Shown here piece after piece: positions 1-64,000 of a DNA stretch of 64,000 bases. A program made the position numbers and the translations under genes. The notes beneath the pieces were generated by a model. That model was not told where the DNA came from. It saw nothing but the letters and a program-made list of their open reading frames with translations, and did no database searches. Source of the stretch: a virus; the IMG/VR virus record IMGVR_UViG_3300020438_000013, positions 1 to 64,000 of that record; one strand, written 5' to 3'. Position 1 is the first letter of the stretch, and the number at the start of each line of letters is the position of its first letter.

Positions 1-1291
1 TATCTTCTGATTGATATGCAGGAGAAAATACTACAGAACCAGAACCACCACCAGAGGGTGCTGGATATGGACTGTCTGTAACGAGAGAAGCATTAGCACC
101 CGGGCCACCGAAGTATATAGTTCGATTAAACGAAGACGCATCAACGATATCTGTGGTGTTACTGCTAGATATTAGTAGTGATGTTCCTGCGACATCTGCC
201 AGTGCTGCAGTTGGTACAGAGAAGTTTTGTGTATAGACTGCTGTACCTTTGACAAGTCTGACATCTGAAACATAACCATCTAATAAGAAAGTTCCCTCTA
301 GAGCACCTATCGAAATTCCTTGCCCCGCATAGTCTAGGTTGTCGGTGTCTGCGCGAGAATCTTGTGCAACGCCGTCCAAGTATATGGTAACTGTCCCTGA
401 TGATCTTGATATCGCAACATGATGCCAAGAATTTAAAGAAACTGCAGCAGAAGATATTTTTGCGGAAGATCCATTTTCATCTGTTTGGTATGAAATAGTA
501 CCGTCTGTATGAACGGCGACTCTCCAATATCCGCCTGCTCCGGTTCTTTTTCCAAAAATTCCTGATATTGGAGATCCTCCAGATGGAAGTGAATTTAGTT
601 TAACCCAACATTCTGCGGTAAAATCTCCTGTATTGAATTGTGCGCCAGAATAATCGGACGTAAGGATATATGATGTCCCACCAAAATCTATTGACGATGT
701 AGGAGCTCCGCCCCCAGCTGCAACAACTGCTGCAACTTTCCATTCTGTTCCATCCCAGTATTTAAGTTCTGCAGTAGACGCATCAAACGCAGTGGCACCA
801 GAAGTTGCACTGGCAGGGAGATCTGCAGTTTGAGCGTATTGTGGGATATTAAATACTTGAGATGAGTTTTCGAATTGACTTGAGACATGGTTATATACTA
901 GTGTTTCGTCATTCGCAATAGAACTAATATTAACTTCTGATAGTCCGGATACGGATACACCACCCCAGTTCTTAGAGGTTCCACTAGTACTTAAAAACTT
1001 TCCACTCTGATCTAATTGAGCAGGAATGAATGCACCAGCAACAAATGTGTCTGGTTCTAGAACATTGCCGATTGCCTTACCAATACTCTTTAGTTCAGTC
1101 GCAGTTGCAGATGGAGCGAGACCAGCTGCTCTTGAGTTAATTGCAACTTCCAATCCAGCATTCTCTGATTGTTCCAAACTAGGAGCAATTCTAGAAAGAT
1201 TAAGAAGTTCTCTTGCACTTGCTGATGCAGCAACTTCAGTTGCTCTTGTTGAGAGTGCTGAGATTGAGGGGTCTAAATTTGTATCTGACAT
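1..1291 (-). CDS. Tail fibre/adhesin with LamG-like domain (partial, C-terminus off the window)
   Basis: The minus-strand frame is open from an ATG at 1291 to the window edge, about 430 codons. AGGAA lies just upstream of the ATG. Residues 1-80 (start MSDTNLDPSI) closely match the N-terminus of the protein at 4488-7106 and look like a shared virion-docking module. A linker with a DLPASAT-type motif follows. The visible C-terminal half reads as a concanavalin/LamG-like jelly roll (FTAECWVKL, SWHHVAISR, TIYLDGVAQDS, ISIGAL), a fold used for glycan binding. It is probably an exchangeable receptor-binding fibre; its receptor is unknown. Confidence 0.8.
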   Translation of the reverse strand, partial: MSDTNLDPSISALSTRATEVAASASARELLNLSRIAPSLEQSENAGLEVAINSRAAGLAPSATATELKSIGKAIGNVLEPDTFVAGAFIPAQLDQSGKFLSTSGTSKNWGGVSVSGLSEVNISSIANDETLVYNHVSSQFENSSQVFNIPQYAQTADLPASATSGATAFDASTAELKYWDGTEWKVAAVVAAGGGAPTSSIDFGGTSYILTSDYSGAQFNTGDFTAECWVKLNSLPSGGSPISGIFGKRTGAGGYWRVAVHTDGTISYQTDENGSSAKISSAAVSLNSWHHVAISRSSGTVTIYLDGVAQDSRADTDNLDYAGQGISIGALEGTFLLDGYVSDVRLVKGTAVYTQNFSVPTAALADVAGTSLLISSSNTTDIVDASSFNRTIYFGGPGANASLVTDSPYPAPSGGGSGSVVFSPAYQSED

Positions 1292-1318
1292 TCTTGATTC
1301 CTATTTTTAAGTATCATA

Positions 1319-1344
1319 AGAGTCCGGATTTGCATCCGGACTCT
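1319..1344. terminator. Strong intergenic hairpin between fibre genes
   Basis: Perfect 11-bp inverted repeat (AGAGTCCGGAT / ATCCGGACTCT) with a 4-nt loop. It sits after the stop of the minus-strand gene at 1373-2839 and before the start of the next fibre gene. No clear T-tract follows on the minus strand, so it may be an attenuator or an mRNA-processing or stability hairpin instead of a classical terminator. Confidence 0.5.
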
Positions 1345-1372
1345 GATTCCCATGATATTCAGAAAGTTTTGG

Positions 1373-2839
1373 TTACTCTGGAGCCCAAATATTCAATAAA
1401 TGGTTGAATCCTTGACAAGTCAACGTGTAATCATCAACCTTTGTCCACTGATTTCCTGCATTAGACGCCATGTTATTGTAGTCGTTGCCGGAGAACTGGC
1501 CATAACCTTGATTTTCGCTATAAGATTCATCGATATATTGGTTGACATACCATCTTTGATAAGAGCTCCCTCGGCCCGCCCAATAGCTACTAAAACTGGT
1601 ATTGGAGTGAACAAAAAAGTGATTAGAGTCTAACCATGTAGCCTGTTTTGCTGCCCAACTGCTATTTCCTACCTGAGAGGTAGTGTAGTTCATTTCAGTG
1701 CCCGCAGTTCCATCTACATGAACTTTAAAATTGTATCCTCCAATTTCCACAAAAGATTTCATATAGAAACATGGAAAGTTAGTATCTTTAGAAGTATCAC
1801 CACTTTCAACAACTTCAATTGGTAAAAATATTCCATATCTTCCTTGATTGCTGGTCAAAGATCCGTACTGGTAACTATTATAGTCTAAAAATCCTCCAGT
1901 GATGCCCCAAGATTGTGAGTATCCGGAAGTTGCAAGATCGCCTCCCATAGAAGTAGGAATATAAGTTAAAGCAAAATTCTCGGGGTAATATACATTATAA
2001 TTACTAGTACCATTCTCGGTTGATCTGAAGTGAATTTTTCCATCTCTTCCTTCTACACAATTTATATAAACAGGCTGACTTCCATTGGTATTCCCAACTC
2101 GACAATAATCATTCCGAAAATCATCTGATGAATTCCCTGTGTTAGAAGATCCATATCTCGGAAATCTTTTTTGGCCACTGAAGTTGCTGATATCTAAACC
2201 ACTGCCGTCAGCACTCGCAACTCTTTTTGAAGTCAGTGTCTTTGCTGTCGAATCCCATACTCTTTGATGGAGAAAGTAATTGCTATTCCCATCCTGATCT
2301 CCAGTCACGATTACATTGTCTTCGACATTTTTCATAAATAAATGACAAGCGCTATACGGATAATAAGCCGAAGTATTCGAATAGTCGTATAACCCTCCAT
2401 TAGATTCTTCGAAGGTGTAGACACTTATGTCGTAAGTAGATTCATTTACTTCTAGTACATAATAAGTAGACTTAGACGTACTATGAGGAATTTTTAATAA
2501 CGCAGTCGTACTATTTACTCTTGTAATGTTTATCATTCTTTCACTAAAATTATTAGTATTAGTATTAAATGCGTTACCACCCAAAGAATAAATTCTAGAA
2601 CGCTTTAGAGATTTTCCCTGCGAAGTGTTTCTCAAATTTTGAGTGAATAGATCTATGACTGCAAAGTCTGGATCTTGTTGTAGTCTGACCGAAATAAAGA
2701 GGTTGTTGTCTGGCCCAGTGGTTGCTGTTCCGCCTAACCAAGAATGTGCAAAAGCGTGGTCAATGTTGTCATTTCTCAAGTTATTTTCAGTTCTAATTGT
2801 ACCCCCACCGTGGGGTATTGATACTGCTATATCTGCCAT
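1373..2839 (-). CDS. Putative fibre/adhesin protein, paralogue of 2912-4432
   Basis: 488 aa with no signal peptide or membrane segment, rich in Asn, Ser, Thr, Gly and Tyr. It starts MADIAVSIPHGGGTI and has a paralogue next door (start MPEISASVPFSGGTI). Shared blocks include a YIPTSMGGDLATSG-type motif mid-protein, a NHFFVHS motif near the C-terminus and a following QYIDE motif. Neither carries the N-terminal docking module of the other fibre genes, so the pair may be distal tip proteins or a different decoration. The composition suggests beta-structure. A late promoter lies just upstream. Virion role is inferred from the neighbourhood. Confidence 0.7.
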   Translation of the reverse strand: MADIAVSIPHGGGTIRTENNLRNDNIDHAFAHSWLGGTATTGPDNNLFISVRLQQDPDFAVIDLFTQNLRNTSQGKSLKRSRIYSLGGNAFNTNTNNFSERMINITRVNSTTALLKIPHSTSKSTYYVLEVNESTYDISVYTFEESNGGLYDYSNTSAYYPYSACHLFMKNVEDNVIVTGDQDGNSNYFLHQRVWDSTAKTLTSKRVASADGSGLDISNFSGQKRFPRYGSSNTGNSSDDFRNDYCRVGNTNGSQPVYINCVEGRDGKIHFRSTENGTSNYNVYYPENFALTYIPTSMGGDLATSGYSQSWGITGGFLDYNSYQYGSLTSNQGRYGIFLPIEVVESGDTSKDTNFPCFYMKSFVEIGGYNFKVHVDGTAGTEMNYTTSQVGNSSWAAKQATWLDSNHFFVHSNTSFSSYWAGRGSSYQRWYVNQYIDESYSENQGYGQFSGNDYNNMASNAGNQWTKVDDYTLTCQGFNHLLNIWAPE

Positions 2840-2887
2840 TTTTTTATTCTCCCTGTGAATTAAATTAGCGGGTTTTTTTATCTCAAC

Positions 2888-2895
2888 TATTTATA
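2888..2895 (-). promoter_or_regulatory. T4-type late promoter
   Basis: TATAAATA on the minus strand, about 50 nt upstream of the start at 2839. It matches the T4 late -10-like element read by the gp55/gp33 late polymerase. Confidence 0.75.
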
Positions 2896-2911
2896 CTTTT
2901 TTAAACTATAA

Positions 2912-4432
2912 CTATACCGCTGCCGCGAAAACAGCCTTGAATTCTTCAAATGCATTACTTATTATGGTTCCTTCGTCTAACTGCTGGAACTGATTAGCCA
3001 TGCCACTGAATGATCCATATGACTGACTTCCCATATCAGATTGTAATTCTCTAACCAAGTATTGTTCGTCAACATACTGAACTACCGTGATTCTGTGATA
3101 ATTACTTCCTGCACCAGTCCAATTACTGCTACTTCCGCTTGAAGCGCTATACACAAAGAAATGATTCGAATTCAACCACATGGCTTGTCGAGTTTTTGCA
3201 TTAGACCCAGTAGAACTGTCTGAAGGGTCATACAATACTTCTAGTCCTTGAACACCATTAGTGATAACCTTGCAGCGGTTAAAACCTACCTCTATCCAAG
3301 ATTTCATGTAAAATGTTGGAAATGTTGCCGGTTTGCCCGCATTGGTTGCTGGAACTACATTGAGAGGTAAGAATACTCCAGTTCTTCCCATATTATTAGT
3401 CAAAGAACCATATTGTTTATCATTGTTTGACCATTGTTGACCTCCAGTTACATTAACTGAGTCAAGATTGCCGAATCCAGCAGCAAATCCCCAAGATTGA
3501 GAAACTCCAGAAGTTGCAAGATCGCCTCCCATAGAACTAGGAATATAGACAAATGCAACATCTTGTGGATATTGTACATCGTTATAACTGTTTCCAGTGT
3601 TTTGAGTTTCTCTGAAATACCATTTTCCGTCTCTTCCCTCGACAGAAGAAATATATCTTGGGTTGCTTTGATTGGTATCTCCTATTTGATAATATCGACT
3701 GGAGGCCTCCTCTCCACCTTCTCCGTTTTGTATTGGATATGCGGTTTTGAAATTATCTATGTCTGCATAGTTGCTGTTATTTGCAGCGACAATTGTAGAG
3801 GTTAATGTCTTTGCAGATGGATCCCATACTTTTTGACATAGACTTGTCCTATTATATTGTTCGTAAGTTACAATCACATTATCTTCTACTGGTTGCATCA
3901 TCATTTGAGCCCCTACACTGGGTTTATTGCTGTTTGAACCTCGATAACTGTATATCCCGTATGATGTTCCGGTAGCAGCACTACTTCCGTCAAAGACATA
4001 CGGAGTGACCTCTCCAGTAGATTGATCTACTTCTAGAACTATGTAATCGGAGTACGCTTCGTCATACGGAATCTTAAGAAGTGCAGTAGTGCTATTAATT
4101 CTGCACATTCTAATGATTCTTTCATCTAGACCATAACTCCCTGTAGCACTATTCGCAGTAAATGAGTCTGCGCCGGCGAAGTCATAAATTTTAGATTTCA
4201 ATAAGGTATCTACACTTACTCCACTCTGCGATTCGGTGCGAAAATCTCCGACTTCATATGTATCAATAATTGCAAAACTTGGATCTTTTTGCAATCTTAC
4301 TGAGATGCACAATTTATCATTTGAACCGCCTAACCAAGTATATGCATAGGATTTGTACATAGAATCGCTGTTCATAGTACTGTCTTGTATTGTACCTCCA
4401 CTAAACGGTACTGATGCTGATATCTCTGGCAT
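2912..4432 (-). CDS. Putative fibre/adhesin protein, paralogue of 1373-2839
   Basis: 506 aa, colinear with its downstream neighbour over most of its length. Both have an early RLQKDPSFAIID / RLQQDPDFAVID block, a VEGRDGK block in the middle and an NHFFVYS block near the end. The two genes look like an old tandem duplication. No N-terminal docking module and no signal peptide are seen. A virion surface function is inferred from the neighbouring fibre genes and the late promoter; no enzymatic motif is visible. Confidence 0.7.
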   Translation of the reverse strand: MPEISASVPFSGGTIQDSTMNSDSMYKSYAYTWLGGSNDKLCISVRLQKDPSFAIIDTYEVGDFRTESQSGVSVDTLLKSKIYDFAGADSFTANSATGSYGLDERIIRMCRINSTTALLKIPYDEAYSDYIVLEVDQSTGEVTPYVFDGSSAATGTSYGIYSYRGSNSNKPSVGAQMMMQPVEDNVIVTYEQYNRTSLCQKVWDPSAKTLTSTIVAANNSNYADIDNFKTAYPIQNGEGGEEASSRYYQIGDTNQSNPRYISSVEGRDGKWYFRETQNTGNSYNDVQYPQDVAFVYIPSSMGGDLATSGVSQSWGFAAGFGNLDSVNVTGGQQWSNNDKQYGSLTNNMGRTGVFLPLNVVPATNAGKPATFPTFYMKSWIEVGFNRCKVITNGVQGLEVLYDPSDSSTGSNAKTRQAMWLNSNHFFVYSASSGSSSNWTGAGSNYHRITVVQYVDEQYLVRELQSDMGSQSYGSFSGMANQFQQLDEGTIISNAFEEFKAVFAAAV

Positions 4433-4469
4433 TCTTATTCTCCCTGTGAATTGAATGAACTTTTTTTAC

Positions 4470-4477
4470 TATTTATC
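4470..4477 (-). promoter_or_regulatory. T4-type late promoter (one mismatch)
   Basis: GATAAATA on the minus strand, 38 nt upstream of the start at 4432. One base differs from the TATAAATA consensus. Confidence 0.6.
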
Positions 4478-4487
4478 ATTTTTTTAT

Positions 4488-7106
4488 CTATTCATCTATT
4501 ACTGTTGATGATGTATTCCAAGAAGGCACTCCATGGCCATAATAGAGATTATAGACCTTAGAGTTTCCACTTGACCATCTATTGTTTGTATCTATTGATC
4601 CACCAACTACACTACTTGTTGATGTAATGGGAAGATATGCAACTTGAAACGCAAATGAATCTACCTGATCTGGTGTTGGATTGAGTACCTTAGTAGGTGC
4701 AGCGGTAAGGTCTGATATATCGTATATGTAATATGCACCAGAATATAATTGTCCGTTTTCTGTATCTCCATATCCAGAGAATATCAGAGTGTCTCCGTAT
4801 GCCCAACAATTCGCCCAACTTTCCTGCTCCTCTGCATCCGGAGCAGAAATTGTGGTCTGAACTCCTCCTGCTAAGTTGCTCAAGTCGTAGACTTCTAATC
4901 TTCCTCCATTTACCGCACCATTTGCTGCCGGAGCTTGATCGTTACCTACAAAGAGTTTTCCGCCTCCGATTGTGGATCTCAATCCTCCAAGGTATCTTCC
5001 TACTCCACTTAACGGAGTCAATTTCGTAGGTTCAGCAGAAAGGTTTGATACATCATATACATAGATTGCATTTTTTCCTTGTGCTCCTAATACTACATAA
5101 CCATCTTTCGCCATCAATTGAACTGCGAAACTATAAGAACTACCAACTACCTCACTAGGAGTTAGGTCTTGTGGTGCCTCGTTGAGATCGGAAAGATTAT
5201 ATGCTCGGAGTCTGCCTGTGTATGAATCTGCGTGACCATCCGCTGCATTCAAATAATCAGTTACAAACAATTTGCCGTCTTCTACTGCGATTTGCTGCCC
5301 GAACCTTTCTGGAACTCCAATCGTACCTGTCATGATAGTTGGCGCAGCAGAGAGGTCTGTGGTGTCATAAATCATGATAGCCCCATGCGATTGATAACCG
5401 CCCGCACTACCACCGTGATGTGATGGGTTTGATATAATCAATTGATCTCCTACCCATATTATCCCACCTGTAACAAATCTTCCGCCTGGCACTGATGCTG
5501 GGGGGAGAATTGCGACAGGTTCTGCAGAAAGATTTGCGTAGTCGTAGATGAACACTGCTCCTTCTCTACTATCTTCTCCTGCTGCTGGTGTGACATATTC
5601 GCCATATGCTCCAACTGCGAATCTAGTTCCATTTGGTTCTACTGCAAAATTTTGTCCAAACTGTTGTGCCACATTGTCTTTAGTTGCTAGAGTTGGATTC
5701 GGAACTCTTGTCGGCGCAGCGGTAGGATTAGCGATATCGTATATGTATGCCGCACCATCATTTGTCGATGGAGTATCTTCTCCGTATGCGCTAACGAGAG
5801 CGTACACATTAGATGTTGTAGCTCCAGTTCCAGTAGTAACATCAGTTCCACTAATTTCTAATACTGTATTTCCGGTATTCCAAGAAGGTACTCCATTATT
5901 GTTATAAAGGTTATAGACCTTATCGTTTCCACTTGTCCATCTATTGTTTGTGTCTACTGATCCACCAGCAGTTGTTCCACCAGTTGCTTCAGTTCCATCA
6001 ACCATTATAATGGTTCCAGAATTAGCGAATGGGTAATGGCTGTTTCCAAAGTTATTATGAATACTATTTCCTGCGTGTGATGCTGCCCATCTAGAGGTTG
6101 TATCTACTGATCCACCAACAGTTGTTCCTCCAGTTGCTTCAGTTCCATCAACCATCATAATGGTTCCAGAATTAGCGAATGGGTAATGGTTGTTTGCAAA
6201 GTTCTGTTGGATATTAGAAGCCCATCTAGAGGTTGTATCTACTGATCCACCAACAGTTGTTCCTCCAGTCGATTGAGTTCCATCAACCATTATAATGGTT
6301 CCAGAATTAGCGAATGGGTAATGGTTGCTTGCGAAGTTATTTTGGACACTAGAAGCCCATCTAGAGGTTGTATCAACGTCTCCACCAACAGTTGTTCCTC
6401 CAGTTGCTTCAGTTCCATCAACCATCATAATGGTTCCAGAATTAGCGAATGGGTAATGGTTGCTTGCGAAGTTATTAAGAACATTTGTTTGCCAATTTCC
6501 TCTGTAGATACCAGAGAAGACATCTTGAACAATTGTCCAGAGACTTCCGTTAAAATAATAGACTTCGGAAGTTGCAGTTACATATCCAAGACTTCCAGTT
6601 ATCGGTGCGGCCGGCAAATCTGCTTCTGCTGCGTATACTGTGATTGCAAATGTATTTGATGAGTTCTCAAACTTTCCGCTGGCACTATTATATACCAGTG
6701 ATTCTCCAGTAGCGACAGAGGTTAGTTCTAATTCGTCCAGTGTGGTTGTTGTGACTCCACCCCAACTCTTTTGATGACTTCCAGAAGTTCTTAGAAATTT
6801 ACCGTCCGAAAATCTTTGATCTGGAACAAAACCTTCTCTCCAATCCATCAAAAGATCTGTGTTCTGAGGTTCTAGTAAGTTACCGATTGCCATACCCAAA
6901 CTTCGCAACTCATTTGCAGTCGCAGTCGGTGCGAGATCTTGTGCCCTCGCGTTGAGAGTTATTTCTAGGTTGGCATTTTCGGTTTGTTCCAGACTAGGGC
7001 CAATCCTAGATATATTCAATAACTCTCTCGGATTTGCAGTAGAGGCAACTGCTACCGCTCTATTGGTTACTGAGGTTATTGAAGGATCTAAATTTGAATC
7101 TGACAT
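4488..7106 (-). CDS. Large tail fibre/adhesin with four tandem repeats and a propeller-like region
   Basis: 872 aa. Residues 1-85 (MSDSNLDPSITSV...) form the docking module shared with the gene at 1-1291. Residues about 215-390 contain four near-identical ~37-residue repeats with core HYPFANSGTI and GGTTVGG. Residues about 430-820 hold repeated FGQ..AV..(G)..VGAYGE / YDISDLSAAPT units typical of FG-GAP or other beta-propeller folds. The C-terminus repeats an earlier block (NNRWSSGN, VPSWNT). The start is preceded by TAGGAAATAATA. Probably a long receptor-binding fibre. Confidence 0.8.
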   Translation of the reverse strand: MSDSNLDPSITSVTNRAVAVASTANPRELLNISRIGPSLEQTENANLEITLNARAQDLAPTATANELRSLGMAIGNLLEPQNTDLLMDWREGFVPDQRFSDGKFLRTSGSHQKSWGGVTTTTLDELELTSVATGESLVYNSASGKFENSSNTFAITVYAAEADLPAAPITGSLGYVTATSEVYYFNGSLWTIVQDVFSGIYRGNWQTNVLNNFASNHYPFANSGTIMMVDGTEATGGTTVGGDVDTTSRWASSVQNNFASNHYPFANSGTIIMVDGTQSTGGTTVGGSVDTTSRWASNIQQNFANNHYPFANSGTIMMVDGTEATGGTTVGGSVDTTSRWAASHAGNSIHNNFGNSHYPFANSGTIIMVDGTEATGGTTAGGSVDTNNRWTSGNDKVYNLYNNNGVPSWNTGNTVLEISGTDVTTGTGATTSNVYALVSAYGEDTPSTNDGAAYIYDIANPTAAPTRVPNPTLATKDNVAQQFGQNFAVEPNGTRFAVGAYGEYVTPAAGEDSREGAVFIYDYANLSAEPVAILPPASVPGGRFVTGGIIWVGDQLIISNPSHHGGSAGGYQSHGAIMIYDTTDLSAAPTIMTGTIGVPERFGQQIAVEDGKLFVTDYLNAADGHADSYTGRLRAYNLSDLNEAPQDLTPSEVVGSSYSFAVQLMAKDGYVVLGAQGKNAIYVYDVSNLSAEPTKLTPLSGVGRYLGGLRSTIGGGKLFVGNDQAPAANGAVNGGRLEVYDLSNLAGGVQTTISAPDAEEQESWANCWAYGDTLIFSGYGDTENGQLYSGAYYIYDISDLTAAPTKVLNPTPDQVDSFAFQVAYLPITSTSSVVGGSIDTNNRWSSGNSKVYNLYYGHGVPSWNTSSTVIDE
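5930..6480 (-). repeat. Four in-frame tandem repeats inside the fibre gene
   Basis: About 115-130 nt per unit. The nucleotide blocks are nearly identical (for example the stretch that reads GAATGGGTAATGG on the plus strand), while the short connectors between them vary. The unit encodes HYPFANSGTI, VDGT and GGTTVGG cores. High nucleotide identity suggests recent expansion or gene conversion. Confidence 0.9.
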
Positions 7107-7125
7107 TATTATTTCCTATTTTAAA

Positions 7126-9126
7126 TTAAATTGTTCTAAAAACATCAATTCTGTGGGAAGCTACTGCATACTGAGCAGCAAAAGTTCCGATTCCAGAACT
7201 ATTTTCTGAGATTTTCATGTTTACTCTTCCGCCCTGCGGGCCATGTATTACATTTTCTAACGATGGGTTAGCGACATCCGAAATATTTAAAATCGCGTAT
7301 CTGTCGTTCCCACCTCCGGCATTATAACCAATTGCTAGAGCATTATTACTAGAGCTCATTCCTCCACCGAAAAATCGGACTGTACCAGTAATGCCGAGTG
7401 ATGCCGGGGTTATTGTTTGAGTTAATGAGGGACTAGATGGATTGCTTATATCGTATACATGAACAGAACCAGTAGGGTTGACTGTGCTGTTATGATTACC
7501 GACCTCGCCGATAAACATAGTAGTTCCGACAATCTGAACTCCACCCGCACCATTCATAGCATATCCGCCGAATGCGTTTTCTCTATTCGCCTCCGGCGCG
7601 TCCGGCGATGTTAGTACTGATAAGAAAGATCCAGAATGGTCAAATAGATGCACTCTACCATTCGCTCTTTCTTCTGGGGCCCCATTTTCGTTTTGTGGTT
7701 GACCGCCCCAAGTATCGTTGAAACCTACAAGAGCCACAACAGTATCAGATAACTCTCCGTCATATCCATACGGATGGGCGTTATGAGATGATGTGTGCCA
7801 GAATGGTTGCCCGCCACCGGAACCTGTCGCTAGAGTTGTGTATGCAAATGGAGAGAGAGAAGTTACTTCAAACAACCACCAGTTGAAGTTTGCCATTGTT
7901 AAAATTTTATTTCCCTTTACTTGAGTTGTGTAGACATCGTGATTAGATTCATCAATATATCCATACAAATTGCCGTTAGCAGGATTTAATACCGGCACTC
8001 CCGAAACTCCTTTTTTCCCGACATACATAGTTTCGGTTGCATCCGCTTGATTGCTATAAGATGCCAAACTATTGGTTGCACTACTTGACCACAATACATT
8101 CGCAGATCCATATTGTAACGCGGATCCGCCGTGACCGGAAGTGTCTGATATGTCAAATGCAACAATGGTAGTTGGATGTGTTCCTGTTGGAGCAGTACTA
8201 GCGATCAAAATATCACCAGCAAGGACGATATTATCCCCAACTCCCTGGCCACTTTCCCAATTTGGGATTTGAATCTCTGGAGTGTTATCCAAACCAGACC
8301 AATTGGGTACTACTACGAAAACTAATGTAAAACTAGATGCAGAACTTGTTGCGACATTAACAGAGTCATCTGCAGAAAACGCAAGAGTAAATGTTGCGGG
8401 ATTAGATGCGTGTGGTGTAATTGTGAATACGTTATTATTCTGTTCAACTGTAGTTCCGTTTAATGCACCAGAAGTCACTGAATGTGAAAATGTTACTGGA
8501 TCATTCTCTGGATCTGTAGCGGTCATTGTGATAACTGTAGGCGTCCCATCAGTCGCAAGTTCATATGTTGCATTGTTTCCTGATATTGTTGGTGCAGTGT
8601 TGATTAATGCGACCGCATACCAACCGTCTGCAGTTTTGATGTATAAGTTATTGTTTGATTGGACAACCGCTTGATCCCCAGCACTCGCACCAGCAGGCAA
8701 ATCCCCCACTGTCGCAACAACTTGTAGTGCAGCTGATGTCGGAGTAGAATATGAAACTACGCCGTCATTATAGGACAAATCTCCAGAGACACTTAATGCG
8801 GGCTGAACACTATTTGCGTTTAGGAATTTATTTCCGCCTTCTGTCAGATGATCTGCAGAAGAAACTCCGCCCATATTTCCTGCTCTGTCTCTCAGTTCAT
8901 TAATACCATCGGCAATTTCTACTAGATCATCTATAGATGCACTAGGAATTGCAGCAGCCATTTGAGTGTCTAAGTCTGTTTCTACATCTGCATCATCGAC
9001 AAGACCAACAAATCTAGCAGACTTAGCGAGTCTTCCTAGATCTCTTGGAGATGTGCTAACACCGACTCGGTTTCTAATACGAGTCTTCATGTTAGTCTTT
9101 GAGTTTTCTAAATTAGTATTAGACAT
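7126..9126 (-). CDS. Tail fibre/adhesin with docking module, Ig-like domain and propeller-like C-terminus
   Basis: 666 aa. The N-terminal ~90 residues (MSNTNLENSKTNMKTRIRNR...) are almost identical to the next gene upstream (9149-10999). Residues about 105-275 are also nearly identical to it, including DGWYAVALINTAPTISGN and a cadherin/Ig-like domain (TATDPENDPVTFSH). The C-terminal ~380 residues differ completely and carry repeated beta-rich blocks (VVALVGFNDTWGG, VQIVGTTMFIGEVG). This shows domain swapping on a fixed shaft. Confidence 0.8.
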   Translation of the reverse strand: MSNTNLENSKTNMKTRIRNRVGVSTSPRDLGRLAKSARFVGLVDDADVETDLDTQMAAAIPSASIDDLVEIADGINELRDRAGNMGGVSSADHLTEGGNKFLNANSVQPALSVSGDLSYNDGVVSYSTPTSAALQVVATVGDLPAGASAGDQAVVQSNNNLYIKTADGWYAVALINTAPTISGNNATYELATDGTPTVITMTATDPENDPVTFSHSVTSGALNGTTVEQNNNVFTITPHASNPATFTLAFSADDSVNVATSSASSFTLVFVVVPNWSGLDNTPEIQIPNWESGQGVGDNIVLAGDILIASTAPTGTHPTTIVAFDISDTSGHGGSALQYGSANVLWSSSATNSLASYSNQADATETMYVGKKGVSGVPVLNPANGNLYGYIDESNHDVYTTQVKGNKILTMANFNWWLFEVTSLSPFAYTTLATGSGGGQPFWHTSSHNAHPYGYDGELSDTVVALVGFNDTWGGQPQNENGAPEERANGRVHLFDHSGSFLSVLTSPDAPEANRENAFGGYAMNGAGGVQIVGTTMFIGEVGNHNSTVNPTGSVHVYDISNPSSPSLTQTITPASLGITGTVRFFGGGMSSSNNALAIGYNAGGGNDRYAILNISDVANPSLENVIHGPQGGRVNMKISENSSGIGTFAAQYAVASHRIDVFRTI

Positions 9127-9148
9127 TATTGTTTCCTATTATTTGATA

Positions 9149-10999
9149 TTAACCCATTGAAACAGCACGGCCGTCAACTGAAATCTTGACTTCGTTAGAA
9201 CCATCTAAGTCGTAAACGTAAGTAGTGCTGGTATACTTCGTACCAACAACAATCTTACTATCGTGAATTGCAACATAGCTACCAAACTGATCACTGTCCG
9301 CAGTATCACTGCCCATGATCTTAATCTCGTTAGTTCCATCTAAATCGTAAACGTACACGGATCCACCATAAAAAGCGCTACCTCTCTCATGAGGTGCGCC
9401 CACAACGATCTTGTTATTTCCGACTGCAACTGAAGTACCAAACCTATCGTCATTCTCAATATCACTAGAAGAGATCTTAAGTTCATTAGTTCCATCCATG
9501 TCATAAACATAAACGGCTCCGGATTGCCAATCCGGATCGTCTTCATATGGCACACCAACAACGATCTTGTTATTTCCAATTGCAAGTGCTTCTCCAAACC
9601 TGTCATTCGCTTGGGCATCACTTGCAGTAATCTTGATTTCATTAGTTCCATCAAGATCATAGACATAAACTGAACCGGAACCGTTTGCATTGTCATCATC
9701 ATGAAGGGCCCCAACAGCGACCTTATTGTGACCAACTGCAATCGACCATCCAAAATAATCGTCATCTGCTGTGTCACTCGCTTGTAGTATGACTTCGTTA
9801 GAACCATCTAAGTCGTAAATATATGCGCGGCCGCGCCAGCTTCCGCCGACATTATACCCATATCCACCAACAGCGACCTTATTGTCTCCCACTGCAACGC
9901 AGTGACCAAAACTACTTTGGACTTGATCACTTGTAGTGATCTTGATTTCATTAGTTCCATCCATGTCATAAACATAAACGGCTCCTCTAGTAAAGTTTCT
10001 TTTGTGTGCGCCCACAACGATCTTGTTATCTCCAACTGTAACTGAGTGACCAAACTCATCTCCCGCTGCAGCATCACTTGCGCCGATTTTGATTTCATTA
10101 GTTCCATCTATGTCATAGATATAAACGGCTCCGGAGTCGTTTCCGTTATCATCGTCTTTACTTGAACCAACAACGATCTTTGGGACTACGAAAACTAATG
10201 TAAAACTAGATGCAGAACTTGTCGCGACATTCACTGAGTCATCTGCAGAGAATGCTAATTCGAATGTTGCTGGTTGCGATGCATGGGGAGTCACTGTGAA
10301 CACATTGTCATTCTGTGTCACTGTGGTTCCATTCAATGAACCAGAAGTTACTGAATGCGAGAATGTTACTGGATCGTTTTCTGGATCTGTAGCGGTCATT
10401 GTAATAACTGTGGGAGTTCCATCAGTCGCAAGTTCATATGTTGCGGTGTTTCCTGATATTGTTGGTGCAGTGTTAATCAATGCAACAGCATACCAACCAT
10501 CTGCAGTTCTAATATACAAGTTATTGTTCGCAGTAACTACTGCTTGCGTTCCTGCAGTTGCGCTTAGTGGTAAATCTCCGACTGTTGCGACAACTTGAAG
10601 TGCAGCCGCAGTAGGAGCGGTATATGAAACCACACCATTGTCATAGGATAAATCCCCAGAAACACTTATTTCTGATTGTACGTTTGCTGCTTTGAGAAAC
10701 TTATTGCCAGCCTCTGTCAAGTTATCTGTTGTTGCAACTTGACCCATATCTGCAGAACCACCTCTGAGTTCTTTAATTCCTTCTGACATTTCCACAAGTT
10801 CATCTACAGATGCAGCAGGAATCGCAGCGGTCATTTGAGTATCAATATCCGTTTCCACTTCAGCATCATCTAAAAGACCAACGAACCTTGCAGACTTCGC
10901 AAGTCTACCCAAGTCTCTTGGAGTTTGACCAGCTTGGACTCGGTTTCTAATACGAGTCTTCATGTTAGTCTTTGAGTTTTCTAAATTACTATTAGGCAT
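9149..10999 (-). CDS. Fibre/adhesin with integrin-like seven-bladed FG-GAP propeller
   Basis: 616 aa. Residues 1-90 are the docking module, 105-275 the linker and Ig-like domain shared with 7126-9126. Residues about 276-616 are seven tandem ~48-residue units of the form IVVGAxxxDDxxGxVYVYDLDGTNEIKI...FG..VAVGDNK. Seven units match a closed integrin-alpha-type beta-propeller. Loops such as DDDNGND and DDDNANG fit calcium-binding DxDxNxD sites. A receptor-binding function is inferred. Confidence 0.85.
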   Translation of the reverse strand: MPNSNLENSKTNMKTRIRNRVQAGQTPRDLGRLAKSARFVGLLDDAEVETDIDTQMTAAIPAASVDELVEMSEGIKELRGGSADMGQVATTDNLTEAGNKFLKAANVQSEISVSGDLSYDNGVVSYTAPTAAALQVVATVGDLPLSATAGTQAVVTANNNLYIRTADGWYAVALINTAPTISGNTATYELATDGTPTVITMTATDPENDPVTFSHSVTSGSLNGTTVTQNDNVFTVTPHASQPATFELAFSADDSVNVATSSASSFTLVFVVPKIVVGSSKDDDNGNDSGAVYIYDIDGTNEIKIGASDAAAGDEFGHSVTVGDNKIVVGAHKRNFTRGAVYVYDMDGTNEIKITTSDQVQSSFGHCVAVGDNKVAVGGYGYNVGGSWRGRAYIYDLDGSNEVILQASDTADDDYFGWSIAVGHNKVAVGALHDDDNANGSGSVYVYDLDGTNEIKITASDAQANDRFGEALAIGNNKIVVGVPYEDDPDWQSGAVYVYDMDGTNELKISSSDIENDDRFGTSVAVGNNKIVVGAPHERGSAFYGGSVYVYDLDGTNEIKIMGSDTADSDQFGSYVAIHDSKIVVGTKYTSTTYVYDLDGSNEVKISVDGRAVSMG

Positions 11000-11018
11000 T
11001 ATTGTTTCCTATTTTGAA

Positions 11019-13025
11019 TTAACTGTACTTAAACACTGCACCAGAGTTGACATCACCATTAGACGCAGGGTATTTTCTTGAAGATATATACACAGAATCT
11101 TCTGTTGCCTTGATATGACTTCCGAATTGTCCATCTGGTTTACTTCCGTATTCTTGTGGAGCTTCGATTGTTTTAATCAGAGTTGCATTATTATTTTCGT
11201 CAAGATCAAATATATAAACCCTACCATCACCTTGCGAATGGCCTGGGTCTGATACAAAGAGAGTTTCTCCTTGTAGTTCAACAGTCGCTCCATACAACCG
11301 ATAGCCTTCACTTGTTCCTTGTGATGGATTGGTGATGTTTGCTACGGGATTTCCGCTCACCCTATCGAAAACTACAACGGCCCCCTCGGTTCCTTTCGCT
11401 GAGGGACTACTCAAGACTAATCTGTCTCCAGAAAATGCCATTCTTCTAGTTCCGTCGCCACCATTAACTTCTGGGGATTGACCAGTGCCGCCGCCGGCAC
11501 GACCAAAATATGCACCCTGATAATTTGTGCTTCTTAGGGAAGAGTGAGCAGTCTCTGCATATTGGAATAAATTGCCGTTTGCTCTATGGTGAATTGATGC
11601 TCTTCCAGTATTGTTATACCAAGGATCATTGCCCGGATATGATACTGCAATGTAATCTCCAGATATGATAACAATATCTCCAAAATATTGATAACCCGTA
11701 TTTTGTGGACAATATATAGTATAACTATACGAAGGACTTGATGGATCGCTTACATCATATCCGTAGGCTCTTCCCTGTTTATTGTAACCTCCATGATAAT
11801 ACTCGTGCGCTCCAATTACTAACAAATCTCCGTCCATAGAAACACTTGATCCGAATTTGGGTACTCCGCTATTGCCCCCTTCTGGTTTGTCTATTACTGT
11901 TCTAGATGTAGTAAATCCTGCGTTGAAGTCATATAGATAAACCTTATTATTATAAGGATCTCCCACCGCAAGAATATTTCCGGATCCTGTTATATCAGTC
12001 GCGAAAGTACTCGAATTCGGTTCAGCAACTTGGCCTACGAAAGTGCCGTCAGATTTATTTAATACTGATACCGCATTTCCCCATTGTTTCTTGACTGCGA
12101 TGTAGTCGGTCATAACTGCGATTTGTTGACCCCAGTTCTGGCCATCAAGATCGCTAACTCCGGTTACATGGTCTTTAAACCAAGTTCTTGTGATTCCTGT
12201 CCAGTCCATTCCAAACACTACTGTAAACTCCGAAGGAGTTGTTGCGGTTACATTAGTTCCATCTGATGCACTAAATGTTATTGAAAATGGTGCAGTATCT
12301 GCAGTGTTAGAACTTCCTGTGATTGTGAAGACATTACTTGATTGTGAAACTGTAGTCCCACCCAAAGCCCCTGCAGTTACTTGGTGACTGTATGTGATAG
12401 GATCTCCTTGTGGATCAGTAGCAGATAATGTGATAACTGTATCACCGCCAGGAGTCAATGAATAAGAACCATCCGGATTTGTATTGAAACTTGGCTTCTG
12501 ATCTACAAGACCTACACCAATCCAAGACGCACCAGTGAAGACATAAAGTTTTTTGTTCTCTTCTACTATTCCTTTTGCACCAGCAGTAACTCCACTTGCT
12601 GGGAGATCCGCGACTGTCGCATAAACTGTTAATGCATCTGGTAATGCGGTATAAGATAAGACTCCAGTTCCGGAATCATAAGATAAGTCTCCGGCTGCAC
12701 TGAATGAACCCCTGACTCTATCCTGAGTAACATAAAGGTTACTAGAACCTTCTGCAACCATAGTGGATGTGGGGACTCCAGCACCTTCTGGTGTTCTGAG
12801 TTTCTTAACACCAAATGCGAGTTTTTCTAAATCTTCTGGTTCTGCCGATCCTGCAAGTGAGGATACTTTCGTATCTAATGCAGTCTCTAGATCGGCATCA
12901 TCGTCTAGGTTTGCTTTTTCTATTGAACGAGACAATTTGACAATCTGATCTGCAGTAGTAGATGCTGATATTGCTGCAAGTAGCTTTGTCTTGAGTGTGT
13001 TTCTTGAACTGAATGTATTGCCCAT
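11019..13025 (-). CDS. Fibre/adhesin with divergent docking module, Ig-like domain and propeller-like C-terminus
   Basis: 668 aa. The N-terminus (MGNTFSSRNTLKTKL...) is a diverged copy of the docking module (LDDDADLETALDTK). A DLPASGVTAG / KLYVFTGASW block and an Ig-like domain (SATDPQGDPITYSHQV) follow. The C-terminal ~380 residues contain repeated VSMDGDLLVIGA, YIAVSYPGND and RLVLSSP units typical of beta-propellers. First gene of the minus-strand fibre array, with a consensus late promoter 44 nt upstream. Confidence 0.78.
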   Translation of the reverse strand: MGNTFSSRNTLKTKLLAAISASTTADQIVKLSRSIEKANLDDDADLETALDTKVSSLAGSAEPEDLEKLAFGVKKLRTPEGAGVPTSTMVAEGSSNLYVTQDRVRGSFSAAGDLSYDSGTGVLSYTALPDALTVYATVADLPASGVTAGAKGIVEENKKLYVFTGASWIGVGLVDQKPSFNTNPDGSYSLTPGGDTVITLSATDPQGDPITYSHQVTAGALGGTTVSQSSNVFTITGSSNTADTAPFSITFSASDGTNVTATTPSEFTVVFGMDWTGITRTWFKDHVTGVSDLDGQNWGQQIAVMTDYIAVKKQWGNAVSVLNKSDGTFVGQVAEPNSSTFATDITGSGNILAVGDPYNNKVYLYDFNAGFTTSRTVIDKPEGGNSGVPKFGSSVSMDGDLLVIGAHEYYHGGYNKQGRAYGYDVSDPSSPSYSYTIYCPQNTGYQYFGDIVIISGDYIAVSYPGNDPWYNNTGRASIHHRANGNLFQYAETAHSSLRSTNYQGAYFGRAGGGTGQSPEVNGGDGTRRMAFSGDRLVLSSPSAKGTEGAVVVFDRVSGNPVANITNPSQGTSEGYRLYGATVELQGETLFVSDPGHSQGDGRVYIFDLDENNNATLIKTIEAPQEYGSKPDGQFGSHIKATEDSVYISSRKYPASNGDVNSGAVFKYS

Positions 13026-13068
13026 GTAATCCTCTCTCCGAATTAGTTGGTATAGGTGTGTTTAGAAA

Positions 13069-13076
13069 TATTTATA
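13069..13076 (-). promoter_or_regulatory. T4-type late promoter for the fibre array
   Basis: TATAAATA on the minus strand, 44 nt upstream of the start at 13025, at the head of the six-gene fibre array. Confidence 0.75.
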
Positions 13077-13114
13077 ATTATAAATTACTTTAGTAAGACA
13101 AATAGGAGTATTAA

Positions 13115-13330
13115 ATGCAAAAAAAATCTAAGATAATTTCTATCGCAGACTTTAATGCAGAAAAACGGAAAGATAAAGAATTAATCTACTACAATGAACA
13201 ATTATCTAAACTGAATTTACGACTATCTATTATCATGGCAGAGATAAAATTGACCAAAGAGATCATTGACATGATAGAAAATGAAAAACTTATAGACTTC
13301 GCAAAGAGTCTGGATCACGATACGGAATAA
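13115..13330 (+). CDS. Small coiled-coil protein of unknown function
   Basis: 71 aa, preceded by AGGAG. Lys/Glu/Ile-rich with heptad-like spacing over residues 25-65, suggesting a short coiled coil. It lies alone on the plus strand between two minus-strand blocks. Its 3' end overlaps the 3' end of the cyclase gene by 16 nt, convergently. Function not recognised. Confidence 0.6.
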   Translation: MQKKSKIISIADFNAEKRKDKELIYYNEQLSKLNLRLSIIMAEIKLTKEIIDMIENEKLIDFAKSLDHDTE

Positions 13331-15141
13331 ATGTTGATGGGTTCTTCTTTTCCTTTAACCTTTATTGTGCCTATAGATTTCTTATTGTAAGTATCTGGTA
13401 GTTGCGAAACTGTGTACTCAGACACTATTGTTTTATAATTTATAAAATCCCCCCTTGCTGCAGTGGATTCAAGCCGAGCGGCGAGGTTGACTGCATCTCC
13501 AATAACCGAATAGTCAAATCTGGATTCACTACCCATGTTACCGACAATACAATCACCGGAGTTAATACCAGTGCCAACATTAATGTCAGGCAAATTGCGC
13601 TCTTTGTAGACTCTTTTAAGTTCATTTACTTCCTTTTCTATTTCTATGGATGATTTGACTGCGAGCTCCGCGTGGTTCTCACACGGTAATGGAGCATTCC
13701 AGAATGCCATTATGCAGTCTCCCATATATTTATCTATTGTACCTCCATTGTCTAGGATAATGTTGGTCATTTTATTTAGAAATTCGTTGACCAACTCCAC
13801 CAATCCTTCGGGATCATCGTTGTTTTTATAGTGTTCTGAGATAGGAGTGAATCCGCAAATGTCCATAAACAGGAATGTCATCTCCTTTCTCTCTCCACCC
13901 AACTTGAGCAACTCCGGATTCTTCTGTAAAAGTGCAACTTGTCTTGGGTCAAGGTATGTCTCAAATTGTTTCTTAATTTGTTGACGCAACTTGAACTGTC
14001 TATAAAACTCAATGAACGCAGTATGACCAAATATCAGTATGCTTCCCAAGAGTATCATTACTGGACTGAATAACATATAATAGGTATTGAATAGATACCC
14101 AGAACCAAGAACTGATCCAGTAGACAATAAGAGGAATACCGCACCACTCAACCACATAGGAGTTTTACGCAATAGAAGGACAAATAATCCTCCCATCAGA
14201 ACCATTGTAAGAAGTTCTAAGAGGGCAAAATAATCTGGTCTAGTGATGACAGTGTTCTTTACAATCGTCTCTATGAGGTTCGCTTGTACCTCATGAGGGA
14301 ACATTGCGCCCACTGGAGTACTGATCGTGTTGGAACCAGCAAATGTAGGCCCTATAATTACGATACTACCTTCTGGTATCCACACATTACCTAAATCTGA
14401 TACTGATACTCTCTGAAACTTATTCCAATATGAGTTGTATACCGCACCGTTGTCTGATGTGGTGATAGGTTTGTAGGCAGGAATTCTCACCCACTCTATT
14501 CCTGTTTCAGTTGTCTTTATCTGGTAAGAAATATCTCCCACTGCTACTCTTATAGTTTCTAATGCAAATGATGGAAATATCTTGCCCTGTGCTCCGACAA
14601 TGATTGGAACTTCTCTTACTACACCATCTATGGACGGTTCTGCAGCAAGTGCGCCAAATCCATTGATGAATTGTGCAAGTTCCGGAATAGGAGTAAGAAT
14701 CCCCTTGTAATCTTTAACAAAATCTATTGCATCTCTGGGCCCTAATGTAGTTGTCCCGATATGCATCTGTGGTTCTAAATCGTAATCATCTATAACCTGT
14801 GTCGCAGCAACTATTGGTTTTCTTGCAAATGCTTCTGCGAGAAAGATATCTTGAGTTCCTCTTCCCTTCTCCGAGAGAAGAACATTCAGTGCGATGAGGT
14901 TATTATCTGGTAGTTTGTTGATTTCTTTTGCGAGGATATCACGATCCCACGGCCATCGACCATTCTTCTTTATGGATTCTTCGTCTATGTCTAATAGAAT
15001 GATTTGTTCTGACTTATTCTCTTCATGGTTTCTCTGGAGTAAGTCGAAGTAGTTGAGTTGAGTTGCTTCTAAGATGTATGGATTGAGAACTTTAACCAGT
15101 ATACATAATAAAAAAGTAATTCCAATGTGGTATAATTTCAT
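13315..15141 (-). CDS. CHASE2-domain class III adenylate cyclase
   Basis: 608 aa. One N-terminal membrane segment (about 5-25), a CHASE2 extracytoplasmic sensor (about 30-300, with a GRWPWDR motif early), three more membrane segments (about 310-390), then a class III nucleotide cyclase domain (about 415-605). Both metal Asp residues (FLFMDICGFT and KYMGDCIMAF), the base-specifying Lys in IDKYMGD, and the Asn and Arg of VNLAARLE are present, so it looks catalytically complete. Lys with Ser (DYSVIGD) fits ATP over GTP. It starts at the stop codon of the curlin-like gene (ATGA overlap), so it is the last gene of the curli-like operon. Expected product: cAMP in the host in response to a periplasmic signal. 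Confidence 0.9.
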   Translation of the reverse strand: MKLYHIGITFLLCILVKVLNPYILEATQLNYFDLLQRNHEENKSEQIILLDIDEESIKKNGRWPWDRDILAKEINKLPDNNLIALNVLLSEKGRGTQDIFLAEAFARKPIVAATQVIDDYDLEPQMHIGTTTLGPRDAIDFVKDYKGILTPIPELAQFINGFGALAAEPSIDGVVREVPIIVGAQGKIFPSFALETIRVAVGDISYQIKTTETGIEWVRIPAYKPITTSDNGAVYNSYWNKFQRVSVSDLGNVWIPEGSIVIIGPTFAGSNTISTPVGAMFPHEVQANLIETIVKNTVITRPDYFALLELLTMVLMGGLFVLLLRKTPMWLSGAVFLLLSTGSVLGSGYLFNTYYMLFSPVMILLGSILIFGHTAFIEFYRQFKLRQQIKKQFETYLDPRQVALLQKNPELLKLGGERKEMTFLFMDICGFTPISEHYKNNDDPEGLVELVNEFLNKMTNIILDNGGTIDKYMGDCIMAFWNAPLPCENHAELAVKSSIEIEKEVNELKRVYKERNLPDINVGTGINSGDCIVGNMGSESRFDYSVIGDAVNLAARLESTAARGDFINYKTIVSEYTVSQLPDTYNKKSIGTIKVKGKEEPINIYSVS

Positions 15142-15860
15142 TGTTGCGTTACGCTGATGCTACATCCTGATACGGTTTGACATAACTGAGATATCGTATA
15201 TGATTGTGCAGTTGTGCCTTGTTGTGATAATGATAGGTTAGTTCCATACGAACCATCTAATGTTATGGTTGCAGAGTGGGCTGCTGAACCAGTTTGTTCT
15301 ATACTTGCAGTGTTCCCTGAGTTATATATTGTGAGATCTATACTCTTATTAGTATCGCTTTCTTGTGCAGTCCATACAGAGTTATTGTTTCCTGCAAGAT
15401 GTAAATCGTATGTATGAGATCCACTTCCATCGCTCTCTTGATAACCTACGACAGTATTACTATTACCAAGTATCTCAAATGACGCAGTATGTCCGCCATC
15501 TCCGACTCCATCATATGTAAATGAGGTGTCGGTATTATCTGTTAGAGAGCCTCCCTGACCGAATCTAAGAGTATTATTATTTCCATTTAACTCATCAATA
15601 TTTATGGTGTTTTGATTAGTGACATTTTTCTGATATAGAGCCATTGTCCAGTCAGAGCCAGTGAAGAAGGAACTTCCGTCTTTCATCTTGATTTCGTTAT
15701 TGTTTCCAATTTGGTCTACAGTAAATGTGAGGTCACTTCCGCTCTGGACTATGGTTAATTTATTGTCATCCGCATAAACATTACATGACATCAATACTGC
15801 ATATATAAACAATACTAATATGCCCAGATGAGTTCCTGTAATCTTATGATAGAATGCCAT
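15138..15860 (-). CDS. Curlin-like secreted repeat protein (CsgA/CsgB-like)
   Basis: 240 aa. An N-terminal hydrophobic segment (about 12-31) ending near VYADD looks like a signal peptide. The rest is spaced Asn/Gln repeats of curlin type (VDQIGNNNEI, IDELNGNNNTL, HLAGNNNSVW, IEQTGSAAHS, LSQQGTTAQS), compatible with a stacked amyloid beta-solenoid. A Cys pair lies near the C-terminus (CQTVSGC). It lies between FecR and the cyclase in a tightly packed operon that also encodes CsgG and CsgF. Assignment rests on repeat pattern and context. Confidence 0.72.
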   Translation of the reverse strand: MAFYHKITGTHLGILVLFIYAVLMSCNVYADDNKLTIVQSGSDLTFTVDQIGNNNEIKMKDGSSFFTGSDWTMALYQKNVTNQNTINIDELNGNNNTLRFGQGGSLTDNTDTSFTYDGVGDGGHTASFEILGNSNTVVGYQESDGSGSHTYDLHLAGNNNSVWTAQESDTNKSIDLTIYNSGNTASIEQTGSAAHSATITLDGSYGTNLSLSQQGTTAQSYTISQLCQTVSGCSISVTQQ

Positions 15861-16964
15861 TTATCCCCCCTGTTGGCGGATTGTTATAGTATTTCCTCCA
15901 TCACCTAGTTTGATGATCGAAGGCCGTTCGTCTGTATAAGTATATATATCAAAATTAGCATCTGCCTCGAATCTCAAACTAATGACGCCAGTAACTTGAC
16001 GATAAAACCATACAGTCCCTGCTGCCTTATCTACGATGGTGTTATATTGTGTTTGAGGGTCATATCCCAACATTGTTCCCTCTATGTTCACCCTACCAGT
16101 TTTCTTCTTGAGACTTAGAGGGTCTCGTATATCTAATACGACTAGTAGGTCTTGTAAGAAGTCTACATTAAGAAGATCTATGTCTAATTCGCTATATTCG
16201 TCCAGAGTTTCGCCTATGTCCTTGAAGTAGTCTCTCTCAAGTTCATTGAATTCCAAGAAATCTACGTCAAGTATATTAGAATCCGAACTATCTGATTGTT
16301 CTTCTTCTATCGCCTCTTCTATTTCATCTGGCGGAGATACGATAAACATATTGTCTATTTGTGCGACTGTGATGTTTTCTACTTTTACTGGTTGGACGGG
16401 CGGACTAGATATAGTTGCGACAGATGTTGCTTCGAATGCTTCGTCTAGGACTACTGTCCCTGCTTCATTGGTGACTGTTATCTCTCCTGAGGCTGCGCCA
16501 GTTGCGTCTGGTAGTAGAATAATAAGAGATCTACCTAGTTCATCTATAGTAGTGGTGAAGTCAGTTCCCCTGATACCAATAGTGGCAACCGGAGTATTGA
16601 TTCGTATGTTGGATTTATTCATCAATGCAAGTTTACCAGAGGCAAACCTCGCGGTTCCCTGTGCAAAGTTGAGAACCATTTTAGACTTGTCTGGATTGGG
16701 GTCATAGATGACAGAATCTATGACCACTTCACTATGTTCTGTGAGACGCAAGTTTGACTCATCGAGGAAGGTGATAGCCATACGCCCATTATTAGTCACG
16801 GCAACATCATTCAACAGAATATCCAGACCGGAAGATACCGATAAGTCGTTGGCAGATCTACTTATAGATGTCTCGCCTGTGAATTCTGTTATGTCGCCAA
16901 TAGTGAATCCAAAACAACAAAGAATACCGCTAGTCGCCAGTATCTTTTTGAACAATCGTAACAT
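15861..16964 (-). CDS. FecR-domain protein
   Basis: 367 aa with an N-terminal hydrophobic export signal (about 5-22). Residues about 45-170 match the FecR domain (VSSGLDILLNDVAVTNNG, RLTEHSEVVID, GTARFASG, and the signature VATIGIRGTDF). FecR proteins are periplasmic or envelope sensors; a FecR gene next to a CHASE2-cyclase gene is a common bacterial arrangement. The C-terminal part is acidic, then beta-rich. It overlaps the upstream curlin-like gene by 35 nt and abuts the downstream one with no gap. Confidence 0.85.
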   Translation of the reverse strand: MLRLFKKILATSGILCCFGFTIGDITEFTGETSISRSANDLSVSSGLDILLNDVAVTNNGRMAITFLDESNLRLTEHSEVVIDSVIYDPNPDKSKMVLNFAQGTARFASGKLALMNKSNIRINTPVATIGIRGTDFTTTIDELGRSLIILLPDATGAASGEITVTNEAGTVVLDEAFEATSVATISSPPVQPVKVENITVAQIDNMFIVSPPDEIEEAIEEEQSDSSDSNILDVDFLEFNELERDYFKDIGETLDEYSELDIDLLNVDFLQDLLVVLDIRDPLSLKKKTGRVNIEGTMLGYDPQTQYNTIVDKAAGTVWFYRQVTGVISLRFEADANFDIYTYTDERPSIIKLGDGGNTITIRQQGG

Positions 16965-17670
16965 TTGCGCTATTTGAGTTTAGTTGTAGATCGATGTAAC
17001 CCTTACATGATGCGATTCCACTACAGGTTCCAGAAGTCTGAGTAAAACTACCAGTTCCTCCAGTTCCCGTCCAGTTAACCTTCATGTAATGACCAGTAGA
17101 ATCTGATTGGACTGATGTGAAATCGTTATTTCCACCAATAACATCCCAATCCCATGTGGCGTTAGCTGAGTTTATGTCTACATCAAAATCATTATCATCA
17201 CCACCAGTGATATCTAAATCGAAATTTAGGTTATTTGCTGCTGCTGATCCTGCTATGTCTAAGTCCATGTCACTATTACTTGATGTAATATCGACATCCA
17301 TATCCATATCATCCGCATCGTTGCTGCCTGCTCCGATATTCCAGTCCCAAGTGTTGGTGTTACCTGTCCACTTAAGGTCTATCGTAGACGTATCTAGGAT
17401 AATTGGCCCGAATAAGTCGTTGTTGTTACCAACTTGGTCTATATTCATCGTCAATGTGGCAGCGGTAATCAACATATCTGTTGCGACTACTCCACTAGAC
17501 AATGTACCTCCGACTTTGTTTCCGTAACCAAACTGGTCAAACGTAGCAATAAATGTATTACCTGATTGTTGTATCCAGATTTCGTTATCTGTCGCTGCTG
17601 CGCCGAACACACTCGACGGCAATAATATAGCCATAACAAAAAATAACATTTTGTTAATTTTATTAAGCAT
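16930..17670 (-). CDS. Curlin-like secreted repeat protein, Asp-rich
   Basis: 246 aa with a signal peptide (about 1-24, ending at SSVFGAA). The N-terminal part has curlin-like units (IWIQQSGNTF, FDQFGYGNKVGG, IDQVGNNNDLFG). The middle is a run of alternating Asp/hydrophobic strands with DMDMDVDI, DMDLDI and DFDVDI cores, which resembles a metal- or calcium-binding beta-solenoid. A Cys pair lies near the C-terminus (CSGIASC). It overlaps csgG by 8 nt. Probably a subunit exported through CsgG. Confidence 0.72.
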   Translation of the reverse strand: MLNKINKMLFFVMAILLPSSVFGAAATDNEIWIQQSGNTFIATFDQFGYGNKVGGTLSSGVVATDMLITAATLTMNIDQVGNNNDLFGPIILDTSTIDLKWTGNTNTWDWNIGAGSNDADDMDMDVDITSSNSDMDLDIAGSAAANNLNFDLDITGGDDNDFDVDINSANATWDWDVIGGNNDFTSVQSDSTGHYMKVNWTGTGGTGSFTQTSGTCSGIASCKGYIDLQLNSNSANVTIVQKDTGD

Positions 17671-18568
17671 TGCTTTCTTCCTCTCTGTCGTATTCAGAAG
17701 ATGGAGTTCTGCCCTCTATCTTCCAAAATCCTCTGTCGTTACCCTGATATATCATCTCTAAGACTGCTGCTTCTATTGCGGTTCTTGTCGCATAGGTAAC
17801 ACTCTCATTTTCTGATACACCATCTTCCAACTCTACCAGTTTGGTGTCCATGTCTATAAATTTGAACACATCAACGCCTCCACCCACTGATAGTATAGTC
17901 TTTCGACTTTGTACATTCAACAATACCTCTCCTGTGAGTGTGCTAACTGCCCTTAGACTTATCACTACAGAGTCTCTCCTGTATTGTCTCGTAAATCCTA
18001 TTCCTAAGTATCTTGCTCCCTTACCTCCAGTTTCTATGTTGGTATCGTAGCCTATAATACCTCCCTCTATTATCATTCCAGCAAATAACAATGGTTGTAT
18101 ATTTGCCTTTGGACTATCTTCTGTCTGATGTTTTTTTCTTGTAGAGAGTATTATCTGTCTTTCTCTTACCAGATGATCTATACCATTTCTCTCTACAACC
18201 CGAAACCATCTACCCTTCCCTGCAGTTTTAAGCGCATCTATTAACATCTCTGTTGCGCCCTGAGTAACCGCTGTCGAGAAAGATGCGACATTATCCTGTC
18301 TCTTTCTTTGTCCTGTCTTGTCTGCGAAGTTATATACTGCGACAATAGGCATTTTCTCTGCTGGAGGCAAGTTCAGAAGCTTCTGATAACTAGGAAGTTT
18401 AACAACTTCCGGTTCCTCCACGCACTCCAGAAAATCCATCTTTCGCCATTCCCCTTCTTGATTCTTGAAGGGGGCCAACTTACACCCCAATCCCTCTTTG
18501 GTAAAAAGAGGAAGACTAGAACATCCCATCAGAAGAATGGACATTATGAGTAATGCCGTTATCTTCAT
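17663..18568 (-). CDS. csgG: CsgG-like curli secretion pore lipoprotein
   Basis: 301 aa with a lipoprotein signal (ILLMGCSS, Cys at 16). The CsgG domain spans about 60-280: VAVYNFADKTGQRK, FSTAVTQGATEMLIDAL, FRVVERNGIDHLVRERQII, GGIIGYDTN and a C-terminal ATRTAIEAAVLEMI helix. CsgG forms the outer-membrane nonameric pore that exports curlin subunits. It overlaps csgF by one nt and the curlin-like gene by 8 nt. Length (301) is close to the bacterial family (about 277). Confidence 0.92.
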   Translation of the reverse strand: MKITALLIMSILLMGCSSLPLFTKEGLGCKLAPFKNQEGEWRKMDFLECVEEPEVVKLPSYQKLLNLPPAEKMPIVAVYNFADKTGQRKRQDNVASFSTAVTQGATEMLIDALKTAGKGRWFRVVERNGIDHLVRERQIILSTRKKHQTEDSPKANIQPLLFAGMIIEGGIIGYDTNIETGGKGARYLGIGFTRQYRRDSVVISLRAVSTLTGEVLLNVQSRKTILSVGGGVDVFKFIDMDTKLVELEDGVSENESVTYATRTAIEAAVLEMIYQGNDRGFWKIEGRTPSSEYDREEESNA

Positions 18569-19050
18569 TAGAAACCTCCAGTGCCTATAGGTATTTCTAT
18601 GACAGTTTCTGTTCCATCTTCATCTACGATGGTCATTTTAATCACATCGCCGTCTTCGCTTTCGACTACTTCGTATGTGACTATATTCCCTTCTAACGCA
18701 AATGTACCAAAGTTAGTACCTTCTTCGTTACTGAACATATTATCCACTAATTGTTTGGATAATTGTGCGTAGATTCTACTTTCTAAGTTTCTTATAAACT
18801 TAGCGAGGGTAGTATTATCTGCCTCTCTTTCTGCCGACCTTTTGGCTGCTTCTAGAGATTCTTCTATTTCCTGTTTTCTACTAAACTGTTGGTTCTCTAT
18901 TGTTAGATAGTGCGAACCAGTTCCTCTACCAGAAAACGATGGAGATTTGAACTGATGTACAATTTCATCTCCATGTACTGGTGCAGAAACCGGAAGTGTC
19001 AAAAATCCGACAATTAAAATCAACACCATTTTAAATAGTGCAGTATTCAT
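18568..19050 (-). CDS. csgF: CsgF-like curli assembly factor
   Basis: 160 aa with a signal peptide (about 1-28). The mature N-terminus has the CsgF signature (VHQFKSPSFSG), which in the family inserts into the CsgG pore. A helix (NTTLAKFIRNLESRIYAQLS) and a C-terminal beta domain (DEDGTETVIEIPIGTGGF) match the family order. It directly precedes csgG and overlaps it by one base. Confidence 0.88.
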   Translation of the reverse strand: MNTALFKMVLILIVGFLTLPVSAPVHGDEIVHQFKSPSFSGRGTGSHYLTIENQQFSRKQEIEESLEAAKRSAEREADNTTLAKFIRNLESRIYAQLSKQLVDNMFSNEEGTNFGTFALEGNIVTYEVVESEDGDVIKMTIVDEDGTETVIEIPIGTGGF

Positions 19051-19075
19051 ACCAAACTCCCTCTATCTCTAGAAA

Positions 19076-19378
19076 TTATTTACCTTTTTCTTCTAATATT
19101 TCTAGAGCTTGTTTCTCTTTCTGGTCTTCGATTATCGCCTCTTTTTCGCGATATTCTAAGACTACATTTACCTTCTGTTGTAATCGAATAAGGTCTTGAT
19201 CCATCATTCTAGTTTGGTCAATAACCCTAATCAACGCCTTGTGCATTGTTCCTAGTGCGACATTTATCTTATTATTGATAAACCACCACACATAGTAAAC
19301 AAAATATCCCATTCCTACTGCCATGATTATGGGAAACCCAAAATCTGATACAGCAGTAGACAACATCTTCATATCCAT
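19076..19378 (-). CDS. Small membrane protein with C-terminal coiled coil
   Basis: 100 aa. One membrane segment (about 12-34, PIIMAVGMGYFVYYVWWF), then a helical coiled-coil region (about 35-100) with a charged end. It is similar in layout and partly in sequence to the protein at 19554-19850. It lies between the late promoter at 19882 and csgF, so it is co-transcribed with the curli-like cluster. A holin or spanin-like role is possible but not shown. Confidence 0.65.
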   Translation of the reverse strand: MDMKMLSTAVSDFGFPIIMAVGMGYFVYYVWWFINNKINVALGTMHKALIRVIDQTRMMDQDLIRLQQKVNVVLEYREKEAIIEDQKEKQALEILEEKGK

Positions 19379-19389
19379 AAATCTATCCG

Positions 19390-19533
19390 TTATCTAAGCC
19401 TGTTTGCTTCTTTCCCATACATCAGTTTTTTTGTGGCACATTTACCACAAAGAGTTCGATTCCATATAAACGTCATTTGCAAGACAGTTCCTCTGAACTT
19501 ACATCCGTGGCATTTAATTAAATCATTATCCAC
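19390..19533 (-). CDS. 47-residue zinc-ribbon-like protein (GTG start)
   Basis: GTG start preceded by AGGAG at 7-nt spacing. The peptide has CHGC near the N-terminus and CGKC 20 residues later, a CxxC...CxxC pattern for one zinc ion. The remainder is basic. It fills the gap between the two coiled-coil membrane protein genes. Another GTG-started mini zinc ribbon is at 40164-40307. Probable nucleic-acid or protein-binding knuckle. Confidence 0.65.
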   Translation of the reverse strand: MDNDLIKCHGCKFRGTVLQMTFIWNRTLCGKCATKKLMYGKEANRLR

Positions 19534-19553
19534 GATCAATCTCCTAAAAAATG

Positions 19554-19850
19554 TTAATCTCTCCTTACGTCGAGTTTCTCATCCTCTATGAAATTTTCTG
19601 CCCTAGCAACTCTATCTATATCTGGTTTTAGTTCCAGTGCGCTACTCACTAATAAATCAATCTTCAATATTTCATTACTCATCACTCTCGCTCTATTTTC
19701 AAGCGATTCCGCAAAACTAGTTAAAGTTCCCAAAGTAGAAATAATTCCGTCCATCAATTGTTTCAGTACTAGCATAATGAAAACACCCATTACCAGAGCC
19801 CCGGCGATTGGTGCGCCCACATCCTTTGCAAATATTAAAAATGCTTCCAT
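19554..19850 (-). CDS. Small membrane protein with coiled coil, paralogue of 19076-19378
   Basis: 98 aa. One membrane segment (about 10-33, APIAGALVMGVFIMLVLKQL), then an amphipathic helix. First gene after the late promoter at 19882, heading the operon that continues into csgF and csgG. Function unknown; holin-like size and topology. Confidence 0.65.
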   Translation of the reverse strand: MEAFLIFAKDVGAPIAGALVMGVFIMLVLKQLMDGIISTLGTLTSFAESLENRARVMSNEILKIDLLVSSALELKPDIDRVARAENFIEDEKLDVRRD

Positions 19851-19881
19851 AATTTTCTCTTTATCTTTGCATACCTCACAC

Positions 19882-19889
19882 TATTTATA
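19882..19889 (-). promoter_or_regulatory. T4-type late promoter for the curli-like operon
   Basis: TATAAATA on the minus strand, 32 nt upstream of the start at 19850. It is the only consensus late element found upstream of the run from 19850 to 13315 and diverges from the sigma70-type promoter at 19907. Confidence 0.75.
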
Positions 19890-19906
19890 AAAAAACGCAT
19901 AAATAA

Positions 19907-19935
19907 TTGACAAATCCTCGTTTATTTGGTATGGT
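19907..19935 (+). promoter_or_regulatory. Sigma70-type promoter
   Basis: TTGACA, 17-nt spacer, TATGGT. The predicted transcript start (about 19942) is only a few bases before the first ATG of the next gene, so this message may be nearly leaderless. Confidence 0.75.
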
Positions 19936-19945
19936 ATATGTTATT

Positions 19946-20143
19946 ATGGATATGAGTAAAGAAGATCTGTTGAGACTCCTTTGGTTGCAGCAGAAAAAAA
20001 TAGAACTACTTGAGAAAGAAAAGGGTAGGGAAGACGGGCTAGACTATACAGCAAAAGTTGTTTATAATCCACAGGATATAGTAGAGCCTACAGATAATAT
20101 TGATATAGTGGGAGATGTTCATGAGTCAGATAGCGAATCTTGA
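19946..20143 (+). CDS. Small acidic protein with N-terminal helix, unknown
   Basis: 65 aa from the ATG at 19946 (a second ATG at 19952). A Leu/Lys/Glu-rich helix (LLRLLWLQQKKIELLEKEKG) precedes an acidic tail ending DSES. Placed directly behind a sigma70-type promoter. An in-frame TTG upstream lies within the -35 element, so it is not the start. Confidence 0.6.
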   Translation: MDMSKEDLLRLLWLQQKKIELLEKEKGREDGLDYTAKVVYNPQDIVEPTDNIDIVGDVHESDSES

Positions 20144-20306
20144 AAAGTCGAGTAAGTTGATAGATGATATTAAGAGACAACATGAGTTGCTTCGGGATAT
20201 GGTTGCACTTGAGGAAGTCAAGTTTAGCACATCAGAAATTATAAAACAACAAGTCGCAATCGTCGGCGCAGTCAAAACTCTTTATATTCATTTGGAGAAT
20301 AAATGA
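20121..20306 (+). CDS. Small helical protein, unknown
   Basis: 61 aa from the ATG at 20121; the GGAG at 20111 is well spaced for this start but abuts an earlier ATG at 20115. Helical throughout (LEKSSKLIDDIKRQHELLRDM). It overlaps the previous and next genes, so is translated as part of a small-gene operon. Confidence 0.6.
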   Translation: MSQIANLEKSSKLIDDIKRQHELLRDMVALEEVKFSTSEIIKQQVAIVGAVKTLYIHLENK

Positions 20307-20443
20307 TGTCTGATGCAATTTACAATCGAAGAATCAACACTGCATTGCGTATTGCGATGCAGTCCAAAGAGGGTACTTGGGCAAATGAGTACTGGAATCG
20401 GGTAGTAGAACAACTCAAGAAGAACAAAAATGCCCAGCGATGA
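20303..20443 (+). CDS. 46-residue protein, unknown
   Basis: ATG at 20303 (or 20306), GGAG six bases upstream. Basic, helix-prone (NRRINTALRIAMQ, YWNRVVEQLKKNK). It overlaps the preceding and following genes by a few bases, as expected for coupled phage genes. No family recognised. Confidence 0.55.
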   Translation: MMSDAIYNRRINTALRIAMQSKEGTWANEYWNRVVEQLKKNKNAQR

Positions 20444-20576
20444 TGATATCGTGACTCTGAGAAGACTGCTATCACAACAAACTTCTGTTGTGGAGTTGTC
20501 CGACGAACGACGGATGAGAGTCCTTATGCTTCTATTGGACGCCATTAGAAGAAACAAAATACAGTTGAGGGTATAA
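20430..20576 (+). CDS. 48-residue protein, unknown
   Basis: ATG at 20430, overlapping the previous gene by 14 nt. Helical, charged (IVTLRRLLSQQTSVVELSD, RMRVLMLLLDAIRRN). Stop at 20574, two bases before the next start. No family recognised. Confidence 0.5.
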   Translation: MPSDDDIVTLRRLLSQQTSVVELSDERRMRVLMLLLDAIRRNKIQLRV

Positions 20577-20577
20577 T

Positions 20578-20760
20578 ATGGAAAGAGATATAGAACAATT
20601 CTATGCTAAACTTGATGCAGTGGCAAGTAAGGCCCAACAAATTAAAGATTTACTTATGAAGGGTAAAGAGGCATACAATGTCAATTTTGCGATTGATGAT
20701 CTTCATCAACTATCAACTGAACTCAAACACTCTAAGATAAATGACAGTTCCGCCAGTTAA
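20578..20760 (+). CDS. 60-residue helical protein, unknown
   Basis: Starts one base after the preceding stop with TTGAGGG upstream. Predicted all-helical (FYAKLDAVASKAQQIKDLLM). Overlaps the next small gene by 20 nt. Confidence 0.55.
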   Translation: MERDIEQFYAKLDAVASKAQQIKDLLMKGKEAYNVNFAIDDLHQLSTELKHSKINDSSAS

Positions 20761-20875
20761 TCCAGTTTATATGATGTCCGATAGGATAAGAAAGTATAGA
20801 TTTAACGTCTATACTACGGATATCAATACCCACAAAAAACCATTCCGACAGAAAGTACTTGACATATTAGTTTAA
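20741..20875 (+). CDS. 44-residue basic protein, unknown
   Basis: ATG at 20741. Arg/Lys-rich middle (SDRIRKYRFNVYTT). Its last codons contain the -35 element of the next promoter. Weak ribosome-binding signal, so coupling to the upstream gene is assumed. Confidence 0.45.
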   Translation: MTVPPVNPVYMMSDRIRKYRFNVYTTDINTHKKPFRQKVLDILV

Positions 20876-20887
20876 ATCTAGTATCAT
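20859..20887 (+). promoter_or_regulatory. Sigma70-type promoter
   Basis: TTGACA, 17-nt spacer, TATCAT. The predicted +1 falls at about 20894, immediately before the ATG at 20895, suggesting a leaderless message. Confidence 0.7.
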
Positions 20888-20894
20888 GTATAAC

Positions 20895-21335
20895 ATGAAA
20901 AAGATAATACTTACAGCACTTCTAGTGCCCGCTATCGCACAATCACAAGAATCTTACTGTGACTACGAGAATAACGTCAATACATTCTATGAGAATAGAA
21001 TACAGTCGGTATCTATGGTTAAGAAGTCAGTCAAAGCTTATATAGATGACCTTAGATTGTGTCATGTATCTGCGAAGATAAAATTGAAGGATGAATGGCA
21101 TTGGGCTGATGGCGAGTATGCATTTAATACAGATATGTCAGAAGAGGATGCGTGTAGTCGAGCACTCTACAGGGCAAAAGAACAGGTAATGAGAGAAAAC
21201 TCTCTAGAATTTATAACGTCTAATACAGATATGATGTGTAAGAATACACAAACTATCGCGGCTAATTATACCGTAGAGGATACTGGTCGTATGTCCTGTC
21301 GTAAAGATTACAACGGAGTCTACTACTGTAGGTAA
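20895..21335 (+). CDS. Secreted cysteine-containing protein, unknown
   Basis: 146 aa. A signal peptide (MKKIILTALLVPAIAQSQ) and a mature domain with six cysteines (positions about 23, 54, 92, 118, 136, 145), compatible with disulfides in the periplasm. No family recognised. It begins a run of envelope-directed genes (next: a 49-aa exported peptide, then an LPP20-like lipoprotein). Confidence 0.7.
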   Translation: MKKIILTALLVPAIAQSQESYCDYENNVNTFYENRIQSVSMVKKSVKAYIDDLRLCHVSAKIKLKDEWHWADGEYAFNTDMSEEDACSRALYRAKEQVMRENSLEFITSNTDMMCKNTQTIAANYTVEDTGRMSCRKDYNGVYYCR

Positions 21336-21337
21336 TT

Positions 21338-21487
21338 ATGAAAAAACTATTAATAGGATTTGTTATGGGTATGGTGATGTCATCATATTACCCAAACATA
21401 GGTTCAGACTTATATCAAGCAACCAAAGATAGGTTTGTAGAGACAGGTCTGAGAGACAGAATCATTAATAAACTTGAGGAAATATAA
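21338..21487 (+). CDS. 49-residue exported or membrane-anchored peptide
   Basis: ATG at 21338. Hydrophobic N-terminus (KKLLIGFVMGMVMSS) followed by a short charged helix (RLRDRIINKLEEI-like end). The stop overlaps the next start (TAATG). No family recognised. Confidence 0.6.
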   Translation: MKKLLIGFVMGMVMSSYYPNIGSDLYQATKDRFVETGLRDRIINKLEEI

Positions 21488-22062
21488 TGATGTCACGCAA
21501 AGTCCTTGCAGCGGCGGCTGTATCACTCTTTGTACTTGGCGGTTGTGCTAGTAACTCCGCAAAAGTCGCAAAGGCAAACTATAAACAGGCAGTCAAGTCT
21601 ACTAAGACGGTGATGAAAAATATTCCTAAGTGGTATATCGAATTGCCGAAAGATGAGATTCTAGTCTATTCTGCTGGTACGGCGACCAGTCCTGATTTGC
21701 AGATGTCTCTTGATGTTGCAACTATGAACGCAAAGAGAACTCTTGCGGATCGTCTTAACGGCAAATTGCGATCACAGACTAAATCATACCAATCTACAGT
21801 AGGCAATTCTGTAGAGAATGTCAATCTCATTACCAATATCGAGAGAACATCTAAGAACTTAATCGCTGATACAGTTGTATCCGGTTACACTGTAGATAGA
21901 ACCGAAATTATACAAGAAGGCCCACGTTATCGTGTATATGTTCTTCTTCGATATAATGATGCCAGACTTAACATGGCATTGAATGGTGGACAGGGCAACG
22001 CAGAGATGCTTGCTGCTAGTTCTTTTGATGAATTGGATTCTAGTGTAGAAGGAGGTCAATAA
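21487..22062 (+). CDS. LPP20-family lipoprotein
   Basis: 191 aa with a lipobox (LFVLGGCAS, Cys about 20). The body matches the LPP20 / FlgO-FlgP-like fold: PKWYIELPKDEILVYSAG, SLDVATMNAKRTLADRL, YRVYVLLRYNDARLN. In bacteria such proteins are outer-membrane lipoproteins associated with flagella or curli-like structures. Here it may modify the host outer surface or partner the curli-like pore encoded divergently. Confidence 0.75.
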   Translation: MMSRKVLAAAAVSLFVLGGCASNSAKVAKANYKQAVKSTKTVMKNIPKWYIELPKDEILVYSAGTATSPDLQMSLDVATMNAKRTLADRLNGKLRSQTKSYQSTVGNSVENVNLITNIERTSKNLIADTVVSGYTVDRTEIIQEGPRYRVYVLLRYNDARLNMALNGGQGNAEMLAASSFDELDSSVEGGQ

Positions 22063-22394
22063 TGAAACGAATGAATGCTGATCAACGGACTCGACATATC
22101 GCAAATGCGAAGAGAAGTCTCAAAGAAACTCGTAGGCGCAAAGTTGTCTTACGAAAGATGCGAATTGAACGCCTGACCGAAAGGAAAGGTCTGAAAGAAC
22201 AATTGCGAGGAATGCAAGCATTATATGATGCTGGATTTACTGATCAACAAATCGCAGAGTTATTTGCTGGCAACCGCAAGCAAGAGGCAGAAGATAGGGT
22301 ACGAGAGAATTATAACTCTACATACGTCACGCCAGAAACTTCTGAAGATGAAATAGTTGACGCGGAGTATGTAGAAACAGAAGAGGAAGAGTGA
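22062..22394 (+). CDS. Basic/acidic helical protein, unknown
   Basis: 110 aa. A strongly basic N-terminal helix (TRRRKVVLRKMRIERLTERK) changes to an acidic tail (ETSEDEIVDAEYVETEEEE). Possibly nucleic-acid binding with an acidic autoinhibitory tail, by inference only. One-base overlap with the previous gene. Confidence 0.6.
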   Translation: MKRMNADQRTRHIANAKRSLKETRRRKVVLRKMRIERLTERKGLKEQLRGMQALYDAGFTDQQIAELFAGNRKQEAEDRVRENYNSTYVTPETSEDEIVDAEYVETEEEE

Positions 22395-22594
22395 TGGAAA
22401 TGTACCTAGCAATCGGATTTGCATTGGTAGGCGTTGCATACACATCCTACAAAACTGGACTACAACGCGGAGCTGAGTGGACTTTACAGTCATTATATGA
22501 CAGGAAAATAATCATATTTGACCGTTGGGGTAATCCGGAACCGAACTTTTACTCAATCACCAAAGACACATTCCAAGAAACGCCCCCCGATTAA
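22394..22594 (+). CDS. Small single-pass membrane protein
   Basis: 66 aa from the ATG at 22394, overlapping the upstream stop codon; a GTG at 22391 is an alternative. N-terminal membrane segment (YLAIGFALVGVAYTSY), then a polar tail. No family recognised. Confidence 0.55.
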   Translation: MEMYLAIGFALVGVAYTSYKTGLQRGAEWTLQSLYDRKIIIFDRWGNPEPNFYSITKDTFQETPPD

Positions 22595-22698
22595 AGAAGA
22601 ATTGAGGGAAAATGGAAAAATAATTGAGATATATAGTATGTCGGTAAAAAATTGTGACAAACTTTTGACATCGGCTAGAGAAACTAAGGAGAAAACTT

Positions 22699-23325
22699 AT
22701 GAAAATCTCAACAAAACTAGTTGTGCTATTTGGATTGTTATTCGGTTCAGTATCAGCCAACGCAGCGGAAATGTCCACAACAATCGGACTTGGGTCTGAT
22801 TACTTCTGGAGAGGCGTATCCCAAAACTCAGGTAACCCAGCATTAAGTGCTGGCACAGAAATCTCTCAAGGAGGATTCTATGTCGGTGTGTGGGGAAGCC
22901 AAGTTGATTTTGGTGACGATGCGTCATATGAATACGATCTATACGGCGGATACGGAGTTTCTTTGTCAGAAGAAATATCTGTAGGCGTGGGGATGGTTCG
23001 ATATATGTATGACCACAGTTATGATGCCTCTGAGGAAGTTTTTGTAACTGCCTCGTACAGAGCACTTGATGTTGAATATTACAGAAATCGTGATCGTTCA
23101 CTGTCGGATTTGGACTACTTCTCAGTAAGTACAGTCTTGCCTGGCATTTCTGTAGTAGATGTAGCAGTACAATATGGACAATTTGGAGATGGCACAGACC
23201 ATAAAGGAGTTACACTATCTAAGTCTTTGACTGATAATGTTGATGTATCTCTTTTGGTAAGATCTACAGTTAGATCTGACCAATTCTGGGATGACGCCGC
23301 AGTGAGTATCTCGTATACTTTCTAA
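22699..23325 (+). CDS. Gcw_chp-type outer-membrane beta-barrel protein
   Basis: 208 aa. Signal peptide (cleavage after SANA), then amphipathic beta strands (TIGLGSDYFWRGVSQN, FYVGVWGSQVDFGD, SVGVGMVRYMY) and a C-terminal aromatic strand ending SYTF, the typical outer-membrane assembly signal. The SDYFWRGVSQ motif is the hallmark of the bacterial Gcw_chp family. Own SD (AAGGAG) and a strong terminator behind it. It would be inserted in the host outer membrane, for example for superinfection exclusion or solute entry. Confidence 0.85.
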   Translation: MKISTKLVVLFGLLFGSVSANAAEMSTTIGLGSDYFWRGVSQNSGNPALSAGTEISQGGFYVGVWGSQVDFGDDASYEYDLYGGYGVSLSEEISVGVGMVRYMYDHSYDASEEVFVTASYRALDVEYYRNRDRSLSDLDYFSVSTVLPGISVVDVAVQYGQFGDGTDHKGVTLSKSLTDNVDVSLLVRSTVRSDQFWDDAAVSISYTF

Positions 23326-23336
23326 AATATGATTTT

Positions 23337-23371
23337 ATGTTTGTGGGTCTTCGGGCCCACAAACATATTTT
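23337..23371 (+). terminator. Rho-independent terminator
   Basis: 11-bp stem (ATGTTTGTGGG / CCCACAAACAT) with a TCTTCGGG loop, followed by ATTTTG. It ends the outer-membrane protein transcript. Confidence 0.88.
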
Positions 23372-23384
23372 GATAAGGTAGATA

Positions 23385-23615
23385 ATGATAGAAAAAAGAC
23401 GTAATAGGTGGGTTTACACAGATGAACCTACTGGTGCAAGGTTTAGATTGACCAAAGAAGAATTGCACAACCATTCCATAGCACTAAGACCTTCACACTT
23501 ATATATAGTAGAGAATCCGAATAAGATTCCTACTTCAGAACTAAAACAACAACTCATAAAGACTTGGTTTGGATCTGAAAATGAAATGTATAAGAAGGTG
23601 AAAAATGAAAAGTAA
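23385..23615 (+). CDS. Small basic protein, unknown
   Basis: 76 aa, AAGGT upstream. Basic N-terminus (EKRRNRWVYTDEPTGARFR). Overlaps the next gene by 11 nt. Not recognised. Confidence 0.6.
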   Translation: MIEKRRNRWVYTDEPTGARFRLTKEELHNHSIALRPSHLYIVENPNKIPTSELKQQLIKTWFGSENEMYKKVKNEK

Positions 23616-24168
23616 AGTTATTCACGATCCTGTATTCGATACGCAAATGATTTGCGATTACTATTTGGAGAAAGATGGCGCAAAAGTATTGTACGTTTGT
23701 ACCACTGATTTTTCCGTCCCCAATGTTCCGGTGGATGTATTCTATCGAAGAAGAAAAGTTAAGGGTTTATCAAGATATTTTGGCCTGTTTATTAGTCCAG
23801 AAACCGAAGGTTTGATGGTCACTGATCTAGACGATTTAATGGATTTTGAAATACCTATGGTCAGGGATGACGAAGGAGATTATAGATACTCGCGCCAAGA
23901 ATCTGACAACAAAGAATTCAGAAATGGCAATTTCGTTGCCGGAGGCAGACTTATTACACGCTGGGGCCCAAGAGGAATAATTTGTAGAGTAGAAAAGGGC
24001 AAATTTGTATTAGTAGAATTTCCGGACTCTGACGAACATAACAATTGCGGAACAGATGATTGTTGTGGTGAATGTGTGGATGATGTCCTAGATAATCTTG
24101 CAGCATCTAGAATAGAACCAGAAGAAATAGTATCTGTTGCTTCTCTTGCGACTGATGCGTCAAAATGA
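23605..24168 (+). CDS. Hypothetical protein with C-terminal Cys cluster
   Basis: 187 aa, soluble. The C-terminal third has a CGTDDCCGEC cluster (about 152-161) that could bind a metal, preceded by acidic stretches. No recognised domain in the N-terminal two thirds. Overlaps the next gene by 4 nt. Confidence 0.65.
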   Translation: MKSKVIHDPVFDTQMICDYYLEKDGAKVLYVCTTDFSVPNVPVDVFYRRRKVKGLSRYFGLFISPETEGLMVTDLDDLMDFEIPMVRDDEGDYRYSRQESDNKEFRNGNFVAGGRLITRWGPRGIICRVEKGKFVLVEFPDSDEHNNCGTDDCCGECVDDVLDNLAASRIEPEEIVSVASLATDASK

Positions 24169-24371
24169 CAACACTTGTACAGATTATAATATCTGCATTT
24201 GTGCATGGAGTAGATAATTTATGGAAGGGGTTGAAATTAACTGGATCGGCATCTTTTTATTTGCTGGGGTTAGCATTGGTTCTATCATTTTTATTTTTAT
24301 TGTTGCCTTTAGCATTGCTGAAAGAAAAAATCCATTGGACTATTTTAGAAAGAAGAGTGATAAAAAGGTAA
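24165..24371 (+). CDS. Small two-pass membrane protein
   Basis: 68 aa. A weakly hydrophobic N-terminus and a long membrane segment (FYLLGLALVLSFLFLLLPLA), then a basic tail. Four-base overlap with the previous gene. Function unknown. Confidence 0.6.
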   Translation: MTTLVQIIISAFVHGVDNLWKGLKLTGSASFYLLGLALVLSFLFLLLPLALLKEKIHWTILERRVIKR

Positions 24372-24386
24372 ACTCTGGAGCCAAAT

Positions 24387-24671
24387 TTGGATAAGAGACG
24401 ACTCAAACAGAAAATAACCAGATTTAAAAGAGATATGGAGAAGCATTCTAAGGAACTTCAGAATAGATCTGAAGACTGGTGGCAAAGTGCATCAGATGAA
24501 GAACGAGAAGATGCCTTCCTTGCGGTTATGGCCAGATTATATGATGGTGCGATAGTAGATCAAAAATCACTATCAAATACATTATCTGATATATTTGAGT
24601 TCGATGACCACATGAAAGTTTTCTGCACTATATGCGGATTTGATGAATTATATGAAAAAATGGAGAATTGA
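24387..24671 (+). CDS. Helical protein, unknown (TTG start)
   Basis: 94 aa. The TTG at 24387 is chosen because GGAG lies six bases upstream and no ATG is well placed. Charged, helical; N-terminal DKRRLKQKITRFKRDMEKH. Not recognised. Confidence 0.6.
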   Translation: MDKRRLKQKITRFKRDMEKHSKELQNRSEDWWQSASDEEREDAFLAVMARLYDGAIVDQKSLSNTLSDIFEFDDHMKVFCTICGFDELYEKMEN

Positions 24672-24673
24672 TT

Positions 24674-24862
24674 ATGTTATTGTCTGAGTATTTTGGTGAA
24701 GAAGGAATCGAAAGAACTGCTCGGGTTCGAAAGAATGCATCTGGATTTTATGTAGACTTATGTGAAAATGATGTTGTAGTGAGAATAGTAGAACTTTATG
24801 ACAAGTCTGAACAGTATGCAGAAGACACAGCAGAGAACTGGGTCTTAGGAATACTCAATTGA
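24674..24862 (+). CDS. Small protein, unknown
   Basis: 62 aa from the ATG at 24674 (GGAG at 24663). Mixed alpha/beta (ASGFYVDLCENDVVVRIVEL). The stop overlaps the next start (TGATG). Not recognised. Confidence 0.55.
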   Translation: MLLSEYFGEEGIERTARVRKNASGFYVDLCENDVVVRIVELYDKSEQYAEDTAENWVLGILN

Positions 24863-25047
24863 TGAAAACATTAACATTCTTTTTATTATTTGTATCAGTA
24901 TCTGGTTGTGCCACAAATAATCCTTCAGTATCTGAAGTTCTAACAGAAACTAAAACAAAACGACAATCCGAAGTCAAATGTCCAAGAGGAACCATTACTG
25001 CTTGTATTGGGCCACCAAGAGAATGTCAGTGTTATAAGAGAGACTAA
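24862..25047 (+). CDS. Small lipoprotein
   Basis: 61 aa. Lipobox VSVSGCAT (Cys about 17). The mature part has four cysteines (CPRGTITACIGPPRECQCY), probably disulfide-bonded. It resembles the lipoprotein at 30369-30572 in size and its Cys-rich end. Confidence 0.65.
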   Translation: MKTLTFFLLFVSVSGCATNNPSVSEVLTETKTKRQSEVKCPRGTITACIGPPRECQCYKRD

Positions 25048-25238
25048 TGAAACTAAAAGATATCACAAATACCTTATGGGGCAAACAAACAACAGAAGAA
25101 GAGGATGATAAGTCTCTCTCAATTGACAATGCGTACAAAACTAGATGGGTATGGTATCACACAATTCTAGGCATTGAATTGTTGGTAGTAATTTTAGTGC
25201 AATTATCAATTCTTGTCCTTCTTGCGGTCAAGTTATAG
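25047..25238 (+). CDS. Small single-pass membrane protein
   Basis: 63 aa. Acidic N-terminal half and a C-terminal membrane segment (ILGIELLVVILVQLSILVLL). One-base overlap with the lipoprotein gene. Function unknown. Confidence 0.55.
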   Translation: MKLKDITNTLWGKQTTEEEDDKSLSIDNAYKTRWVWYHTILGIELLVVILVQLSILVLLAVKL

Positions 25239-25302
25239 TCAACTTTTAGATCCTAAAAAGTTGGACAACTCACCTAAATAGTGTTACAATATTGGACATA
25301 GT

Positions 25303-25422
25303 ATGGAATATCCCGAAGATATACATTTAATAAAAATGGAAAAATCTCTCGCTAAAATTGAGAGAATGATTTGGGGATTGTATATTATTATACCGTTGTT
25401 CTATTTTGCTAGTGCATTATAG
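25303..25422 (+). CDS. 39-residue tail-anchored peptide
   Basis: ATG at 25303. A short amphipathic helix and a C-terminal membrane segment (GLYIIIPLFYFASAL). It lies after an inverted repeat (CAACTTTTAG / CTAAAAAGTTG, 25229-25262 region). No clear SD, so confidence is limited. Confidence 0.45.
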   Translation: MEYPEDIHLIKMEKSLAKIERMIWGLYIIIPLFYFASAL

Positions 25423-25454
25423 TTCCAATAATTAATTTGTAGGAATATAAAGAA

Positions 25455-25817
25455 ATGAAAAATGCGTTAATTTGGTTTTACTACTCTTGGGATAGTATTA
25501 TGAATCTAAAATATAATCCCATAAGCTATATCAGAGATGTAAGTCTCCAGATGTACTTCATGATTGCTCTGTCTCTTTTATGGACACTGACTTTCTGTGG
25601 ATTAATTGCTGGATGGGCCAATGTGATACCACTGGTGTATGGTCACATTGGATTTCTCTTCGCGATATTTATGACATATGGAGTGTTTAAAGACGCTGAG
25701 AGAGATAGACCAAAGTGGTTTGAGAAATGGAACACCGAATATCTTGCGGATCGTGCATTTAAGACCAGAGATAAAACCAAAAATGCTTGCAGATGGAATT
25801 TGGAGATCGAAGCATAA
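25455..25817 (+). CDS. Two-pass membrane protein upstream of the SdhB/AOX operon
   Basis: 120 aa. Membrane segments at about 28-52 (SLQMYFMIALSLLWTLTFCG) and 58-78 (PLVYGHIGFLFAIFMTYG), the second with a His, then a basic cytoplasmic tail. Size and topology are loosely like a membrane-anchor subunit, but only one candidate heme-ligand His is seen and no SdhC/SdhD signature is recognised. A late promoter lies right behind it. Confidence 0.6.
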   Translation: MKNALIWFYYSWDSIMNLKYNPISYIRDVSLQMYFMIALSLLWTLTFCGLIAGWANVIPLVYGHIGFLFAIFMTYGVFKDAERDRPKWFEKWNTEYLADRAFKTRDKTKNACRWNLEIEA

Positions 25818-25819
25818 GA

Positions 25820-25827
25820 TATAAATA
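25820..25827 (+). promoter_or_regulatory. T4-type late promoter for the SdhB/AOX operon
   Basis: TATAAATA 30 nt upstream of the start at 25857. The five following genes overlap or nearly abut, so this element would drive DUF59, sdhB and the oxidase late in infection. Confidence 0.7.
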
Positions 25828-25856
25828 ATTATAATTTCTTATAAGAGGATATTATA

Positions 25857-26102
25857 ATGGAAAAACTGTCTTATTGGTGGAATTTTAGAGAAGGCAAAGA
25901 GATAACAATTGTAATTATTATGGCTTTTGTTATCATAAGTGTTGGTTTTATTATATCAAGTTATCCAGTAGAACCAAAAGATCCAGACATTTGTACATCT
26001 TTTTGTATTAGAGACATAAACGATGTTCCAAGACAACCGCATTTTTTCGAAGATAATCCAGATCTAATGCCCGAAAAGTTGAAAAAAGAACTCAGAGGTT
26101 AA
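25857..26102 (+). CDS. Small single-pass membrane protein
   Basis: 81 aa, AGAGG upstream. Membrane segment about 16-38 (ITIVIIMAFVIISVGFIISS), then a periplasmic-type tail with CTSFC. Directly followed by DUF59 with no gap. Possibly an accessory subunit of the respiratory module, inferred only from position. Confidence 0.6.
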   Translation: MEKLSYWWNFREGKEITIVIIMAFVIISVGFIISSYPVEPKDPDICTSFCIRDINDVPRQPHFFEDNPDLMPEKLKKELRG

Positions 26103-26435
26103 ATGGAAACTATATCTCGACCAGAGATACAAGAATCTGACATCGTTGCCTGTATGAAAATGGTTTACGATCCTGAGATTCCTGTCAACATTTATGATCT
26201 TGGTCTTATATACGAAATAAACATATTTCAAGTAGCATCAGCGGTACATATAGTAATGACTCTGACTAGTGCTGGTTGTCCGGTTGCCGGAGAAATGCCA
26301 GAATGGGTTAAGAGTGCAGCATTAATGGCTCATGGAGTGGAAAAGGTAGACGTAGAATTAGTATTCGATCCGCCTTGGGATCTTACCATGATGTCAGATG
26401 AAGCAAAATTAGAACTAAACGTGTACGGTTATTAA
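26103..26435 (+). CDS. DUF59/SufT-type iron-sulfur assembly protein
   Basis: 110 aa covering the complete MIP18/DUF59 domain: DPEIPVNIYDLGLIYEI, VIVMTLTSAGCPVA (the conserved reactive Cys) and VFDPPWDLTMMSDEAKLEL. Members help mature Fe-S proteins (SufT, PaaD). It overlaps sdhB by one base, which suggests it matures the three clusters of the SdhB encoded next. Confidence 0.88.
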   Translation: METISRPEIQESDIVACMKMVYDPEIPVNIYDLGLIYEINIFQVASAVHIVMTLTSAGCPVAGEMPEWVKSAALMAHGVEKVDVELVFDPPWDLTMMSDEAKLELNVYGY

Positions 26436-27154
26436 TGAAAGTAAGTTTATACAGATTCAATCCCGATAAAGATGAAGTTCCATATATGGAAGACTTTGAG
26501 TTCGAAAGACCAGAGAAAGACATATTTGTACTTGATCTTTTACATATGTTAAAGGAAAAGGACTCTACTATAACCTATAGAAGAAGTTGTAGGGAAGGTG
26601 TATGCGGTTCTGATGGTCTAAACATGAACGGCAAGAACGGACTTGCCTGTATAACTCCTTTGTCGCAAGTAGTAAAACGGAATAAACTGGTATTAAGACC
26701 ATTGCCGGGTTTGCCTGTTATCCGTGATCTTGTGATAGATATGACACAATTTTACGAACAATATGAAAAAGTTACACCCTACCTTATTAACAAAGAGCCT
26801 CCCCCGAAACAGGAGAGGTTACAATCACCAGAAGATAGAGAAAAATTGGATGGACTCTATGAGTGTATATTGTGCGCTTGTTGTTCTACAAGCTGTCCTT
26901 CTTATTGGTGGAATCCAGATAAATTCATCGGCCCAGCAGGATTACTTGCAAGTTACCGATTCCTCGCTGATACTAGAGATACAGCGACAGATGAAAGATT
27001 AGACGCATTAGATGACCCATTTAGTGTATTTCGCTGTCGAGGTATTATGAACTGCGTCAGTGTCTGTCCTAAAGGACTTAACCCAACTAGAGCAATCGGA
27101 AAGATTCGATCTATGTTGATTTCTAGACCAAAACAAAAAGCAGCAAATGGATAA
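26435..27154 (+). CDS. sdhB: Succinate dehydrogenase iron-sulfur subunit
   Basis: 239 aa, full length for SdhB. Complete 2Fe-2S motif (RRSCREGVCGSDGLNMNGK...C), 4Fe-4S motif (CILCACCSTSCPSYWW) and 3Fe-4S motif (CRGIMNCVSVCPKGLNP). Quinone-site Pro, Ser and Trp in CPSYWW are kept, but the position equal to E. coli SdhB His207 (CHSIMNC) is Arg here. Sequence is very close to gammaproteobacterial SdhB. It normally carries electrons from SdhA to ubiquinone; SdhA and the anchors are not in the window and would come from the host. Confidence 0.96.
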   Translation: MKVSLYRFNPDKDEVPYMEDFEFERPEKDIFVLDLLHMLKEKDSTITYRRSCREGVCGSDGLNMNGKNGLACITPLSQVVKRNKLVLRPLPGLPVIRDLVIDMTQFYEQYEKVTPYLINKEPPPKQERLQSPEDREKLDGLYECILCACCSTSCPSYWWNPDKFIGPAGLLASYRFLADTRDTATDERLDALDDPFSVFRCRGIMNCVSVCPKGLNPTRAIGKIRSMLISRPKQKAANG

Positions 27155-27725
27155 AATATCAAATTGGTTCGCAATGTCTATGACTAGGTTCTTTCGCCTT
27201 GTCGCAGACACCTTTTTTGCGAAGAGATATGGTCATAGAGCAGTAGTTTTAGAGACAATTGCTGGTGTGCCGGGCATGGTTGCAGGAATGTGGGTTCATT
27301 TACGCAGTTTGCGACAAATGAAGACCGGATATGGGCCCATGATAAGAGAACTTCTTGCAGAGGCAGAGAATGAAAGAATGCATTTGATGTTCTTTATTGA
27401 GATAACTAAACCAAATCTATTTGAGAGACTTTTGGTGTTACTCACACAAGGAACTTTCTGGATGTTTTATTTTGTGTTATATGTGATCTTTCCCAAGACC
27501 GCACATAAAATGATACACTATTTTGAAGAAGAAGCAGTAAAAAGTTATACAGAATACCTGAGAATGGTAGAAACCGGAGAAGTGGAGAACATTCCAGCAC
27601 CAAAACTCGCAATTGAGTATTATGGAATGGATTCCGATGCAAAATTATCAGATCTCATCATCAATGTAAGATCAGATGAGGCAAACCACAGCGAAGTGAA
27701 CCTAAGATATGCAGAAACCAACTGA
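27147..27725 (+). CDS. aox: Alternative oxidase (di-iron ubiquinol oxidase)
   Basis: 192 aa. All di-iron ligands of the AOX family are visible: LETIAGVPGMVAGM (Glu), EAENERMHLM (Glu and His), FEEEAVKSYTEYL (Glu), SDEANHSEVN (Glu and His). Two interfacial hydrophobic stretches lie between. AOX oxidises ubiquinol with oxygen to water without proton pumping. Shorter than plant AOX at both ends but the catalytic core is complete. It overlaps sdhB by 8 nt. Plastoquinol oxidase relatives are known from cyanophages. Confidence 0.94.
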   Translation: MDKISNWFAMSMTRFFRLVADTFFAKRYGHRAVVLETIAGVPGMVAGMWVHLRSLRQMKTGYGPMIRELLAEAENERMHLMFFIEITKPNLFERLLVLLTQGTFWMFYFVLYVIFPKTAHKMIHYFEEEAVKSYTEYLRMVETGEVENIPAPKLAIEYYGMDSDAKLSDLIINVRSDEANHSEVNLRYAETN

Positions 27726-27888
27726 AACCGCCGATCAAGAAAGAATACAAAAATGGCAGAAGGAAGATTATTGGAACAGAATGGATTTTAATCCTGCATG
27801 GATATTCATTCTTCCTGCTGTATTAGTCGGATTCGCCCTCGCAACGGCATATTTGATAGTACATTATCTAATTCCTATTTCTCTGTAA
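27709..27888 (+). CDS. 59-residue single-pass membrane protein at the end of the respiratory operon
   Basis: ATG at 27709, overlapping the oxidase gene by 17 nt. Charged N-terminal half (ADQERIQKWQKEDYW) and a C-terminal membrane segment (WIFILPAVLVGFALATAYLI). Coupled translation suggests a role with the oxidase or SdhB, for example as an anchor. No family recognised. Confidence 0.65.
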   Translation: MQKPTETADQERIQKWQKEDYWNRMDFNPAWIFILPAVLVGFALATAYLIVHYLIPISL

Positions 27889-27900
27889 CAATTTGTTACA
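27884..27900. promoter_or_regulatory. Palindromic operator candidate
   Basis: TGTAACAATTTGTTACA, a perfect 7-3-7 palindrome, 19 nt upstream of a -35 box. The same palindrome with the same 19-nt spacing occurs at 31858. Probably a binding site for a dimeric regulator. Confidence 0.65.
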
Positions 27901-27919
27901 AATTAATTGCTAAAAAGCC

Positions 27920-27948
27920 TTGCATTAATCTTAAAACCATAGTATAAT
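27920..27948 (+). promoter_or_regulatory. Sigma70-type promoter of the sigma region 4 gene
   Basis: TTGCAT, 17-nt spacer, consensus TATAAT. Drives the gene at 27980. Confidence 0.78.
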
Positions 27949-27979
27949 TCTCATATTGTTTAGTTAATTGAGAATTTAA

Positions 27980-28399
27980 ATGCCCGCAAAGATTTGGAAC
28001 GTACAATACGGTTCGCAGGAAAACTACCGTTCAAAATTAGAGTTTGAATCTTACGACTACTTGGAGTCTGAGAGGGAGGAATTTGTCTCTCTGGAGGAAT
28101 ACGAGTTTTATGGTTCAACTTTAGAATCATCAACCCCAACCCCAGAAGAATCTTTGGTGAAGGAGCAAATCTCTTCAGAAGTTGAACGAATGTTGAAGAC
28201 TTTGACGAAGAGGGAAATAATGACCTTGAAGATGCGGTTTGGGATTGGGATGAACTCTGACCATACCTTAGAAGAGGTCGGCAAACAATTTGATGTCACC
28301 AGAGACAGAATCCACCAGATTGAGGCAAAAGCACTACGAAAGTTGCGTCACCCCGAGCGGTATGGAGCTTCCAAGGAACTTTTGGAAGCAGTCTCATGA
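27980..28399 (+). CDS. Sigma70 region 4-only protein
   Basis: 139 aa. Residues about 50-130 are a near-copy of RpoD region 4: LTKREIMTLKMRFGIGM, HTLEEVGKQFDVTRDRIHQI, EAKALRKLRHPER. Regions 1-3 are absent; the N-terminal 50 residues are acidic and unrelated. In the recognition helix, residues aligning with E. coli sigma70 E585 and R588 are Asp and His. It may bind the core flap and the -35 element, or compete with host sigma. The T4 late factor gp55 has a different sequence, so this is not gp55. Confidence 0.85.
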   Translation: MPAKIWNVQYGSQENYRSKLEFESYDYLESEREEFVSLEEYEFYGSTLESSTPTPEESLVKEQISSEVERMLKTLTKREIMTLKMRFGIGMNSDHTLEEVGKQFDVTRDRIHQIEAKALRKLRHPERYGASKELLEAVS

Positions 28400-28617
28400 G
28401 AAAATGGCACAATGAAATCAAGAAACAAATAAAACTTGCTGGATTGACAGTTAAGGTCAAAAAAGTATCCGGCAAAGGGCACCTCTACTATGGATTCAAT
28501 GAGACCGAAGAAACTATATTGATTCCATCAACTCCAAAATCTGAAGGAATTGAAATTAAATCTGTTTCATCAAGACTGAAAAAAATACAAAGAAATGTCT
28601 TGACAAACGCCGCCTAA
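28396..28617 (+). CDS. Small basic protein, unknown
   Basis: 73 aa, four-base overlap with the sigma-like gene. Basic, short beta/alpha pattern (LTVKVKKVSGKGHLYYGFN), loosely HicA-like in size but without a convincing catalytic His context. Its end contains the next promoter -35 box. Confidence 0.55.
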   Translation: MRKWHNEIKKQIKLAGLTVKVKKVSGKGHLYYGFNETEETILIPSTPKSEGIEIKSVSSRLKKIQRNVLTNAA

Positions 28618-28628
28618 TCCCCTATACT
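28600..28628 (+). promoter_or_regulatory. Sigma70-type promoter
   Basis: TTGACA, 17-nt spacer, TATACT, 30 nt before the ATG at 28658. Confidence 0.82.
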
Positions 28629-28657
28629 ATAAGAGAATCAAAAATCGAGAGATAAAT

Positions 28658-28969
28658 ATGGTAATTGGAGAGACAGAAGTCACCTTAACCGAATCCGGTA
28701 CTTACACTGGTGTTCCTTCAGAACAGATTCGTCATGCCTTCTACGAGTATATGTACTTTGACCGCATTGGACATATCCGACAACGCAAATGCAAGTTAGT
28801 TCCTCACGCAGAGTGGTTAGCTGACTTTGTGACCGAAGGTTTGATTGATGGCATGACCGCTGAGATTTCTCTCAACGCATTAGAATCAGAACGCAACCAT
28901 TCAGTCCGTCGATACGCAGAAGTGTCCGGAATGTTCGAAGAGCCTGTTAGACTGTCATTAGTGGTCTAA
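28658..28969 (+). CDS. Hypothetical early protein
   Basis: 103 aa behind a consensus promoter (GAGAG upstream). Soluble alpha/beta protein; Cys at about 47 and clustered His/Arg (FDRIGHIRQRKCKLVPHAEW). Not recognised. Confidence 0.65.
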   Translation: MVIGETEVTLTESGTYTGVPSEQIRHAFYEYMYFDRIGHIRQRKCKLVPHAEWLADFVTEGLIDGMTAEISLNALESERNHSVRRYAEVSGMFEEPVRLSLVV

Positions 28970-29010
28970 TGGGGTATTGGGTTCTAGGAAGAGATACAAG
29001 AGGAAAGATT

Positions 29011-29385
29011 ATGGCACGTAAACTACCACTTTGGGAACAAAAGATTAACAAGTTTGAATCAATCTTTTGGGATACTCACACTCTAGATGATCTAGTCGAA
29101 GCAGTGAATAAAGAACTGCCTCCTTCTGGTGCGAGTGATATTCCTGAGTTAGAGGAATGGCGTCTGGCTCAGAATCTGTTCTATGACATCTACAATAATG
29201 GTGGTGCAAACGCTATTGATCTCGCTGGAGACAATTCCAAAGATCAATTCGGTGTTGGTAAGGCTCGTGCAAGTCAGTTACGAGGATCACCAGAAGAACT
29301 TGAGAACAGAACTCTGAAAGCACTTGAGACTGCTGCTGAGTTTCTTGGTCTTGAAGATGAGATGACCGCAATACAACCAAGTTAA
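29011..29385 (+). CDS. Hypothetical early protein
   Basis: 124 aa from the ATG at 29011, chosen because AGAGGA lies at proper spacing; an ATG at 28969 overlapping the previous stop has no SD. Acidic, helical (TLDDLVEAVNKELPPSG). Not recognised. Confidence 0.65.
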   Translation: MARKLPLWEQKINKFESIFWDTHTLDDLVEAVNKELPPSGASDIPELEEWRLAQNLFYDIYNNGGANAIDLAGDNSKDQFGVGKARASQLRGSPEELENRTLKALETAAEFLGLEDEMTAIQPS

Positions 29386-29394
29386 GGAAAATAA

Positions 29395-29769
29395 ATGGGA
29401 CAGGTAGTAGACCTTAGTTCTGGAGAGGTGTTAGAGGATGAGAAGGGAAAAGTCCCTGTGACTATTTGCTTTGCGGGAACGAAGACCGTGTGGGTTGACC
29501 GCGAACAAGCAAATTCTCCTGATGAAATTGGAATTCTCTGTGCAGAAGCAACTGAGTCATCGTCCGACAATCTCAATGACGGATCAGTCACCGTTGGATT
29601 TCACGCTCAGGATTTGGATTTCATTAAAGTTCTTCAGTCCGTCTGTGAGTTAGGCCCAACCACTCTCACTTTCTGCGATCCCGAAATTGCAGCAATGTTG
29701 GAGGATATGCCTAATTGGGCGGACATGAAAGATATGTCCTTCATGGACGAAGATGAAACAGATGAGTGA
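29395..29769 (+). CDS. Hypothetical early protein
   Basis: 124 aa, AAGGAAAAT upstream. Acidic, beta-rich start (VTICFAGTKTVWVDREQ) and a very acidic C-terminus ending EDETDE. Overlaps the SET-domain gene by 8 nt. Not recognised. Confidence 0.62.
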   Translation: MGQVVDLSSGEVLEDEKGKVPVTICFAGTKTVWVDREQANSPDEIGILCAEATESSSDNLNDGSVTVGFHAQDLDFIKVLQSVCELGPTTLTFCDPEIAAMLEDMPNWADMKDMSFMDEDETDE

Positions 29770-30091
29770 ACGAAAGGAAACTTATTTACCTCTTCCGAAG
29801 GAACTTACTATTAAGTCTAGTGCAATTCATGGACTAGGACTTTTTGCAACCGAGGATATAGATGCTGCGCTTTATATCGGCACAACACATATCCAATACC
29901 GTGGAGACTGGGTAAGGACTCCGTTAGGTGGATTCATTAATCACAATGAAAATCCTAATGCAGTTATTATCGAATGCTCTACAGACATGGAACGTCAACT
30001 CTTCACAATAAAGCCTATTAGTGCGGGTGATGAATTGACTATTTACTACACACTTTATAAAGTGTCTCAAAAATATGAAAGGATTGGTTAA
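29762..30091 (+). CDS. SET-domain protein (putative lysine methyltransferase)
   Basis: 109 aa. Compact SET core: KSSAIHGLGLFATEDI near the start, GFINHNENPNAVI (the conserved NH motif that binds S-adenosylmethionine) and a C-terminal FTIKPISAGDELTIYY. The pre- and post-SET cysteines of eukaryotic enzymes are absent, as in small viral SET proteins. It would methylate a protein lysine; the target is unknown but a host transcription, translation or chromosome protein is plausible. Confidence 0.85.
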   Translation: MSERKETYLPLPKELTIKSSAIHGLGLFATEDIDAALYIGTTHIQYRGDWVRTPLGGFINHNENPNAVIIECSTDMERQLFTIKPISAGDELTIYYTLYKVSQKYERIG

Positions 30092-30372
30092 TGGATAAGA
30101 ATCGGGAAGTTAAGATCAAGGGTGCAATCACTGAGATTGCTAATTCACTTTTGCGTATTGATGCGGAACGTGATCTCATAAAAGAGATTATTGAGAAACT
30201 AGCCAAAGAGGAAGAGATCAACAAAAAGACTCTTCGTAAACTAGGACGGACTTACTATAAACAAAACTATGGTGAGGAACAACAGTCCTTTGATGAATTC
30301 TCTGATCTTTATGAATCGGTCTTTGAAACAACTTCAACCAATCCACTTGAGGAGGCCGCTAACGCACTATGA
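30091..30372 (+). CDS. dsbA: DsbA-like dsDNA-binding late transcription regulator
   Basis: 93 aa. Matches the T4-type DsbA family: RIDAERDLIKEIIEKLA, RKLGRTYYKQNYGEE, then an acidic DEFSDLYESVFE helix. In T4, DsbA binds DNA near late promoters. Basic middle and acidic ends fit. One-base overlap with the SET gene. Confidence 0.8.
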   Translation: MDKNREVKIKGAITEIANSLLRIDAERDLIKEIIEKLAKEEEINKKTLRKLGRTYYKQNYGEEQQSFDEFSDLYESVFETTSTNPLEEAANAL

Positions 30373-30572
30373 GAATTCTAATATTATTGGTGGTGATATA
30401 TAATATGGTTGGGTGCGCTGGTCTCAAACAACATCTCAGCGAACCGAGAAATAAGTCGTACTACGAACAGTTCGGCCCTGATGATGTGCATTGTCATCCT
30501 CGATCTCAGAAAATATGCAAGCAACACGGAATTTACCTCATCTGCGGGTGTTATTCGAAGAAGAAATTTTAA
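30369..30572 (+). CDS. Small lipoprotein
   Basis: 67 aa. Lipobox VIYNMVGCAG (Cys 16). The mature part has Cys pairs (CHPRSQKIC, CGC) similar to the lipoprotein at 24862-25047. Probable outer-membrane lipoprotein of unknown role. Confidence 0.62.
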   Translation: MRILILLVVIYNMVGCAGLKQHLSEPRNKSYYEQFGPDDVHCHPRSQKICKQHGIYLICGCYSKKKF

Positions 30573-30576
30573 TCTC

Positions 30577-30657
30577 ATGAAATTCCACCAAGAGTTGGAT
30601 ATTATCGCTATAATCATCATTCTCATATCTCTGATAGTATACCTTGTAGGATCTTAG
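30577..30657 (+). CDS. 26-residue membrane peptide
   Basis: ATG at 30577, five bases after the previous stop. Almost entirely a membrane segment (LDIIAIIIILISLIVYLVGS). Tiny size makes it uncertain, but its position between coupled genes supports translation. Confidence 0.4.
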   Translation: MKFHQELDIIAIIIILISLIVYLVGS

Positions 30658-30698
30658 AGACAAACGGCGGTAACGCGGCTATTTTTAAGGAAAACACT

Positions 30699-30914
30699 AT
30701 GCAAAGAAACGCAAAGACACATGACGCTGGAGTAAGACAAGACTCAGTGAATCTAATGACACTCACACAGTTCTTTAGTTACGTCAAGGACACCTTAGAG
30801 TTGCGCGGAGAGAATGACGCTGCGTTCTATTTTGAGCAATTGGAAACTCATCTACGCGAAGGTGGGTCTATCAATACGTCTCCCAAGGACATTATGAGAA
30901 TGTTAGGACTATGA
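30699..30914 (+). CDS. Hypothetical early protein
   Basis: 71 aa, TAAGGA upstream. Helical (LMTLTQFFSYVKDTLELRG). Overlaps the next start (ATGA). Not recognised. Confidence 0.6.
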   Translation: MQRNAKTHDAGVRQDSVNLMTLTQFFSYVKDTLELRGENDAAFYFEQLETHLREGGSINTSPKDIMRMLGL

Positions 30915-31123
30915 GTAAGTTCGAATACACTCCAGAAGGATGTAGTGCTGCGAGAGACTTTCTCTTAGAGAAGGGGAGATGGAGTGATGATCTTGCCCGT
31001 CGAGATGGGTATGAGATAACAGGCATTGCAAATAAACTTTTTAAAGAACTTTCGAATGATATACAGGACTTCGATACACTGTCTAATGGACAATACTCAA
31101 AACTGTATGAGGATGATCGGTGA
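30911..31123 (+). CDS. Hypothetical early protein
   Basis: 70 aa, coupled on both sides by four-base overlaps. Soluble, acidic. Not recognised. Confidence 0.58.
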   Translation: MSKFEYTPEGCSAARDFLLEKGRWSDDLARRDGYEITGIANKLFKELSNDIQDFDTLSNGQYSKLYEDDR

Positions 31124-31545
31124 GTAGATTAGATTATGCATTTTATGTAGATGGTGTTGATGAAAGGGTAAGGTGGGATATAGAAGCTCGAGAGATCTGG
31201 AGTGATTTATATAGTTGTGCTTTGTGGGATCATTGGAGTGAGTATAATCATCGCATACATGATTTCGATGACTATGGTGATGTGCATCCTCTTGATCTGG
31301 AGTTCCTGTCATGTACATATTGTGGAGTCTATGGAGAAAATGTTGAGAGGGATTTAGAACACGTTCTTCCTAGAAAATATTTTCCAGAACTAGCATTTGA
31401 TAGAGGCAATATTGTGATATCTTGTAAACCCTGCAATAAAGAAAAGGGTAATAAGGTAGGAAAGCCAGTAGGTCAATTAATACTACCTTACCAAAAAAGA
31501 CTTGCTGAGAAAAAAGGAAAACAATTATTGGATGTTTGTTGGTGA
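31120..31545 (+). CDS. HNH endonuclease
   Basis: 141 aa. HNH/zinc-knuckle core in the C-terminal half: CTYC, then ERDLEHVLPRKYFPEL (EH motif), then NIVISCKPCNKEKGNK. Cys pairs bind structural zinc. The N-terminal 65 residues are acidic and not recognised. Starts as GTG or overlapping ATGA-type coupling with the upstream gene. Could be a homing enzyme or a host-DNA nuclease. Confidence 0.82.
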   Translation: MSRLDYAFYVDGVDERVRWDIEAREIWSDLYSCALWDHWSEYNHRIHDFDDYGDVHPLDLEFLSCTYCGVYGENVERDLEHVLPRKYFPELAFDRGNIVISCKPCNKEKGNKVGKPVGQLILPYQKRLAEKKGKQLLDVCW

Positions 31546-31759
31546 GTCAGTGGATACTCAACAAACTCTCACCGTATTTGATACGATTCAGAGAGTGGTC
31601 AAGAGGAAAGATTTGGATACAATTTCCTCTATGGATTCTGATATTATGGTTATTAGGAATCGGGAATGCTTACTGGTGTGTGTATCCGGTGTGTTGGGTA
31701 GTTTAGAGAGAAATCTTAGTGGTTTTGAGTGGGTCTTTGTGGGGAAAAGTGTCGTTTAG
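31532..31759 (+). CDS. Uncertain small protein overlapping the HNH gene
   Basis: 75 aa if read from the ATG at 31532, overlapping the HNH 3' end by 14 nt. Sequence is plausible (DTQQTLTVFDTIQRVVKRKD) but has no SD and no recognised family. Followed by the palindrome/promoter block at 31858. Confidence 0.4.
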   Translation: MFVGESVDTQQTLTVFDTIQRVVKRKDLDTISSMDSDIMVIRNRECLLVCVSGVLGSLERNLSGFEWVFVGKSVV

Positions 31760-31857
31760 AGTGCAGAAACATATGGTTCGTATGTGGGGATAAATCTGCG
31801 GATATTTTTCTGAAAAGACTCGAAGGCCCGCCCAAAACACACCGAACCAGCACTCTC

Positions 31858-31874
31858 TGTAACACTTTGTTACA
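31858..31874. promoter_or_regulatory. Palindromic operator candidate (second copy)
   Basis: TGTAACACTTTGTTACA, a 7-3-7 palindrome identical in its arms to the one at 27884, again exactly 19 nt before the -35 box and again preceded by CTC and followed by a TTAATTG block. Confidence 0.65.
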
Positions 31875-31893
31875 ATTTAATTGAAATAAAGCC

Positions 31894-31922
31894 TTGACTT
31901 GTGCCCAATACTACTCTATAAT
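31894..31922 (+). promoter_or_regulatory. Sigma70-type promoter
   Basis: TTGACT, 17-nt spacer, TATAAT. The 45 bp upstream share a conserved block with the promoter at 27920. Confidence 0.82.
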
Positions 31923-31949
31923 ACTCATATATTAATCAGAGAGGTCTTT

Positions 31950-32162
31950 ATGATCATATCCAAAACCACTAAGCGTCAACTCCTACGAATCTTCGAAGGG
32001 TTCGGAGTCAAGCAATCCTGTGCAATGCAGTTTATTGCGGACAATCAAAACAAGCTTGTCGCAACCGGCGAGGCCTTTGATGAGATGACTCTAGAGGAAC
32101 TCAAGATCGTTAAGAGACTGGTTCAGTTCTCTATCCATGAACGTGAAGGAGTGGCAGTATAG
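31950..32162 (+). CDS. Hypothetical early protein
   Basis: 70 aa from the ATG at 31950 with GAGG upstream and a consensus promoter before it. Basic N-terminus (ISKTTKRQLLRIFEGFGVKQ), helical. Not recognised. Confidence 0.65.
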   Translation: MIISKTTKRQLLRIFEGFGVKQSCAMQFIADNQNKLVATGEAFDEMTLEELKIVKRLVQFSIHEREGVAV

Positions 32163-32164
32163 CA

Positions 32165-32398
32165 ATGTCAGGACATCTTATTGATGAGATAGGCATTAAT
32201 CCTATCGAAGACGCACCAAGATATCAGTTCTTCTCTGAGGGAGAACTGAAGGGCTCGGGAAACACTGTTGAGTTCGCTGCATGGTTAATCAATACCTGTG
32301 GTGGTGTGAAGAACTTTGTTTACGAAAACGAGTCTTGGAAAGAACACTATAGAGAGGAAGATGACCTCTGGTGGCGTGAAGTCTGTAAATTAATCTAA
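32165..32398 (+). CDS. Hypothetical early protein
   Basis: 77 aa, two bases after the previous stop. Acidic, Trp-rich end (WKEHYREEDDLWWREV). Not recognised. Confidence 0.6.
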   Translation: MSGHLIDEIGINPIEDAPRYQFFSEGELKGSGNTVEFAAWLINTCGGVKNFVYENESWKEHYREEDDLWWREVCKLI

Positions 32399-32408
32399 GG
32401 AACTTACT

Positions 32409-32582
32409 ATGACATTCTCACATGAAACAGTTATTCAAAACTTTCCATCTACTGTTGGTATGGTGTTGGGTGAGATTAGAACTGTCAAAAATGTTCCTGC
32501 ATCCCATCGCCCCAAGGGCACTACCACACTCCGTATCACTCGACGCTCCGAGGAGCACTATAAAGTCTACGAAATAGTTTAA
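32409..32582 (+). CDS. 57-residue basic protein, unknown
   Basis: ATG at 32409 with TAAGGAA upstream. Basic C-terminal half (RPKGTTTLRITRRSEEHYK). Ends just before the next promoter. Not recognised. Confidence 0.58.
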   Translation: MTFSHETVIQNFPSTVGMVLGEIRTVKNVPASHRPKGTTTLRITRRSEEHYKVYEIV

Positions 32583-32601
32583 ATTATTTTGGCGAAAAGC
32601 C

Positions 32602-32629
32602 TTGACTTATTCCCAGATTGTGGTATTAT
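32602..32629 (+). promoter_or_regulatory. Sigma70-type promoter
   Basis: TTGACT, 16-nt spacer, TATTAT, with an AAAAGCC stretch before the -35 as in the promoters at 27920 and 31894. Confidence 0.72.
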
Positions 32630-32656
32630 AGCTACATCAACTAGAGAGAGAACACT

Positions 32657-32926
32657 ATGATCGGACAAGAAATCTTTGCAAACTATGGTGCGATGATCGA
32701 GCCACACTATGGTATGGTGACTGGTGTGAAGACCACAACTATCCAGAGAACTGGTGAGTCCGTGAGAGAAGTCAAAGTCTGGTGGTTCGAAGCCGGAGAG
32801 TCTACTGGTGAGTCTCAATGGATTCCTGAGTGTACTATTCGTACCGAAGGTGGTGGTGAGACTATCGAAGGAAGTCCTATTGGATTCTACTGGAGTCCAG
32901 TTCCGATTCTAGAAAGATATTTGTAA
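32657..32926 (+). CDS. Hypothetical early protein
   Basis: 89 aa behind a promoter with GAGAG upstream. Beta-rich, SH3-like pattern (YGMVTGVKTTTIQRTGESV, VKVWWFEAGE). Not recognised. Confidence 0.62.
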   Translation: MIGQEIFANYGAMIEPHYGMVTGVKTTTIQRTGESVREVKVWWFEAGESTGESQWIPECTIRTEGGGETIEGSPIGFYWSPVPILERYL

Positions 32927-32934
32927 AAAAGTTC

Positions 32935-32963
32935 TTGACAAAACTCTGAGTGTTTGTTATAAT
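32935..32963 (+). promoter_or_regulatory. Consensus sigma70 promoter of a noncoding RNA
   Basis: TTGACA, 17-nt spacer, TATAAT: both boxes perfect. Predicted start near 32970; the next protein start is 415 nt downstream. Confidence 0.85.
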
Positions 32964-32969
32964 AACTCT

Positions 32970-33370
32970 GTATTCATTTAAGGATAACTCCAATTAATTA
33001 AAAAGTTACTCCACAAAAACCGGCACACTCACCTAGTACGAGGGTATGGGTGCCTATGGAGAAGGGTTGGTACTAGGGAGATTCGGAGAAAGTCCTGTTC
33101 GGATCTTAATGTAAAGGAGCGCCACTCTAAATGTGCCAGGCAGTACTAGGAGATCTCCGAGTCACTTCGCTAAAATGCTATAGATTGCTATGGAGTGGTT
33201 CGGAAGGTACTTGGTCTCTCTCAGAGAGTACTGAGTGTTATGGGCCCCTCCGAGACTGGAGGGTTGAAGGTTTACTTTTACGGGACTCCTAAAATAAAAG
33301 ACGAAAGTCTATAAGAGGCAGCCCCCAAAATCCTCAGAGAATTCTCAAAGGGAATCTCAAAAAAAAATTT
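32970..33370 (+). ncRNA. Candidate structured noncoding RNA (about 400 nt)
   Basis: No convincing ORF, but a perfect promoter in front and many stable helices: CCTAGTAC 33032-33039 with GTACTAGG 33070-33077; AGATTCG 33079-33085 with CGGATCT 33100-33106; CCACTC 33122-33127 with GAGTGG 33193-33198; CCCTCC 33246-33251 with GGAGGG 33258-33263; AGAC-GAAA-GTCT at 33299-33310 (GNRA tetraloop). It could be a regulatory or scaffold RNA, or an unusually long structured leader of the gene at 33385. Not matched to a family I know. Confidence 0.6.
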
Positions 33371-33384
33371 CTTAGGTAGCAAAT

Positions 33385-33618
33385 ATGTCAGAATCCAAAA
33401 AAGTCAATATGTACGAGAATAAACACTACAGATATTGTGGTTCTCAGATCGAAGACCGAATCATCCATAAGTTCCTAGTGAAGGCTACTGGTGAGACTTA
33501 CACGTTGGTTCAGAGTCCATTCTATCATTTTCAGATTGATGACTTTGAGTACACTTGCAATTGTTTCGAAGAGAATCGTCTTAAGTACTCATCTATAGAG
33601 TATCGTTCTCATTACTAA
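33385..33618 (+). CDS. Hypothetical early protein
   Basis: 77 aa. Begins after the structured region. Basic and aromatic (YENKHYRYCGSQIEDRIIHK). Cys pair CNC mid-protein. Not recognised. Confidence 0.6.
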   Translation: MSESKKVNMYENKHYRYCGSQIEDRIIHKFLVKATGETYTLVQSPFYHFQIDDFEYTCNCFEENRLKYSSIEYRSHY

Positions 33619-33623
33619 GTTTC

Positions 33624-33689
33624 TTAGATCAAATGAATCTAAAAAAACTTCAAAAAAGATTTGACTCTAACTCCGAATTCGATTATAAT
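33624..33689 (+). promoter_or_regulatory. Inverted repeat, A-tract and sigma70 promoter cassette
   Basis: TTAGAT / ATCTAA inverted repeat (33624-33642) running into seven As, then TTGACT (33661-33666), 17-nt spacer and TATAAT (33684-33689). One of four similar cassettes (also 37870, 46151, 47330). Confidence 0.78.
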
Positions 33690-33717
33690 ATACACATCAA
33701 TTAAGGAAAGAACCAAC

Positions 33718-34143
33718 ATGGCGTATGTATCTAAAGAAACCAAACAAGTGATTGCTCCTGAGATCAAACGAGTTCTCAAGAAGTGGAAGATGAAGGGTTC
33801 GATTTCGGGTCAGGGTTCTGCAACTCTGAAGGTCACGATCAACGCAGGGCCTTTCAGTCTTCCGAAGGCCTCACACAATCACTGGAACACTGGGTATGAA
33901 TACTACCAAGTGAATCCGTATTGGTATCAGACTGCAGAAGGTCTCTCTGGTTCTTGGAAGAATTTCTTGAGTGAATTGGAATCTGCAATGAAGGGTTCTA
34001 TTTGGTTTGATAAGTCAGACTCTATGACTGACTACTTTCACACTGCATACTATATTGATATGCAGATTGGTGCGGGTACTAAAGAGTATCGGTTTGAACC
34101 TAAACTCCGAAAGGCTTTGTTAAAGTCTGTAGGAATCGCATAA
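33718..34143 (+). CDS. Hypothetical early protein (possible LPD29-like)
   Basis: 141 aa from the ATG at 33718 (AAGGAAAG upstream). Starts IAPEIKRVLKKWKMKGSIS with a following beta strand GSATLKVTINAG, a pattern like the LPD29 polyvalent-protein domain, but this is a weak resemblance. Contains a His/Trp-rich middle. Confidence 0.65.
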   Translation: MAYVSKETKQVIAPEIKRVLKKWKMKGSISGQGSATLKVTINAGPFSLPKASHNHWNTGYEYYQVNPYWYQTAEGLSGSWKNFLSELESAMKGSIWFDKSDSMTDYFHTAYYIDMQIGAGTKEYRFEPKLRKALLKSVGIA

Positions 34144-34153
34144 GGAATTTACT

Positions 34154-34342
34154 ATGAGTGAATTGGAAATTTATCTTGACCATTGGCACATATCCAAAAC
34201 CGATGGCACATTCATTCTGAATGGAAAGTATGCAGACTACATCGAAGGTCTGCGGCGTCTTTTCGAAAAGGAACGAATAGATACATTGGATCGAGCGACA
34301 AAGGCTGTCGCGTTGTTGAAAGTTGGAGAAAAGTATGGATAG
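34154..34342 (+). CDS. Small early protein, unknown
   Basis: 62 aa, AAGGAA upstream. Soluble, mixed alpha/beta. Its last codons lie in the 24-bp direct repeat that flanks the nuclease/methyltransferase pair. Confidence 0.6.
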   Translation: MSELEIYLDHWHISKTDGTFILNGKYADYIEGLRRLFEKERIDTLDRATKAVALLKVGEKYG

Positions 34343-34346
34343 TTTA
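34323..34346 (+). repeat. 24-bp direct repeat, left copy
   Basis: Contains TTGGAG, an AAAAG spacer, ATG and the first codons of the nuclease gene (MDSL). An identical 24-bp copy is at 35600-35623, at the start of the gene after the methyltransferase. Confidence 0.9.
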
Positions 34347-34892
34347 CTGGACGAATGTGCAAGTTTTGTCTACGACAAAAAGGAGAAGGTAGTCAATCCG
34401 TGGATCGGAACTCCCTACGAGGAGCATTATCTGCTAACCAGCAAAGAAAAGGGCGCTAAAGGAGAAGAAATTTTGCGGCGATATTTCTCTGAGATTGGAT
34501 GTGAAGTTGAGAAGCCATTAAATCCGGGCCATGATATGCTTGTGAACGGAGTGAAGGTGGAATGTAAATTCTCTCTTGCGACGAAAGAAAACCGAAAGAA
34601 CAGAGGCCCGATTCGTGCATATTCATGGATGATGAATCATGTTTCGGCCGGAAAGGATTGGGAATGGTTGTGTTTTGTCGGAGTCAATCCAAAACCCCAC
34701 GAAGACTCTATCAGACTCTTTTCTAAAGAGACGTTCAGAAAATTAATAAAAGGTAGAAAGTACTTTTCTATTCAACAAGGTGGGGATAAGTTAGGCAACG
34801 ATGATTGGATAACTACTACAACTAGGTTGAATGAACTCTTAGAATCAGAATATGTTATAAAGGCGGAAGAATGGAAAGAGATTTACGCATAG
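34335..34892 (+). CDS. Putative PD-(D/E)xK restriction-type endonuclease
   Basis: 185 aa from the ATG at 34335 (GGAG at 34325). Nuclease core around residues 42-78: KGAKGEEILRRYF (Glu), then NPGHDMLVNGVKVECKFS, i.e. D...ExK of the PD-(D/E)xK fold. Overlaps the methyltransferase gene by 22 nt, the usual arrangement of a restriction-modification pair. The pair lies between 24-bp direct repeats. Confidence 0.75.
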   Translation: MDSLLDECASFVYDKKEKVVNPWIGTPYEEHYLLTSKEKGAKGEEILRRYFSEIGCEVEKPLNPGHDMLVNGVKVECKFSLATKENRKNRGPIRAYSWMMNHVSAGKDWEWLCFVGVNPKPHEDSIRLFSKETFRKLIKGRKYFSIQQGGDKLGNDDWITTTTRLNELLESEYVIKAEEWKEIYA

Positions 34893-35599
34893 GAAATTGT
34901 TTGGATGTTTTGCCGGAGATCGATGATAACTCCGTTGATATGTTATTGGTAGATCTGCCATACGGCACTACTGCCTGTAAGTGGGACACTATTATTCCAC
35001 TTGATCAGTTGTGGGATCAGTATAATCGTGTATGTAAAAAGAATGCCGCTATGGTATTCACTTCTCAACAACCGTTTACAACTGTGTTGGCTGCATCAAA
35101 TATTGAGAACTTAAAGTATGAGTGGATATGGGAGAAGCCTCAGGGAACTAACCCAATGAATGCCAAGATCATGCCTTTAAAGTCTCATGAAAATGTTTTG
35201 GTGTTTTATAGAGATAAACCTACATACAATCCGCAAATGTGGTACAGTACACCATACAGTGGATTCTCTTCAGAAAAATCTAAGATTGGCGAAGTCTACG
35301 GCAGTGCAAAGTCTAAACATCGTGACAATCCGGATGGGTCTCGATATCCAAAGACTGTACAACGATGGAAGCAAGAGAAGGGTTATCACCCAACACAAAA
35401 ACCCATTGAGATGATGGAGTATTTTATCAAAACATATTCTAATGAAGGTGATACAGTTCTTGATAACACTATGGGCAGTGGTACTACTGGGGTTGCGTGT
35501 ATGAACACCCAACGCAACTTTATTGGGATTGAAATGGAAGAGAAGTATTTTAATATTGCAAAAGATCGGATTGAGAATGCCAATCCTTTAGGAATTTAA
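34871..35599 (+). CDS. DNA methyltransferase (N6-adenine or N4-cytosine type)
   Basis: 242 aa. Catalytic motif IV VDLPYGTT (variant of DPPY) near residue 30, target region in the middle, YHPTQKPIEMM and SAM-binding motif DNTMGSGTTGVACM near residue 200, then the FIGIEM helix. Motif order (IV before I) is the beta class. Coupled to the nuclease gene; may protect phage DNA or form a defence or host-attack module. Confidence 0.9.
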   Translation: MERDLRIGNCLDVLPEIDDNSVDMLLVDLPYGTTACKWDTIIPLDQLWDQYNRVCKKNAAMVFTSQQPFTTVLAASNIENLKYEWIWEKPQGTNPMNAKIMPLKSHENVLVFYRDKPTYNPQMWYSTPYSGFSSEKSKIGEVYGSAKSKHRDNPDGSRYPKTVQRWKQEKGYHPTQKPIEMMEYFIKTYSNEGDTVLDNTMGSGTTGVACMNTQRNFIGIEMEEKYFNIAKDRIENANPLGI

Positions 35600-35623
35600 T
35601 TGGAGAAAAGTATGGATAGTTTA
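35600..35623 (+). repeat. 24-bp direct repeat, right copy
   Basis: Identical to 34323-34346. It gives the next gene the same SD, start and first four residues (MDSL) as the nuclease gene, so the DNA between the copies can be removed without disturbing the flanking genes. Confidence 0.9.
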
Positions 35624-35845
35624 GCAATGATCAAGTCGGAAGTTCTAGAACAACTTCTAACAATCGAAAAGCGACTTCGCGCAATCGAAGATTCTCTTGA
35701 AGGGATTCCTCAGATTTCTCAGTTGAGCGGACAGAAGATTGCTTACGCACACGTTCTGAAGCTTCTAGATGTTCACGCAGAATATCAGGTGAAGATGTCT
35801 GAGATTGCAACTCGCGCGGGAGGTGATTATGTCACAGGACGTTAA
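35612..35845 (+). CDS. Small helical protein, unknown
   Basis: 77 aa. Start ATG at 35612 lies in the right repeat. Helical (EVLEQLLTIEKRLRAIEDSL). Overlaps the next gene by 17 nt. Not recognised. Confidence 0.6.
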   Translation: MDSLAMIKSEVLEQLLTIEKRLRAIEDSLEGIPQISQLSGQKIAYAHVLKLLDVHAEYQVKMSEIATRAGGDYVTGR

Positions 35846-36080
35846 ATACTACAGAGACTCTCTGGGTGGAATGCGAAAGACTCTTCTAGAGGAATTAGAT
35901 TTTGCTCAGAGTTTTCTGGACGAAGGTGTTCAGAATAAAGATTTTCTTGCGAGACTCTCTGCATCCACTGCGACTCTGCATGATGTCATTGGGATGGTTG
36001 ATGATATCTTAGAGAAAGACTCCGAGTCTGATGAGGAACGGAATGCAAGAAGGTCTACTCCTGAGGGCCAAGAAAATTAG
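35829..36080 (+). CDS. Small helical protein, unknown
   Basis: 83 aa from the ATG at 35829 (GGGAGGTG upstream). Helical, acidic tail. Not recognised. Confidence 0.6.
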   Translation: MSQDVKYYRDSLGGMRKTLLEELDFAQSFLDEGVQNKDFLARLSASTATLHDVIGMVDDILEKDSESDEERNARRSTPEGQEN

Positions 36081-36132
36081 CGGGGAAACCAGCGCGTTTC
36101 TCCTAAATAGTTCTCTGAGAAAGGGGAACGAA

Positions 36133-37191
36133 ATGGCTTACGACTTTATACCGGAAAGAAAAGAAGAAATTTTGAAAGATAGAAACTTTTTATCAGATCC
36201 GGAGTATGTCTCTGTGTTTGACTTCTTAACGACTACTTATCCTAGAGTTAAGAAGCCTATTGCATTGTCTAGGAAATCTGCAGAAAAGAAAAATATTAAA
36301 GTGACTCGAGCTTTAACTGGAACTGTTCAATTAGATAGAATCAAACGAAACCTAAACCTCAAGAATGTTAAACTTTCTATGGGAGAAGGAAGTCGAGGAA
36401 ATAGAGGAACCAACAATAGAGGAAATCTTTTCGAAGGTCTATATGCGGAAGATGTTAGATCGTTCTGGCGAGGAGAAAAAATTTCTGATGTGCAGACTCA
36501 AAAATCTATTGACTATCTTCGAAGGGCGTATAAACTAGATTCACTGAAAGATCTAAAGATTATGGAAGAGGGTGCAGCAAACACTCGACGCCCATTGATC
36601 TTTAGAGGAAACACTCCGATTATATCTTCGCCTACAAGTGGTCTGGATATAGGGAAGGCGGTCACGGATTTGACCATCAAGTCCGGACAAAGAGATATCG
36701 CTTATCTGAGTTTAAAGTTAAAGAACACAGTGACATTTTTTAATATAGGAGTGAAGACAATTCTTACTCGCAAAGAAATAGAGAACGGAATTGTAGAAAA
36801 TGCGGATGGATTGAAACTCTTGAATATGTTGGGATTAGATCCAGAAGAATTTTGTAAGCCTTTTAATGGTGGGTATACAGGGAAACGAGAAGTAGGAAGA
36901 GCAGATAAAATAAAACTACGAGAATTCTTAAGATCCGGAATTGGTTATGGTTATTGTGTGGTACATAAAGTATCGTCAGGAATCAAAACATACACGGTAG
37001 ATCTTCCATATCTTAATAATGCAACACAGATACAAGGCGTGAATGTATTCTATGGAGGCAAAACCGGAACTGGTAAACGAGTCGATATCGAAGTGAAAAC
37101 TCCGAAATATGTTATCAAAATGAATATCCGCGATTCTCAGGGAACTGATGGATATCCAACTAGGATAATGGGAGACTTTAGTTACGTTTAG
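36133..37191 (+). CDS. Hypothetical protein of 352 residues
   Basis: Start at 36133 (AAGGGGAA upstream). Basic, soluble, no signal or membrane segment. Contains a Gly/Arg/Asn-rich stretch (GEGSRGNRGTNNRGN) around residue 90 and a beta-rich C-terminus. No domain recognised; the largest unassigned gene in the early-type region. Confidence 0.68.
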   Translation: MAYDFIPERKEEILKDRNFLSDPEYVSVFDFLTTTYPRVKKPIALSRKSAEKKNIKVTRALTGTVQLDRIKRNLNLKNVKLSMGEGSRGNRGTNNRGNLFEGLYAEDVRSFWRGEKISDVQTQKSIDYLRRAYKLDSLKDLKIMEEGAANTRRPLIFRGNTPIISSPTSGLDIGKAVTDLTIKSGQRDIAYLSLKLKNTVTFFNIGVKTILTRKEIENGIVENADGLKLLNMLGLDPEEFCKPFNGGYTGKREVGRADKIKLREFLRSGIGYGYCVVHKVSSGIKTYTVDLPYLNNATQIQGVNVFYGGKTGTGKRVDIEVKTPKYVIKMNIRDSQGTDGYPTRIMGDFSYV

Positions 37192-37200
37192 GAGAGTAAC

Positions 37201-37290
37201 ATGGCACAACCACAACAACATCAACCACAGCCCTCTAAGGAGTACTTAGAGCAACTTAAACAACAAGCGAGGGATCCAAGAAATGGCTGA
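37201..37290 (+). CDS. 29-residue Gln/Pro-rich peptide
   Basis: ATG at 37201 with GGAGAG upstream. Polar (AQPQQHQPQPSKEYLEQLKQ). Overlaps the next gene by 8 nt, supporting translation. Not recognised. Confidence 0.45.
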   Translation: MAQPQQHQPQPSKEYLEQLKQQARDPRNG

Positions 37291-37441
37291 TATTATGAAA
37301 GCAGTGAGAAATCTTATCGAAGCACACAAACAACTCTTCGATAGGTTTATGGAAAAATTAAATTTGGACGAATACGAACTTTCTTGGGTGAGTTTCTTCA
37401 CTGGAGTCGCAGTCACGCTGCTCATCACGGCATTTGTATGA
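37283..37441 (+). CDS. 52-residue tail-anchored membrane protein
   Basis: ATG at 37283. Amphipathic helix (VRNLIEAHKQLFDRFMEKL) then a C-terminal membrane segment (WVSFFTGVAVTLLITAF). Four-base overlap with the next gene (ATGA). Confidence 0.55.
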   Translation: MADIMKAVRNLIEAHKQLFDRFMEKLNLDEYELSWVSFFTGVAVTLLITAFV

Positions 37442-37683
37442 CATATCAAGACTTTTTAGATGAAAATCTGTCAAGGTACGAGGCAATCAAGTCCACTAGC
37501 GACTGGATTAGAGGAATGTCGGATGGAAATGTCATATCTCTTGCGAAAGAACGCGAATTTGATACCGAAACTTGGTCTGTTGAAGAATTACGAGAGATGT
37601 TAATCTCTTCAATTGCCGCAGATAAACTTGACCGAAGAGAGAATAAGAAAAATAATGAAAAAGTGTCTTCGCAAATTAATTAA
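37438..37683 (+). CDS. Small protein, unknown
   Basis: 81 aa from the ATG at 37438 overlapping the previous stop. Acidic, helical, basic tail. Not recognised. Confidence 0.58.
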   Translation: MTYQDFLDENLSRYEAIKSTSDWIRGMSDGNVISLAKEREFDTETWSVEELREMLISSIAADKLDRRENKKNNEKVSSQIN

Positions 37684-37696
37684 AACGAGAAATGAC

Positions 37697-37873
37697 ATGG
37701 CTAGACGCAGAAGAAGCAGAGTAACTATCGGAAAAACTTCCGAAGATCCTGCAAAAAATCCCCTAAACAACTATGTTGCGAAGTACGCAGCACAATTTGG
37801 TGCGACTGCAAAGACGCACAGAGACAAAACTAAGTATCATAGACCCGATGGTTATGAGGAAGAAGAGTCTTAG
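37697..37873 (+). CDS. Small basic protein, unknown
   Basis: 58 aa from the ATG at 37697 (an in-frame ATG at 37655 would add 14 residues). Starts MARRRRSRVTIGKT; could bind nucleic acid. Its stop lies within the hairpin of the next promoter cassette. Confidence 0.5.
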   Translation: MARRRRSRVTIGKTSEDPAKNPLNNYVAKYAAQFGATAKTHRDKTKYHRPDGYEEEES

Positions 37874-37946
37874 ACCAGAATAATCTAAAAAAAGTTACTA
37901 TATTTGATTAAATATAGTTGACAACATCCCCAATATACCCTATAAT
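37870..37946 (+). promoter_or_regulatory. Inverted repeat, A-tract and sigma70 promoter cassette
   Basis: TTAGA / TCTAA inverted repeat (37870-37888) into seven As, then TTGACA (37918-37923), 17-nt spacer, TATAAT (37941-37946). Both promoter boxes perfect. Confidence 0.8.
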
Positions 37947-37985
37947 AGTGGTTCACTTGATGAGATTGTAAGGAAAGAGAGAAAA

Positions 37986-38222
37986 ATGACTGTTGTCGAA
38001 GAAAAATTAACTCCTTGGGGAACCGCTGTCGGCAAAACAGCCACCGCAATGTATATTGGGGAGTTCCTGATAGAAGGAACGGTGGTTGGTCGCCGAGAAT
38101 GTCACGGCGGAAAGATCGAACTTGAAGTCGAGTTGGCAAAAGAAGTCAACGTCATGGGTAAAATTCGTCCGGTTGGAACGACTTTGCCTGTTTATGCAGA
38201 AGAAGTTGTGGAGATTGTGTAG
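37986..38222 (+). CDS. Small early protein, unknown
   Basis: 78 aa, AAGGAAAGAG upstream. Beta-rich (MYIGEFLIEGTVVGRREC, KIELEVELAKEV). Not recognised. Confidence 0.6.
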   Translation: MTVVEEKLTPWGTAVGKTATAMYIGEFLIEGTVVGRRECHGGKIELEVELAKEVNVMGKIRPVGTTLPVYAEEVVEIV

Positions 38223-38488
38223 TGATTAAGTCATCTAAAGGAACTCAACTGGAACTTTTTGCCATTTCTGGCAAACAAGACCAAAAACTGGAAGAATTTA
38301 TCGAGTACGTTCTTGATTTTTACAGCCCAGAGTCTGAACTTTATCCCGAAATGCAGTTCACTAGGGAAGAAGTTGTCGCTGGTTATGCGGAACGAATGAT
38401 TCGTCATCAAGAACATGAGTTCGAAGGCGACACCGTAGACCGCGAGTGGGTTCGCGACATCGTTTTGGAACAACGAGAGGCAGCATAA
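38222..38488 (+). CDS. Small acidic protein, unknown (GTG start)
   Basis: 88 aa. GTG at 38222 overlaps the previous TAG. Helical, acidic (EEFIEYVLDFYSPESELY). Last base shared with the next start. Not recognised. Confidence 0.58.
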   Translation: MIKSSKGTQLELFAISGKQDQKLEEFIEYVLDFYSPESELYPEMQFTREEVVAGYAERMIRHQEHEFEGDTVDREWVRDIVLEQREAA

Positions 38489-38700
38489 TGTTTACTAGAG
38501 AATATCTCCGCAAAGAATTAGAAACTCTAAAGTCAGAAGGCAAAGAATTTGGTGGTGAATTTTATTACAAGGAAAATATACATTCTTGTAATAAGAACTT
38601 AATTTCTTTTTGGAATAAACGAGAACTAAGAGAAGAGATTCCGGAGATGGAATACTGCACTTTAGACTTGAATCATGGGTTAGGATGGGAGTATTCGTAA
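38488..38700 (+). CDS. Small protein, unknown
   Basis: 70 aa from the ATG at 38488 (GAGAGG upstream). Not recognised; two Cys. Overlaps next start by one base. Confidence 0.56.
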   Translation: MFTREYLRKELETLKSEGKEFGGEFYYKENIHSCNKNLISFWNKRELREEIPEMEYCTLDLNHGLGWEYS

Positions 38701-38939
38701 TGGAAACAATTTCCGCTGGACACTTTGTTAACCCCCTTACAGTCACTAAACTGAAGGTATACGAAACCGTAGATGGTTCAGAAATTATTGCTGGATCATC
38801 TCGCGGGCCTAGTGGGACTTGGGTTGCCATCTATGATTGGAACAAGGAAGATAACACGCTTTACCGCATATGCAATCTTACCTCTTCAGAGAACAAAACT
38901 CTGATCGAACTTGCGGATTCTCTTTATTACGGACAATAA
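38700..38939 (+). CDS. Small beta-rich protein, unknown
   Basis: 79 aa from the ATG at 38700. Predicted beta (LTVTKLKVYETVDGSEIIAG). Not recognised. Confidence 0.56.
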   Translation: METISAGHFVNPLTVTKLKVYETVDGSEIIAGSSRGPSGTWVAIYDWNKEDNTLYRICNLTSSENKTLIELADSLYYGQ

Positions 38940-38941
38940 TC

Positions 38942-39205
38942 ATGGGGGATATTATAGATTTCCCCAGCGGCGATAAGCCAAAGACAGACGAAGATTTGTC
39001 AGAAGAAGAAAAACGGATAGAAGAAGAGAAGTATGAATCTTTTCTTCGTTATATTCATTCCATAAAGGAACGGATATACGGGAAACATGAACTGGATCGT
39101 GAAGCTGCAGAAGTCTATATCGCTGCAATGAATAAGATATTCCCAGAATTACGAGAAGCAATTACTTACGCAATGGATACAGAAATTGATTGGGACAAAA
39201 AGTAA
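38942..39205 (+). CDS. Small helical protein, unknown
   Basis: 87 aa from the ATG at 38942. Strongly charged helix (EDLSEEEKRIEEEKYESFLR). Not recognised. Confidence 0.58.
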   Translation: MGDIIDFPSGDKPKTDEDLSEEEKRIEEEKYESFLRYIHSIKERIYGKHELDREAAEVYIAAMNKIFPELREAITYAMDTEIDWDKK

Positions 39206-39206
39206 G

Positions 39207-39380
39207 ATGATCTGGCAATGTTTTGAAATTTTTGATTCTAAACCAGAACGGGCTCATCGTGTATTTGAACTTCAGCGATATGCTAAGAGAAAAAATTTAA
39301 CTCTGAAGTATGAGTTGAAACACAACAAAAGAGATGTTGTTTTATATTATCAATTTTTTAAAAATGATGAGGAAAACTAG
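39207..39380 (+). CDS. Small basic protein, unknown
   Basis: 57 aa from the ATG at 39207, one base after the previous stop. Basic helix (ELQRYAKRKNLTLKYELKHN). Not recognised. Confidence 0.55.
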   Translation: MIWQCFEIFDSKPERAHRVFELQRYAKRKNLTLKYELKHNKRDVVLYYQFFKNDEEN

Positions 39381-39388
39381 TATAAATA
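39381..39388 (+). promoter_or_regulatory. T4-type late promoter
   Basis: TATAAATA directly after the stop of the previous gene and before the structured RNA and tRNA-Gly. Confidence 0.65.
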
Positions 39389-39394
39389 ATATAC

Positions 39395-39570
39395 AGAATC
39401 GACGATAGAGTCGAATACTCAACCAGTGATTGTATGGAGTACTGCAGACTCCACTTACTAGGCTAGACTTTCCGTTCTCCGTTTTATTAAGGAGATCCCT
39501 AGAGGTAACAATCGTCTGAGTGTTGAGGATGACCTGAGTAAGTCATCTAGGATAAAACTGCTCTTTTTGT
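39395..39570 (+). ncRNA. Candidate structured RNA upstream of tRNA-Gly, possible pseudoknot
   Basis: No ORF. Helices: GGAGT 39436-39440 with ACTCC 39448-39452; TCTCC 39476-39480 with GGAGA 39491-39495; ATGAC 39529-39533 with GTCAT 39542-39546. GACGAT (39401) can pair with ATCGTC (39511), and CTCAAC (39418) with GTTGAG (39522); together these interleave as a pseudoknot. It may be a stable RNA co-processed with the tRNA, like the stable RNAs in T4 tRNA clusters. Confidence 0.5.
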
Positions 39571-39581
39571 TATGAGTTTTT

Positions 39582-39656
39582 GCGGGTATCGTATAAAGGC
39601 TATTACGTCAGCCTTCCAAGCTGATCATCTGAGTTCGATTCTCAGTACCCGCTCCA
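39582..39656 (+). tRNA. tRNA-Gly(TCC), CCA encoded
   Basis: Acceptor GCGGGTA / TACCCGC, anticodon stem CAGC-GCTG with loop CTTCCAA (anticodon TCC), T-arm with GTTCGATTC, 3' TCCA encoded. The D-arm lacks the usual AGCTC pattern but the rest folds well. Confidence 0.92.
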
Positions 39657-39672
39657 AAGAGAGACTTTTGTA

Positions 39673-39894
39673 ATGGATACAATTGAAAACCTGTTGAAGA
39701 CCCTTAGTTTGGGCACAGCAAAAATCACTTACAAAACTGTCAACTCTGGTAGAACGGAGTCTGTGATCGGAACCATGAAAGGTAAACCGATGCATCAGAA
39801 TTCTACTAGTGATGTTATTGTGGTACAAAATACAGAAACTAAACAGTATCAAGATATACGAGTTTCTACAATAAAGGATTGGAAAAAAATATAG
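39673..39894 (+). CDS. Small beta-barrel-like protein, unknown
   Basis: 73 aa, GAGAG upstream. Pattern of strands (AKITYKTVNSGRTESVIGTM, DVIVVQNTETKQYQDIRVS) suggests an SH3-like barrel. Between two tRNA/ncRNA elements. Not recognised. Confidence 0.6.
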   Translation: MDTIENLLKTLSLGTAKITYKTVNSGRTESVIGTMKGKPMHQNSTSDVIVVQNTETKQYQDIRVSTIKDWKKI

Positions 39895-39900
39895 AATAAT

Positions 39901-40066
39901 GAGGCGTCTGCGATTTGAGGAAATGCTCTATAGAGAGCCTGAGTCAATTGCCCCCTAGTACTTCAGAGATGGCATTAATCGTGTGGGCAACGCGGTTCCT
40001 GTACTACGCACTGAGGATAGGATACGACAAGTTTTCCGATGGGTTGGATTCCCATCCGCCTCTACC
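39901..40066 (+). ncRNA. tRNA-like structured RNA (about 165 nt)
   Basis: Ends form an acceptor-like stem, GAGGCG (39901-39906) with CGCCTC (40057-40062), followed by TACC. Next to the 3' strand is a T-arm-like hairpin ATGGG-TTGGATT-CCCAT (40039-40055) with a seven-base loop. The ~115 nt between do not form a normal D-arm and anticodon arm; CTAGTAC / GTACTA and TTCAG / CTGAG pairings are possible. Seven bases later comes tRNA-Thr. It may be a tRNA with an insertion, a tRNA mimic or a processing-dependent stable RNA. Confidence 0.55.
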
Positions 40067-40072
40067 CTCTTT

Positions 40073-40148
40073 GCCGGTTTAGCTCAGCAGGTAGAGCAAC
40101 TCACTTGTAATGAGAAGGTCGGGAGTTCGATTCTCTCAACCGGCACCA
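40073..40148 (+). tRNA. tRNA-Thr(TGT), CCA encoded
   Basis: Acceptor GCCGGTT / AACCGGC, D-arm AGCTCAGCAGGTAGAGC, anticodon stem CTCAC/ATGAG region with loop containing TGT, T-arm GGTCG...GTTCGATTC, 3' ACCA encoded. Confidence 0.95.
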
Positions 40149-40163
40149 AATTTCGGAGATTCC

Positions 40164-40307
40164 GTGATCATATTACGAAAGTGTAAAAGGTGTGAGGAAT
40201 TAAAAGATGTAGATCTCTTCGTTATCACGCATTATTCACAACTCGGCCCAATACATGGTACAATATGTAGACAGTGCGCCGAACCAACCAAAACCCCACC
40301 CAAATAG
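40164..40307 (+). CDS. 47-residue zinc-ribbon-like protein (GTG start)
   Basis: GTG at 40164 with GGAG six bases upstream. CKRC near the N-terminus and CRQC about 30 residues later give one CxxC...CxxC zinc site. Proline-rich tail. Similar in size, start codon and pattern to the gene at 19390-19533. Confidence 0.62.
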   Translation: MIILRKCKRCEELKDVDLFVITHYSQLGPIHGTICRQCAEPTKTPPK

Positions 40308-40356
40308 AGATTCTAAATATTCATTGATTATAAATTAATAGTATAAGGAATCTATT

Positions 40357-40833
40357 ATGGAAAACGAACAAGGCTCCAAAAAGAAAGATACCGGAAACAA
40401 CTCTTCGCATTTGACGATGCGAACGCTTATGAGTGCGGATAATGTTTTCTTTGACGATCCTAAAGTTAAAATAGAAAGAATTCCTAGAAATGTCGCCGAC
40501 AAATATATCGTGAAAGTAACTTATGAACCTGTGTGGGTGAATTCCAATGGCGACTTCAATTCAACTGGCGAGATCGAAGATGTCTTTGACATCACTAGAC
40601 AAGTAAACCAAATCCAAGTAATCTTCCGAATCATTGAGAGAGACGATAAGACATATAAGACCGGATATGAAGCATACGAAATGCATTGTCCGACTCTCTT
40701 GAAAATCGGGAAAGAACTCAATGAAATGTTTGGAGTCTGGTTGTTGTACGCCGTATCTAAAATAATCCATTCGAAAAACGAAAACCATTACAATTTATTA
40801 TGCGATGCATGGTCTCCGCTAAATCACTGGTAA
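40357..40833 (+). CDS. Hypothetical protein
   Basis: 158 aa, TAAGGAA upstream. Polar N-terminus (GSKKKDTGNNSSH), then alternating beta/alpha. No domain recognised. Ends just before a consensus promoter. Confidence 0.65.
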   Translation: MENEQGSKKKDTGNNSSHLTMRTLMSADNVFFDDPKVKIERIPRNVADKYIVKVTYEPVWVNSNGDFNSTGEIEDVFDITRQVNQIQVIFRIIERDDKTYKTGYEAYEMHCPTLLKIGKELNEMFGVWLLYAVSKIIHSKNENHYNLLCDAWSPLNHW

Positions 40834-40839
40834 AAAAAC

Positions 40840-40868
40840 TTGACAAGTATAGATTAAATCTGTATAGT
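40840..40868 (+). promoter_or_regulatory. Sigma70-type promoter of a noncoding RNA
   Basis: TTGACA, 17-nt spacer, TATAGT, preceded by an A-tract. About 200 nt of noncoding sequence follow. Confidence 0.8.
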
Positions 40869-40874
40869 GTATCT

Positions 40875-41068
40875 CAAGAAATGAAAAAACCTCTATTTCT
40901 TTTGAAGTGTTTAATATGAACGAGGTGGCTGTGAATCTATACCTTCCAGTTCTAAAATAATGGTATAGGGTTGGTTGCCGAAAGACCGCGACAAGTGTGG
41001 GTGATAGAGAATTCCTCTCTCCCTCATCAACGCTCTTGATCCCACATTGTCGCACTTATTAATATATA
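40875..41068 (+). ncRNA. Candidate structured noncoding RNA (about 195 nt)
   Basis: Strong terminal-type helix GCGACAAGTGTGGG (40988-41001) with CCCACATTGTCGC (41041-41053), one bulge. CTATACC 40937-40943 pairs with GGTATAG 40962-40968; an inner AGAG/CTCT hairpin lies near 41010; AGAAAT / ATTTCT near 40880. It has its own promoter and no ORF. It may be a small RNA or a leader of the gene at 41078. Confidence 0.6.
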
Positions 41069-41077
41069 GGAAATTCA

Positions 41078-41245
41078 ATGTCTGACGATGATGATGGAAA
41101 GTATGAAGGTCTAGAAATGACCGAAGAAGAACTCCAGTTGATAAAAATGGCATTAGATTTGGTCGCAAAAAACCGCGGCAATCGCAAAGAAAATAATGTC
41201 TTCAATATAGAAGACTATAGAGAACAAGATGACGAAGAAAAGTAA
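41078..41245 (+). CDS. 55-residue acidic protein, unknown
   Basis: ATG at 41078 with ATAGGAAA upstream. Acidic at both ends (SDDDDGKYEGLE, EQDDEEK). Overlaps the next gene by 17 nt. Not recognised. Confidence 0.6.
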   Translation: MSDDDDGKYEGLEMTEEELQLIKMALDLVAKNRGNRKENNVFNIEDYREQDDEEK

Positions 41246-41486
41246 AGATCGATTTGACCTAGAACAAGATATCCATCAGTGTTGGTACATAGTAGATGAT
41301 ATCAATATGCTGATGGAATATGTTCTAGACAATCCAAAATTTACAATGCCACCGGAAACAGAAGATGTTCTTGCAAACAAGTTACTGGGCCTAAAAGAGT
41401 TGTATGAAATGAGATTTGATAGGTTATGGAATACTTTTCTAGAATCTCATAATCTCCCTTCCGCTAATAAGGAAAATGTTGAATGA
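41229..41486 (+). CDS. Conserved-looking small phage protein
   Basis: 85 aa. Helical with a DIHQCWYIVDDINMLMEYVL motif that resembles small conserved proteins of T4-type marine phages. Four-base overlap with guaC. Function unknown. Confidence 0.65.
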   Translation: MTKKSKDRFDLEQDIHQCWYIVDDINMLMEYVLDNPKFTMPPETEDVLANKLLGLKELYEMRFDRLWNTFLESHNLPSANKENVE

Positions 41487-42628
41487 TAATTGAAGAAGCA
41501 TTAAAGTATGACTTCGATGATGTTTTGATTCGCCCCAAAAGATCTACACTTACCTCACGCGGCGAAGTACAACTAGAAAGAGAATATCAATTTCGCAATT
41601 ATTCTCCGCCTGCACATTTAAGAACTCCGCCAGAATATCCAGAATTCATTAACATAGGTGAAATTGATGGGTTTGATAGTTTCTCTTGGAATGAGAAACC
41701 TCTTGCTCGCAGAGATTATTCTGGTATTCCTATAATGGCTGCAAATATGGATGGAGTCGGAACTCTATCAATGGCACTGACCCTTTCGAATCTTGGATTA
41801 TTTACTTGTCTCAAGAAGAGTTATAGTTCCGAAGAGTTGATAAACTTTTTTGTAGACAATTCACAAACTGTAGAATCTGTTGCAGTGACTATCGGCATGA
41901 CTCTAGAAGATAAAGAAAAGTTAGAACGAGTGTGTTCTGAAACAGAAATTAAGTATGTCTGTATCGATGTTGCAAACGGATACACTGAAAGTTTCGGTGA
42001 CTATGTAGAAGATATCCGTAATACATTTCCCCATTTGATTATCATCGCTGGGAATGTCGCGACTGCAGATCAGACCGGAGAACTCTTACTGCGAGGCGCA
42101 GATATCATTAAAGTAGGTATCGGGCCAGGTTCTGTATGTACGACTAGAATTAAGACTGGAGTTGGGTATCCCCAGCTTTCCGCAATCATAGAATGTGCTG
42201 ATGCTGCTCACGGTTTGGGCGGTCACATCATTGCGGATGGCGGATGCCGGACTCCAGCTGATATCGCCAAGGCCTTTTGTGCTGGAGCGGACTTTGTTAT
42301 GGCAGGCGGAATGTTGTCTGGTCATGAACAGGGATTAGATCCAGATTCCGAAATAGTTGATGGGAATATCACATTCTATGGAATGAGTTCTAAGACTGCA
42401 AACGAAACACACAATGGCGGTCTCAAAAACTACCGTAGCGCTGAAGGAAGAGAAGTACTGATAAAGTATAGGGGCGATATAGAACCTACCTTACAGGACA
42501 TTCTGGGGGGTCTGAGGTCTACCTGTAGTTATATCGGTGCGAAGAATATCAAGAATATGTCCAAGTGTTGTACATTCATTCGAACTACTCGGCAATATAA
42601 TACTGTCTACGAGCAAAACACCATATAA
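41483..42628 (+). CDS. guaC: GMP reductase (IMPDH/GMPR family)
   Basis: 381 aa TIM-barrel enzyme without CBS domains. Signature GPGSVCTTRIKTGVGYPQL holds the catalytic Cys; IIADGGCRTPADIAKAF and GADFVMAGGMLSGHEQ bind the phosphate; FYGMSSKTANE follows. The CTTR loop and VGYPQLSAIIEC favour GMP reductase over IMP dehydrogenase. It converts GMP to IMP with NADPH and would shift purine pools towards adenine nucleotides, useful for an AT-rich genome. An insert around residues 30-65 is unusual. Confidence 0.88.
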   Translation: MIIEEALKYDFDDVLIRPKRSTLTSRGEVQLEREYQFRNYSPPAHLRTPPEYPEFINIGEIDGFDSFSWNEKPLARRDYSGIPIMAANMDGVGTLSMALTLSNLGLFTCLKKSYSSEELINFFVDNSQTVESVAVTIGMTLEDKEKLERVCSETEIKYVCIDVANGYTESFGDYVEDIRNTFPHLIIIAGNVATADQTGELLLRGADIIKVGIGPGSVCTTRIKTGVGYPQLSAIIECADAAHGLGGHIIADGGCRTPADIAKAFCAGADFVMAGGMLSGHEQGLDPDSEIVDGNITFYGMSSKTANETHNGGLKNYRSAEGREVLIKYRGDIEPTLQDILGGLRSTCSYIGAKNIKNMSKCCTFIRTTRQYNTVYEQNTI

Positions 42629-42631
42629 ATA
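42624..42631 (+). promoter_or_regulatory. T4-type late promoter of the fibre genes
   Basis: TATAAATA overlapping the last codons of guaC, 18 nt before the fibre start at 42650. Confidence 0.78.
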
Positions 42632-42649
42632 GTTCTTTCGGGAATTATA

Positions 42650-44860
42650 ATGTCGGTATCCTACAATAGCACAAGTTTTGATTCTATAGATTCTGTCACA
42701 GAAGATGCATTCGTATATATTGTTCAACCAAAACAAATATATAATCGCACCAACCAAACCAGAAGTCGGGGTGTCTTACGAGAAGACAGCTTTCTCCGAA
42801 TCGCTTCTACTAGAGTAGAAGCAGAGGCCATCAAACTTTACTTAGAAGATGTTTATGGCGTAGAGAGCCAGATCGTCCCCATTTCTATAAGATTCGCTCC
42901 AGATGCTCAGGTTTCTCTATCATTGAGAAGACTTTCTGATATCGAATCGGGAGAACCAGATCTCGGAGACCTTATTCAATACACCGGCCAGAGAATTGAT
43001 ATTAACGGGGTAGATTCTCCAAAATACAACTTTGGAAGAATAGATACTCAGTATGTAGATGAACATCCGTCAAATTTATACTATACTGACGGAAAAGTTT
43101 CTGATTACATCGCATCGGCGACACTGGACACAATAACTCCATCAGAAGGAGACAACTCAACTAAAATTGCAACAACGCAATATACCGATAGGGCAATTGC
43201 CAGTCTGATAGATTCTGCACCATCTACACTAGATACACTCAATGAACTCGCGGCCGCAATCAACGACGATTCGGATTTCCATACGACTATTCTGGGTACA
43301 ACCGCAGCACTTCAATCAGAATTAAATGCAACTCAATTGGGATCGGGATTAACATTCTCTGGTGCGTATGCGGAAGACTCTAGTAGTAATTATATACAAA
43401 CTGCATCATCTCTGAGAGGCGCAGACTCTCTTCTAGATTCAGCAATCTTTGCGATACAAAATGAACTAGATGCGACTCAGATCGGTGCTGGTTTAGATAC
43501 GGATGGAAGTTATATTGCCAAGACGGATGCTAATTATATCGACGAAGCAGTTTCGTTACAGGATGCAGACGAAAAACTTGACGCACAATCAAAAGTAAAC
43601 GCAGACGCAATTGCGACAGAAACTACCGCAAGGCAAAATGCGGATAGTGCGTTACAGACAGAATTAGATACAACTCAATCGGGAGCAGGATTAACTGGAT
43701 CTGGTCAATATGTCGCAAATAGTTCCAGTACTCACTTGACTGCATCGACTAGTCTCAAAGATGCGGATAATAAACTTGATGCTGCGTTGGTGCAAGAATC
43801 ATCTACAAGAGCATCTGCAGATACTACCTTACAAACTAATATAGATTCCGAGGCATCTACAAGAGCATCTGCAGATACTACCTTACAAACTAATATAGAT
43901 TCCGAGGCATCTACAAGAGCATCTGCAGATACCGCATTGGATACTAGAATAGATAATCTCCACGCAGTCGCAAGTTCTGGGAGTTACGATGATCTAAACA
44001 ATAAACCAAGTTTATTCTCCGGTAACTATAGTGACTTGTCCAGTAAACCAAGTTTATTCTCTGGATCTTATAATGACTTGTCTAATAAACCAAGTTTATT
44101 CTCTGGATCTTATAATGACCTGACCGATGTTCCTTCTGGGACAGACCTATCTGGATATGCTACGGAAACATATGTCGATACTGCAGTTTCTAATTTAGTA
44201 GATTCTGCTCCTTCCGCACTAAACACATTGAATGAATTGGCAGCGGCACTGGGAGACGATTCTAACTTTAGCACAACAATAACAAATTCCCTTGCATTGA
44301 AGGCAAATACTTCAGATATTTTTTCTGGCGACTACAATGACTTGGATAATAAACCATCTATTCCATCCGCATATACTTTGCCGACTGCAGCTGCCGGGGT
44401 ATTGGGTGGAATAAGAATAGGGTATTCACAGAACAATAAAAACTATCCGGTGATACTAGATGGTAGCAATAAGGCATATGTGAATGTCCCTTGGGTCTCT
44501 TCTACTGGTGGCGGTTTCTCTGGTGACTATAATGACTTGGATAATAAACCGACTATACCTTCGTTAACAGGATACGCTACACAAACATATGTTGATAATG
44601 CAGTATTCTCTGGCGACTACGATGACTTGGATAATAAGCCATCTATTCCATCTGCATATACTTTGCCAACTGCTGGGCCGGGCACCTTAGGCGGCATTAC
44701 TACCAATTATAGCACTAATGTTGCTTCGCAAAACTATGCAGTACAAATGTCTGGTACAAATGCATATGTAAATGTTCCTGTTCCCGCAGCTACTTCTCAG
44801 GATCTAGGTGGAGTCAAAGTATCATTCAGTAACGGCAATCTCTATATCTCGACTTCATAA
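42650..44860 (+). CDS. Large tail fibre protein with tandem repeats
   Basis: 736 aa. An N-terminal globular part (about 1-150) with a REDSFLRIASTRVEAEAIKLY motif is the likely attachment domain. Residues 210-390 have ~80-residue repeats (LDATQIGAGL, SLQDADEKLDA). Residues 385-430 are two exact copies of an STRASADTTLQTNID unit. Residues 440-510 are FSGSYNDLSNKPSL repeats typical of phage tail fibres, and more YNDLDNKPS repeats lead to a distal part with GVLGGIRIGYS. Late promoter upstream. Confidence 0.88.
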   Translation: MSVSYNSTSFDSIDSVTEDAFVYIVQPKQIYNRTNQTRSRGVLREDSFLRIASTRVEAEAIKLYLEDVYGVESQIVPISIRFAPDAQVSLSLRRLSDIESGEPDLGDLIQYTGQRIDINGVDSPKYNFGRIDTQYVDEHPSNLYYTDGKVSDYIASATLDTITPSEGDNSTKIATTQYTDRAIASLIDSAPSTLDTLNELAAAINDDSDFHTTILGTTAALQSELNATQLGSGLTFSGAYAEDSSSNYIQTASSLRGADSLLDSAIFAIQNELDATQIGAGLDTDGSYIAKTDANYIDEAVSLQDADEKLDAQSKVNADAIATETTARQNADSALQTELDTTQSGAGLTGSGQYVANSSSTHLTASTSLKDADNKLDAALVQESSTRASADTTLQTNIDSEASTRASADTTLQTNIDSEASTRASADTALDTRIDNLHAVASSGSYDDLNNKPSLFSGNYSDLSSKPSLFSGSYNDLSNKPSLFSGSYNDLTDVPSGTDLSGYATETYVDTAVSNLVDSAPSALNTLNELAAALGDDSNFSTTITNSLALKANTSDIFSGDYNDLDNKPSIPSAYTLPTAAAGVLGGIRIGYSQNNKNYPVILDGSNKAYVNVPWVSSTGGGFSGDYNDLDNKPTIPSLTGYATQTYVDNAVFSGDYDDLDNKPSIPSAYTLPTAGPGTLGGITTNYSTNVASQNYAVQMSGTNAYVNVPVPAATSQDLGGVKVSFSNGNLYISTS
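43802..43930 (+). repeat. 54-bp tandem repeat in the fibre gene
   Basis: Two complete identical 54-bp units and a partial third (starts at 43802, 43856, 43910), each encoding 18 residues. Likely length-variable by slippage or recombination. Confidence 0.92.
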
Positions 44861-45486
44861 TGACTAAGTTTCACTATAACGGCAGTGTACCTACTAATGT
44901 TTACTACAATAACCAAGTGGTAAATAAAGTATTCTATACAGACGCAGACGGAAACAATACCGAAGTATGGCCATTAACTCCTGCTGCCCCGACTACTTCA
45001 ATTGGAACTACATTGACCTCGGTAGACGTAACCTCAAACCGGCAAATGGGTGGATCGGGTCAACCTCTTATGCGGATTATTGTGAATTTCTTGGAGAATG
45101 GATTTATAGAAATTAAATCTCAAGAAGGAAATGCAATATCTGGTCATTCATTAAATACAACTCCGACACACTCTTCGTCTTTTGGATACGCAAATGAACC
45201 AACAAAGACTCTTCAAGAATTTAGGTGGACAACATCCACAGCATCTAGTTTTTCTGGTTATCAATTTAAGTGCAGCGATAACCAAGGTACGGGATCTTCT
45301 TTGACTGAAGGCGGAGGTCTATCTAACTTCGATAATTATTCTACCTACACATTCGGATTTGTGCAGTTTACATTAGATAAAACCGGAATGGGCGCTGCAT
45401 CAAACACACATACTTTTACAATAAAGGATCCAACTGGAAATGAGACTTCATTTAGTATTAATTTTTCAATTGAGATATCAGTATAA
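44860..45486 (+). CDS. Tail fibre-associated protein
   Basis: 208 aa. The start overlaps the fibre stop (TAATG). Starts HYNGSVPTNVYYNNQVVNKV, beta-rich, C-terminal Ig-like strand pattern (HTFTIKDPTGNETSFSINF). Probably a distal fibre tip, adhesin or chaperone for the fibre before it. Confidence 0.7.
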   Translation: MTKFHYNGSVPTNVYYNNQVVNKVFYTDADGNNTEVWPLTPAAPTTSIGTTLTSVDVTSNRQMGGSGQPLMRIIVNFLENGFIEIKSQEGNAISGHSLNTTPTHSSSFGYANEPTKTLQEFRWTTSTASSFSGYQFKCSDNQGTGSSLTEGGGLSNFDNYSTYTFGFVQFTLDKTGMGAASNTHTFTIKDPTGNETSFSINFSIEISV

Positions 45487-45489
45487 ATA
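45482..45489 (+). promoter_or_regulatory. T4-type late promoter of the endolysin gene
   Basis: TATAAATA, 24 nt before the endolysin start, overlapping the preceding stop codon. Confidence 0.75.
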
Positions 45490-45513
45490 GTTTTTTAATC
45501 GGAGGATTATATT

Positions 45514-45966
45514 ATGGGATTTAATTTATCATCAAGATCATTGAAGAGACTAGACGGAGTTGATCCGGATTTAGTCCAAGTAGTCAAATATGCAATCGAA
45601 GAAACCAAGATTGATTTCGGAGTCATCGAAGGTGTCCGTTCTATTCAGAAACAAGAAGAACTGGTTGCTGCTGGAGCATCACAAACAATGAAGTCCAAAC
45701 ACCTAGAAGGCCGCGCAGTCGATCTTATGGCTTATATCGGTAGTCGCGGAAGTTGGGAACTCAATGTCTATGACGAAATCGCAGATGCAGTAAAAATTGG
45801 TGCGGAGAAAGTTGGAGTCGCTGTTCGCTGGGGTGCTGCATGGACTATCAGCGATATTAGAGATTGGGACGGAACTATGGAAGATGCGATGAATTCCTAT
45901 ATCGATACGAGACGATCTCAGGGTAGAAGACCGTTCATTGATGCCCCTCATTTTGAATTAATGTAG
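45514..45966 (+). CDS. M15-family L-alanyl-D-glutamate peptidase endolysin
   Basis: 150 aa. M15C signature: GVIEGVRSIQKQEELVAAGAS near residue 40, SKHLEGRAVDLM with zinc ligands His and Asp, and C-terminal PHFEL with the third ligand His. Full length for T5-type endolysins. GGAGG upstream and own late promoter. Cleaves peptide cross-bridges of host peptidoglycan at lysis. No signal peptide, so it needs a holin. Confidence 0.92.
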   Translation: MGFNLSSRSLKRLDGVDPDLVQVVKYAIEETKIDFGVIEGVRSIQKQEELVAAGASQTMKSKHLEGRAVDLMAYIGSRGSWELNVYDEIADAVKIGAEKVGVAVRWGAAWTISDIRDWDGTMEDAMNSYIDTRRSQGRRPFIDAPHFELM

Positions 45967-45971
45967 GGACT

Positions 45972-46027
45972 GTCATAATTCTGTAACATTTTTTTATATA
46001 TAGTATAGTTGTCACAATTTTGTAACA
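45972..46027 (+). promoter_or_regulatory. Paired GTCA-n-AATT-n-TGTAACA elements
   Basis: Two copies of a 17-bp element, GTCATAATTCTGTAACA (45972) and GTCACAATTTTGTAACA (46011), 39 bp apart between the endolysin and a 27-residue peptide gene. They share TGTAACA with the operator palindromes at 27884 and 31858. Confidence 0.5.
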
Positions 46028-46048
46028 ATTATATTATAGGAGTAAAAA

Positions 46049-46132
46049 ATGTCTAATGTTGTCCTGATACGGATGTTAAGTCCACTTGCGATTTTTATGG
46101 TGTCACCATTTGCCTACGCGCTAGTATTTTAG
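46049..46132 (+). CDS. 27-residue hydrophobic peptide after the endolysin
   Basis: ATG at 46049 with a strong SD (TAGGAG). Almost fully hydrophobic (RMLSPLAIFMVSPFAYALVF). Next to the endolysin, so a small lysis or membrane peptide is possible. Very short, hence uncertain. Confidence 0.45.
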   Translation: MSNVVLIRMLSPLAIFMVSPFAYALVF

Positions 46133-46150
46133 TTATAACAACTATAACCC

Positions 46151-46226
46151 TTAGACCAAATCGGTCTAAAAAAACTTAAATTATTTTCAAAAAGTCCTTG
46201 ACGAACTCTCTCTAATCATCTATAAT
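46151..46226 (+). promoter_or_regulatory. Inverted repeat, A-tract and sigma70 promoter cassette
   Basis: TTAGACC / GGTCTAA inverted repeat (46151-46169) running into an A-tract, then TTGACG (46198-46203), 17-nt spacer, TATAAT (46221-46226). Confidence 0.8.
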
Positions 46227-46258
46227 ATGCTAATATTTTGTTGATTAGAGAGAGAAAT

Positions 46259-46552
46259 ATGCGATTGAAAGGTGTTCCAGATCTTCCCCAAACTATGGTT
46301 CAGCAGATGACCCGTAAAGAGGCTACGCGAATCATTAATCGGTTTGGCGGTTTCGAAGGTGCCTCTAATGGATCCTATGAAATGCGTCTTCGTTATTTGA
46401 TGTTGACCGAAAAACACGGCAAAGATAGTGAGAAGGTCGATGACTGGATCATGTATTGGCGTCGAGAGGTCAGTGCGCTGATCAAGTACCACACTCCCAA
46501 AACTCTTTGGGAAAAAGCCCTTGCCGCTGTTGGCATTCAAATCAAGTTATAA
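46259..46552 (+). CDS. Hypothetical protein
   Basis: 97 aa from the ATG at 46259 (AGAGAGA upstream). Basic, helical (TRKEATRIINRFGGFEGAS). Not recognised. Confidence 0.62.
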   Translation: MRLKGVPDLPQTMVQQMTRKEATRIINRFGGFEGASNGSYEMRLRYLMLTEKHGKDSEKVDDWIMYWRREVSALIKYHTPKTLWEKALAAVGIQIKL

Positions 46553-46562
46553 GGAATATATT

Positions 46563-46916
46563 ATGGGTTATACTGCAAGTTTTTCTACTGGTTCGACTGG
46601 TCTACAGACCATCCACGAAATTGATGGATATATGTTCGATACCACCAATATGCAAATTGGGGAAACCGGAACTAAGTTCGAACTTCCCGAAATGAAACAC
46701 TTCAAAACCGTTCGGTTGACTGATATCATCAACGGAACCAAGCCTTGGACTGATAGTTGGAATCTTCTTGCGACTAAGGTTATGGAAGAAGGTGTTGAGA
46801 TGACAGAAACCGTCGAACTTATGCGGGAATCCTCCTCTGGCACCAAAGGTTGGAAGTGTATCGAAGTGGGTTCTGTCAAGTACGCAATTAAGAATGGAAA
46901 GTACCTAGTACAATGA
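46563..46916 (+). CDS. Hypothetical protein
   Basis: 117 aa from the ATG at 46563 (AAGGAA upstream). Beta-rich (ASFSTGSTGLQTIHEIDGYM). Four-base overlap with the next gene. Not recognised. Confidence 0.62.
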   Translation: MGYTASFSTGSTGLQTIHEIDGYMFDTTNMQIGETGTKFELPEMKHFKTVRLTDIINGTKPWTDSWNLLATKVMEEGVEMTETVELMRESSSGTKGWKCIEVGSVKYAIKNGKYLVQ

Positions 46917-47119
46917 GATTTCCTACTGATCTGGATCTCTATGAAGAATATAGAGAGAAAGATGAGTTGCCGTCTGCAGCAGATGATGCTGCAACGGCAA
47001 TGATGGAGTCTGCGACTCCAGAAGAAGAGATGAATTGGGATGGAGTCTGGAAAGAACCAGAAACAATCGTAATCATCGTAACTGTAATACTTTTTCTGAT
47101 TTTGAACTTTATTTGGTAA
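46913..47119 (+). CDS. Small tail-anchored acidic protein
   Basis: 68 aa. Acidic N-terminal part (YEEYREKDELPSAADDA) and a C-terminal membrane segment (TIVIIVTVILFLILNFIW). Not recognised. Confidence 0.58.
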   Translation: MRFPTDLDLYEEYREKDELPSAADDAATAMMESATPEEEMNWDGVWKEPETIVIIVTVILFLILNFIW

Positions 47120-47122
47120 ATT

Positions 47123-47338
47123 ATGAGATATCGACAAGAAATAACAGAATGGGATGAGGGTGACGGCAAGGTTGCCAACCACATCTACATCACATCCGGC
47201 AGTTCTTTAGTGGGTTATATCCCGAAAGGCTCCAAAACCCCTAAATATTTTTCAAAGCCGCCATCACACTGGAGTGTTTCTCGGAGAAAATTTAGGGATC
47301 TTACCAAAAAAGAATTAAAAGAGATGGACTTAGATTAA
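47123..47338 (+). CDS. Small basic protein, unknown
   Basis: 71 aa, two bases after the previous stop region. Basic C-terminus. Its stop lies inside the hairpin of the next promoter cassette. Not recognised. Confidence 0.55.
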   Translation: MRYRQEITEWDEGDGKVANHIYITSGSSLVGYIPKGSKTPKYFSKPPSHWSVSRRKFRDLTKKELKEMDLD

Positions 47339-47386
47339 AATAATCTAAAAAAATCCTTGACTCAGTTCTCAATCTATGAGAGAATA
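47330..47386 (+). promoter_or_regulatory. Inverted repeat, A-tract and promoter cassette
   Basis: TTAGATT / AATCTAA inverted repeat (47330-47348), A7, then TTGACT (47357-47362). The -10 (GAGAAT or AGAATA near 47380) is weak compared with the other three cassettes. Confidence 0.65.
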
Positions 47387-47417
47387 GCTCAGTAAGTTGA
47401 TAGAGAGATCCAAAAAT

Positions 47418-47861
47418 ATGTCCAATGTTTTTTCTGTAAGAGGCGGCCTGAAAGGTGAATCCAAGATCGCTAAGATTACAGTTGAATGGTGTGCAAAAAA
47501 ACTTCTTGCAAGATTCAGAACTCTTGATATTGAAGTCATCTTTAAAAATTTCGCAGACGGAACTCATGCAGAATGTCATCATATCGACAAAAATGAGTTT
47601 GAAATTCGTATTCAGAAAGGTATGAAAATTTTCGATTTGATATCTGCACTTTGTCATGAAATGGTTCATGTTAAACAGTACGCTCGTAAAGAATTGCGAG
47701 ATGTTTATGATGGCCCTTGGCACGTTGGAACGATGTGGAAAAAGTCTCCAAAAAACTGGGACAATGTTGAATATATGGAACAGCCTTGGGAAAAGGAGGC
47801 ATATCGATTGGAAGTGCCTTTAGCAATGGAGTGTTTCCGCGAAGCACATTCCGATTTTTAG
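47418..47861 (+). CDS. SprT-like zinc metalloprotease
   Basis: 147 aa from the ATG at 47418. HEMVHVKQY at about residue 77 is the HExxH zinc motif, with a downstream His in DGPWHVGTMW as likely third ligand. Layout fits small SprT-like proteins of T4-type marine phages. May process a phage or host protein or clear DNA-protein crosslinks. Confidence 0.8.
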   Translation: MSNVFSVRGGLKGESKIAKITVEWCAKKLLARFRTLDIEVIFKNFADGTHAECHHIDKNEFEIRIQKGMKIFDLISALCHEMVHVKQYARKELRDVYDGPWHVGTMWKKSPKNWDNVEYMEQPWEKEAYRLEVPLAMECFREAHSDF

Positions 47862-47871
47862 GAGAGAAGAT

Positions 47872-48036
47872 ATGACAGGTTTCGATGAATGGGTACTTAT
47901 TATGTACAACGATAATTGTAAAGAACGGATGCATTATCAACTTCCGCGATTTGAAAGACTTCAAGATTATATTGAGGCAAATAAAGAGTTTTTGGAAAAG
48001 AAATATCAGGAGATCCTTGATGCAAAAAAATCATAG
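47872..48036 (+). CDS. 54-residue protein, unknown
   Basis: ATG at 47872 with AGGAGAG upstream. Acidic and helical (FERLQDYIEANKEFLEKKYQ). Overlaps the next gene by 17 nt. Not recognised. Confidence 0.55.
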   Translation: MTGFDEWVLIMYNDNCKERMHYQLPRFERLQDYIEANKEFLEKKYQEILDAKKS

Positions 48037-48577
48037 TTATTATGTAGCAATCTATGCATCCATAATTTTCGCAACTGTTTTTGTAACAAATGCGGTTCAT
48101 GGTGCGGAGTTGGTCGAAGCAGAAGTTATATCTTCAGAACCTGTATATTATGAAGTTGTCAATAGACGGCCGCAAAGAATATGCAGGGATGTCCTGATTC
48201 CAATCGAACGGCATCGCTCTGGTGGCGGGACGGTTGGTCGTTCGGTAGAACGCAAATTCGGGTCTACAGGCGGTCTAATAGGCGCTGTACTGGGTGGCGG
48301 ACTTGGGAGTAGAGTTGGTGGGGGTCAAGGTAAAACCCTCGCTACGATAACTGGTGTGGTTTTGGGTGCAAGAATTGGAGATAGGGTAGAGCAAAGTCGA
48401 AAAGAAAGGAACACTGAGTACAAAACTGTGAACCAGTGCGAGACTGTTTTTACTGAAGAAACTTTTCAGAAAGTAGACTATTACAGAGTTACTGTAGAAG
48501 TCGATGGAATCTATACCACTACAAATGCCAGAAGGCAGCCAGGAGTTGGTAGTAAGATTAAGGTACTAATGAAATAA
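48020..48577 (+). CDS. Glycine-zipper envelope protein with signal peptide
   Basis: 185 aa from the ATG at 48020 (AGGAG upstream). Signal peptide about 1-29 (cleavage after AVHGA). Gly-zipper membrane region (GGLIGAVLGGGLGSRVGGG, then VVLGARIGD) as in Rick_17kDa/2TM surface antigens. Soluble C-terminal domain with Cys. Probable periplasmic or outer-membrane protein acting on the host envelope. Confidence 0.78.
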   Translation: MQKNHSYYVAIYASIIFATVFVTNAVHGAELVEAEVISSEPVYYEVVNRRPQRICRDVLIPIERHRSGGGTVGRSVERKFGSTGGLIGAVLGGGLGSRVGGGQGKTLATITGVVLGARIGDRVEQSRKERNTEYKTVNQCETVFTEETFQKVDYYRVTVEVDGIYTTTNARRQPGVGSKIKVLMK

Positions 48578-49002
48578 TGTTTGGACGGAAAAGAATTATA
48601 ATGGATAGGGATGATAAACATCCCTACATGATCCGGTGGCAATTGATAAAAGATAAAACCAGCACATTGGGAGAAAGCAGGGATTTGAAATTTAACATTT
48701 ATCTTCATAAGATTATGTTATCTGATGAGCCGGTTCTTCATGACCATCCTTGGGATTACTTCACCTTCATTCTCTGGGGCGGATACTGGGAACATACACC
48801 AGAAGGAAAATTCTGGAGAGGGCCGGGTCACTGGAGATTCTCTAAGGCTAAATCTTTACACTGGATAGAAGTTCCAGAAGGTTCATACGCATTGAGTCTC
48901 TTTATGAGAACAAAGAAAACTAGAACTTGGGGGTTTAACACCAGCAAGGGGTGGGTGGACTACAAAAAATATCTTACAGAGAGAGCAACAAATGGGTCTT
49001 GA
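48577..49002 (+). CDS. Cupin-like phage protein
   Basis: 141 aa. A beta-sandwich/cupin-like pattern with metal-type histidines: VLHDHPWDYFTFILWGGYWEH and KSLHWIEVPEG. Similar small proteins occur in T4-type marine phages. Enzyme activity not known. One-base overlap with the previous gene. Confidence 0.68.
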   Translation: MFGRKRIIMDRDDKHPYMIRWQLIKDKTSTLGESRDLKFNIYLHKIMLSDEPVLHDHPWDYFTFILWGGYWEHTPEGKFWRGPGHWRFSKAKSLHWIEVPEGSYALSLFMRTKKTRTWGFNTSKGWVDYKKYLTERATNGS

Positions 49003-49201
49003 GTACGCAGAAAAAAAGTGGAACACATTAACTCAGTTAGTAAAACAAATTGAGTCGGATGGAAAAGAGAAAATTAAAGATTATAATGGGATCAATATAA
49101 TCACAAATAAGTTCACTTATGGTCTTGCTCATGGTCGTCTTAGTGTATATGACAAGAAAGACAATTTACTCAATCCCATAGTCGGCGATCCTTTGGAGTG
49201 A
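48992..49201 (+). CDS. Small protein, unknown
   Basis: 69 aa, overlapping the cupin-like gene by 11 nt. Mixed alpha/beta, Lys-rich. Not recognised. Confidence 0.55.
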   Translation: MGLEYAEKKWNTLTQLVKQIESDGKEKIKDYNGINIITNKFTYGLAHGRLSVYDKKDNLLNPIVGDPLE

Positions 49202-49293
49202 TTTTTGAACATGGTGTTGTTCTTATGCAACACTACATTGTCAATAAACATCACAAAAAGGTTCAGTTTTCACGATTTTTTCATCCTCCTTTT

Positions 49294-49319
49294 TATAAAT
49301 AATTTCGTTACTCAAAGTA
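49294..49319 (+). promoter_or_regulatory. T4-type late promoter next to a GTTACT palindrome
   Basis: TATAAATA (49294-49301), then GTTACTCAAAGTAAC (49305-49319), a perfect 6-3-6 palindrome. Leads a ~60-nt untranslated region with an AGGAGG-like site before 49385. Confidence 0.6.
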
Positions 49320-49384
49320 ACAAAGTGATGTTACTTGTAGTGACCTAACTATATGTCTTAAAGGAGGCAAAAAATAAAAAAGTA

Positions 49385-49540
49385 ATGAAAAATAATGTAG
49401 AAACTTCGTATGACCATCATTCTGACGGATGGTTATTTTCGGACAACACTGGAAGAAAGTTAGAAATGTTTATGTATATTGTAATTGGCTTCGGCCCATC
49501 TGTAGCGGCAATGCACGCTCTGGGGCAAATGGCCATATGA
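49385..49540 (+). CDS. 51-residue membrane peptide
   Basis: ATG at 49385. Polar first half (NNVETSYDHHSDGWLFSD), then a membrane-like segment (MFMYIVIGFGPSVAAMHAL). Overlaps the next lipoprotein gene (ATGATG). AAGGAGG is about 20 nt upstream, further than usual. Confidence 0.45.
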   Translation: MKNNVETSYDHHSDGWLFSDNTGRKLEMFMYIVIGFGPSVAAMHALGQMAI

Positions 49541-49788
49541 TGCAAAAACTAATACTGATATTAACAACCGCTGCACTATTAGGGTGCGCGACATCATCAA
49601 ATGATGTCTCAAGATACGGATTTGCGACTATTAGTCCCAAAAGAGAAATGCTAGCAAATTGTCTTAACAAATATGGTATTCAGTATAGAAAAAAGACCGG
49701 AAAAGAACTGGTCTATATTAATGGATATTCTGTATTTGACTACTGCAAAGTCTTAGTAGACAACATAGACTTCGGTATCGCTGGATAA
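49537..49788 (+). CDS. Small lipoprotein
   Basis: 83 aa from the ATG at 49537. Lipobox AALLGCAT (Cys about 17). Mature domain with two Cys. Followed by a terminator. Function unknown. Confidence 0.65.
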   Translation: MMQKLILILTTAALLGCATSSNDVSRYGFATISPKREMLANCLNKYGIQYRKKTGKELVYINGYSVFDYCKVLVDNIDFGIAG

Positions 49789-49812
49789 AAACTCCATAAT
49801 ATCTTCATAAAG

Positions 49813-49850
49813 ACCCCGATTTGGGAAACTGAATTGGGGTTTTTCTTAAT
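49813..49850 (+). terminator. Rho-independent terminator
   Basis: ACCCCGATT / AATTGGGGT stem with a single mismatch, then TTTTTC. Ends the lipoprotein transcript. Confidence 0.8.
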
Positions 49851-49872
49851 AAAAGATTACTAAATATTTTTC

Positions 49873-50469
49873 ATGTCAAATTTTAATACTAGACTTTTTT
49901 ATAAAAAATTGAAATTGATAGAAGCTCCACATAAGGTACTGACTACTAAACTTAAGGACTTCGATTACGAACTATACGATGCTCCACAATTAAGTGTGGA
50001 GATGATAGATAATATGTTATTTCATGCTGGGCGCGGCCTGAGTGCGAATCAACTCAACCTCGACGCCAGAATATTTGTTATGCAGAGAAGTTCTGGAGAA
50101 TTTGTCACCGCAATAAATCCTAAGATCTTATCTAAATCCAAAAGCATTCAGGCAGACACAGAAGGATGTCTGAGTTACCCTAATTTATTCCTAGAAATAT
50201 CTAGACCAAAGTCGGTTGAGGTAGAGTATTATGATGAAAATCAAAATAAAAGACAAGAATTACTTTATGGAATTGATGCGAGATGTTTCCAACATGAACT
50301 GGATCATCTAAACGGCGTAGTGTTTACTTCCAAGGTTTCTAGTCTCAAGATACAGAGGGCTAAGAATAGAATGAAGAAATACTCCAAAAATAATTATACT
50401 ATAAATAATATTGATATTATGGGGATTAACGATGGAACTGGATTTAAAAAAAGAATTCGAAAAATATAA
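49873..50469 (+). CDS. def: Peptide deformylase
   Basis: 198 aa. All three PDF motifs: GRGLSANQ (motif I), EGCLSYP (motif II with the metal Cys) and QHELDHLNG (motif III HExxH). It removes N-formyl groups from nascent proteins. Phage PDFs are known in T4-type marine phages. The C-terminal ~40 residues are basic and extend past the core. Overlaps the lipase gene by 38 nt. Confidence 0.93.
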   Translation: MSNFNTRLFYKKLKLIEAPHKVLTTKLKDFDYELYDAPQLSVEMIDNMLFHAGRGLSANQLNLDARIFVMQRSSGEFVTAINPKILSKSKSIQADTEGCLSYPNLFLEISRPKSVEVEYYDENQNKRQELLYGIDARCFQHELDHLNGVVFTSKVSSLKIQRAKNRMKKYSKNNYTINNIDIMGINDGTGFKKRIRKI

Positions 50470-51226
50470 AACTATCGAAAAGGCGGGTGAGTATTCCACA
50501 TCTGTCGCTAAACAACTAGCACTCTTCTCAGTGTTAGTGTACAAGACCGACAACAAACATTTCTTAGAGAATGCATTGTCGGGTTATACCAAATCACACT
50601 TCAAAACTTTTGATAACGATGGTACAGAAGCACTCGTAGTAAAGACTGGAACTTGTATTGTTCTTTCTTTTCGCGGAACTGAACCAACAGAACTCAAAGA
50701 CATCTTAGCTGATATCAATATCATCCCAAAGAAATCCGAAGAACGACAAGGGATTGTTCATAGTGGTTTCGCAGAAGCCCTTGATAAAATTTGGGATGAT
50801 GTAGAACTCTATCTGGACTCAATCCATGCGTCCGGAGATTTGGTCTACATTTGCGGTCACAGTTTGGGAGGCGCTCTCGCAACTGTTGCTGCTGCTAGAT
50901 CAAAGTATCTTTGTCAAGTTTACACTTATGGCCAGCCGAGAGTTGGAAGCAAAAAGTACGCAAAGAATGTAAAATCAACCATCTACCGCCATGTACAAGG
51001 AGCCGATATAGTTCCTGCCGTTCCGTTGCCTATGTTGTTCTATAGGCACATAGGAGACATTAAAGTGGTAGACAAGAAGAAAAAAATAGTGTACACTACA
51101 TCTTCTTTATTAAATTTTGATTGGATTAGATTTAAACTGATGGTAAGTTCAATCTTCTCCAAAGTGCCGTTTCTGTCATTGGTCAAAGATCATGACATAT
51201 CGGATTATTATGATAATATTGCATAG
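50432..51226 (+). CDS. Class 3 lipase-like alpha/beta hydrolase
   Basis: 264 aa from the ATG at 50432. Lipase_3 signatures: VLSFRGTEP (oxyanion region), ICGHSLGGALAT (nucleophile Ser), GADIVPAVP (Asp) and C-terminal VKDHDISDYY (His), so a full catalytic triad. No signal peptide or membrane anchor. It could hydrolyse host lipids late in infection; it overlaps the deformylase gene by 38 nt. Confidence 0.88.
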   Translation: MELDLKKEFEKYKTIEKAGEYSTSVAKQLALFSVLVYKTDNKHFLENALSGYTKSHFKTFDNDGTEALVVKTGTCIVLSFRGTEPTELKDILADINIIPKKSEERQGIVHSGFAEALDKIWDDVELYLDSIHASGDLVYICGHSLGGALATVAAARSKYLCQVYTYGQPRVGSKKYAKNVKSTIYRHVQGADIVPAVPLPMLFYRHIGDIKVVDKKKKIVYTTSSLLNFDWIRFKLMVSSIFSKVPFLSLVKDHDISDYYDNIA

Positions 51227-51234
51227 GGAATAAT

Positions 51235-51477
51235 ATGCCAACATACACATATATTTGTAATTCATGTAATTATAGATTTGAGGAAATACTGAAAATATCC
51301 GAAAGAAATAGACCTCTACAGGAACCATGCGAAAAGTGCGGAGAAAATGCAGTATCTCAAACTATATTGAAAGTGAATGTCGGTGATCCGATTGCATTGG
51401 GTGTCAAGAAGATACCAAAAGACTTTAAGGAAGGAGTTTTAGATAAAGCTAGAAAAGTGCCAGGCGCTGCGATTTGA
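51235..51477 (+). CDS. FmdB-type zinc-ribbon protein
   Basis: 80 aa. N-terminal TYICNSCNYRFEEI and CEKCGENAV give two CxxC knuckles of the FmdB family. Common small protein in T4-type marine phages. Possibly a regulatory nucleic-acid-binding protein. Confidence 0.8.
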   Translation: MPTYTYICNSCNYRFEEILKISERNRPLQEPCEKCGENAVSQTILKVNVGDPIALGVKKIPKDFKEGVLDKARKVPGAAI

Positions 51478-51487
51478 GTTTTTTATT

Positions 51488-52234
51488 ATGGAATATTATG
51501 GGATGGTGCTCAACAACAGGAGCCATTTCATGGGTAAGCATAGAAGAAAAACTGCAAGGTTCGCATTGAACGAATCACACTTCAACATAGTGGACATTCA
51601 TCCAATGACTGCGAATCAGAGCAGAGTATTTGAAGACTTTGAAAACGGAAAACACCTATTTTTACATGGTGTCGCTGGAACAGGAAAGACTTACATTTCT
51701 TTGTATCTAGCAGCGAGAGAACTATTTGACTTAGGCCCGAGATATAAAAATTTAAGCATAGTAAGGAGTATTGTACCTACAAGAGATATCGGGTTTTTGC
51801 CAGGTTCGGAAGAACAAAAGATGGAAGTCTATGAGGCTCCATATAAATCAATCTTCTCTGATTTATTTTGCAGAGGAGACGCATACCAATTACTGAAAAA
51901 GAAGGGTGCGATTAATTTCATGACTACCTCATTTATCAGAGGAGTCACATTAAACGATACCATCATTTTAGTAGATGAGTGTCAGAATATGAATTTCCAT
52001 GAATTGGATTCAATTATTACAAGGTTAGGAAAGAATTGTAGAATTATATTTTGTGGAGATTTTCGTCAAAGCGACTTCACAAAAACAAACGATAAAGATG
52101 GCATACTACAGTTTATGAATATTATGAAGAACATGACCGATGTAGGGTTTACAGAATTTGTAGAAGAAGATATCGTGAGAAGTTGTTTTGTCAAATCCTA
52201 TATACTTAATAAACTGCAGGCAGGAATAGTCTAA
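51488..52234 (+). CDS. phoH: PhoH-like ATPase
   Basis: 248 aa. Walker A GVAGTGKT at about residue 59, Walker B ILVDECQN at about 160, sensor FCGDFRQSD. Full-length PhoH P-loop domain. Wide-spread in marine phages; function still unclear. A later in-frame ATG (residue 15, FMGKHRR) is an alternative start. Confidence 0.93.
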   Translation: MEYYGMVLNNRSHFMGKHRRKTARFALNESHFNIVDIHPMTANQSRVFEDFENGKHLFLHGVAGTGKTYISLYLAARELFDLGPRYKNLSIVRSIVPTRDIGFLPGSEEQKMEVYEAPYKSIFSDLFCRGDAYQLLKKKGAINFMTTSFIRGVTLNDTIILVDECQNMNFHELDSIITRLGKNCRIIFCGDFRQSDFTKTNDKDGILQFMNIMKNMTDVGFTEFVEEDIVRSCFVKSYILNKLQAGIV

Positions 52235-52244
52235 GGAGATACCT

Positions 52245-52556
52245 ATGGGCGATTTAGTAGACGCAAAAAATATTTTCGAAATACGAAAATTTATCAATGC
52301 CAAAGATCTAGAAGGAATTCAAAACTACATCGAGGCAGAAGAGTATGGGAGAAGCATATCTCATAGTCTTATGGTAAATATTATTGATGCAATAGACCAA
52401 TCTGGCTTCAATATAACAGAAAAAAGAATGTTGGACGATCTAACCTTTATTAACATGGCAATCAATGCCACGTTGGATAGGCAGTTGGGGGTTGATAATC
52501 AATTCTACCAACATATTGGAAAAATGATTCAGAAGATAAAGTCTGAAATAAAATAA
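52245..52556 (+). CDS. Hypothetical helical protein
   Basis: 103 aa, AAGGAG upstream. All-helical (AKDLEGIQNYIEAEEYGRSI, IGKMIQKIKSEIK). Similar in size and place to small proteins near phoH in T4-type marine phages. Function unknown. Confidence 0.65.
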   Translation: MGDLVDAKNIFEIRKFINAKDLEGIQNYIEAEEYGRSISHSLMVNIIDAIDQSGFNITEKRMLDDLTFINMAINATLDRQLGVDNQFYQHIGKMIQKIKSEIK

Positions 52557-52569
52557 GGAGGCACATAAC

Positions 52570-52614
52570 ATGAATTGCAAATGCTGCGAATGTTGTAATT
52601 GTGATTGTTGTTAG
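52570..52614 (+). CDS. 14-residue cysteine-rich peptide
   Basis: MNCKCCECCNCDCC: eight Cys in fourteen residues with ATG at 52570, stop at 52612. A perfect AAGGAGG lies eight bases upstream, better than most genes here. It resembles a minimal metallothionein-like metal-binding peptide. Too short for statistical support. Confidence 0.5.
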   Translation: MNCKCCECCNCDCC

Positions 52615-52621
52615 ATAAATT

Positions 52622-53338
52622 ATGTTTAATCATGTAGAGTTTAAGTCTGATGACTTCGAACTTAAAACTGTAAATGAAGATGGAAAAAGATGGTACGTTA
52701 CTGATAGTGGTGGGAGATATCCTTCTATCACTACAGTAATTTCTTACTTTAGTAAAGCAGCCATCATGGCGTGGAGAAAACGAGTCGGAGAAGCAGAGGC
52801 AAATAAAGTCTCTCTCAAAGCATCTCGTAGAGGAACCAACGTCCACTTAATGTGCGAAGACTATATCAATAATCTTCCTATGAAAAAGGAATCGATGCCA
52901 AGCGACTTGGAAATGTTTCACATTATGAAACCAGTCCTTGATGAAAGAATCGGAAAAGTCTATGCTCAAGAGTATGCGATGTATTCGGATCATCTGGGGA
53001 TAGCAGGACGATGTGACTGTATTGCGGAATTCGATGGTAAGTTATCCATAATAGATTTTAAAACGTCTAAACGACCTCTCAGTGCGTTTGGTGGAGAGAA
53101 ATTAGACAAGTACTTCAGACAAGCCTCAGGGTATGCAGTAATGTTTGAAGAACGAACCAGAATACCTGTTTCTCAGGTTGTTATTATTGCTGCGGTAGAC
53201 AATGAATTACATCCGGAAGTCCATGTCTCAAAGAGAGACAATCATATCGGAGATTTGATTGGAATGATTGATGAATATTATGTCAAAAATGGTCTGACAA
53301 ATAATAATCAATTAAAAACGGGAATAATTGGGAAGTAA
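52622..53338 (+). CDS. RecB/MGME1-type PD-(D/E)xK exonuclease
   Basis: 238 aa. Motif order of the family: SITTVISYFSK, RRGTNVHLMCEDY (conserved His), GRCDCIAEFDGKLSIIDFKTS (Asp and DxK), QASGYAVMFEE (Gln, Tyr). Single-strand exonuclease of phage replication or recombination. Common in T4-type marine phages. Confidence 0.87.
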   Translation: MFNHVEFKSDDFELKTVNEDGKRWYVTDSGGRYPSITTVISYFSKAAIMAWRKRVGEAEANKVSLKASRRGTNVHLMCEDYINNLPMKKESMPSDLEMFHIMKPVLDERIGKVYAQEYAMYSDHLGIAGRCDCIAEFDGKLSIIDFKTSKRPLSAFGGEKLDKYFRQASGYAVMFEERTRIPVSQVVIIAAVDNELHPEVHVSKRDNHIGDLIGMIDEYYVKNGLTNNNQLKTGIIGK

Positions 53339-53405
53339 TGATTTCCAAATATTCCTCATTTATTTCACGGTTTTTTGACGAAAATCGGAAGTCGAGGTAC
53401 TAAAT

Positions 53406-53651
53406 ATGTGGGTATGGTTAATTCAAGCTATCGCTGGAAGTATAATCGGAAGTGCTACAAGCAGTTGGTTTCAGAACACTGCAGCAGGGAAATGGTTCTT
53501 TGCAAAAGTATCTTCTATATACGACTGGGCCGCAACGCGGTATAATTTAAAGGTCTTAGATGCAGAAGACACTTGGAGAAAAAAGTATCCAAATGTTTCT
53601 GCAAAAATGGACGAATTAGAAAGTAGATTGGAGGCGCTAGAAAACAAATAA
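53406..53651 (+). CDS. Small exported or membrane-associated protein
   Basis: 81 aa. An N-terminal hydrophobic segment (WLIQAIAGSIIGSAT), then a helix with a coiled-coil end (KMDELESRLEALENK). No SD consensus; TAAAT before the ATG. Not recognised. Confidence 0.55.
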   Translation: MWVWLIQAIAGSIIGSATSSWFQNTAAGKWFFAKVSSIYDWAATRYNLKVLDAEDTWRKKYPNVSAKMDELESRLEALENK

Positions 53652-53672
53652 TTCACACAAGGACAACTCGCC

Positions 53673-53903
53673 GTGGAAAACTACAGACAACTTCAAGCAA
53701 GTCTAACAGACCTCAATTGGGATGGAGAAGATTACGAAGAGACTGTCGTGACATTTCCGACAGAACAAAATATCGAATCCGTAAAATCGATAACATCAGA
53801 TTATACTAAATACTTTGATGTGATTAAGAACACTGTGAGAAACTCCGCCTCGGTGAATTATGATCCAGACCTAGAGCCTATCGCAGTCTTATCTACAAAT
53901 TAA
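53673..53903 (+). CDS. Small acidic protein, unknown (GTG start)
   Basis: 76 aa. GTG start at 53673 with AAGGA upstream. Acidic (DLNWDGEDYEETVVTFPTEQ). Not recognised. Confidence 0.55.
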   Translation: MENYRQLQASLTDLNWDGEDYEETVVTFPTEQNIESVKSITSDYTKYFDVIKNTVRNSASVNYDPDLEPIAVLSTN

Positions 53904-53916
53904 TATGTAGAACTTC

Positions 53917-53945
53917 TTGACAATATCTTAGTTATGTTATATAAT
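53917..53945 (+). promoter_or_regulatory. Consensus sigma70 promoter
   Basis: TTGACA, 17-nt spacer, TATAAT. Drives the hydrolase/gp33/gp59 run. Confidence 0.85.
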
Positions 53946-53980
53946 TGAAGGGTTATTAACATAACACAGGAAAGTTGTAT

Positions 53981-54523
53981 ATGAAATTTATGCTTCTATT
54001 AGTCGCTGCGCTGGGGGCAATTACTCCCAGCAAAGTGACAACCAGTATTCTGGATAGGAACGCAGGAATTGAAGAAGAAGTTCGATGCCTTGCGGAAAAC
54101 ATTTACTTCGAATCCAGAAATGAGAGTGTTATGGGACAAATCGCTGTCGCATATGTTACTCTCAATCGGGTTTTTGCTCCAAAACATCCAAATACTGTAT
54201 GTGGCGTAGTCCGACAGGGAGAATACAAAGAGTCATGGAAAACTAGGATGACCAAAGATCCAGATGACGCTGTATTTGTTCCTGTAAAGGACAGATGTCA
54301 ATTTTCTTGGTACTGTGATGGTAAATCTGACAAGATACTAGACTTGGTTGCGTGGAAAAGCGCAACCAATGTGGCTGCAATGGTCACCGTAGAGTATGGT
54401 TCAGAACGCCACAGCGATCCTACTGATGGAGCGTTATGGTATCACGCAGACTATGTTAAATCTAAGTTCCATTCTAAGTTGGTTTACACCACTAAGATTG
54501 GTGCCCATATATTCTACCGATAG
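53981..54523 (+). CDS. SleB-type cell wall hydrolase
   Basis: 180 aa from the ATG at 53981 (ACAGGAAAG upstream). Signal peptide-like N-terminus (FMLLLVAALGAITPS). Hydrolase_2 signatures: CLAENIYFESRNESVMGQIAV (catalytic Glu), PNTVCGVV, CQFSWYCDG, ALWYHADYVK. A transglycosylase/amidase-type peptidoglycan enzyme, perhaps exported during infection. Second wall-lytic enzyme besides the M15 endolysin. Confidence 0.87.
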   Translation: MKFMLLLVAALGAITPSKVTTSILDRNAGIEEEVRCLAENIYFESRNESVMGQIAVAYVTLNRVFAPKHPNTVCGVVRQGEYKESWKTRMTKDPDDAVFVPVKDRCQFSWYCDGKSDKILDLVAWKSATNVAAMVTVEYGSERHSDPTDGALWYHADYVKSKFHSKLVYTTKIGAHIFYR

Positions 54524-54533
54524 GAAAACCATT

Positions 54534-54758
54534 ATGTTAAAGACCATGAGTCAAAAAGAGTTCAGTGAAGAAATTGAAAAGTATGTGCGAGACACAAGAC
54601 AGTCGTATATGGACTCTATTATCATGTACTGCAAAGAAAAAGAACTAGACTTTGAGAGCATAAACTCTCTTCTCAGTACAGTTCTAAAACAAAAAATCCA
54701 ATTTGAGGCAGAAAGTCTCAATATGATGGCAAAAACTGCTAATCAACTACCCCTGTGA
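54534..54758 (+). CDS. 33: gp33 late-promoter coactivator
   Basis: 74 aa from the ATG at 54534. Matches T4-type marine-phage gp33: SYMDSIIMYCKEKELDFESI, LLSTVLKQKIQFEAESLN. gp33 bridges RNA polymerase and the sliding clamp at TATAAATA promoters. Gene order gp33-gp59-(...)-gp32 is as in T4. Confidence 0.82.
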   Translation: MLKTMSQKEFSEEIEKYVRDTRQSYMDSIIMYCKEKELDFESINSLLSTVLKQKIQFEAESLNMMAKTANQLPL

Positions 54759-54772
54759 GGTCGGGTCTGGTC

Positions 54773-55459
54773 ATGGCCAGCAGAAAAATCGATGATTTTG
54801 AGTGTTATAAAATGTTTATAGCAATGAAAAATCATTTCTCAACCAAAAATGACGCCTATGACTACATAAAGTATCGTGGGAGAGTCTCTATTCACGAAAA
54901 TACTTATCTAAAAAGAAAAGATCGTTCGGTTTTCAAAGATTTGAGTAAAAAATACACTCGCAAAGAGTTAGAAAACTACTTTTTGTCCGTATTTCTGTCT
55001 TCTAACGAGAACGGAACTGCAATTGCAAGAGGGGAATTCTTAAATTCCTCAGACTTGCTCTCAGAAGAGACTCAAGACTACTATAAACTCTGGAAAACTA
55101 GAAATCAGAGTCTATCTTATCTTTTTGAAGAGGATTTTGGTAGAGTGTTAGACCTCGCAGTCAAGAACGAGTTAAAATTTGACGAAATTTTTAGATGTAT
55201 TGATGGGGAATACCCTCTGGTCATGCAAATGGAACGCAGAGGCCTCATATCCATAGAAACTTTGGTAATTTTAGACAAAATCTTAGACTTTTTGGATAGA
55301 GTTAGAATCAATGATACCATCTATTGGCCGATATACAAAAGAAAGTGTAAAAAGTACTCAGGATTTTTGGTGATAAATAATAAATCCTATACTAAAAAAG
55401 TGAGAAAGATACTATTAGACGATTATTACGAAGAGTATGGCAAATCACTAGAGAAGTAA
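54773..55459 (+). CDS. 59: gp59 helicase loader
   Basis: 228 aa from the ATG at 54773. Fits T4 gp59: YKMFIAMKNHFSTKNDAYDY, then KRKDRSVFKDLSKKYTRKEL and an LVILDKILDFLD helix in the C-terminal half. Loads gp41 helicase on gp32-covered forks. Length matches T4 gp59 (217). Confidence 0.86.
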   Translation: MASRKIDDFECYKMFIAMKNHFSTKNDAYDYIKYRGRVSIHENTYLKRKDRSVFKDLSKKYTRKELENYFLSVFLSSNENGTAIARGEFLNSSDLLSEETQDYYKLWKTRNQSLSYLFEEDFGRVLDLAVKNELKFDEIFRCIDGEYPLVMQMERRGLISIETLVILDKILDFLDRVRINDTIYWPIYKRKCKKYSGFLVINNKSYTKKVRKILLDDYYEEYGKSLEK

Positions 55460-55460
55460 A

Positions 55461-56798
55461 ATGCAACTAGCAATAATTACACTTTTATCGGCACTAGCAA
55501 TTAGTGGAGTCGCCGCATATTATTCTATATTTGGACTGGCAAAGATATTTTCCGCTGCAGTCCTTCCAATTATCATTATGGGAGTGGTTCTTGAGATCGG
55601 AAAACTCGTAACCGCATCTTGGTTATATCGAAACTGGAAAACTTGTCCAGTGTTACTCAAAACATACTTTGTAAGTGCTGTTCTGGTATTGATGTTTATA
55701 ACCTCTATGGGAATTTTTGGGTTCTTATCATCAGCACATATAGAACAGACACTAGGGAATCAGGAGAATCAATCTAAGATTCTCAGAGTAGAAGATGAAA
55801 TCCAACGGACAGACTATCTTATAGACGCCGCAGAAGCAAAGATACAAGATTTTGAGACTGCTGATATAGATTTCTCTGATGGAATACAAAGTCAGATAGA
55901 TAGAGAACAACAGAGGATTGATACTGCATATGAACGTGCAGATCCTCAGATAAAATCTCAGATGGGTATCATCGAAAGAGAGAATGAGATTGTTGAGAAT
56001 AGAGTCAAGCCTTACAGAGATGAGGTTGCGAATATTGATTCTCGTATGGATCAACTTGATACCGCTATACAAGAAAATAACGTAAGAATAATCCAAAGAA
56101 TTGTCGGTACTATTGTCGATGGTTCTTATGGAGAAGAAACCGCAACAAAAGTTGATTACTTTAGGGCGCAACAACTAGAAGAAAGAGACAAGCTTCTAGT
56201 AAAGATTGACGAAATACGAAACAAAGACAACCAGAATATAGACTCCGCAATGGATCAAATTGCGGATATAAGAGAAACTGTGCGTCAGGAGATAACTGAC
56301 TCCAATGCCCTCATACAACGTCTTAGAGCGCAACTGGGTGCGCCTGTGAACGATAATAAACTAGAGTTGGTTGCAGAACAAAGAAACATAATAGATACTC
56401 TAGAAGACAAACTGGACGAACTTAATTTAGAGAAGTTTGATCTGGAAACCAGTTACCGTCAACTGGAAGCAGAAGTTGGGCCAATTAAGTATATCGCAGA
56501 ACTCGCAATAGGAAATAACGCATCAGAAGAAGCACTAGAGAACGCAGTCAAGTGGATCATACTTCTCATTGTATTTGTATTCGATCCTCTTGCGGTACTT
56601 CTATTGATTGCTGCAAACATGAATTTGCTTGCAGTTAAGAACGCAAAACTAGCGGCAGAAGGCCCAGTAGATATTCCAAATTTTGATGATGCAGAAAATG
56701 TGTTAATGAAAACCTCTGGCGGATGGCAGAGACTTGATAGAACAGAGAAACGTCGAAGGGAACTCAACGAAACTCTGAAGGATGAAAACGAAACTTAA
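55461..56798 (+). CDS. Membrane protein with long cytoplasmic coiled coil
   Basis: 445 aa. Three membrane segments near the N-terminus (about 1-25, 30-52, 70-95), a coiled-coil core (about 100-345, rich in Glu, Gln, Arg), then another segment (about 360-385, WIILLIVFVFDPLAVLLLI). Similar proteins lie near gp59/gp32 in T4-type marine phages. Role unknown; perhaps a membrane anchor for replication or a superinfection factor. Confidence 0.72.
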   Translation: MQLAIITLLSALAISGVAAYYSIFGLAKIFSAAVLPIIIMGVVLEIGKLVTASWLYRNWKTCPVLLKTYFVSAVLVLMFITSMGIFGFLSSAHIEQTLGNQENQSKILRVEDEIQRTDYLIDAAEAKIQDFETADIDFSDGIQSQIDREQQRIDTAYERADPQIKSQMGIIERENEIVENRVKPYRDEVANIDSRMDQLDTAIQENNVRIIQRIVGTIVDGSYGEETATKVDYFRAQQLEERDKLLVKIDEIRNKDNQNIDSAMDQIADIRETVRQEITDSNALIQRLRAQLGAPVNDNKLELVAEQRNIIDTLEDKLDELNLEKFDLETSYRQLEAEVGPIKYIAELAIGNNASEEALENAVKWIILLIVFVFDPLAVLLLIAANMNLLAVKNAKLAAEGPVDIPNFDDAENVLMKTSGGWQRLDRTEKRRRELNETLKDENET

Positions 56799-56812
56799 GG
56801 AGAAGTTATATT

Positions 56813-57037
56813 ATGCCAATGAAATATCAGAAAAGTGCGACAAACGTGAATCGGCAAACAAAAAAGAAAACAATAAAACATTACTATATGAAGAGCCTCA
56901 CCAAAGATGAGGTTTTGGACAAATACTATACAGCAAATAAACCAAAACTAAAACAAAAATTCCGAAATGAGTTAATCTCAAAGCGGGGTTTCACACAAGA
57001 ATCTCTTCAACTTGCGGAAGCAAGTAGGGATAATTAG
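56813..57037 (+). CDS. Small basic protein, unknown
   Basis: 74 aa, AAGGAG upstream. Very basic (SATNVNRQTKKKTIKHYYMK), possibly DNA-binding. Next to gp32. Not recognised. Confidence 0.62.
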   Translation: MPMKYQKSATNVNRQTKKKTIKHYYMKSLTKDEVLDKYYTANKPKLKQKFRNELISKRGFTQESLQLAEASRDN

Positions 57038-57040
57038 TAG

Positions 57041-57069
57041 TTGACAAACCAATATTACTTTGGTATGAT
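57041..57069 (+). promoter_or_regulatory. Sigma70-type promoter of gp32
   Basis: TTGACA, 17-nt spacer, TATGAT, about 60 nt upstream of the gp32 start. Confidence 0.8.
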
Positions 57070-57131
57070 ACTACACAATATCATAATGATGATATTAACA
57101 TACAAAAATACTACGAATATAAGGAAATACT

Positions 57132-58037
57132 ATGTCGAATGCATTCGCAAAACTCAAAAAAGGAAAGGACTTCAGCAAGCTAACTGCTGAGTTAGAGAAG
57201 ATCCAATCCCCCCAACAAACTTCTTCCAATAGAGATGATCGTTTCTGGAAACCAACTACAGACAAGACCGGAAATGGTTATGCTGTAATCCGATTCTTGC
57301 CGCCTCCTGCGGATGAAGATTTGCCTTGGGTTCGCGTCTTTACTCATGGGTTCAAAGGCCCAGGCGGTTGGTTCATTGAGAACTCTTTGACAACCTTGGG
57401 TAAGAAGTGTCCTGTCAGTGAAGCAAACACTGAATTATGGAACACTGGAACTACGGAAAACCAAAACCTTGCGAGAGAACGCAAGCGTAAGTTGAAGTAT
57501 TTCTCAAACATCTATGTGGTGAGTGATCCCGCTCATCCAGAAAATGAAGGTAAGGTATTCTTATACCAGTTTGGTAAGAAGATCTTTGATAAGATCTCTG
57601 ATATCATGCAGCCCGCATTTGAGGATGAAGAACCTACAAACCCATTTGATTTGTGGGAAGGTGCGAACTTCAAGTTGAAGATTCGAACTGTGGACGGTTA
57701 TATCAACTATGACAAGTCTGAGTTTGATTCTGTTAGTGCATTGTCTGATGATGACGATGAGTTAGAAGCAATCTTTAATAAAGAAAATTCTTTGCAAGAG
57801 TTTGTTTCTCCTGAGTCATTTAAGACTTATGAACAGTTAAAGGAACGTCTTGATAGAGTTCTTGGTACTGTATCTGTGACTAGGACTGCTGCAGAGGATA
57901 TGGTTGAAGACAGGATGGAAGTTCCATTCGCCGTCGAGACTCCATCTCCTGCGCCTGCAAAGGAAAGAGTTGCTGCTGTAGAAGATGAAGAAGATGATGC
58001 GTTGTCTTACTTTGAGAAGTTAGCAAACGAAGACTAA
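57132..58037 (+). CDS. 32: gp32 single-stranded DNA-binding protein
   Basis: 301 aa with the three gp32 parts: basic N-terminal LAST-type region (about 1-20), OB-fold core (FLPPPADEDLPWVRVFTHG, LGKKCPVSEANTELW, YFSNIYVVSDP), acidic C-terminal tail (AAVEDEEDDALSYFE) for partner binding. Only one Cys, so the T4 zinc site is not complete. Followed by a terminator. Confidence 0.95.
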   Translation: MSNAFAKLKKGKDFSKLTAELEKIQSPQQTSSNRDDRFWKPTTDKTGNGYAVIRFLPPPADEDLPWVRVFTHGFKGPGGWFIENSLTTLGKKCPVSEANTELWNTGTTENQNLARERKRKLKYFSNIYVVSDPAHPENEGKVFLYQFGKKIFDKISDIMQPAFEDEEPTNPFDLWEGANFKLKIRTVDGYINYDKSEFDSVSALSDDDDELEAIFNKENSLQEFVSPESFKTYEQLKERLDRVLGTVSVTRTAAEDMVEDRMEVPFAVETPSPAPAKERVAAVEDEEDDALSYFEKLANED

Positions 58038-58046
58038 TATCTCTCA

Positions 58047-58078
58047 GGGGCGAGTTTAACTCGCCCCACTTCTTTCTT
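58047..58078 (+). terminator. Rho-independent terminator of gp32
   Basis: 8-bp stem GGGGCGAG / CTCGCCCC with a TTTAA loop, then ACTTCTTTCTT. It sits directly before tRNA-Tyr. Confidence 0.85.
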
Positions 58079-58080
58079 GC

Positions 58081-58165
58081 GGCGGGGTTCCCGAGCGGTC
58101 AAAGGGATCAGACTGTAAATCTGACGGCTATGCCTTCGAAGGTTCGAATCCTTCCCCCGCCACCA
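58081..58165 (+). tRNA. tRNA-Tyr(GTA), CCA encoded
   Basis: Acceptor GGCGGGG / CCCCGCC, anticodon stem CAGAC/TCTG with loop containing GTA, long variable arm, T-arm GGTTCGAATCC, ACCA at 3' end. Confidence 0.95.
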
Positions 58166-58175
58166 TTTTAACGTC

Positions 58176-58183
58176 TATAAATA
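58176..58183 (+). promoter_or_regulatory. T4-type late promoter in the tRNA cluster
   Basis: TATAAATA between tRNA-Tyr and tRNA-Asp. Confidence 0.55.
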
Positions 58184-58191
58184 ATTTAATT

Positions 58192-58268
58192 GGAGTAGTG
58201 GCGCAATTGGTTAGCGTACCGGCCTGTCACGCCGGTGGTTGCGAGTTCGAGTCTCGTCTACTCCGCCA
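58192..58268 (+). tRNA. tRNA-Asp(GTC), CCA encoded
   Basis: Acceptor GGAGTAG / CTACTCC, anticodon stem CCGGC/GCCGG with loop containing GTC, T-arm GAGTTCGAGTC, GCCA at 3' end. Confidence 0.95.
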
Positions 58269-58283
58269 TTAACTAAAAGACAC

Positions 58284-58373
58284 GGAGAGGTGGCTGAGTG
58301 GTTTAAAGCACTTGTCTTGAAAACAAGCGAAGGTTAGTCCCTTCCGAGAGTTCGAATCTCTCCCTCTCCGCCA
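58284..58373 (+). tRNA. tRNA-Ser(TGA), CCA encoded
   Basis: Acceptor GGAGAGG / CCTCTCC, anticodon stem CTTGT/ACAAG with loop containing TGA, long variable arm GAAGG...CCTTC typical of Ser, GCCA at 3' end. Confidence 0.95.
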
Positions 58374-58375
58374 TC

Positions 58376-58555
58376 TTATCCTTTCTTATAAATCTTATAA
58401 GCACCATACAGAATCGCTGCGTATGCAATGTACGCAACAATAGATTTAACAAACAATACCGCAACGCCACCAGCGATTAGTACCGCTCCATCCCATGTAG
58501 AAGCTTCTCCTACTTTCTCTTTCAGTTTTGCTTTTAGATATTCTAATTGTAACAT
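58376..58555 (-). CDS. Small membrane protein after the tape-measure gene
   Basis: 59 aa from the ATG at 58555 (AAGGAG upstream on the minus strand). Basic amphipathic helix, then two hydrophobic stretches (DGAVLIAGGVAVLFV, VAYIAYAAILYGAY). Last gene of the baseplate run; holin-like size. Convergent with tRNA-Ser, three bases apart. Confidence 0.6.
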   Translation of the reverse strand: MLQLEYLKAKLKEKVGEASTWDGAVLIAGGVAVLFVKSIVAYIAYAAILYGAYKIYKKG

Positions 58556-58565
58556 AAGATTCTCC

Positions 58566-60959
58566 TTATACTGCACCGGATAGTGCTGAGTTGATTTTGT
58601 TAAAACTATTTTCAGTATTGTATGCCTTTGTTGGGATTACAGTACTGCTTGAATTTGATACGTTATTGTTGGTCACATTTGATAGGTTGTTGAGTATAGG
58701 ACTAATATTTGTTGATGCACTCTTCTCTATCGCACTCTCCTTCATGGCATTCGCAGCAGAACTTCTTACCCCGGCCATAGGTGATGATATATTTCCAAGT
58801 TCTTGCGTAGGCGCACCAGAAACCTGTTCTATGGGCGCAGATTCACCAGCAGGGATAACTACACCCTCTCTGACTGCAACTTCCTGAGAAGGACTCTGTG
58901 TTCCCTGAGCGAGTTCTGTGGGTATGACCGATACATTTGCGTTCTCAGGAGAAGATAAATCTGGGGAAATCCCTGTTACATTTTGGTTTACTGGGATACT
59001 AGATCCATCTACAGCAACTCCATCTCTTATCGCAGTAACATTTTCTTGATTAGTATTCTCTGTTGACACTGGAGTTATGTTGGATTGAGGCTCGTCATCT
59101 CCGCCGAAACCAATTGCATCCTTGACAAAATTAAATCCACTACTTGTAACATCAGAAACACTTTCTGCAGCATCTCCCACAAATTGTTTCGCACCTTCAA
59201 ATCCTTCTTTGACAGTTTCTTTGGCTTTGTCTGCTGTGTTTTTTACAAGATCAAACGGAGCCTCAAGAAATGCTTTTACTTTCTCTATCATGTCTGCGAA
59301 GAATTGTTTTACCGATTCAAGCATAGTAGTAACTGCAGCAGATACCTTTTCTGGAATTCCCCGCACAAATTCTCCAATCTTTTGAGGAAGTTCTGATCTG
59401 AAAAATGCAATAGTTCCAGCAACTACGGCAACTGCTGCGATAACCTTTAGTGCTATCGGACTGATTAACAAACTAAGCATCATTGGTAGTTTTGTTATAA
59501 TGCTTCCCAGAAATCTGAATACTTTGAGTCCCTTAGTTAGTCCATTCAATACTTTCCCTATTCCGGAAAGTTTTTTCAAAGAACCTCCTAAGTTCGTAAA
59601 AATTCCTTTCATCCCTTTCATCATTCCGCCGCCCGGAATTCCTTTTATGCTCGGCAGACTAAATCCCCCACTGTCGTCATCTCTTCTTGATGAACCTGCG
59701 GAGCTCGCTTCTATGGATTCTGCAATAAGATTATTTTGTCTTCTTTCTACTTGCGTGTTTGCTCTATCTTGTCTTCTTCGCTCTCTTTCTTTTTCTATTT
59801 CTTCGGTTTCTGATTCACTTTGATTTTGTCCCAGAAATTGTAATAGATCTCTGATTTCTTTGAGGAATGGAGATGTTACTGCGATTTCTTCTGAACTATC
59901 TAATGACGCAGATATTGTTGGTGAAATAATAGATTCGGCAGATGGTATCGCATCTCCAGCAATTTGATTTATTTCTGACGAATCTGACCCAGTTTCTCTT
60001 ATTGTATTTGTGGAAGTAGTAGTATCACTATCTCCCCCTTCTGTTACTCTAGAAACTAAACTTGATTCTATTCTTTCTCCTGCCTCTCCAGTAATTTGAT
60101 TTATTTCTGGAGAATCTGAACCAGATTCCGTGGGAGAAGCTCTTTCTTGGTCTGTGGGTTCTATATCTAAACCAACACGATCTCTTAATTCTTGTATTCT
60201 TGATTGCTCTGACTGTGCATTATCTCTCTGTTCTTTGGCAATTCTAGACTGTTCTATAATTCTATCTCTTTCTTCGTTATAGATCTGTTCTCTAGTCTTA
60301 TTAGCCTCTTCCGCTTTCTTTTGTATATCTTCTTCGGAGAGATTTAATTTATTTTGGACATCAGATTCTGAAATCTGTTCTCTTAGAACTCTTCTTTCTT
60401 CGGAATCAATTCTTTCTTGTTCTCTGAAGAGTTCTCTTTGCTTTTCTCTGATAGTTTTTTCTTCTCGTTTCTTCTTTCTGAAATTTCTGAACGCAACTAC
60501 ACCCTTTCTTACACTATCGCCCAAGAATTTGACTCCCAATGCAAGGATAGGACTATCAGAAACCACACCAGCAACAACTGCACTTATATTTGTTACTCCT
60601 TCGGTGAGGGTATCTGTTATTTTTGATCCGACATCATTCATCAAAGAAGAATCTGATTTGACTCTCTGATCGTGCATTTGGATTAGTGACTGGAATCTTT
60701 GTTTGTCGGAATCTCCGACTTCTTTGGAGTCTTCGATTAACTTTGCGATATTCGACATTTCCTTTCTGCTGGCCCTGCGCTCTTTCGCTTCCATATCTCC
60801 TTGTTTTGATATCAAATCGGATACTTGGCGTAACGCTTCATTCGCAGTATTGGATTCCATTGCGCCACTAGCACTGTCTAGACTCTCAGACAAACCCCGA
60901 TAGTCCATATTTACAGATTCTAATTTATCTATTACTGAGTCTAGACTTGCTTCAGCCAT
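58566..60959 (-). CDS. Putative tail tape-measure protein
   Basis: 797 aa. Long charged coiled coil (about 130-290, e.g. EKTIREKQRELFREQERIDS), then a Gly-rich and hydrophobic region with membrane-like helices (about 470-540, MLSLLISPIALKVIAAVAVV), helical DMIEKVKAFLEAP segments and a Ser/Asn/Thr-rich tail. It follows the gp26-type chaperone gene and a small membrane gene, the usual place of a tape-measure (T4 gp29 equivalent). Late gene. Confidence 0.68.
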   Translation of the reverse strand: MAEASLDSVIDKLESVNMDYRGLSESLDSASGAMESNTANEALRQVSDLISKQGDMEAKERRASRKEMSNIAKLIEDSKEVGDSDKQRFQSLIQMHDQRVKSDSSLMNDVGSKITDTLTEGVTNISAVVAGVVSDSPILALGVKFLGDSVRKGVVAFRNFRKKKREEKTIREKQRELFREQERIDSEERRVLREQISESDVQNKLNLSEEDIQKKAEEANKTREQIYNEERDRIIEQSRIAKEQRDNAQSEQSRIQELRDRVGLDIEPTDQERASPTESGSDSPEINQITGEAGERIESSLVSRVTEGGDSDTTTSTNTIRETGSDSSEINQIAGDAIPSAESIISPTISASLDSSEEIAVTSPFLKEIRDLLQFLGQNQSESETEEIEKERERRRQDRANTQVERRQNNLIAESIEASSAGSSRRDDDSGGFSLPSIKGIPGGGMMKGMKGIFTNLGGSLKKLSGIGKVLNGLTKGLKVFRFLGSIITKLPMMLSLLISPIALKVIAAVAVVAGTIAFFRSELPQKIGEFVRGIPEKVSAAVTTMLESVKQFFADMIEKVKAFLEAPFDLVKNTADKAKETVKEGFEGAKQFVGDAAESVSDVTSSGFNFVKDAIGFGGDDEPQSNITPVSTENTNQENVTAIRDGVAVDGSSIPVNQNVTGISPDLSSPENANVSVIPTELAQGTQSPSQEVAVREGVVIPAGESAPIEQVSGAPTQELGNISSPMAGVRSSAANAMKESAIEKSASTNISPILNNLSNVTNNNVSNSSSTVIPTKAYNTENSFNKINSALSGAV

Positions 60960-61279
60960 TATTTGTCGCCGTTAAAAGACTTATTTGATTTACTTGTTCC
61001 AGCATAAAGACCAAACCATGCAGCACCAGCCCCAACGATTACTGAGATAAGACCGGATTGTTCCATAGATGGTGCTGGAAGATCCATATACCAAAGAACT
61101 GTTTTGTATAATAAGAATATGTATACAGATAAGAATAATCTTGGGAAAATTCTCCAAGCATCAATTGCAGCCGCAAGATGAATCATTTTTTTGTATGGAT
61201 TACTTCCGCTGTTAACTGTATCTGTGTCAATTTCTAGATCTATTTTAACTTTTTTTGTTAAAGGTTTTTCTACTGCCAT
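60959..61279 (-). CDS. Two-segment membrane protein, holin-like
   Basis: 106 aa. N-terminal basic/acidic part, membrane segments about 46-64 (FLSVYIFLLYKTVLWYM) and 74-94 (SGLISVIVGAGAAWFGLYAG). The second segment resembles phage-holin-like proteins with a glycine-rich helix. One-base overlap with the tape-measure gene. Confidence 0.6.
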   Translation of the reverse strand: MAVEKPLTKKVKIDLEIDTDTVNSGSNPYKKMIHLAAAIDAWRIFPRLFLSVYIFLLYKTVLWYMDLPAPSMEQSGLISVIVGAGAAWFGLYAGTSKSNKSFNGDK

Positions 61280-61288
61280 AATAATTTC

Positions 61289-61465
61289 CTATTTTTTCAT
61301 TCTATCTTTTTCTTCTTGTAGATAGTTCAAGAGCATTGATACATAGATTTCTCTTTCCCACGGCATCATATTCTCTAATTCTGTCAGACTATATTTATGG
61401 TGTTGCATCAATGCGAAGTTCGTCTGATAGAGAGAATATAATGTTTCATGATATAAACCTATACG
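61289..61465 (-). CDS. Second domain of tail chaperone, reached by -1 frameshift
   Basis: 58 codons in the -1 frame after the 3' end of the gp26-like gene, with no good start or SD of their own. Sequence RIGLYHETLYSLYQTNF then MQHHKYSLTELENMMPWER and EIYVSMLLNYLQEEKDR is typical of the second domain of tail assembly chaperones. The slippery heptamer T TTT TTC (61465-61471 on the minus strand) sits two codons before the upstream stop. Slippage gives a ~300-aa fusion. Confidence 0.7.
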   Translation of the reverse strand, partial: RIGLYHETLYSLYQTNFALMQHHKYSLTELENMMPWEREIYVSMLLNYLQEEKDRMKK

Positions 61466-62190
61466 AAAAAATCGGTGATTCCTCGTAGTTTAAAGGTATT
61501 TGTCCATCCACAATCAGGACATTTCACAACTGCATCAGTTACACACTGAGGCATAGTCTCAAAAAAAGTATTTATCTTCTGAAACTGCATTTGCGACAAA
61601 GATTCTAAAAAATCAGATACTTCTTCATCATCAGAATCCGCAATATCGTAAACTTCGTCGCCATCATAGATATATTCGATACAATTTTTTAACATTTTCA
61701 TTGTATCTTCAAATGTATTCAGATTTTGAACACCTCTAAGTATTTTAAAATCTGGATACTTCATTATCACACCAATAGTATCTGTTAAATCAATTCTATT
61801 TGTATGATCCTCATTATTTTCAATTTCAACATTATCAAGATTGATATCAAATCTAATATCTTTCTCAGTAGTTGATCCGTCTTCAGATCCAGCAGGACAG
61901 TCATGTTTATAATTTAACTGTACGACGTTTCCTACAGACTTGCTGCGAATGTTGACAAATAAGTATTCTATATCGAATGTTGCAAGACTCTCAATTTTTA
62001 CACCTTTGGTTATAATGCAATTTGATATGATCTGTTTTGCAGCGTCTACTTGTTCTTCAACATCGTCTCCTTCGTTAGCCATCAATAGAATCTTTTCTTC
62101 TTTCACCAAAAAAGGTCGATATTTAATCTTCTTTTTAGTTGACGGAATTGTAAGATTATAAGTTGGCGTATCTAACTTAGGTAGAGCCAT
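61459..62190 (-). CDS. 26: gp26-like baseplate hub/tail assembly chaperone
   Basis: 243 aa. N-terminal MALPKLDTPTYNLTIPSTKK and RPFLVKEEKILLMA match T4-type gp26; a C-terminal zinc ribbon with CPDCGWTNTFKL (and upstream CVTDAVVKC) follows. In T4 gp26 is a hub component; in lambda-like systems the equivalent chaperone has a frameshifted extension, and one is present here (61289-61465). TAGGAGA upstream. Confidence 0.85.
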   Translation of the reverse strand: MALPKLDTPTYNLTIPSTKKKIKYRPFLVKEEKILLMANEGDDVEEQVDAAKQIISNCIITKGVKIESLATFDIEYLFVNIRSKSVGNVVQLNYKHDCPAGSEDGSTTEKDIRFDINLDNVEIENNEDHTNRIDLTDTIGVIMKYPDFKILRGVQNLNTFEDTMKMLKNCIEYIYDGDEVYDIADSDDEEVSDFLESLSQMQFQKINTFFETMPQCVTDAVVKCPDCGWTNTFKLRGITDFFV

Positions 62191-62229
62191 TCTAATCTCC
62201 TATAATAAAAAATAAGTCACTACTATTAT

Positions 62230-63087
62230 TTAGTCAGACTTTTTCCACTTGCGGTATGCCATTGTGACAGGTAAACTTGCTATTTCGTCTGATGCGTATG
62301 CATAGGTTATCTGTCCAATAGAAATTGGATATGCTTCTTCAAAGGTTACAGAGTAATTTGAAAAGTCTTTCAGTTCTTTCTTCTCTAATTCGTTAAAGGT
62401 GTTATTAACCATATCTATCGTAGATTGTATTTGATTTTGATTTGAACTTCTATCATATGAATAGAAAGTGCAGTCTTTTATAATATCATCATAGTATGAC
62501 ACATGAGCGGTATTATAACTATAAGTCAAATCCATCCATGCGCTGAAAAAATCTCGTTCTTTTAAATCTTTACTGAGATATACATTAAATGATAAATCTT
62601 CATATATCATTCCGTATGCAGATTTTCTAGGTGGGCCATAGTATTGAACTTCTTCTGTGGCGAGTTGTTTGCCGGGCAATTCTAAATTATCAATTCTCAG
62701 AGTCAAGTTTTCTGACATTCCATCTGTAATACTATTAGGAAGACCAGCAGGGTATGGAATGAACAACGCATAGGTATTAGGTATCAATAAATTATTAGAT
62801 ACCTTGGAAGAAAAATTCTGTATACTAAATTTCCCCCCTCTATCGACAATAGTGCTTCTGGAAGGTTTCTTATCACTATCCGGCCTAACTGATGGGGATC
62901 TATCCTGCATATTGCCGTGGAAAAGATTCCTACTCTCTCTAAATTTTGGTGCGTCTTTTGACGGATCTGGAGAACTGGGTCTTCCAAGGCCCGGCAAATC
63001 AAATGTCGCATTGCCTATATCAGTACGAATCTGTTGTTGAGTCGGAATCTTGGGCAAATTCGGTATAATGATTTGATTAATAGCCAT
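62230..63087 (-). CDS. Tail tube-like baseplate protein (gp48/gp54 type)
   Basis: 285 aa. Disordered N-terminus (~1-95, Pro/Ser/Arg-rich) followed by a tail-tube-like fold: NLTLRIDNLELPGKQLATEE, YYGPPRKSAYGMIYEDLSF, FFSAWMDLTYSY, YSVTFEEAYPISIGQITYAY. Position near gp26 suggests a tube initiator or cap in the baseplate. The exact T4 equivalent cannot be fixed by eye. Confidence 0.72.
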   Translation of the reverse strand: MAINQIIIPNLPKIPTQQQIRTDIGNATFDLPGLGRPSSPDPSKDAPKFRESRNLFHGNMQDRSPSVRPDSDKKPSRSTIVDRGGKFSIQNFSSKVSNNLLIPNTYALFIPYPAGLPNSITDGMSENLTLRIDNLELPGKQLATEEVQYYGPPRKSAYGMIYEDLSFNVYLSKDLKERDFFSAWMDLTYSYNTAHVSYYDDIIKDCTFYSYDRSSNQNQIQSTIDMVNNTFNELEKKELKDFSNYSVTFEEAYPISIGQITYAYASDEIASLPVTMAYRKWKKSD

Positions 63088-63089
63088 TG

Positions 63090-63686
63090 TTATCCTCTTG
63101 CGGAATCAGACCAGACTTTGCTTGCACCGGCCTTTCTAAATCTTTGTACTGGAAGGAATATTGCGATATCCCATTCATTTGCATCTATAGACACAAAACT
63201 ACTTTTTACATTACTATACAAGTATCTTTTGATACAAGGTTTAATTGTGCTGAATTTGCTCGCACCCTTTAACACTTTGTATGATAACGCAAGTCGTGTA
63301 CTGGAGTCATATCTTGCATTTGTCGCAATATCGCTCAGACTATTCATAATCAACATTCTGTTTCTAGGAGATACATAATGCAAATTCATTCCTAGAAATC
63401 CTCCAGAGAAGTAATCTACCGCGAATATCAACGGAAACTCATCATAATAGGGCAACTTGTCTTTAAACTTCGGATCGTAATTGTAGAAATACATTTTTCC
63501 TATCTGTGGGGTCGCTGCTCTTCTTTCAGAGTCAGATAAAAGACTTCTCCTACCCGGCTGACGAGACAATGCACTTGTTACTGCACTTTGTCTTACCTTT
63601 TTACTGAACCACTCTCTAGCCGCCGATGAGTTCGGTTGTATGCCCTTCTGGGCCAGTCGTTTGAGTAGTGGTCTAAAGTCTGCCAT
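63090..63686 (-). CDS. Baseplate-region structural protein (gp53-like, tentative)
   Basis: 198 aa. Basic N-terminus, then a conserved core seen in T4-type marine phages: MYFYNYDPKFKDKLPYYDEF, GGFLGMNLHYVSPRNRM, IKRYLYSNVKSSFVSID, EWDIAIFLPVQRF. CATAAATA (late-promoter-like) lies just upstream. Probably a baseplate wedge component; assignment to gp53 is by neighbourhood. Confidence 0.65.
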   Translation of the reverse strand: MADFRPLLKRLAQKGIQPNSSAAREWFSKKVRQSAVTSALSRQPGRRSLLSDSERRAATPQIGKMYFYNYDPKFKDKLPYYDEFPLIFAVDYFSGGFLGMNLHYVSPRNRMLIMNSLSDIATNARYDSSTRLALSYKVLKGASKFSTIKPCIKRYLYSNVKSSFVSIDANEWDIAIFLPVQRFRKAGASKVWSDSARG

Positions 63687-63699
63687 GTTCTATTTATGT

Positions 63700-64000
63700 T
63701 TATTTTCGATAAACTTTCACAGGAAGTTCAGTATAACCTCTGACAAATGATGAGAATGTGCGTTTCTCTTCACCTACAACCTCTATTCGATCAAATCTTT
63801 TCATTATTTCTTCCCAAAGAATCTTGAGTTGTAGTTCTGCGGTTCTGTTTCCCATACAACGATGGATTCCAAAACCAAATGATAAATGATTACGAGCATT
63901 CTCTCTATCAATGATTAGATCTTCTCCATTAGGGAAAACTTCTTCGTCACGATTTCCGGAAAGATACCACATAAGAATCTGATCGTGTTTTTTAATTTCT
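63700..64000 (-). CDS. Cytochrome P450, CYP153-like (C-terminal part)
   Basis: About 100 codons visible; the gene continues past the window edge. [18 protein letters not shown] is the heme-binding loop with the axial Cys thiolate. Flanking [11 protein letters not shown]-like, [11 protein letters not shown] and [18 protein letters not shown] follow CYP153 alkane-hydroxylase sequences closely. Ends 13 nt before the structural gene start, so it belongs to the phage late operon. No ferredoxin or reductase is in the window. Confidence 0.9.

Follow-up and report, generated by a model that had tools for sequence, protein, structure and literature searches.

Positions 13315-19850 of the window (the 64,000-nucleotide stretch of viral DNA analysed here) hold a curli-like, or type VIII secretion system (T8SS), module. 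It begins at 19850 and runs on the minus strand through genes for two small membrane proteins, CsgF, CsgG, a first curlin-like protein, a FecR-domain protein and a second curlin-like protein to its final gene, which encodes an adenylate cyclase.

19882..19889, minus strand: TATAAATA, a T4-type late promoter sequence that lies about 35 nt ahead of the first start codon of the module
19554..19850, minus strand: small membrane protein of the phrog_18771 family, copy 1, first gene of the module (phrog_18771 E=1e-18; no Pfam match)
19076..19378, minus strand: small membrane protein with a predicted coiled coil, phrog_18771 copy 2 (E=1e-23)
18568..19050, minus strand: CsgF, 160 aa (PF10614 E=8e-15)
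17663..18568, minus strand: CsgG outer-membrane curli secretion channel, 301 aa (PF03783 E=5e-53)
16930..17670, minus strand: curlin-like protein 1, 246 aa (sub-threshold Curlin_rpt E=0.22; aligned family; synteny)
15861..16964, minus strand: FecR-domain protein, 367 aa (PF04773 E=1.3e-9; phrog_37870)
15138..15860, minus strand: curlin-like protein 2, 240 aa (Curlin_rpt PF07012 E=2.4e-4; syntenic in relatives)
13315..15141, minus strand: CHASE2-class III adenylate cyclase, 608 aa (Pfam; phrog_35576 E=8e-178; PDB sequence matches; AF2 model; active-site residues)
13069..13076, minus strand: second TATAAATA, upstream of a separate FG-GAP gene group that follows the module

The start of the cyclase gene overlaps curlin-like gene 2 by 4 nt. 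This overlap and the terminal position agree with the initial annotation, which had the cyclase ending a curli-like operon and coupled to a curlin-like gene; the interval it gave, 13315-16964, contains real genes but only the last three of the module. Curlin-like protein 1 is syntenic with the 'CsgB' of Pelagibacter phage HTVC008M and with a curlin-repeat protein of phage Melnitz. Neither of the phrog_18771 genes (98-100 aa) had any Pfam match even at E=5, and an identity as histidine kinases was rejected for the window phage, as the genes gave phrog_18771 matches only and no kinase domain match.

Matches to gp32 and gp59 bear out the proposed assignment of the window phage, a marine one, to the T4-type phages. 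Of 41 loci, 24 have TATAAATA close to the start of the module, compared to 2.9% of control stretches, and the other 17, among them HTVC008M, lack it there; late expression of the module is a prediction. Since the second copy precedes the following FG-GAP gene group, the module is suggested to end at the cyclase. An Rfam search for riboswitches or other known RNAs upstream of the module returned tRNAs only. Melnitz has a riboswitch or other known RNA element for its tmRNA. Tail-tube and cyanophage-like matches were too distant to assign a host, and metagenome-assembled genomes with 95% identical copies were also rejected for this purpose because the copies sit on a contig that is also listed as viral.

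CsgF and CsgG would form an outer-membrane pore for the two curlin-like fibre proteins. The CsgE gate (PF10627) was not found in the record or in its 200.7-kb relative, while the E. coli control was positive. Alternatively, the module could set lysis timing, with CsgG acting as a pore of the pinholin or secretin type and cAMP as the timing signal. A lysis role was suggested for Melnitz from synteny and CsgGF structure models (PMC9004378), and a late promoter sequence upstream of the module would suit it. However, that proposal mentions neither the cyclase nor FecR (0 mentions) and assumed that curlins were missing, whereas two curlin-like genes are present in both the window phage and Melnitz. 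The CsgG family also consists of outer-membrane proteins, not inner-membrane holins, and we consider control of lysis timing improbable.

The predicted cyclase has an N-terminal transmembrane segment, a periplasmic CHASE2 domain (PF05226 E=5e-36, residues 10-318), three transmembrane helices and a cytoplasmic cyclase domain (Guanylate_cyc PF00211 E=4e-20, residues 419-601). Its AF2 model (mean pLDDT 83) places helices at residues 3-37, 305-326, 329-354 and 361-393, the architecture of a CHASE2 sensor, and matches Pseudomonas aeruginosa CyaB (3r5g) in Foldseek with a TMt of 0.87; the same structure was among the nearest solved catalytic domains in a PDB sequence search (E=2e-34). The catalytic set is complete, with metal-binding D427 and D475, adenine-side K471 and S545, and transition-state N552 and R556. 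These residues and the Pfam matches substantiate the earlier description of a 608-residue sensor cyclase with an intact catalytic site. K471 is also Lys in the adenylyl cyclase CyaB, while the guanylyl cyclase Cya2 has Glu at this position; ATP is therefore the predicted substrate, and K471 disfavours a guanylyl cyclase.

Across 83 viral cyclases, the metal-binding Asp pair, K471 and R556 were each present in all 83, S545 (the second purine position) and N552 each in 82, and the full six-residue set was unchanged in 82. Their catalytic parts averaged 69% identity to the window cyclase, their CHASE2 domains 34%. This divergence of the sensor domain with retention of the catalytic residues, as read from the alignments, is a new observation for the viral cyclases, and the conservation of the catalytic residues disfavours a degenerate or vestigial enzyme. 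The window protein thus appears to be an active class IIIb cyclase that would produce cAMP. Cyclases of Melnitz-type phages carry S545D and N552S, so activity may not be universal. Domain replacement in Melnitz was considered, as the catalytic and CHASE2 trees disagree for loci L003 and L092, but long-branch effects could explain the disagreement.

No cyclic-nucleotide-binding domain was detected in the 98.9-kb record or in its 99%-identical 200.7-kb relative, which led us to reject a phage-encoded cAMP receptor. Any effect of cAMP would accordingly need a receptor supplied by the host; a cAMP flood, the reprogramming of CRP regulons and a lysis trigger, all raised by the initial annotation, are hypothetical roles.

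A cyclase-anchored set cannot show obligate linkage, and we therefore used CsgG-anchored scans as the fair test, counting viral contigs with at least 4.5 kb of downstream sequence (n=61). FecR and the cyclase were both present in 60 of them, and gene order was constant across the cyclase-anchored loci long enough to reveal it. This near-obligate linkage of FecR and the cyclase to the pore gene is new here. It bears on the idea that the cyclase came in as a passenger of the curli operon and is at present without function. Two cellular curli operons (described below) already hold a cyclase, so chance co-transfer could have occurred, but its retention alongside the pore gene in 60 of the 61 contigs, invariant catalytic residues and a catalytic part conserved far more than the sensor all argue against this, the least probable of the explanations we considered.

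The window FecR protein has a signal-peptide-like N-terminus and a beta domain that resembles the PupR signalling domain 6ovk (AF2 and Foldseek, E=9e-5). Its C-terminal beta module ends in a curlin-like strand, NTITIRQQGG. FecR has been called an iron-dependent regulator in this setting (PMC9599517), and the FecR domain match is in keeping with a protein that regulates the T8SS in response to iron (ferric citrate), cAMP being a second input. However, canonical FecR needs a FecI-type sigma factor and the TonB-dependent receptor FecA, and Sigma70_r2 (PF04542) was absent from the record and the 200.7-kb relative, with controls positive, so iron sensing through a FecI-type partner was rejected. 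The protein moreover begins with a signal-peptide-like helix, not with a cytoplasmic anti-sigma domain, and an iron-regulatory role is very unlikely.

We defined the tail motif as a C-terminal strand of the form hydrophobic-x-hydrophobic-x-Q. It was found in all 56 viral FecRs of a first set (24/24 after redundancy removal) and in 113 of 114 CsgG-anchored FecRs, some of which also belong to the first set, compared to 5.6% of shuffled tails and 8/710 and 27/1138 background ORFs. Among FecRs near cellular CHASE2 proteins on genome contigs, 1 of 45 carried it, and this sole case belongs to a curli operon (L087). The motif resembles the end of E. coli CsgB, AIRVTQR; the last CsgB repeat, R5, has been implicated in CsgF binding (PMC10192328). 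Curlins themselves often bear the same tail (44/46 in CUR2 and 48/65 in CUR1), and the stretch of about 10 residues could for this reason serve in export or anchoring and have nothing to do with the cyclase. The curlin-like FecR tail is new here and, judged by its resemblance to curlin ends, may couple cAMP signalling to the assembly of the fibre. Sensing of exported curlin by the cyclase, one of the roles put forward in the initial annotation, gains indirect support from it.

FecR could instead be a structural part of the curli system, a CsgB-like nucleator or anchor with no signalling role, while the cyclase responds to some unrelated cue in the periplasm and acts on the host alone. The likeness of the tail to the CsgB end, its frequency among curlins and a contig (L334) that keeps the FecR tail and lacks the cyclase are consistent with this. 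However, FecR and the cyclase occur together in 60/61 contigs, and many bacteria that have no curli encode FecR-domain proteins close to CHASE2 proteins. The pairing of FecR with CHASE2, described beforehand as recurrent in bacteria, was confirmed in our genome loci and has been reported in Campylobacterota, as FecR and CHASE2-adenylate cyclase clusters (PMC9239204), and in Burkholderia, where a kinase bears the CHASE2 domain (PMC5192318). We regard a purely structural FecR as rather unlikely.

Among about 1,180 genome draws, two alphaproteobacterial genomes (L087/G001 and L184/G776) carry an operon of CsgF, CsgG, one or more curlins, FecR and cyclase, which is also new here. Because they share this order, the curli-FecR-cyclase operon was probably transferred as one unit. 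Their cyclases cluster with viral cyclases in the CHASE2 tree (support 1.0). The FecR of the second operon (L184) ends GSVFILE, without the Q.

We propose that the window carries a late-expressed phage curli module in which FecR would report the state of curlin or fibre to CHASE2 and thereby set cAMP, a reading to which we assign a probability of roughly 0.4. FecR, an envelope protein with a signal peptide and a beta domain of the FecR/PupR type, would have a C-terminal strand able to pair with curlin or CsgF. It would then signal the state of curlin export or assembly to the periplasmic CHASE2 domain of the inner-membrane class IIIb adenylate cyclase, the terminal member of the module. The cyclase would make cAMP from ATP in the infected cell, with the output carried by host cAMP receptors. 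A more specific version, which we offer tentatively as a possibility, is that FecR, CHASE2 and the cyclase act as a curli-assembly checkpoint: the FecR strand would be captured by curlin or CsgF, and its state would control cAMP in the infected cell. If true, this would be a phage-carried, and more rarely cellular, second-messenger readout of amyloid export.

Marine T4-type phages supply streamlined hosts with a fibre-export system that the described hosts, SAR11 and OM43, at least, lack, and they deliver with it a second-messenger enzyme that seems to be active. The almost constant association of cyclase and FecR with the pore gene, along with the curlin-like FecR tail, leads to the testable idea of a phage that uses cAMP to follow the assembly of its fibres, and the cellular operons offer a phage-free setting in which to examine it.

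A viral T8SS with FecR and an adenylate cyclase was already published in 2022 (PMC9599517). The novelty as a phage gene implied by the initial annotation was not upheld: the search it proposed showed cyclases to be common among other T4-type phages, and the module, besides being published, already appears in the annotations of HTVC008M and Melnitz. The window module has the same genes in the same order as the pelagiphage T8SS (PMC9599517; HTVC008M, KC465899; PMC7029224), and its cyclase is 44% identical to that of HTVC008M over 98% of its length. GC content is 39% in the window compared to 35% at the HTVC008M locus, and three FG-GAP genes follow the window module, whereas a tape-measure gene directly follows the HTVC008M-type module. 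The upstream genes described as histidine kinases in PMC9599517 would correspond by position to the window phrog_18771 genes, which gave no kinase domain match. The gene order is also shared by Methylophilales phage Melnitz (PMC9004378, MZ577097), whose operon likewise contains FecR, two curlin-repeat genes and a cyclase; its cyclase differs by the two substitutions noted above, shared with L092, and by a C-terminal extension that also occurs in cellular cyclases. E. coli csgBAC/csgDEFG have CsgG, CsgF and curlin repeats in common with the window but lack FecR and the cyclase; CsgE, in turn, was not found in the record or its relative. The alphaproteobacterial operons differ in having chromosomal flanks (glycosyltransferases and TonB-dependent receptors), no phrog_18771 genes and GC contents of 57.5% and 52.4%. 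Unlike the window module, the Campylobacterota clusters (PMC9239204) include a phosphodiesterase and a TPR protein and no curli, but, like it, they encode a FecR-domain envelope protein together with a CHASE2 cyclase.

The ORF at 13315-15141 (minus strand) encodes a 608-residue protein with CHASE2 (PF05226, E=5e-36) and class III cyclase (PF00211, E=4e-20) domains in Pfam. Its AlphaFold2 model (mean pLDDT 83) has the usual CHASE2-cyclase topology, and the catalytic part superposes on P. aeruginosa CyaB (3r5g; Foldseek TM-score 0.87 by target length). The class IIIb residue set is complete (D427, K471, D475, S545, N552, R556), confirming the CHASE2-cyclase with an intact site proposed in the initial annotation; the gene is real and intact. 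ATP is the predicted substrate, since the K471 position is also Lys in CyaB, unlike the Glu of the guanylyl cyclase Cya2 in the alignment. The full residue set was kept in 82/83 viral cyclases, whose mean identity to the window protein is 69% in the catalytic part versus 34% in CHASE2, a pattern suggestive of selection on catalysis. The sole exception, from Melnitz, carries S545D and N552S, as does the cyclase of a Melnitz-like viral locus outside this count. These two cyclases (L003:9953-12016 and L092:2028-4085, respectively) have a C-terminal extension shared with the cellular cyclases of L087 and L184 (below), and their tree placement differs between the catalytic part and CHASE2.

The curli-like operon proposed in the initial annotation is real, but the interval given there (13315-16964) covers only the end of a longer minus-strand unit, ordered as two phrog_18771 genes, CsgF, CsgG, curlin-like 1, FecR, curlin-like 2, and the cyclase. 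From CsgF onward, adjacent genes abut or overlap. The upstream features are:

19889-19882, minus strand: T4 late-promoter sequence TATAAATA, ~35 nt upstream of the first module start codon
19554-19850, minus strand: phrog_18771 small membrane protein
19076-19378, minus strand: second phrog_18771 small membrane protein

The window holds 10 copies of TATAAATA versus 5.2 expected, a weak excess taken alone, one of them upstream of the FG-GAP genes that come after the cyclase. Across loci, the sequence occurred near the first module gene (150 nt upstream to 30 nt downstream) in 24/41 cases, compared to 2.9% of control stretches, and this enrichment suggests that the module is likely expressed late. 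T4-type gp32 and gp59 genes are present in the window. The phrog_18771 pair upstream of csgF (19076-19850, minus strand) is probably the "histidine kinase" of PMC9599517, although in this phage the two proteins, at 98-100 aa and lacking any Pfam match, cannot be complete kinases. Three large genes after the cyclase (7126-13025, minus strand) encode FG-GAP or cadherin-like repeats outside their N-termini, which are nearly identical in 7126-9126 and 9149-10999 and related in 11019-13025; judged by sequence, they may resemble adhesins or fibres that can be swapped for one another.

In the predicted structure of the FecR protein (15861-16964, minus strand), a signal peptide precedes a FecR beta domain that resembles the PupR signalling domain (Foldseek match to 6ovk). 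A linker of low confidence then leads to a C-terminal beta module, in which strands recur about every 10 residues and the last is curlin-like. This hydrophobic-x-hydrophobic-x-Q strand was found in 56/56 complete viral FecRs, with its last Gln 0 to 2 residues before the C-terminus, and in 24/24 after redundancy removal, compared to 5.6% of shuffled tails. Background ORFs carried it in 8/710 and 27/1138 cases, and FecRs near CHASE2 genes on genome contigs in 1/45, the sole positive belonging to a curli operon (L087, below). Because the motif was defined after the tails were inspected, contigs found via a CsgG query are the better check; there, 113/114 FecRs had it, although these contigs partly overlap the first set. 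The motif is also frequent in both curlin families. PMC9599517 makes no mention of a C-terminal feature of FecR.

In a scan anchored on CsgG rather than the cyclase, 60/61 contigs with 4.5 kb or more of downstream sequence encoded both FecR and the cyclase and the remaining one FecR only; as the best 80 matches per query, this sample of near relatives describes this phage group rather than all curli phages. FecR and cyclase are sometimes absent from viral T8SS (PMC9599517). FecR next to CHASE2, described initially as a known bacterial pair, was borne out by genome contigs from several bacterial groups and by published cases (PMC9239204; PMC5192318), making a signalling step from FecR to CHASE2 reasonable by analogy. 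Joining this step to the curlin-like tail, the mechanism we consider most likely among the alternatives is that FecR would sense the state of curlin or the fibre and then tune the cyclase. The chief competing reading gives FecR a CsgB-like anchoring role and has the cyclase act separately. E. coli CsgB ends in AIRVTQR, and its R5 is implicated in CsgF binding (PMC10192328). The FecR model also gave a short match to 5ix9, a "cell surface anchoring domain" from an adhesin (rmsd 1.4 over 63 columns, E=6e-3), so a surface-retention role for the fold may be worth considering. Any cAMP output would have to act via the host, since neither the phage record nor a 200.7-kb relative encodes a cNMP-binding domain.

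Other metabolic genes in the window are:

within 26103-27725, plus strand: SufT/PaaD-like Fe-S assembly protein (TIGR02945, E=4e-39)
within 26103-27725, plus strand: succinate dehydrogenase iron-sulfur subunit, SdhB (PRK05950, E=1.5e-107, over cut-off)
within 26103-27725, plus strand: alternative oxidase (PF01786, E=4e-69)
41483-42628, plus strand: GMP reductase-like, nucleotide metabolism (PRK05096, E=2e-140, over cut-off)

The first three genes overlap and could form a phage-borne respiratory bypass. SdhB also occurs at 95% in the 200.7-kb relative; Phage C48C1 is the one phage record with an SdhB (72%) as well as the oxidase (59%), and there the two genes lie apart.

CsgF, CsgG, curlin, FecR, and CHASE2-cyclase genes also occur together, in this order, in two alphaproteobacterial genomes, on a 705-kb contig (L184) and in a Caulobacteraceae MAG with chromosomal flanks (L087). 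Their cyclases form a clade with the viral ones (support 1.0 for CHASE2, 0.675 for the catalytic part). These data show that a curli operon with both FecR and the cyclase exists in cells, though rarely (2 of about 1,180 genome draws). The abstract of PMC9599517 places FecR and cyclase outside bacterial T8SS operons, and its main text notes a similar alphaproteobacterial organization. A 20,286-bp contig in a Saprospirales MAG (L084, PAPS01000029.1; cf. L187) carries the whole module, with the phage cyclase 95% identical, but looks like mis-binned phage DNA because IMG/VR lists a contig of identical length as viral.

The window gene belongs to an already known phage module. HTVC008M and four Melnitz isolates have the identical gene set and order, and their annotations already name the cyclase; at least 599 relatives of the cyclase are present in IMG/VR. 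Phage curli genes were reported in 2020 (PMC7029224), and a lysis-timing role was proposed for CsgGF in a study that does not discuss cyclase or FecR (PMC9004378). The viral T8SS, together with its FecR and adenylate cyclase, was described in 2022, including metatranscriptome expression and alphaproteobacterial origin (PMC9599517). Compared to these systems, what is new here is the FecR tail, the cellular operons, and the linkage, rather than the phage cyclase as such.
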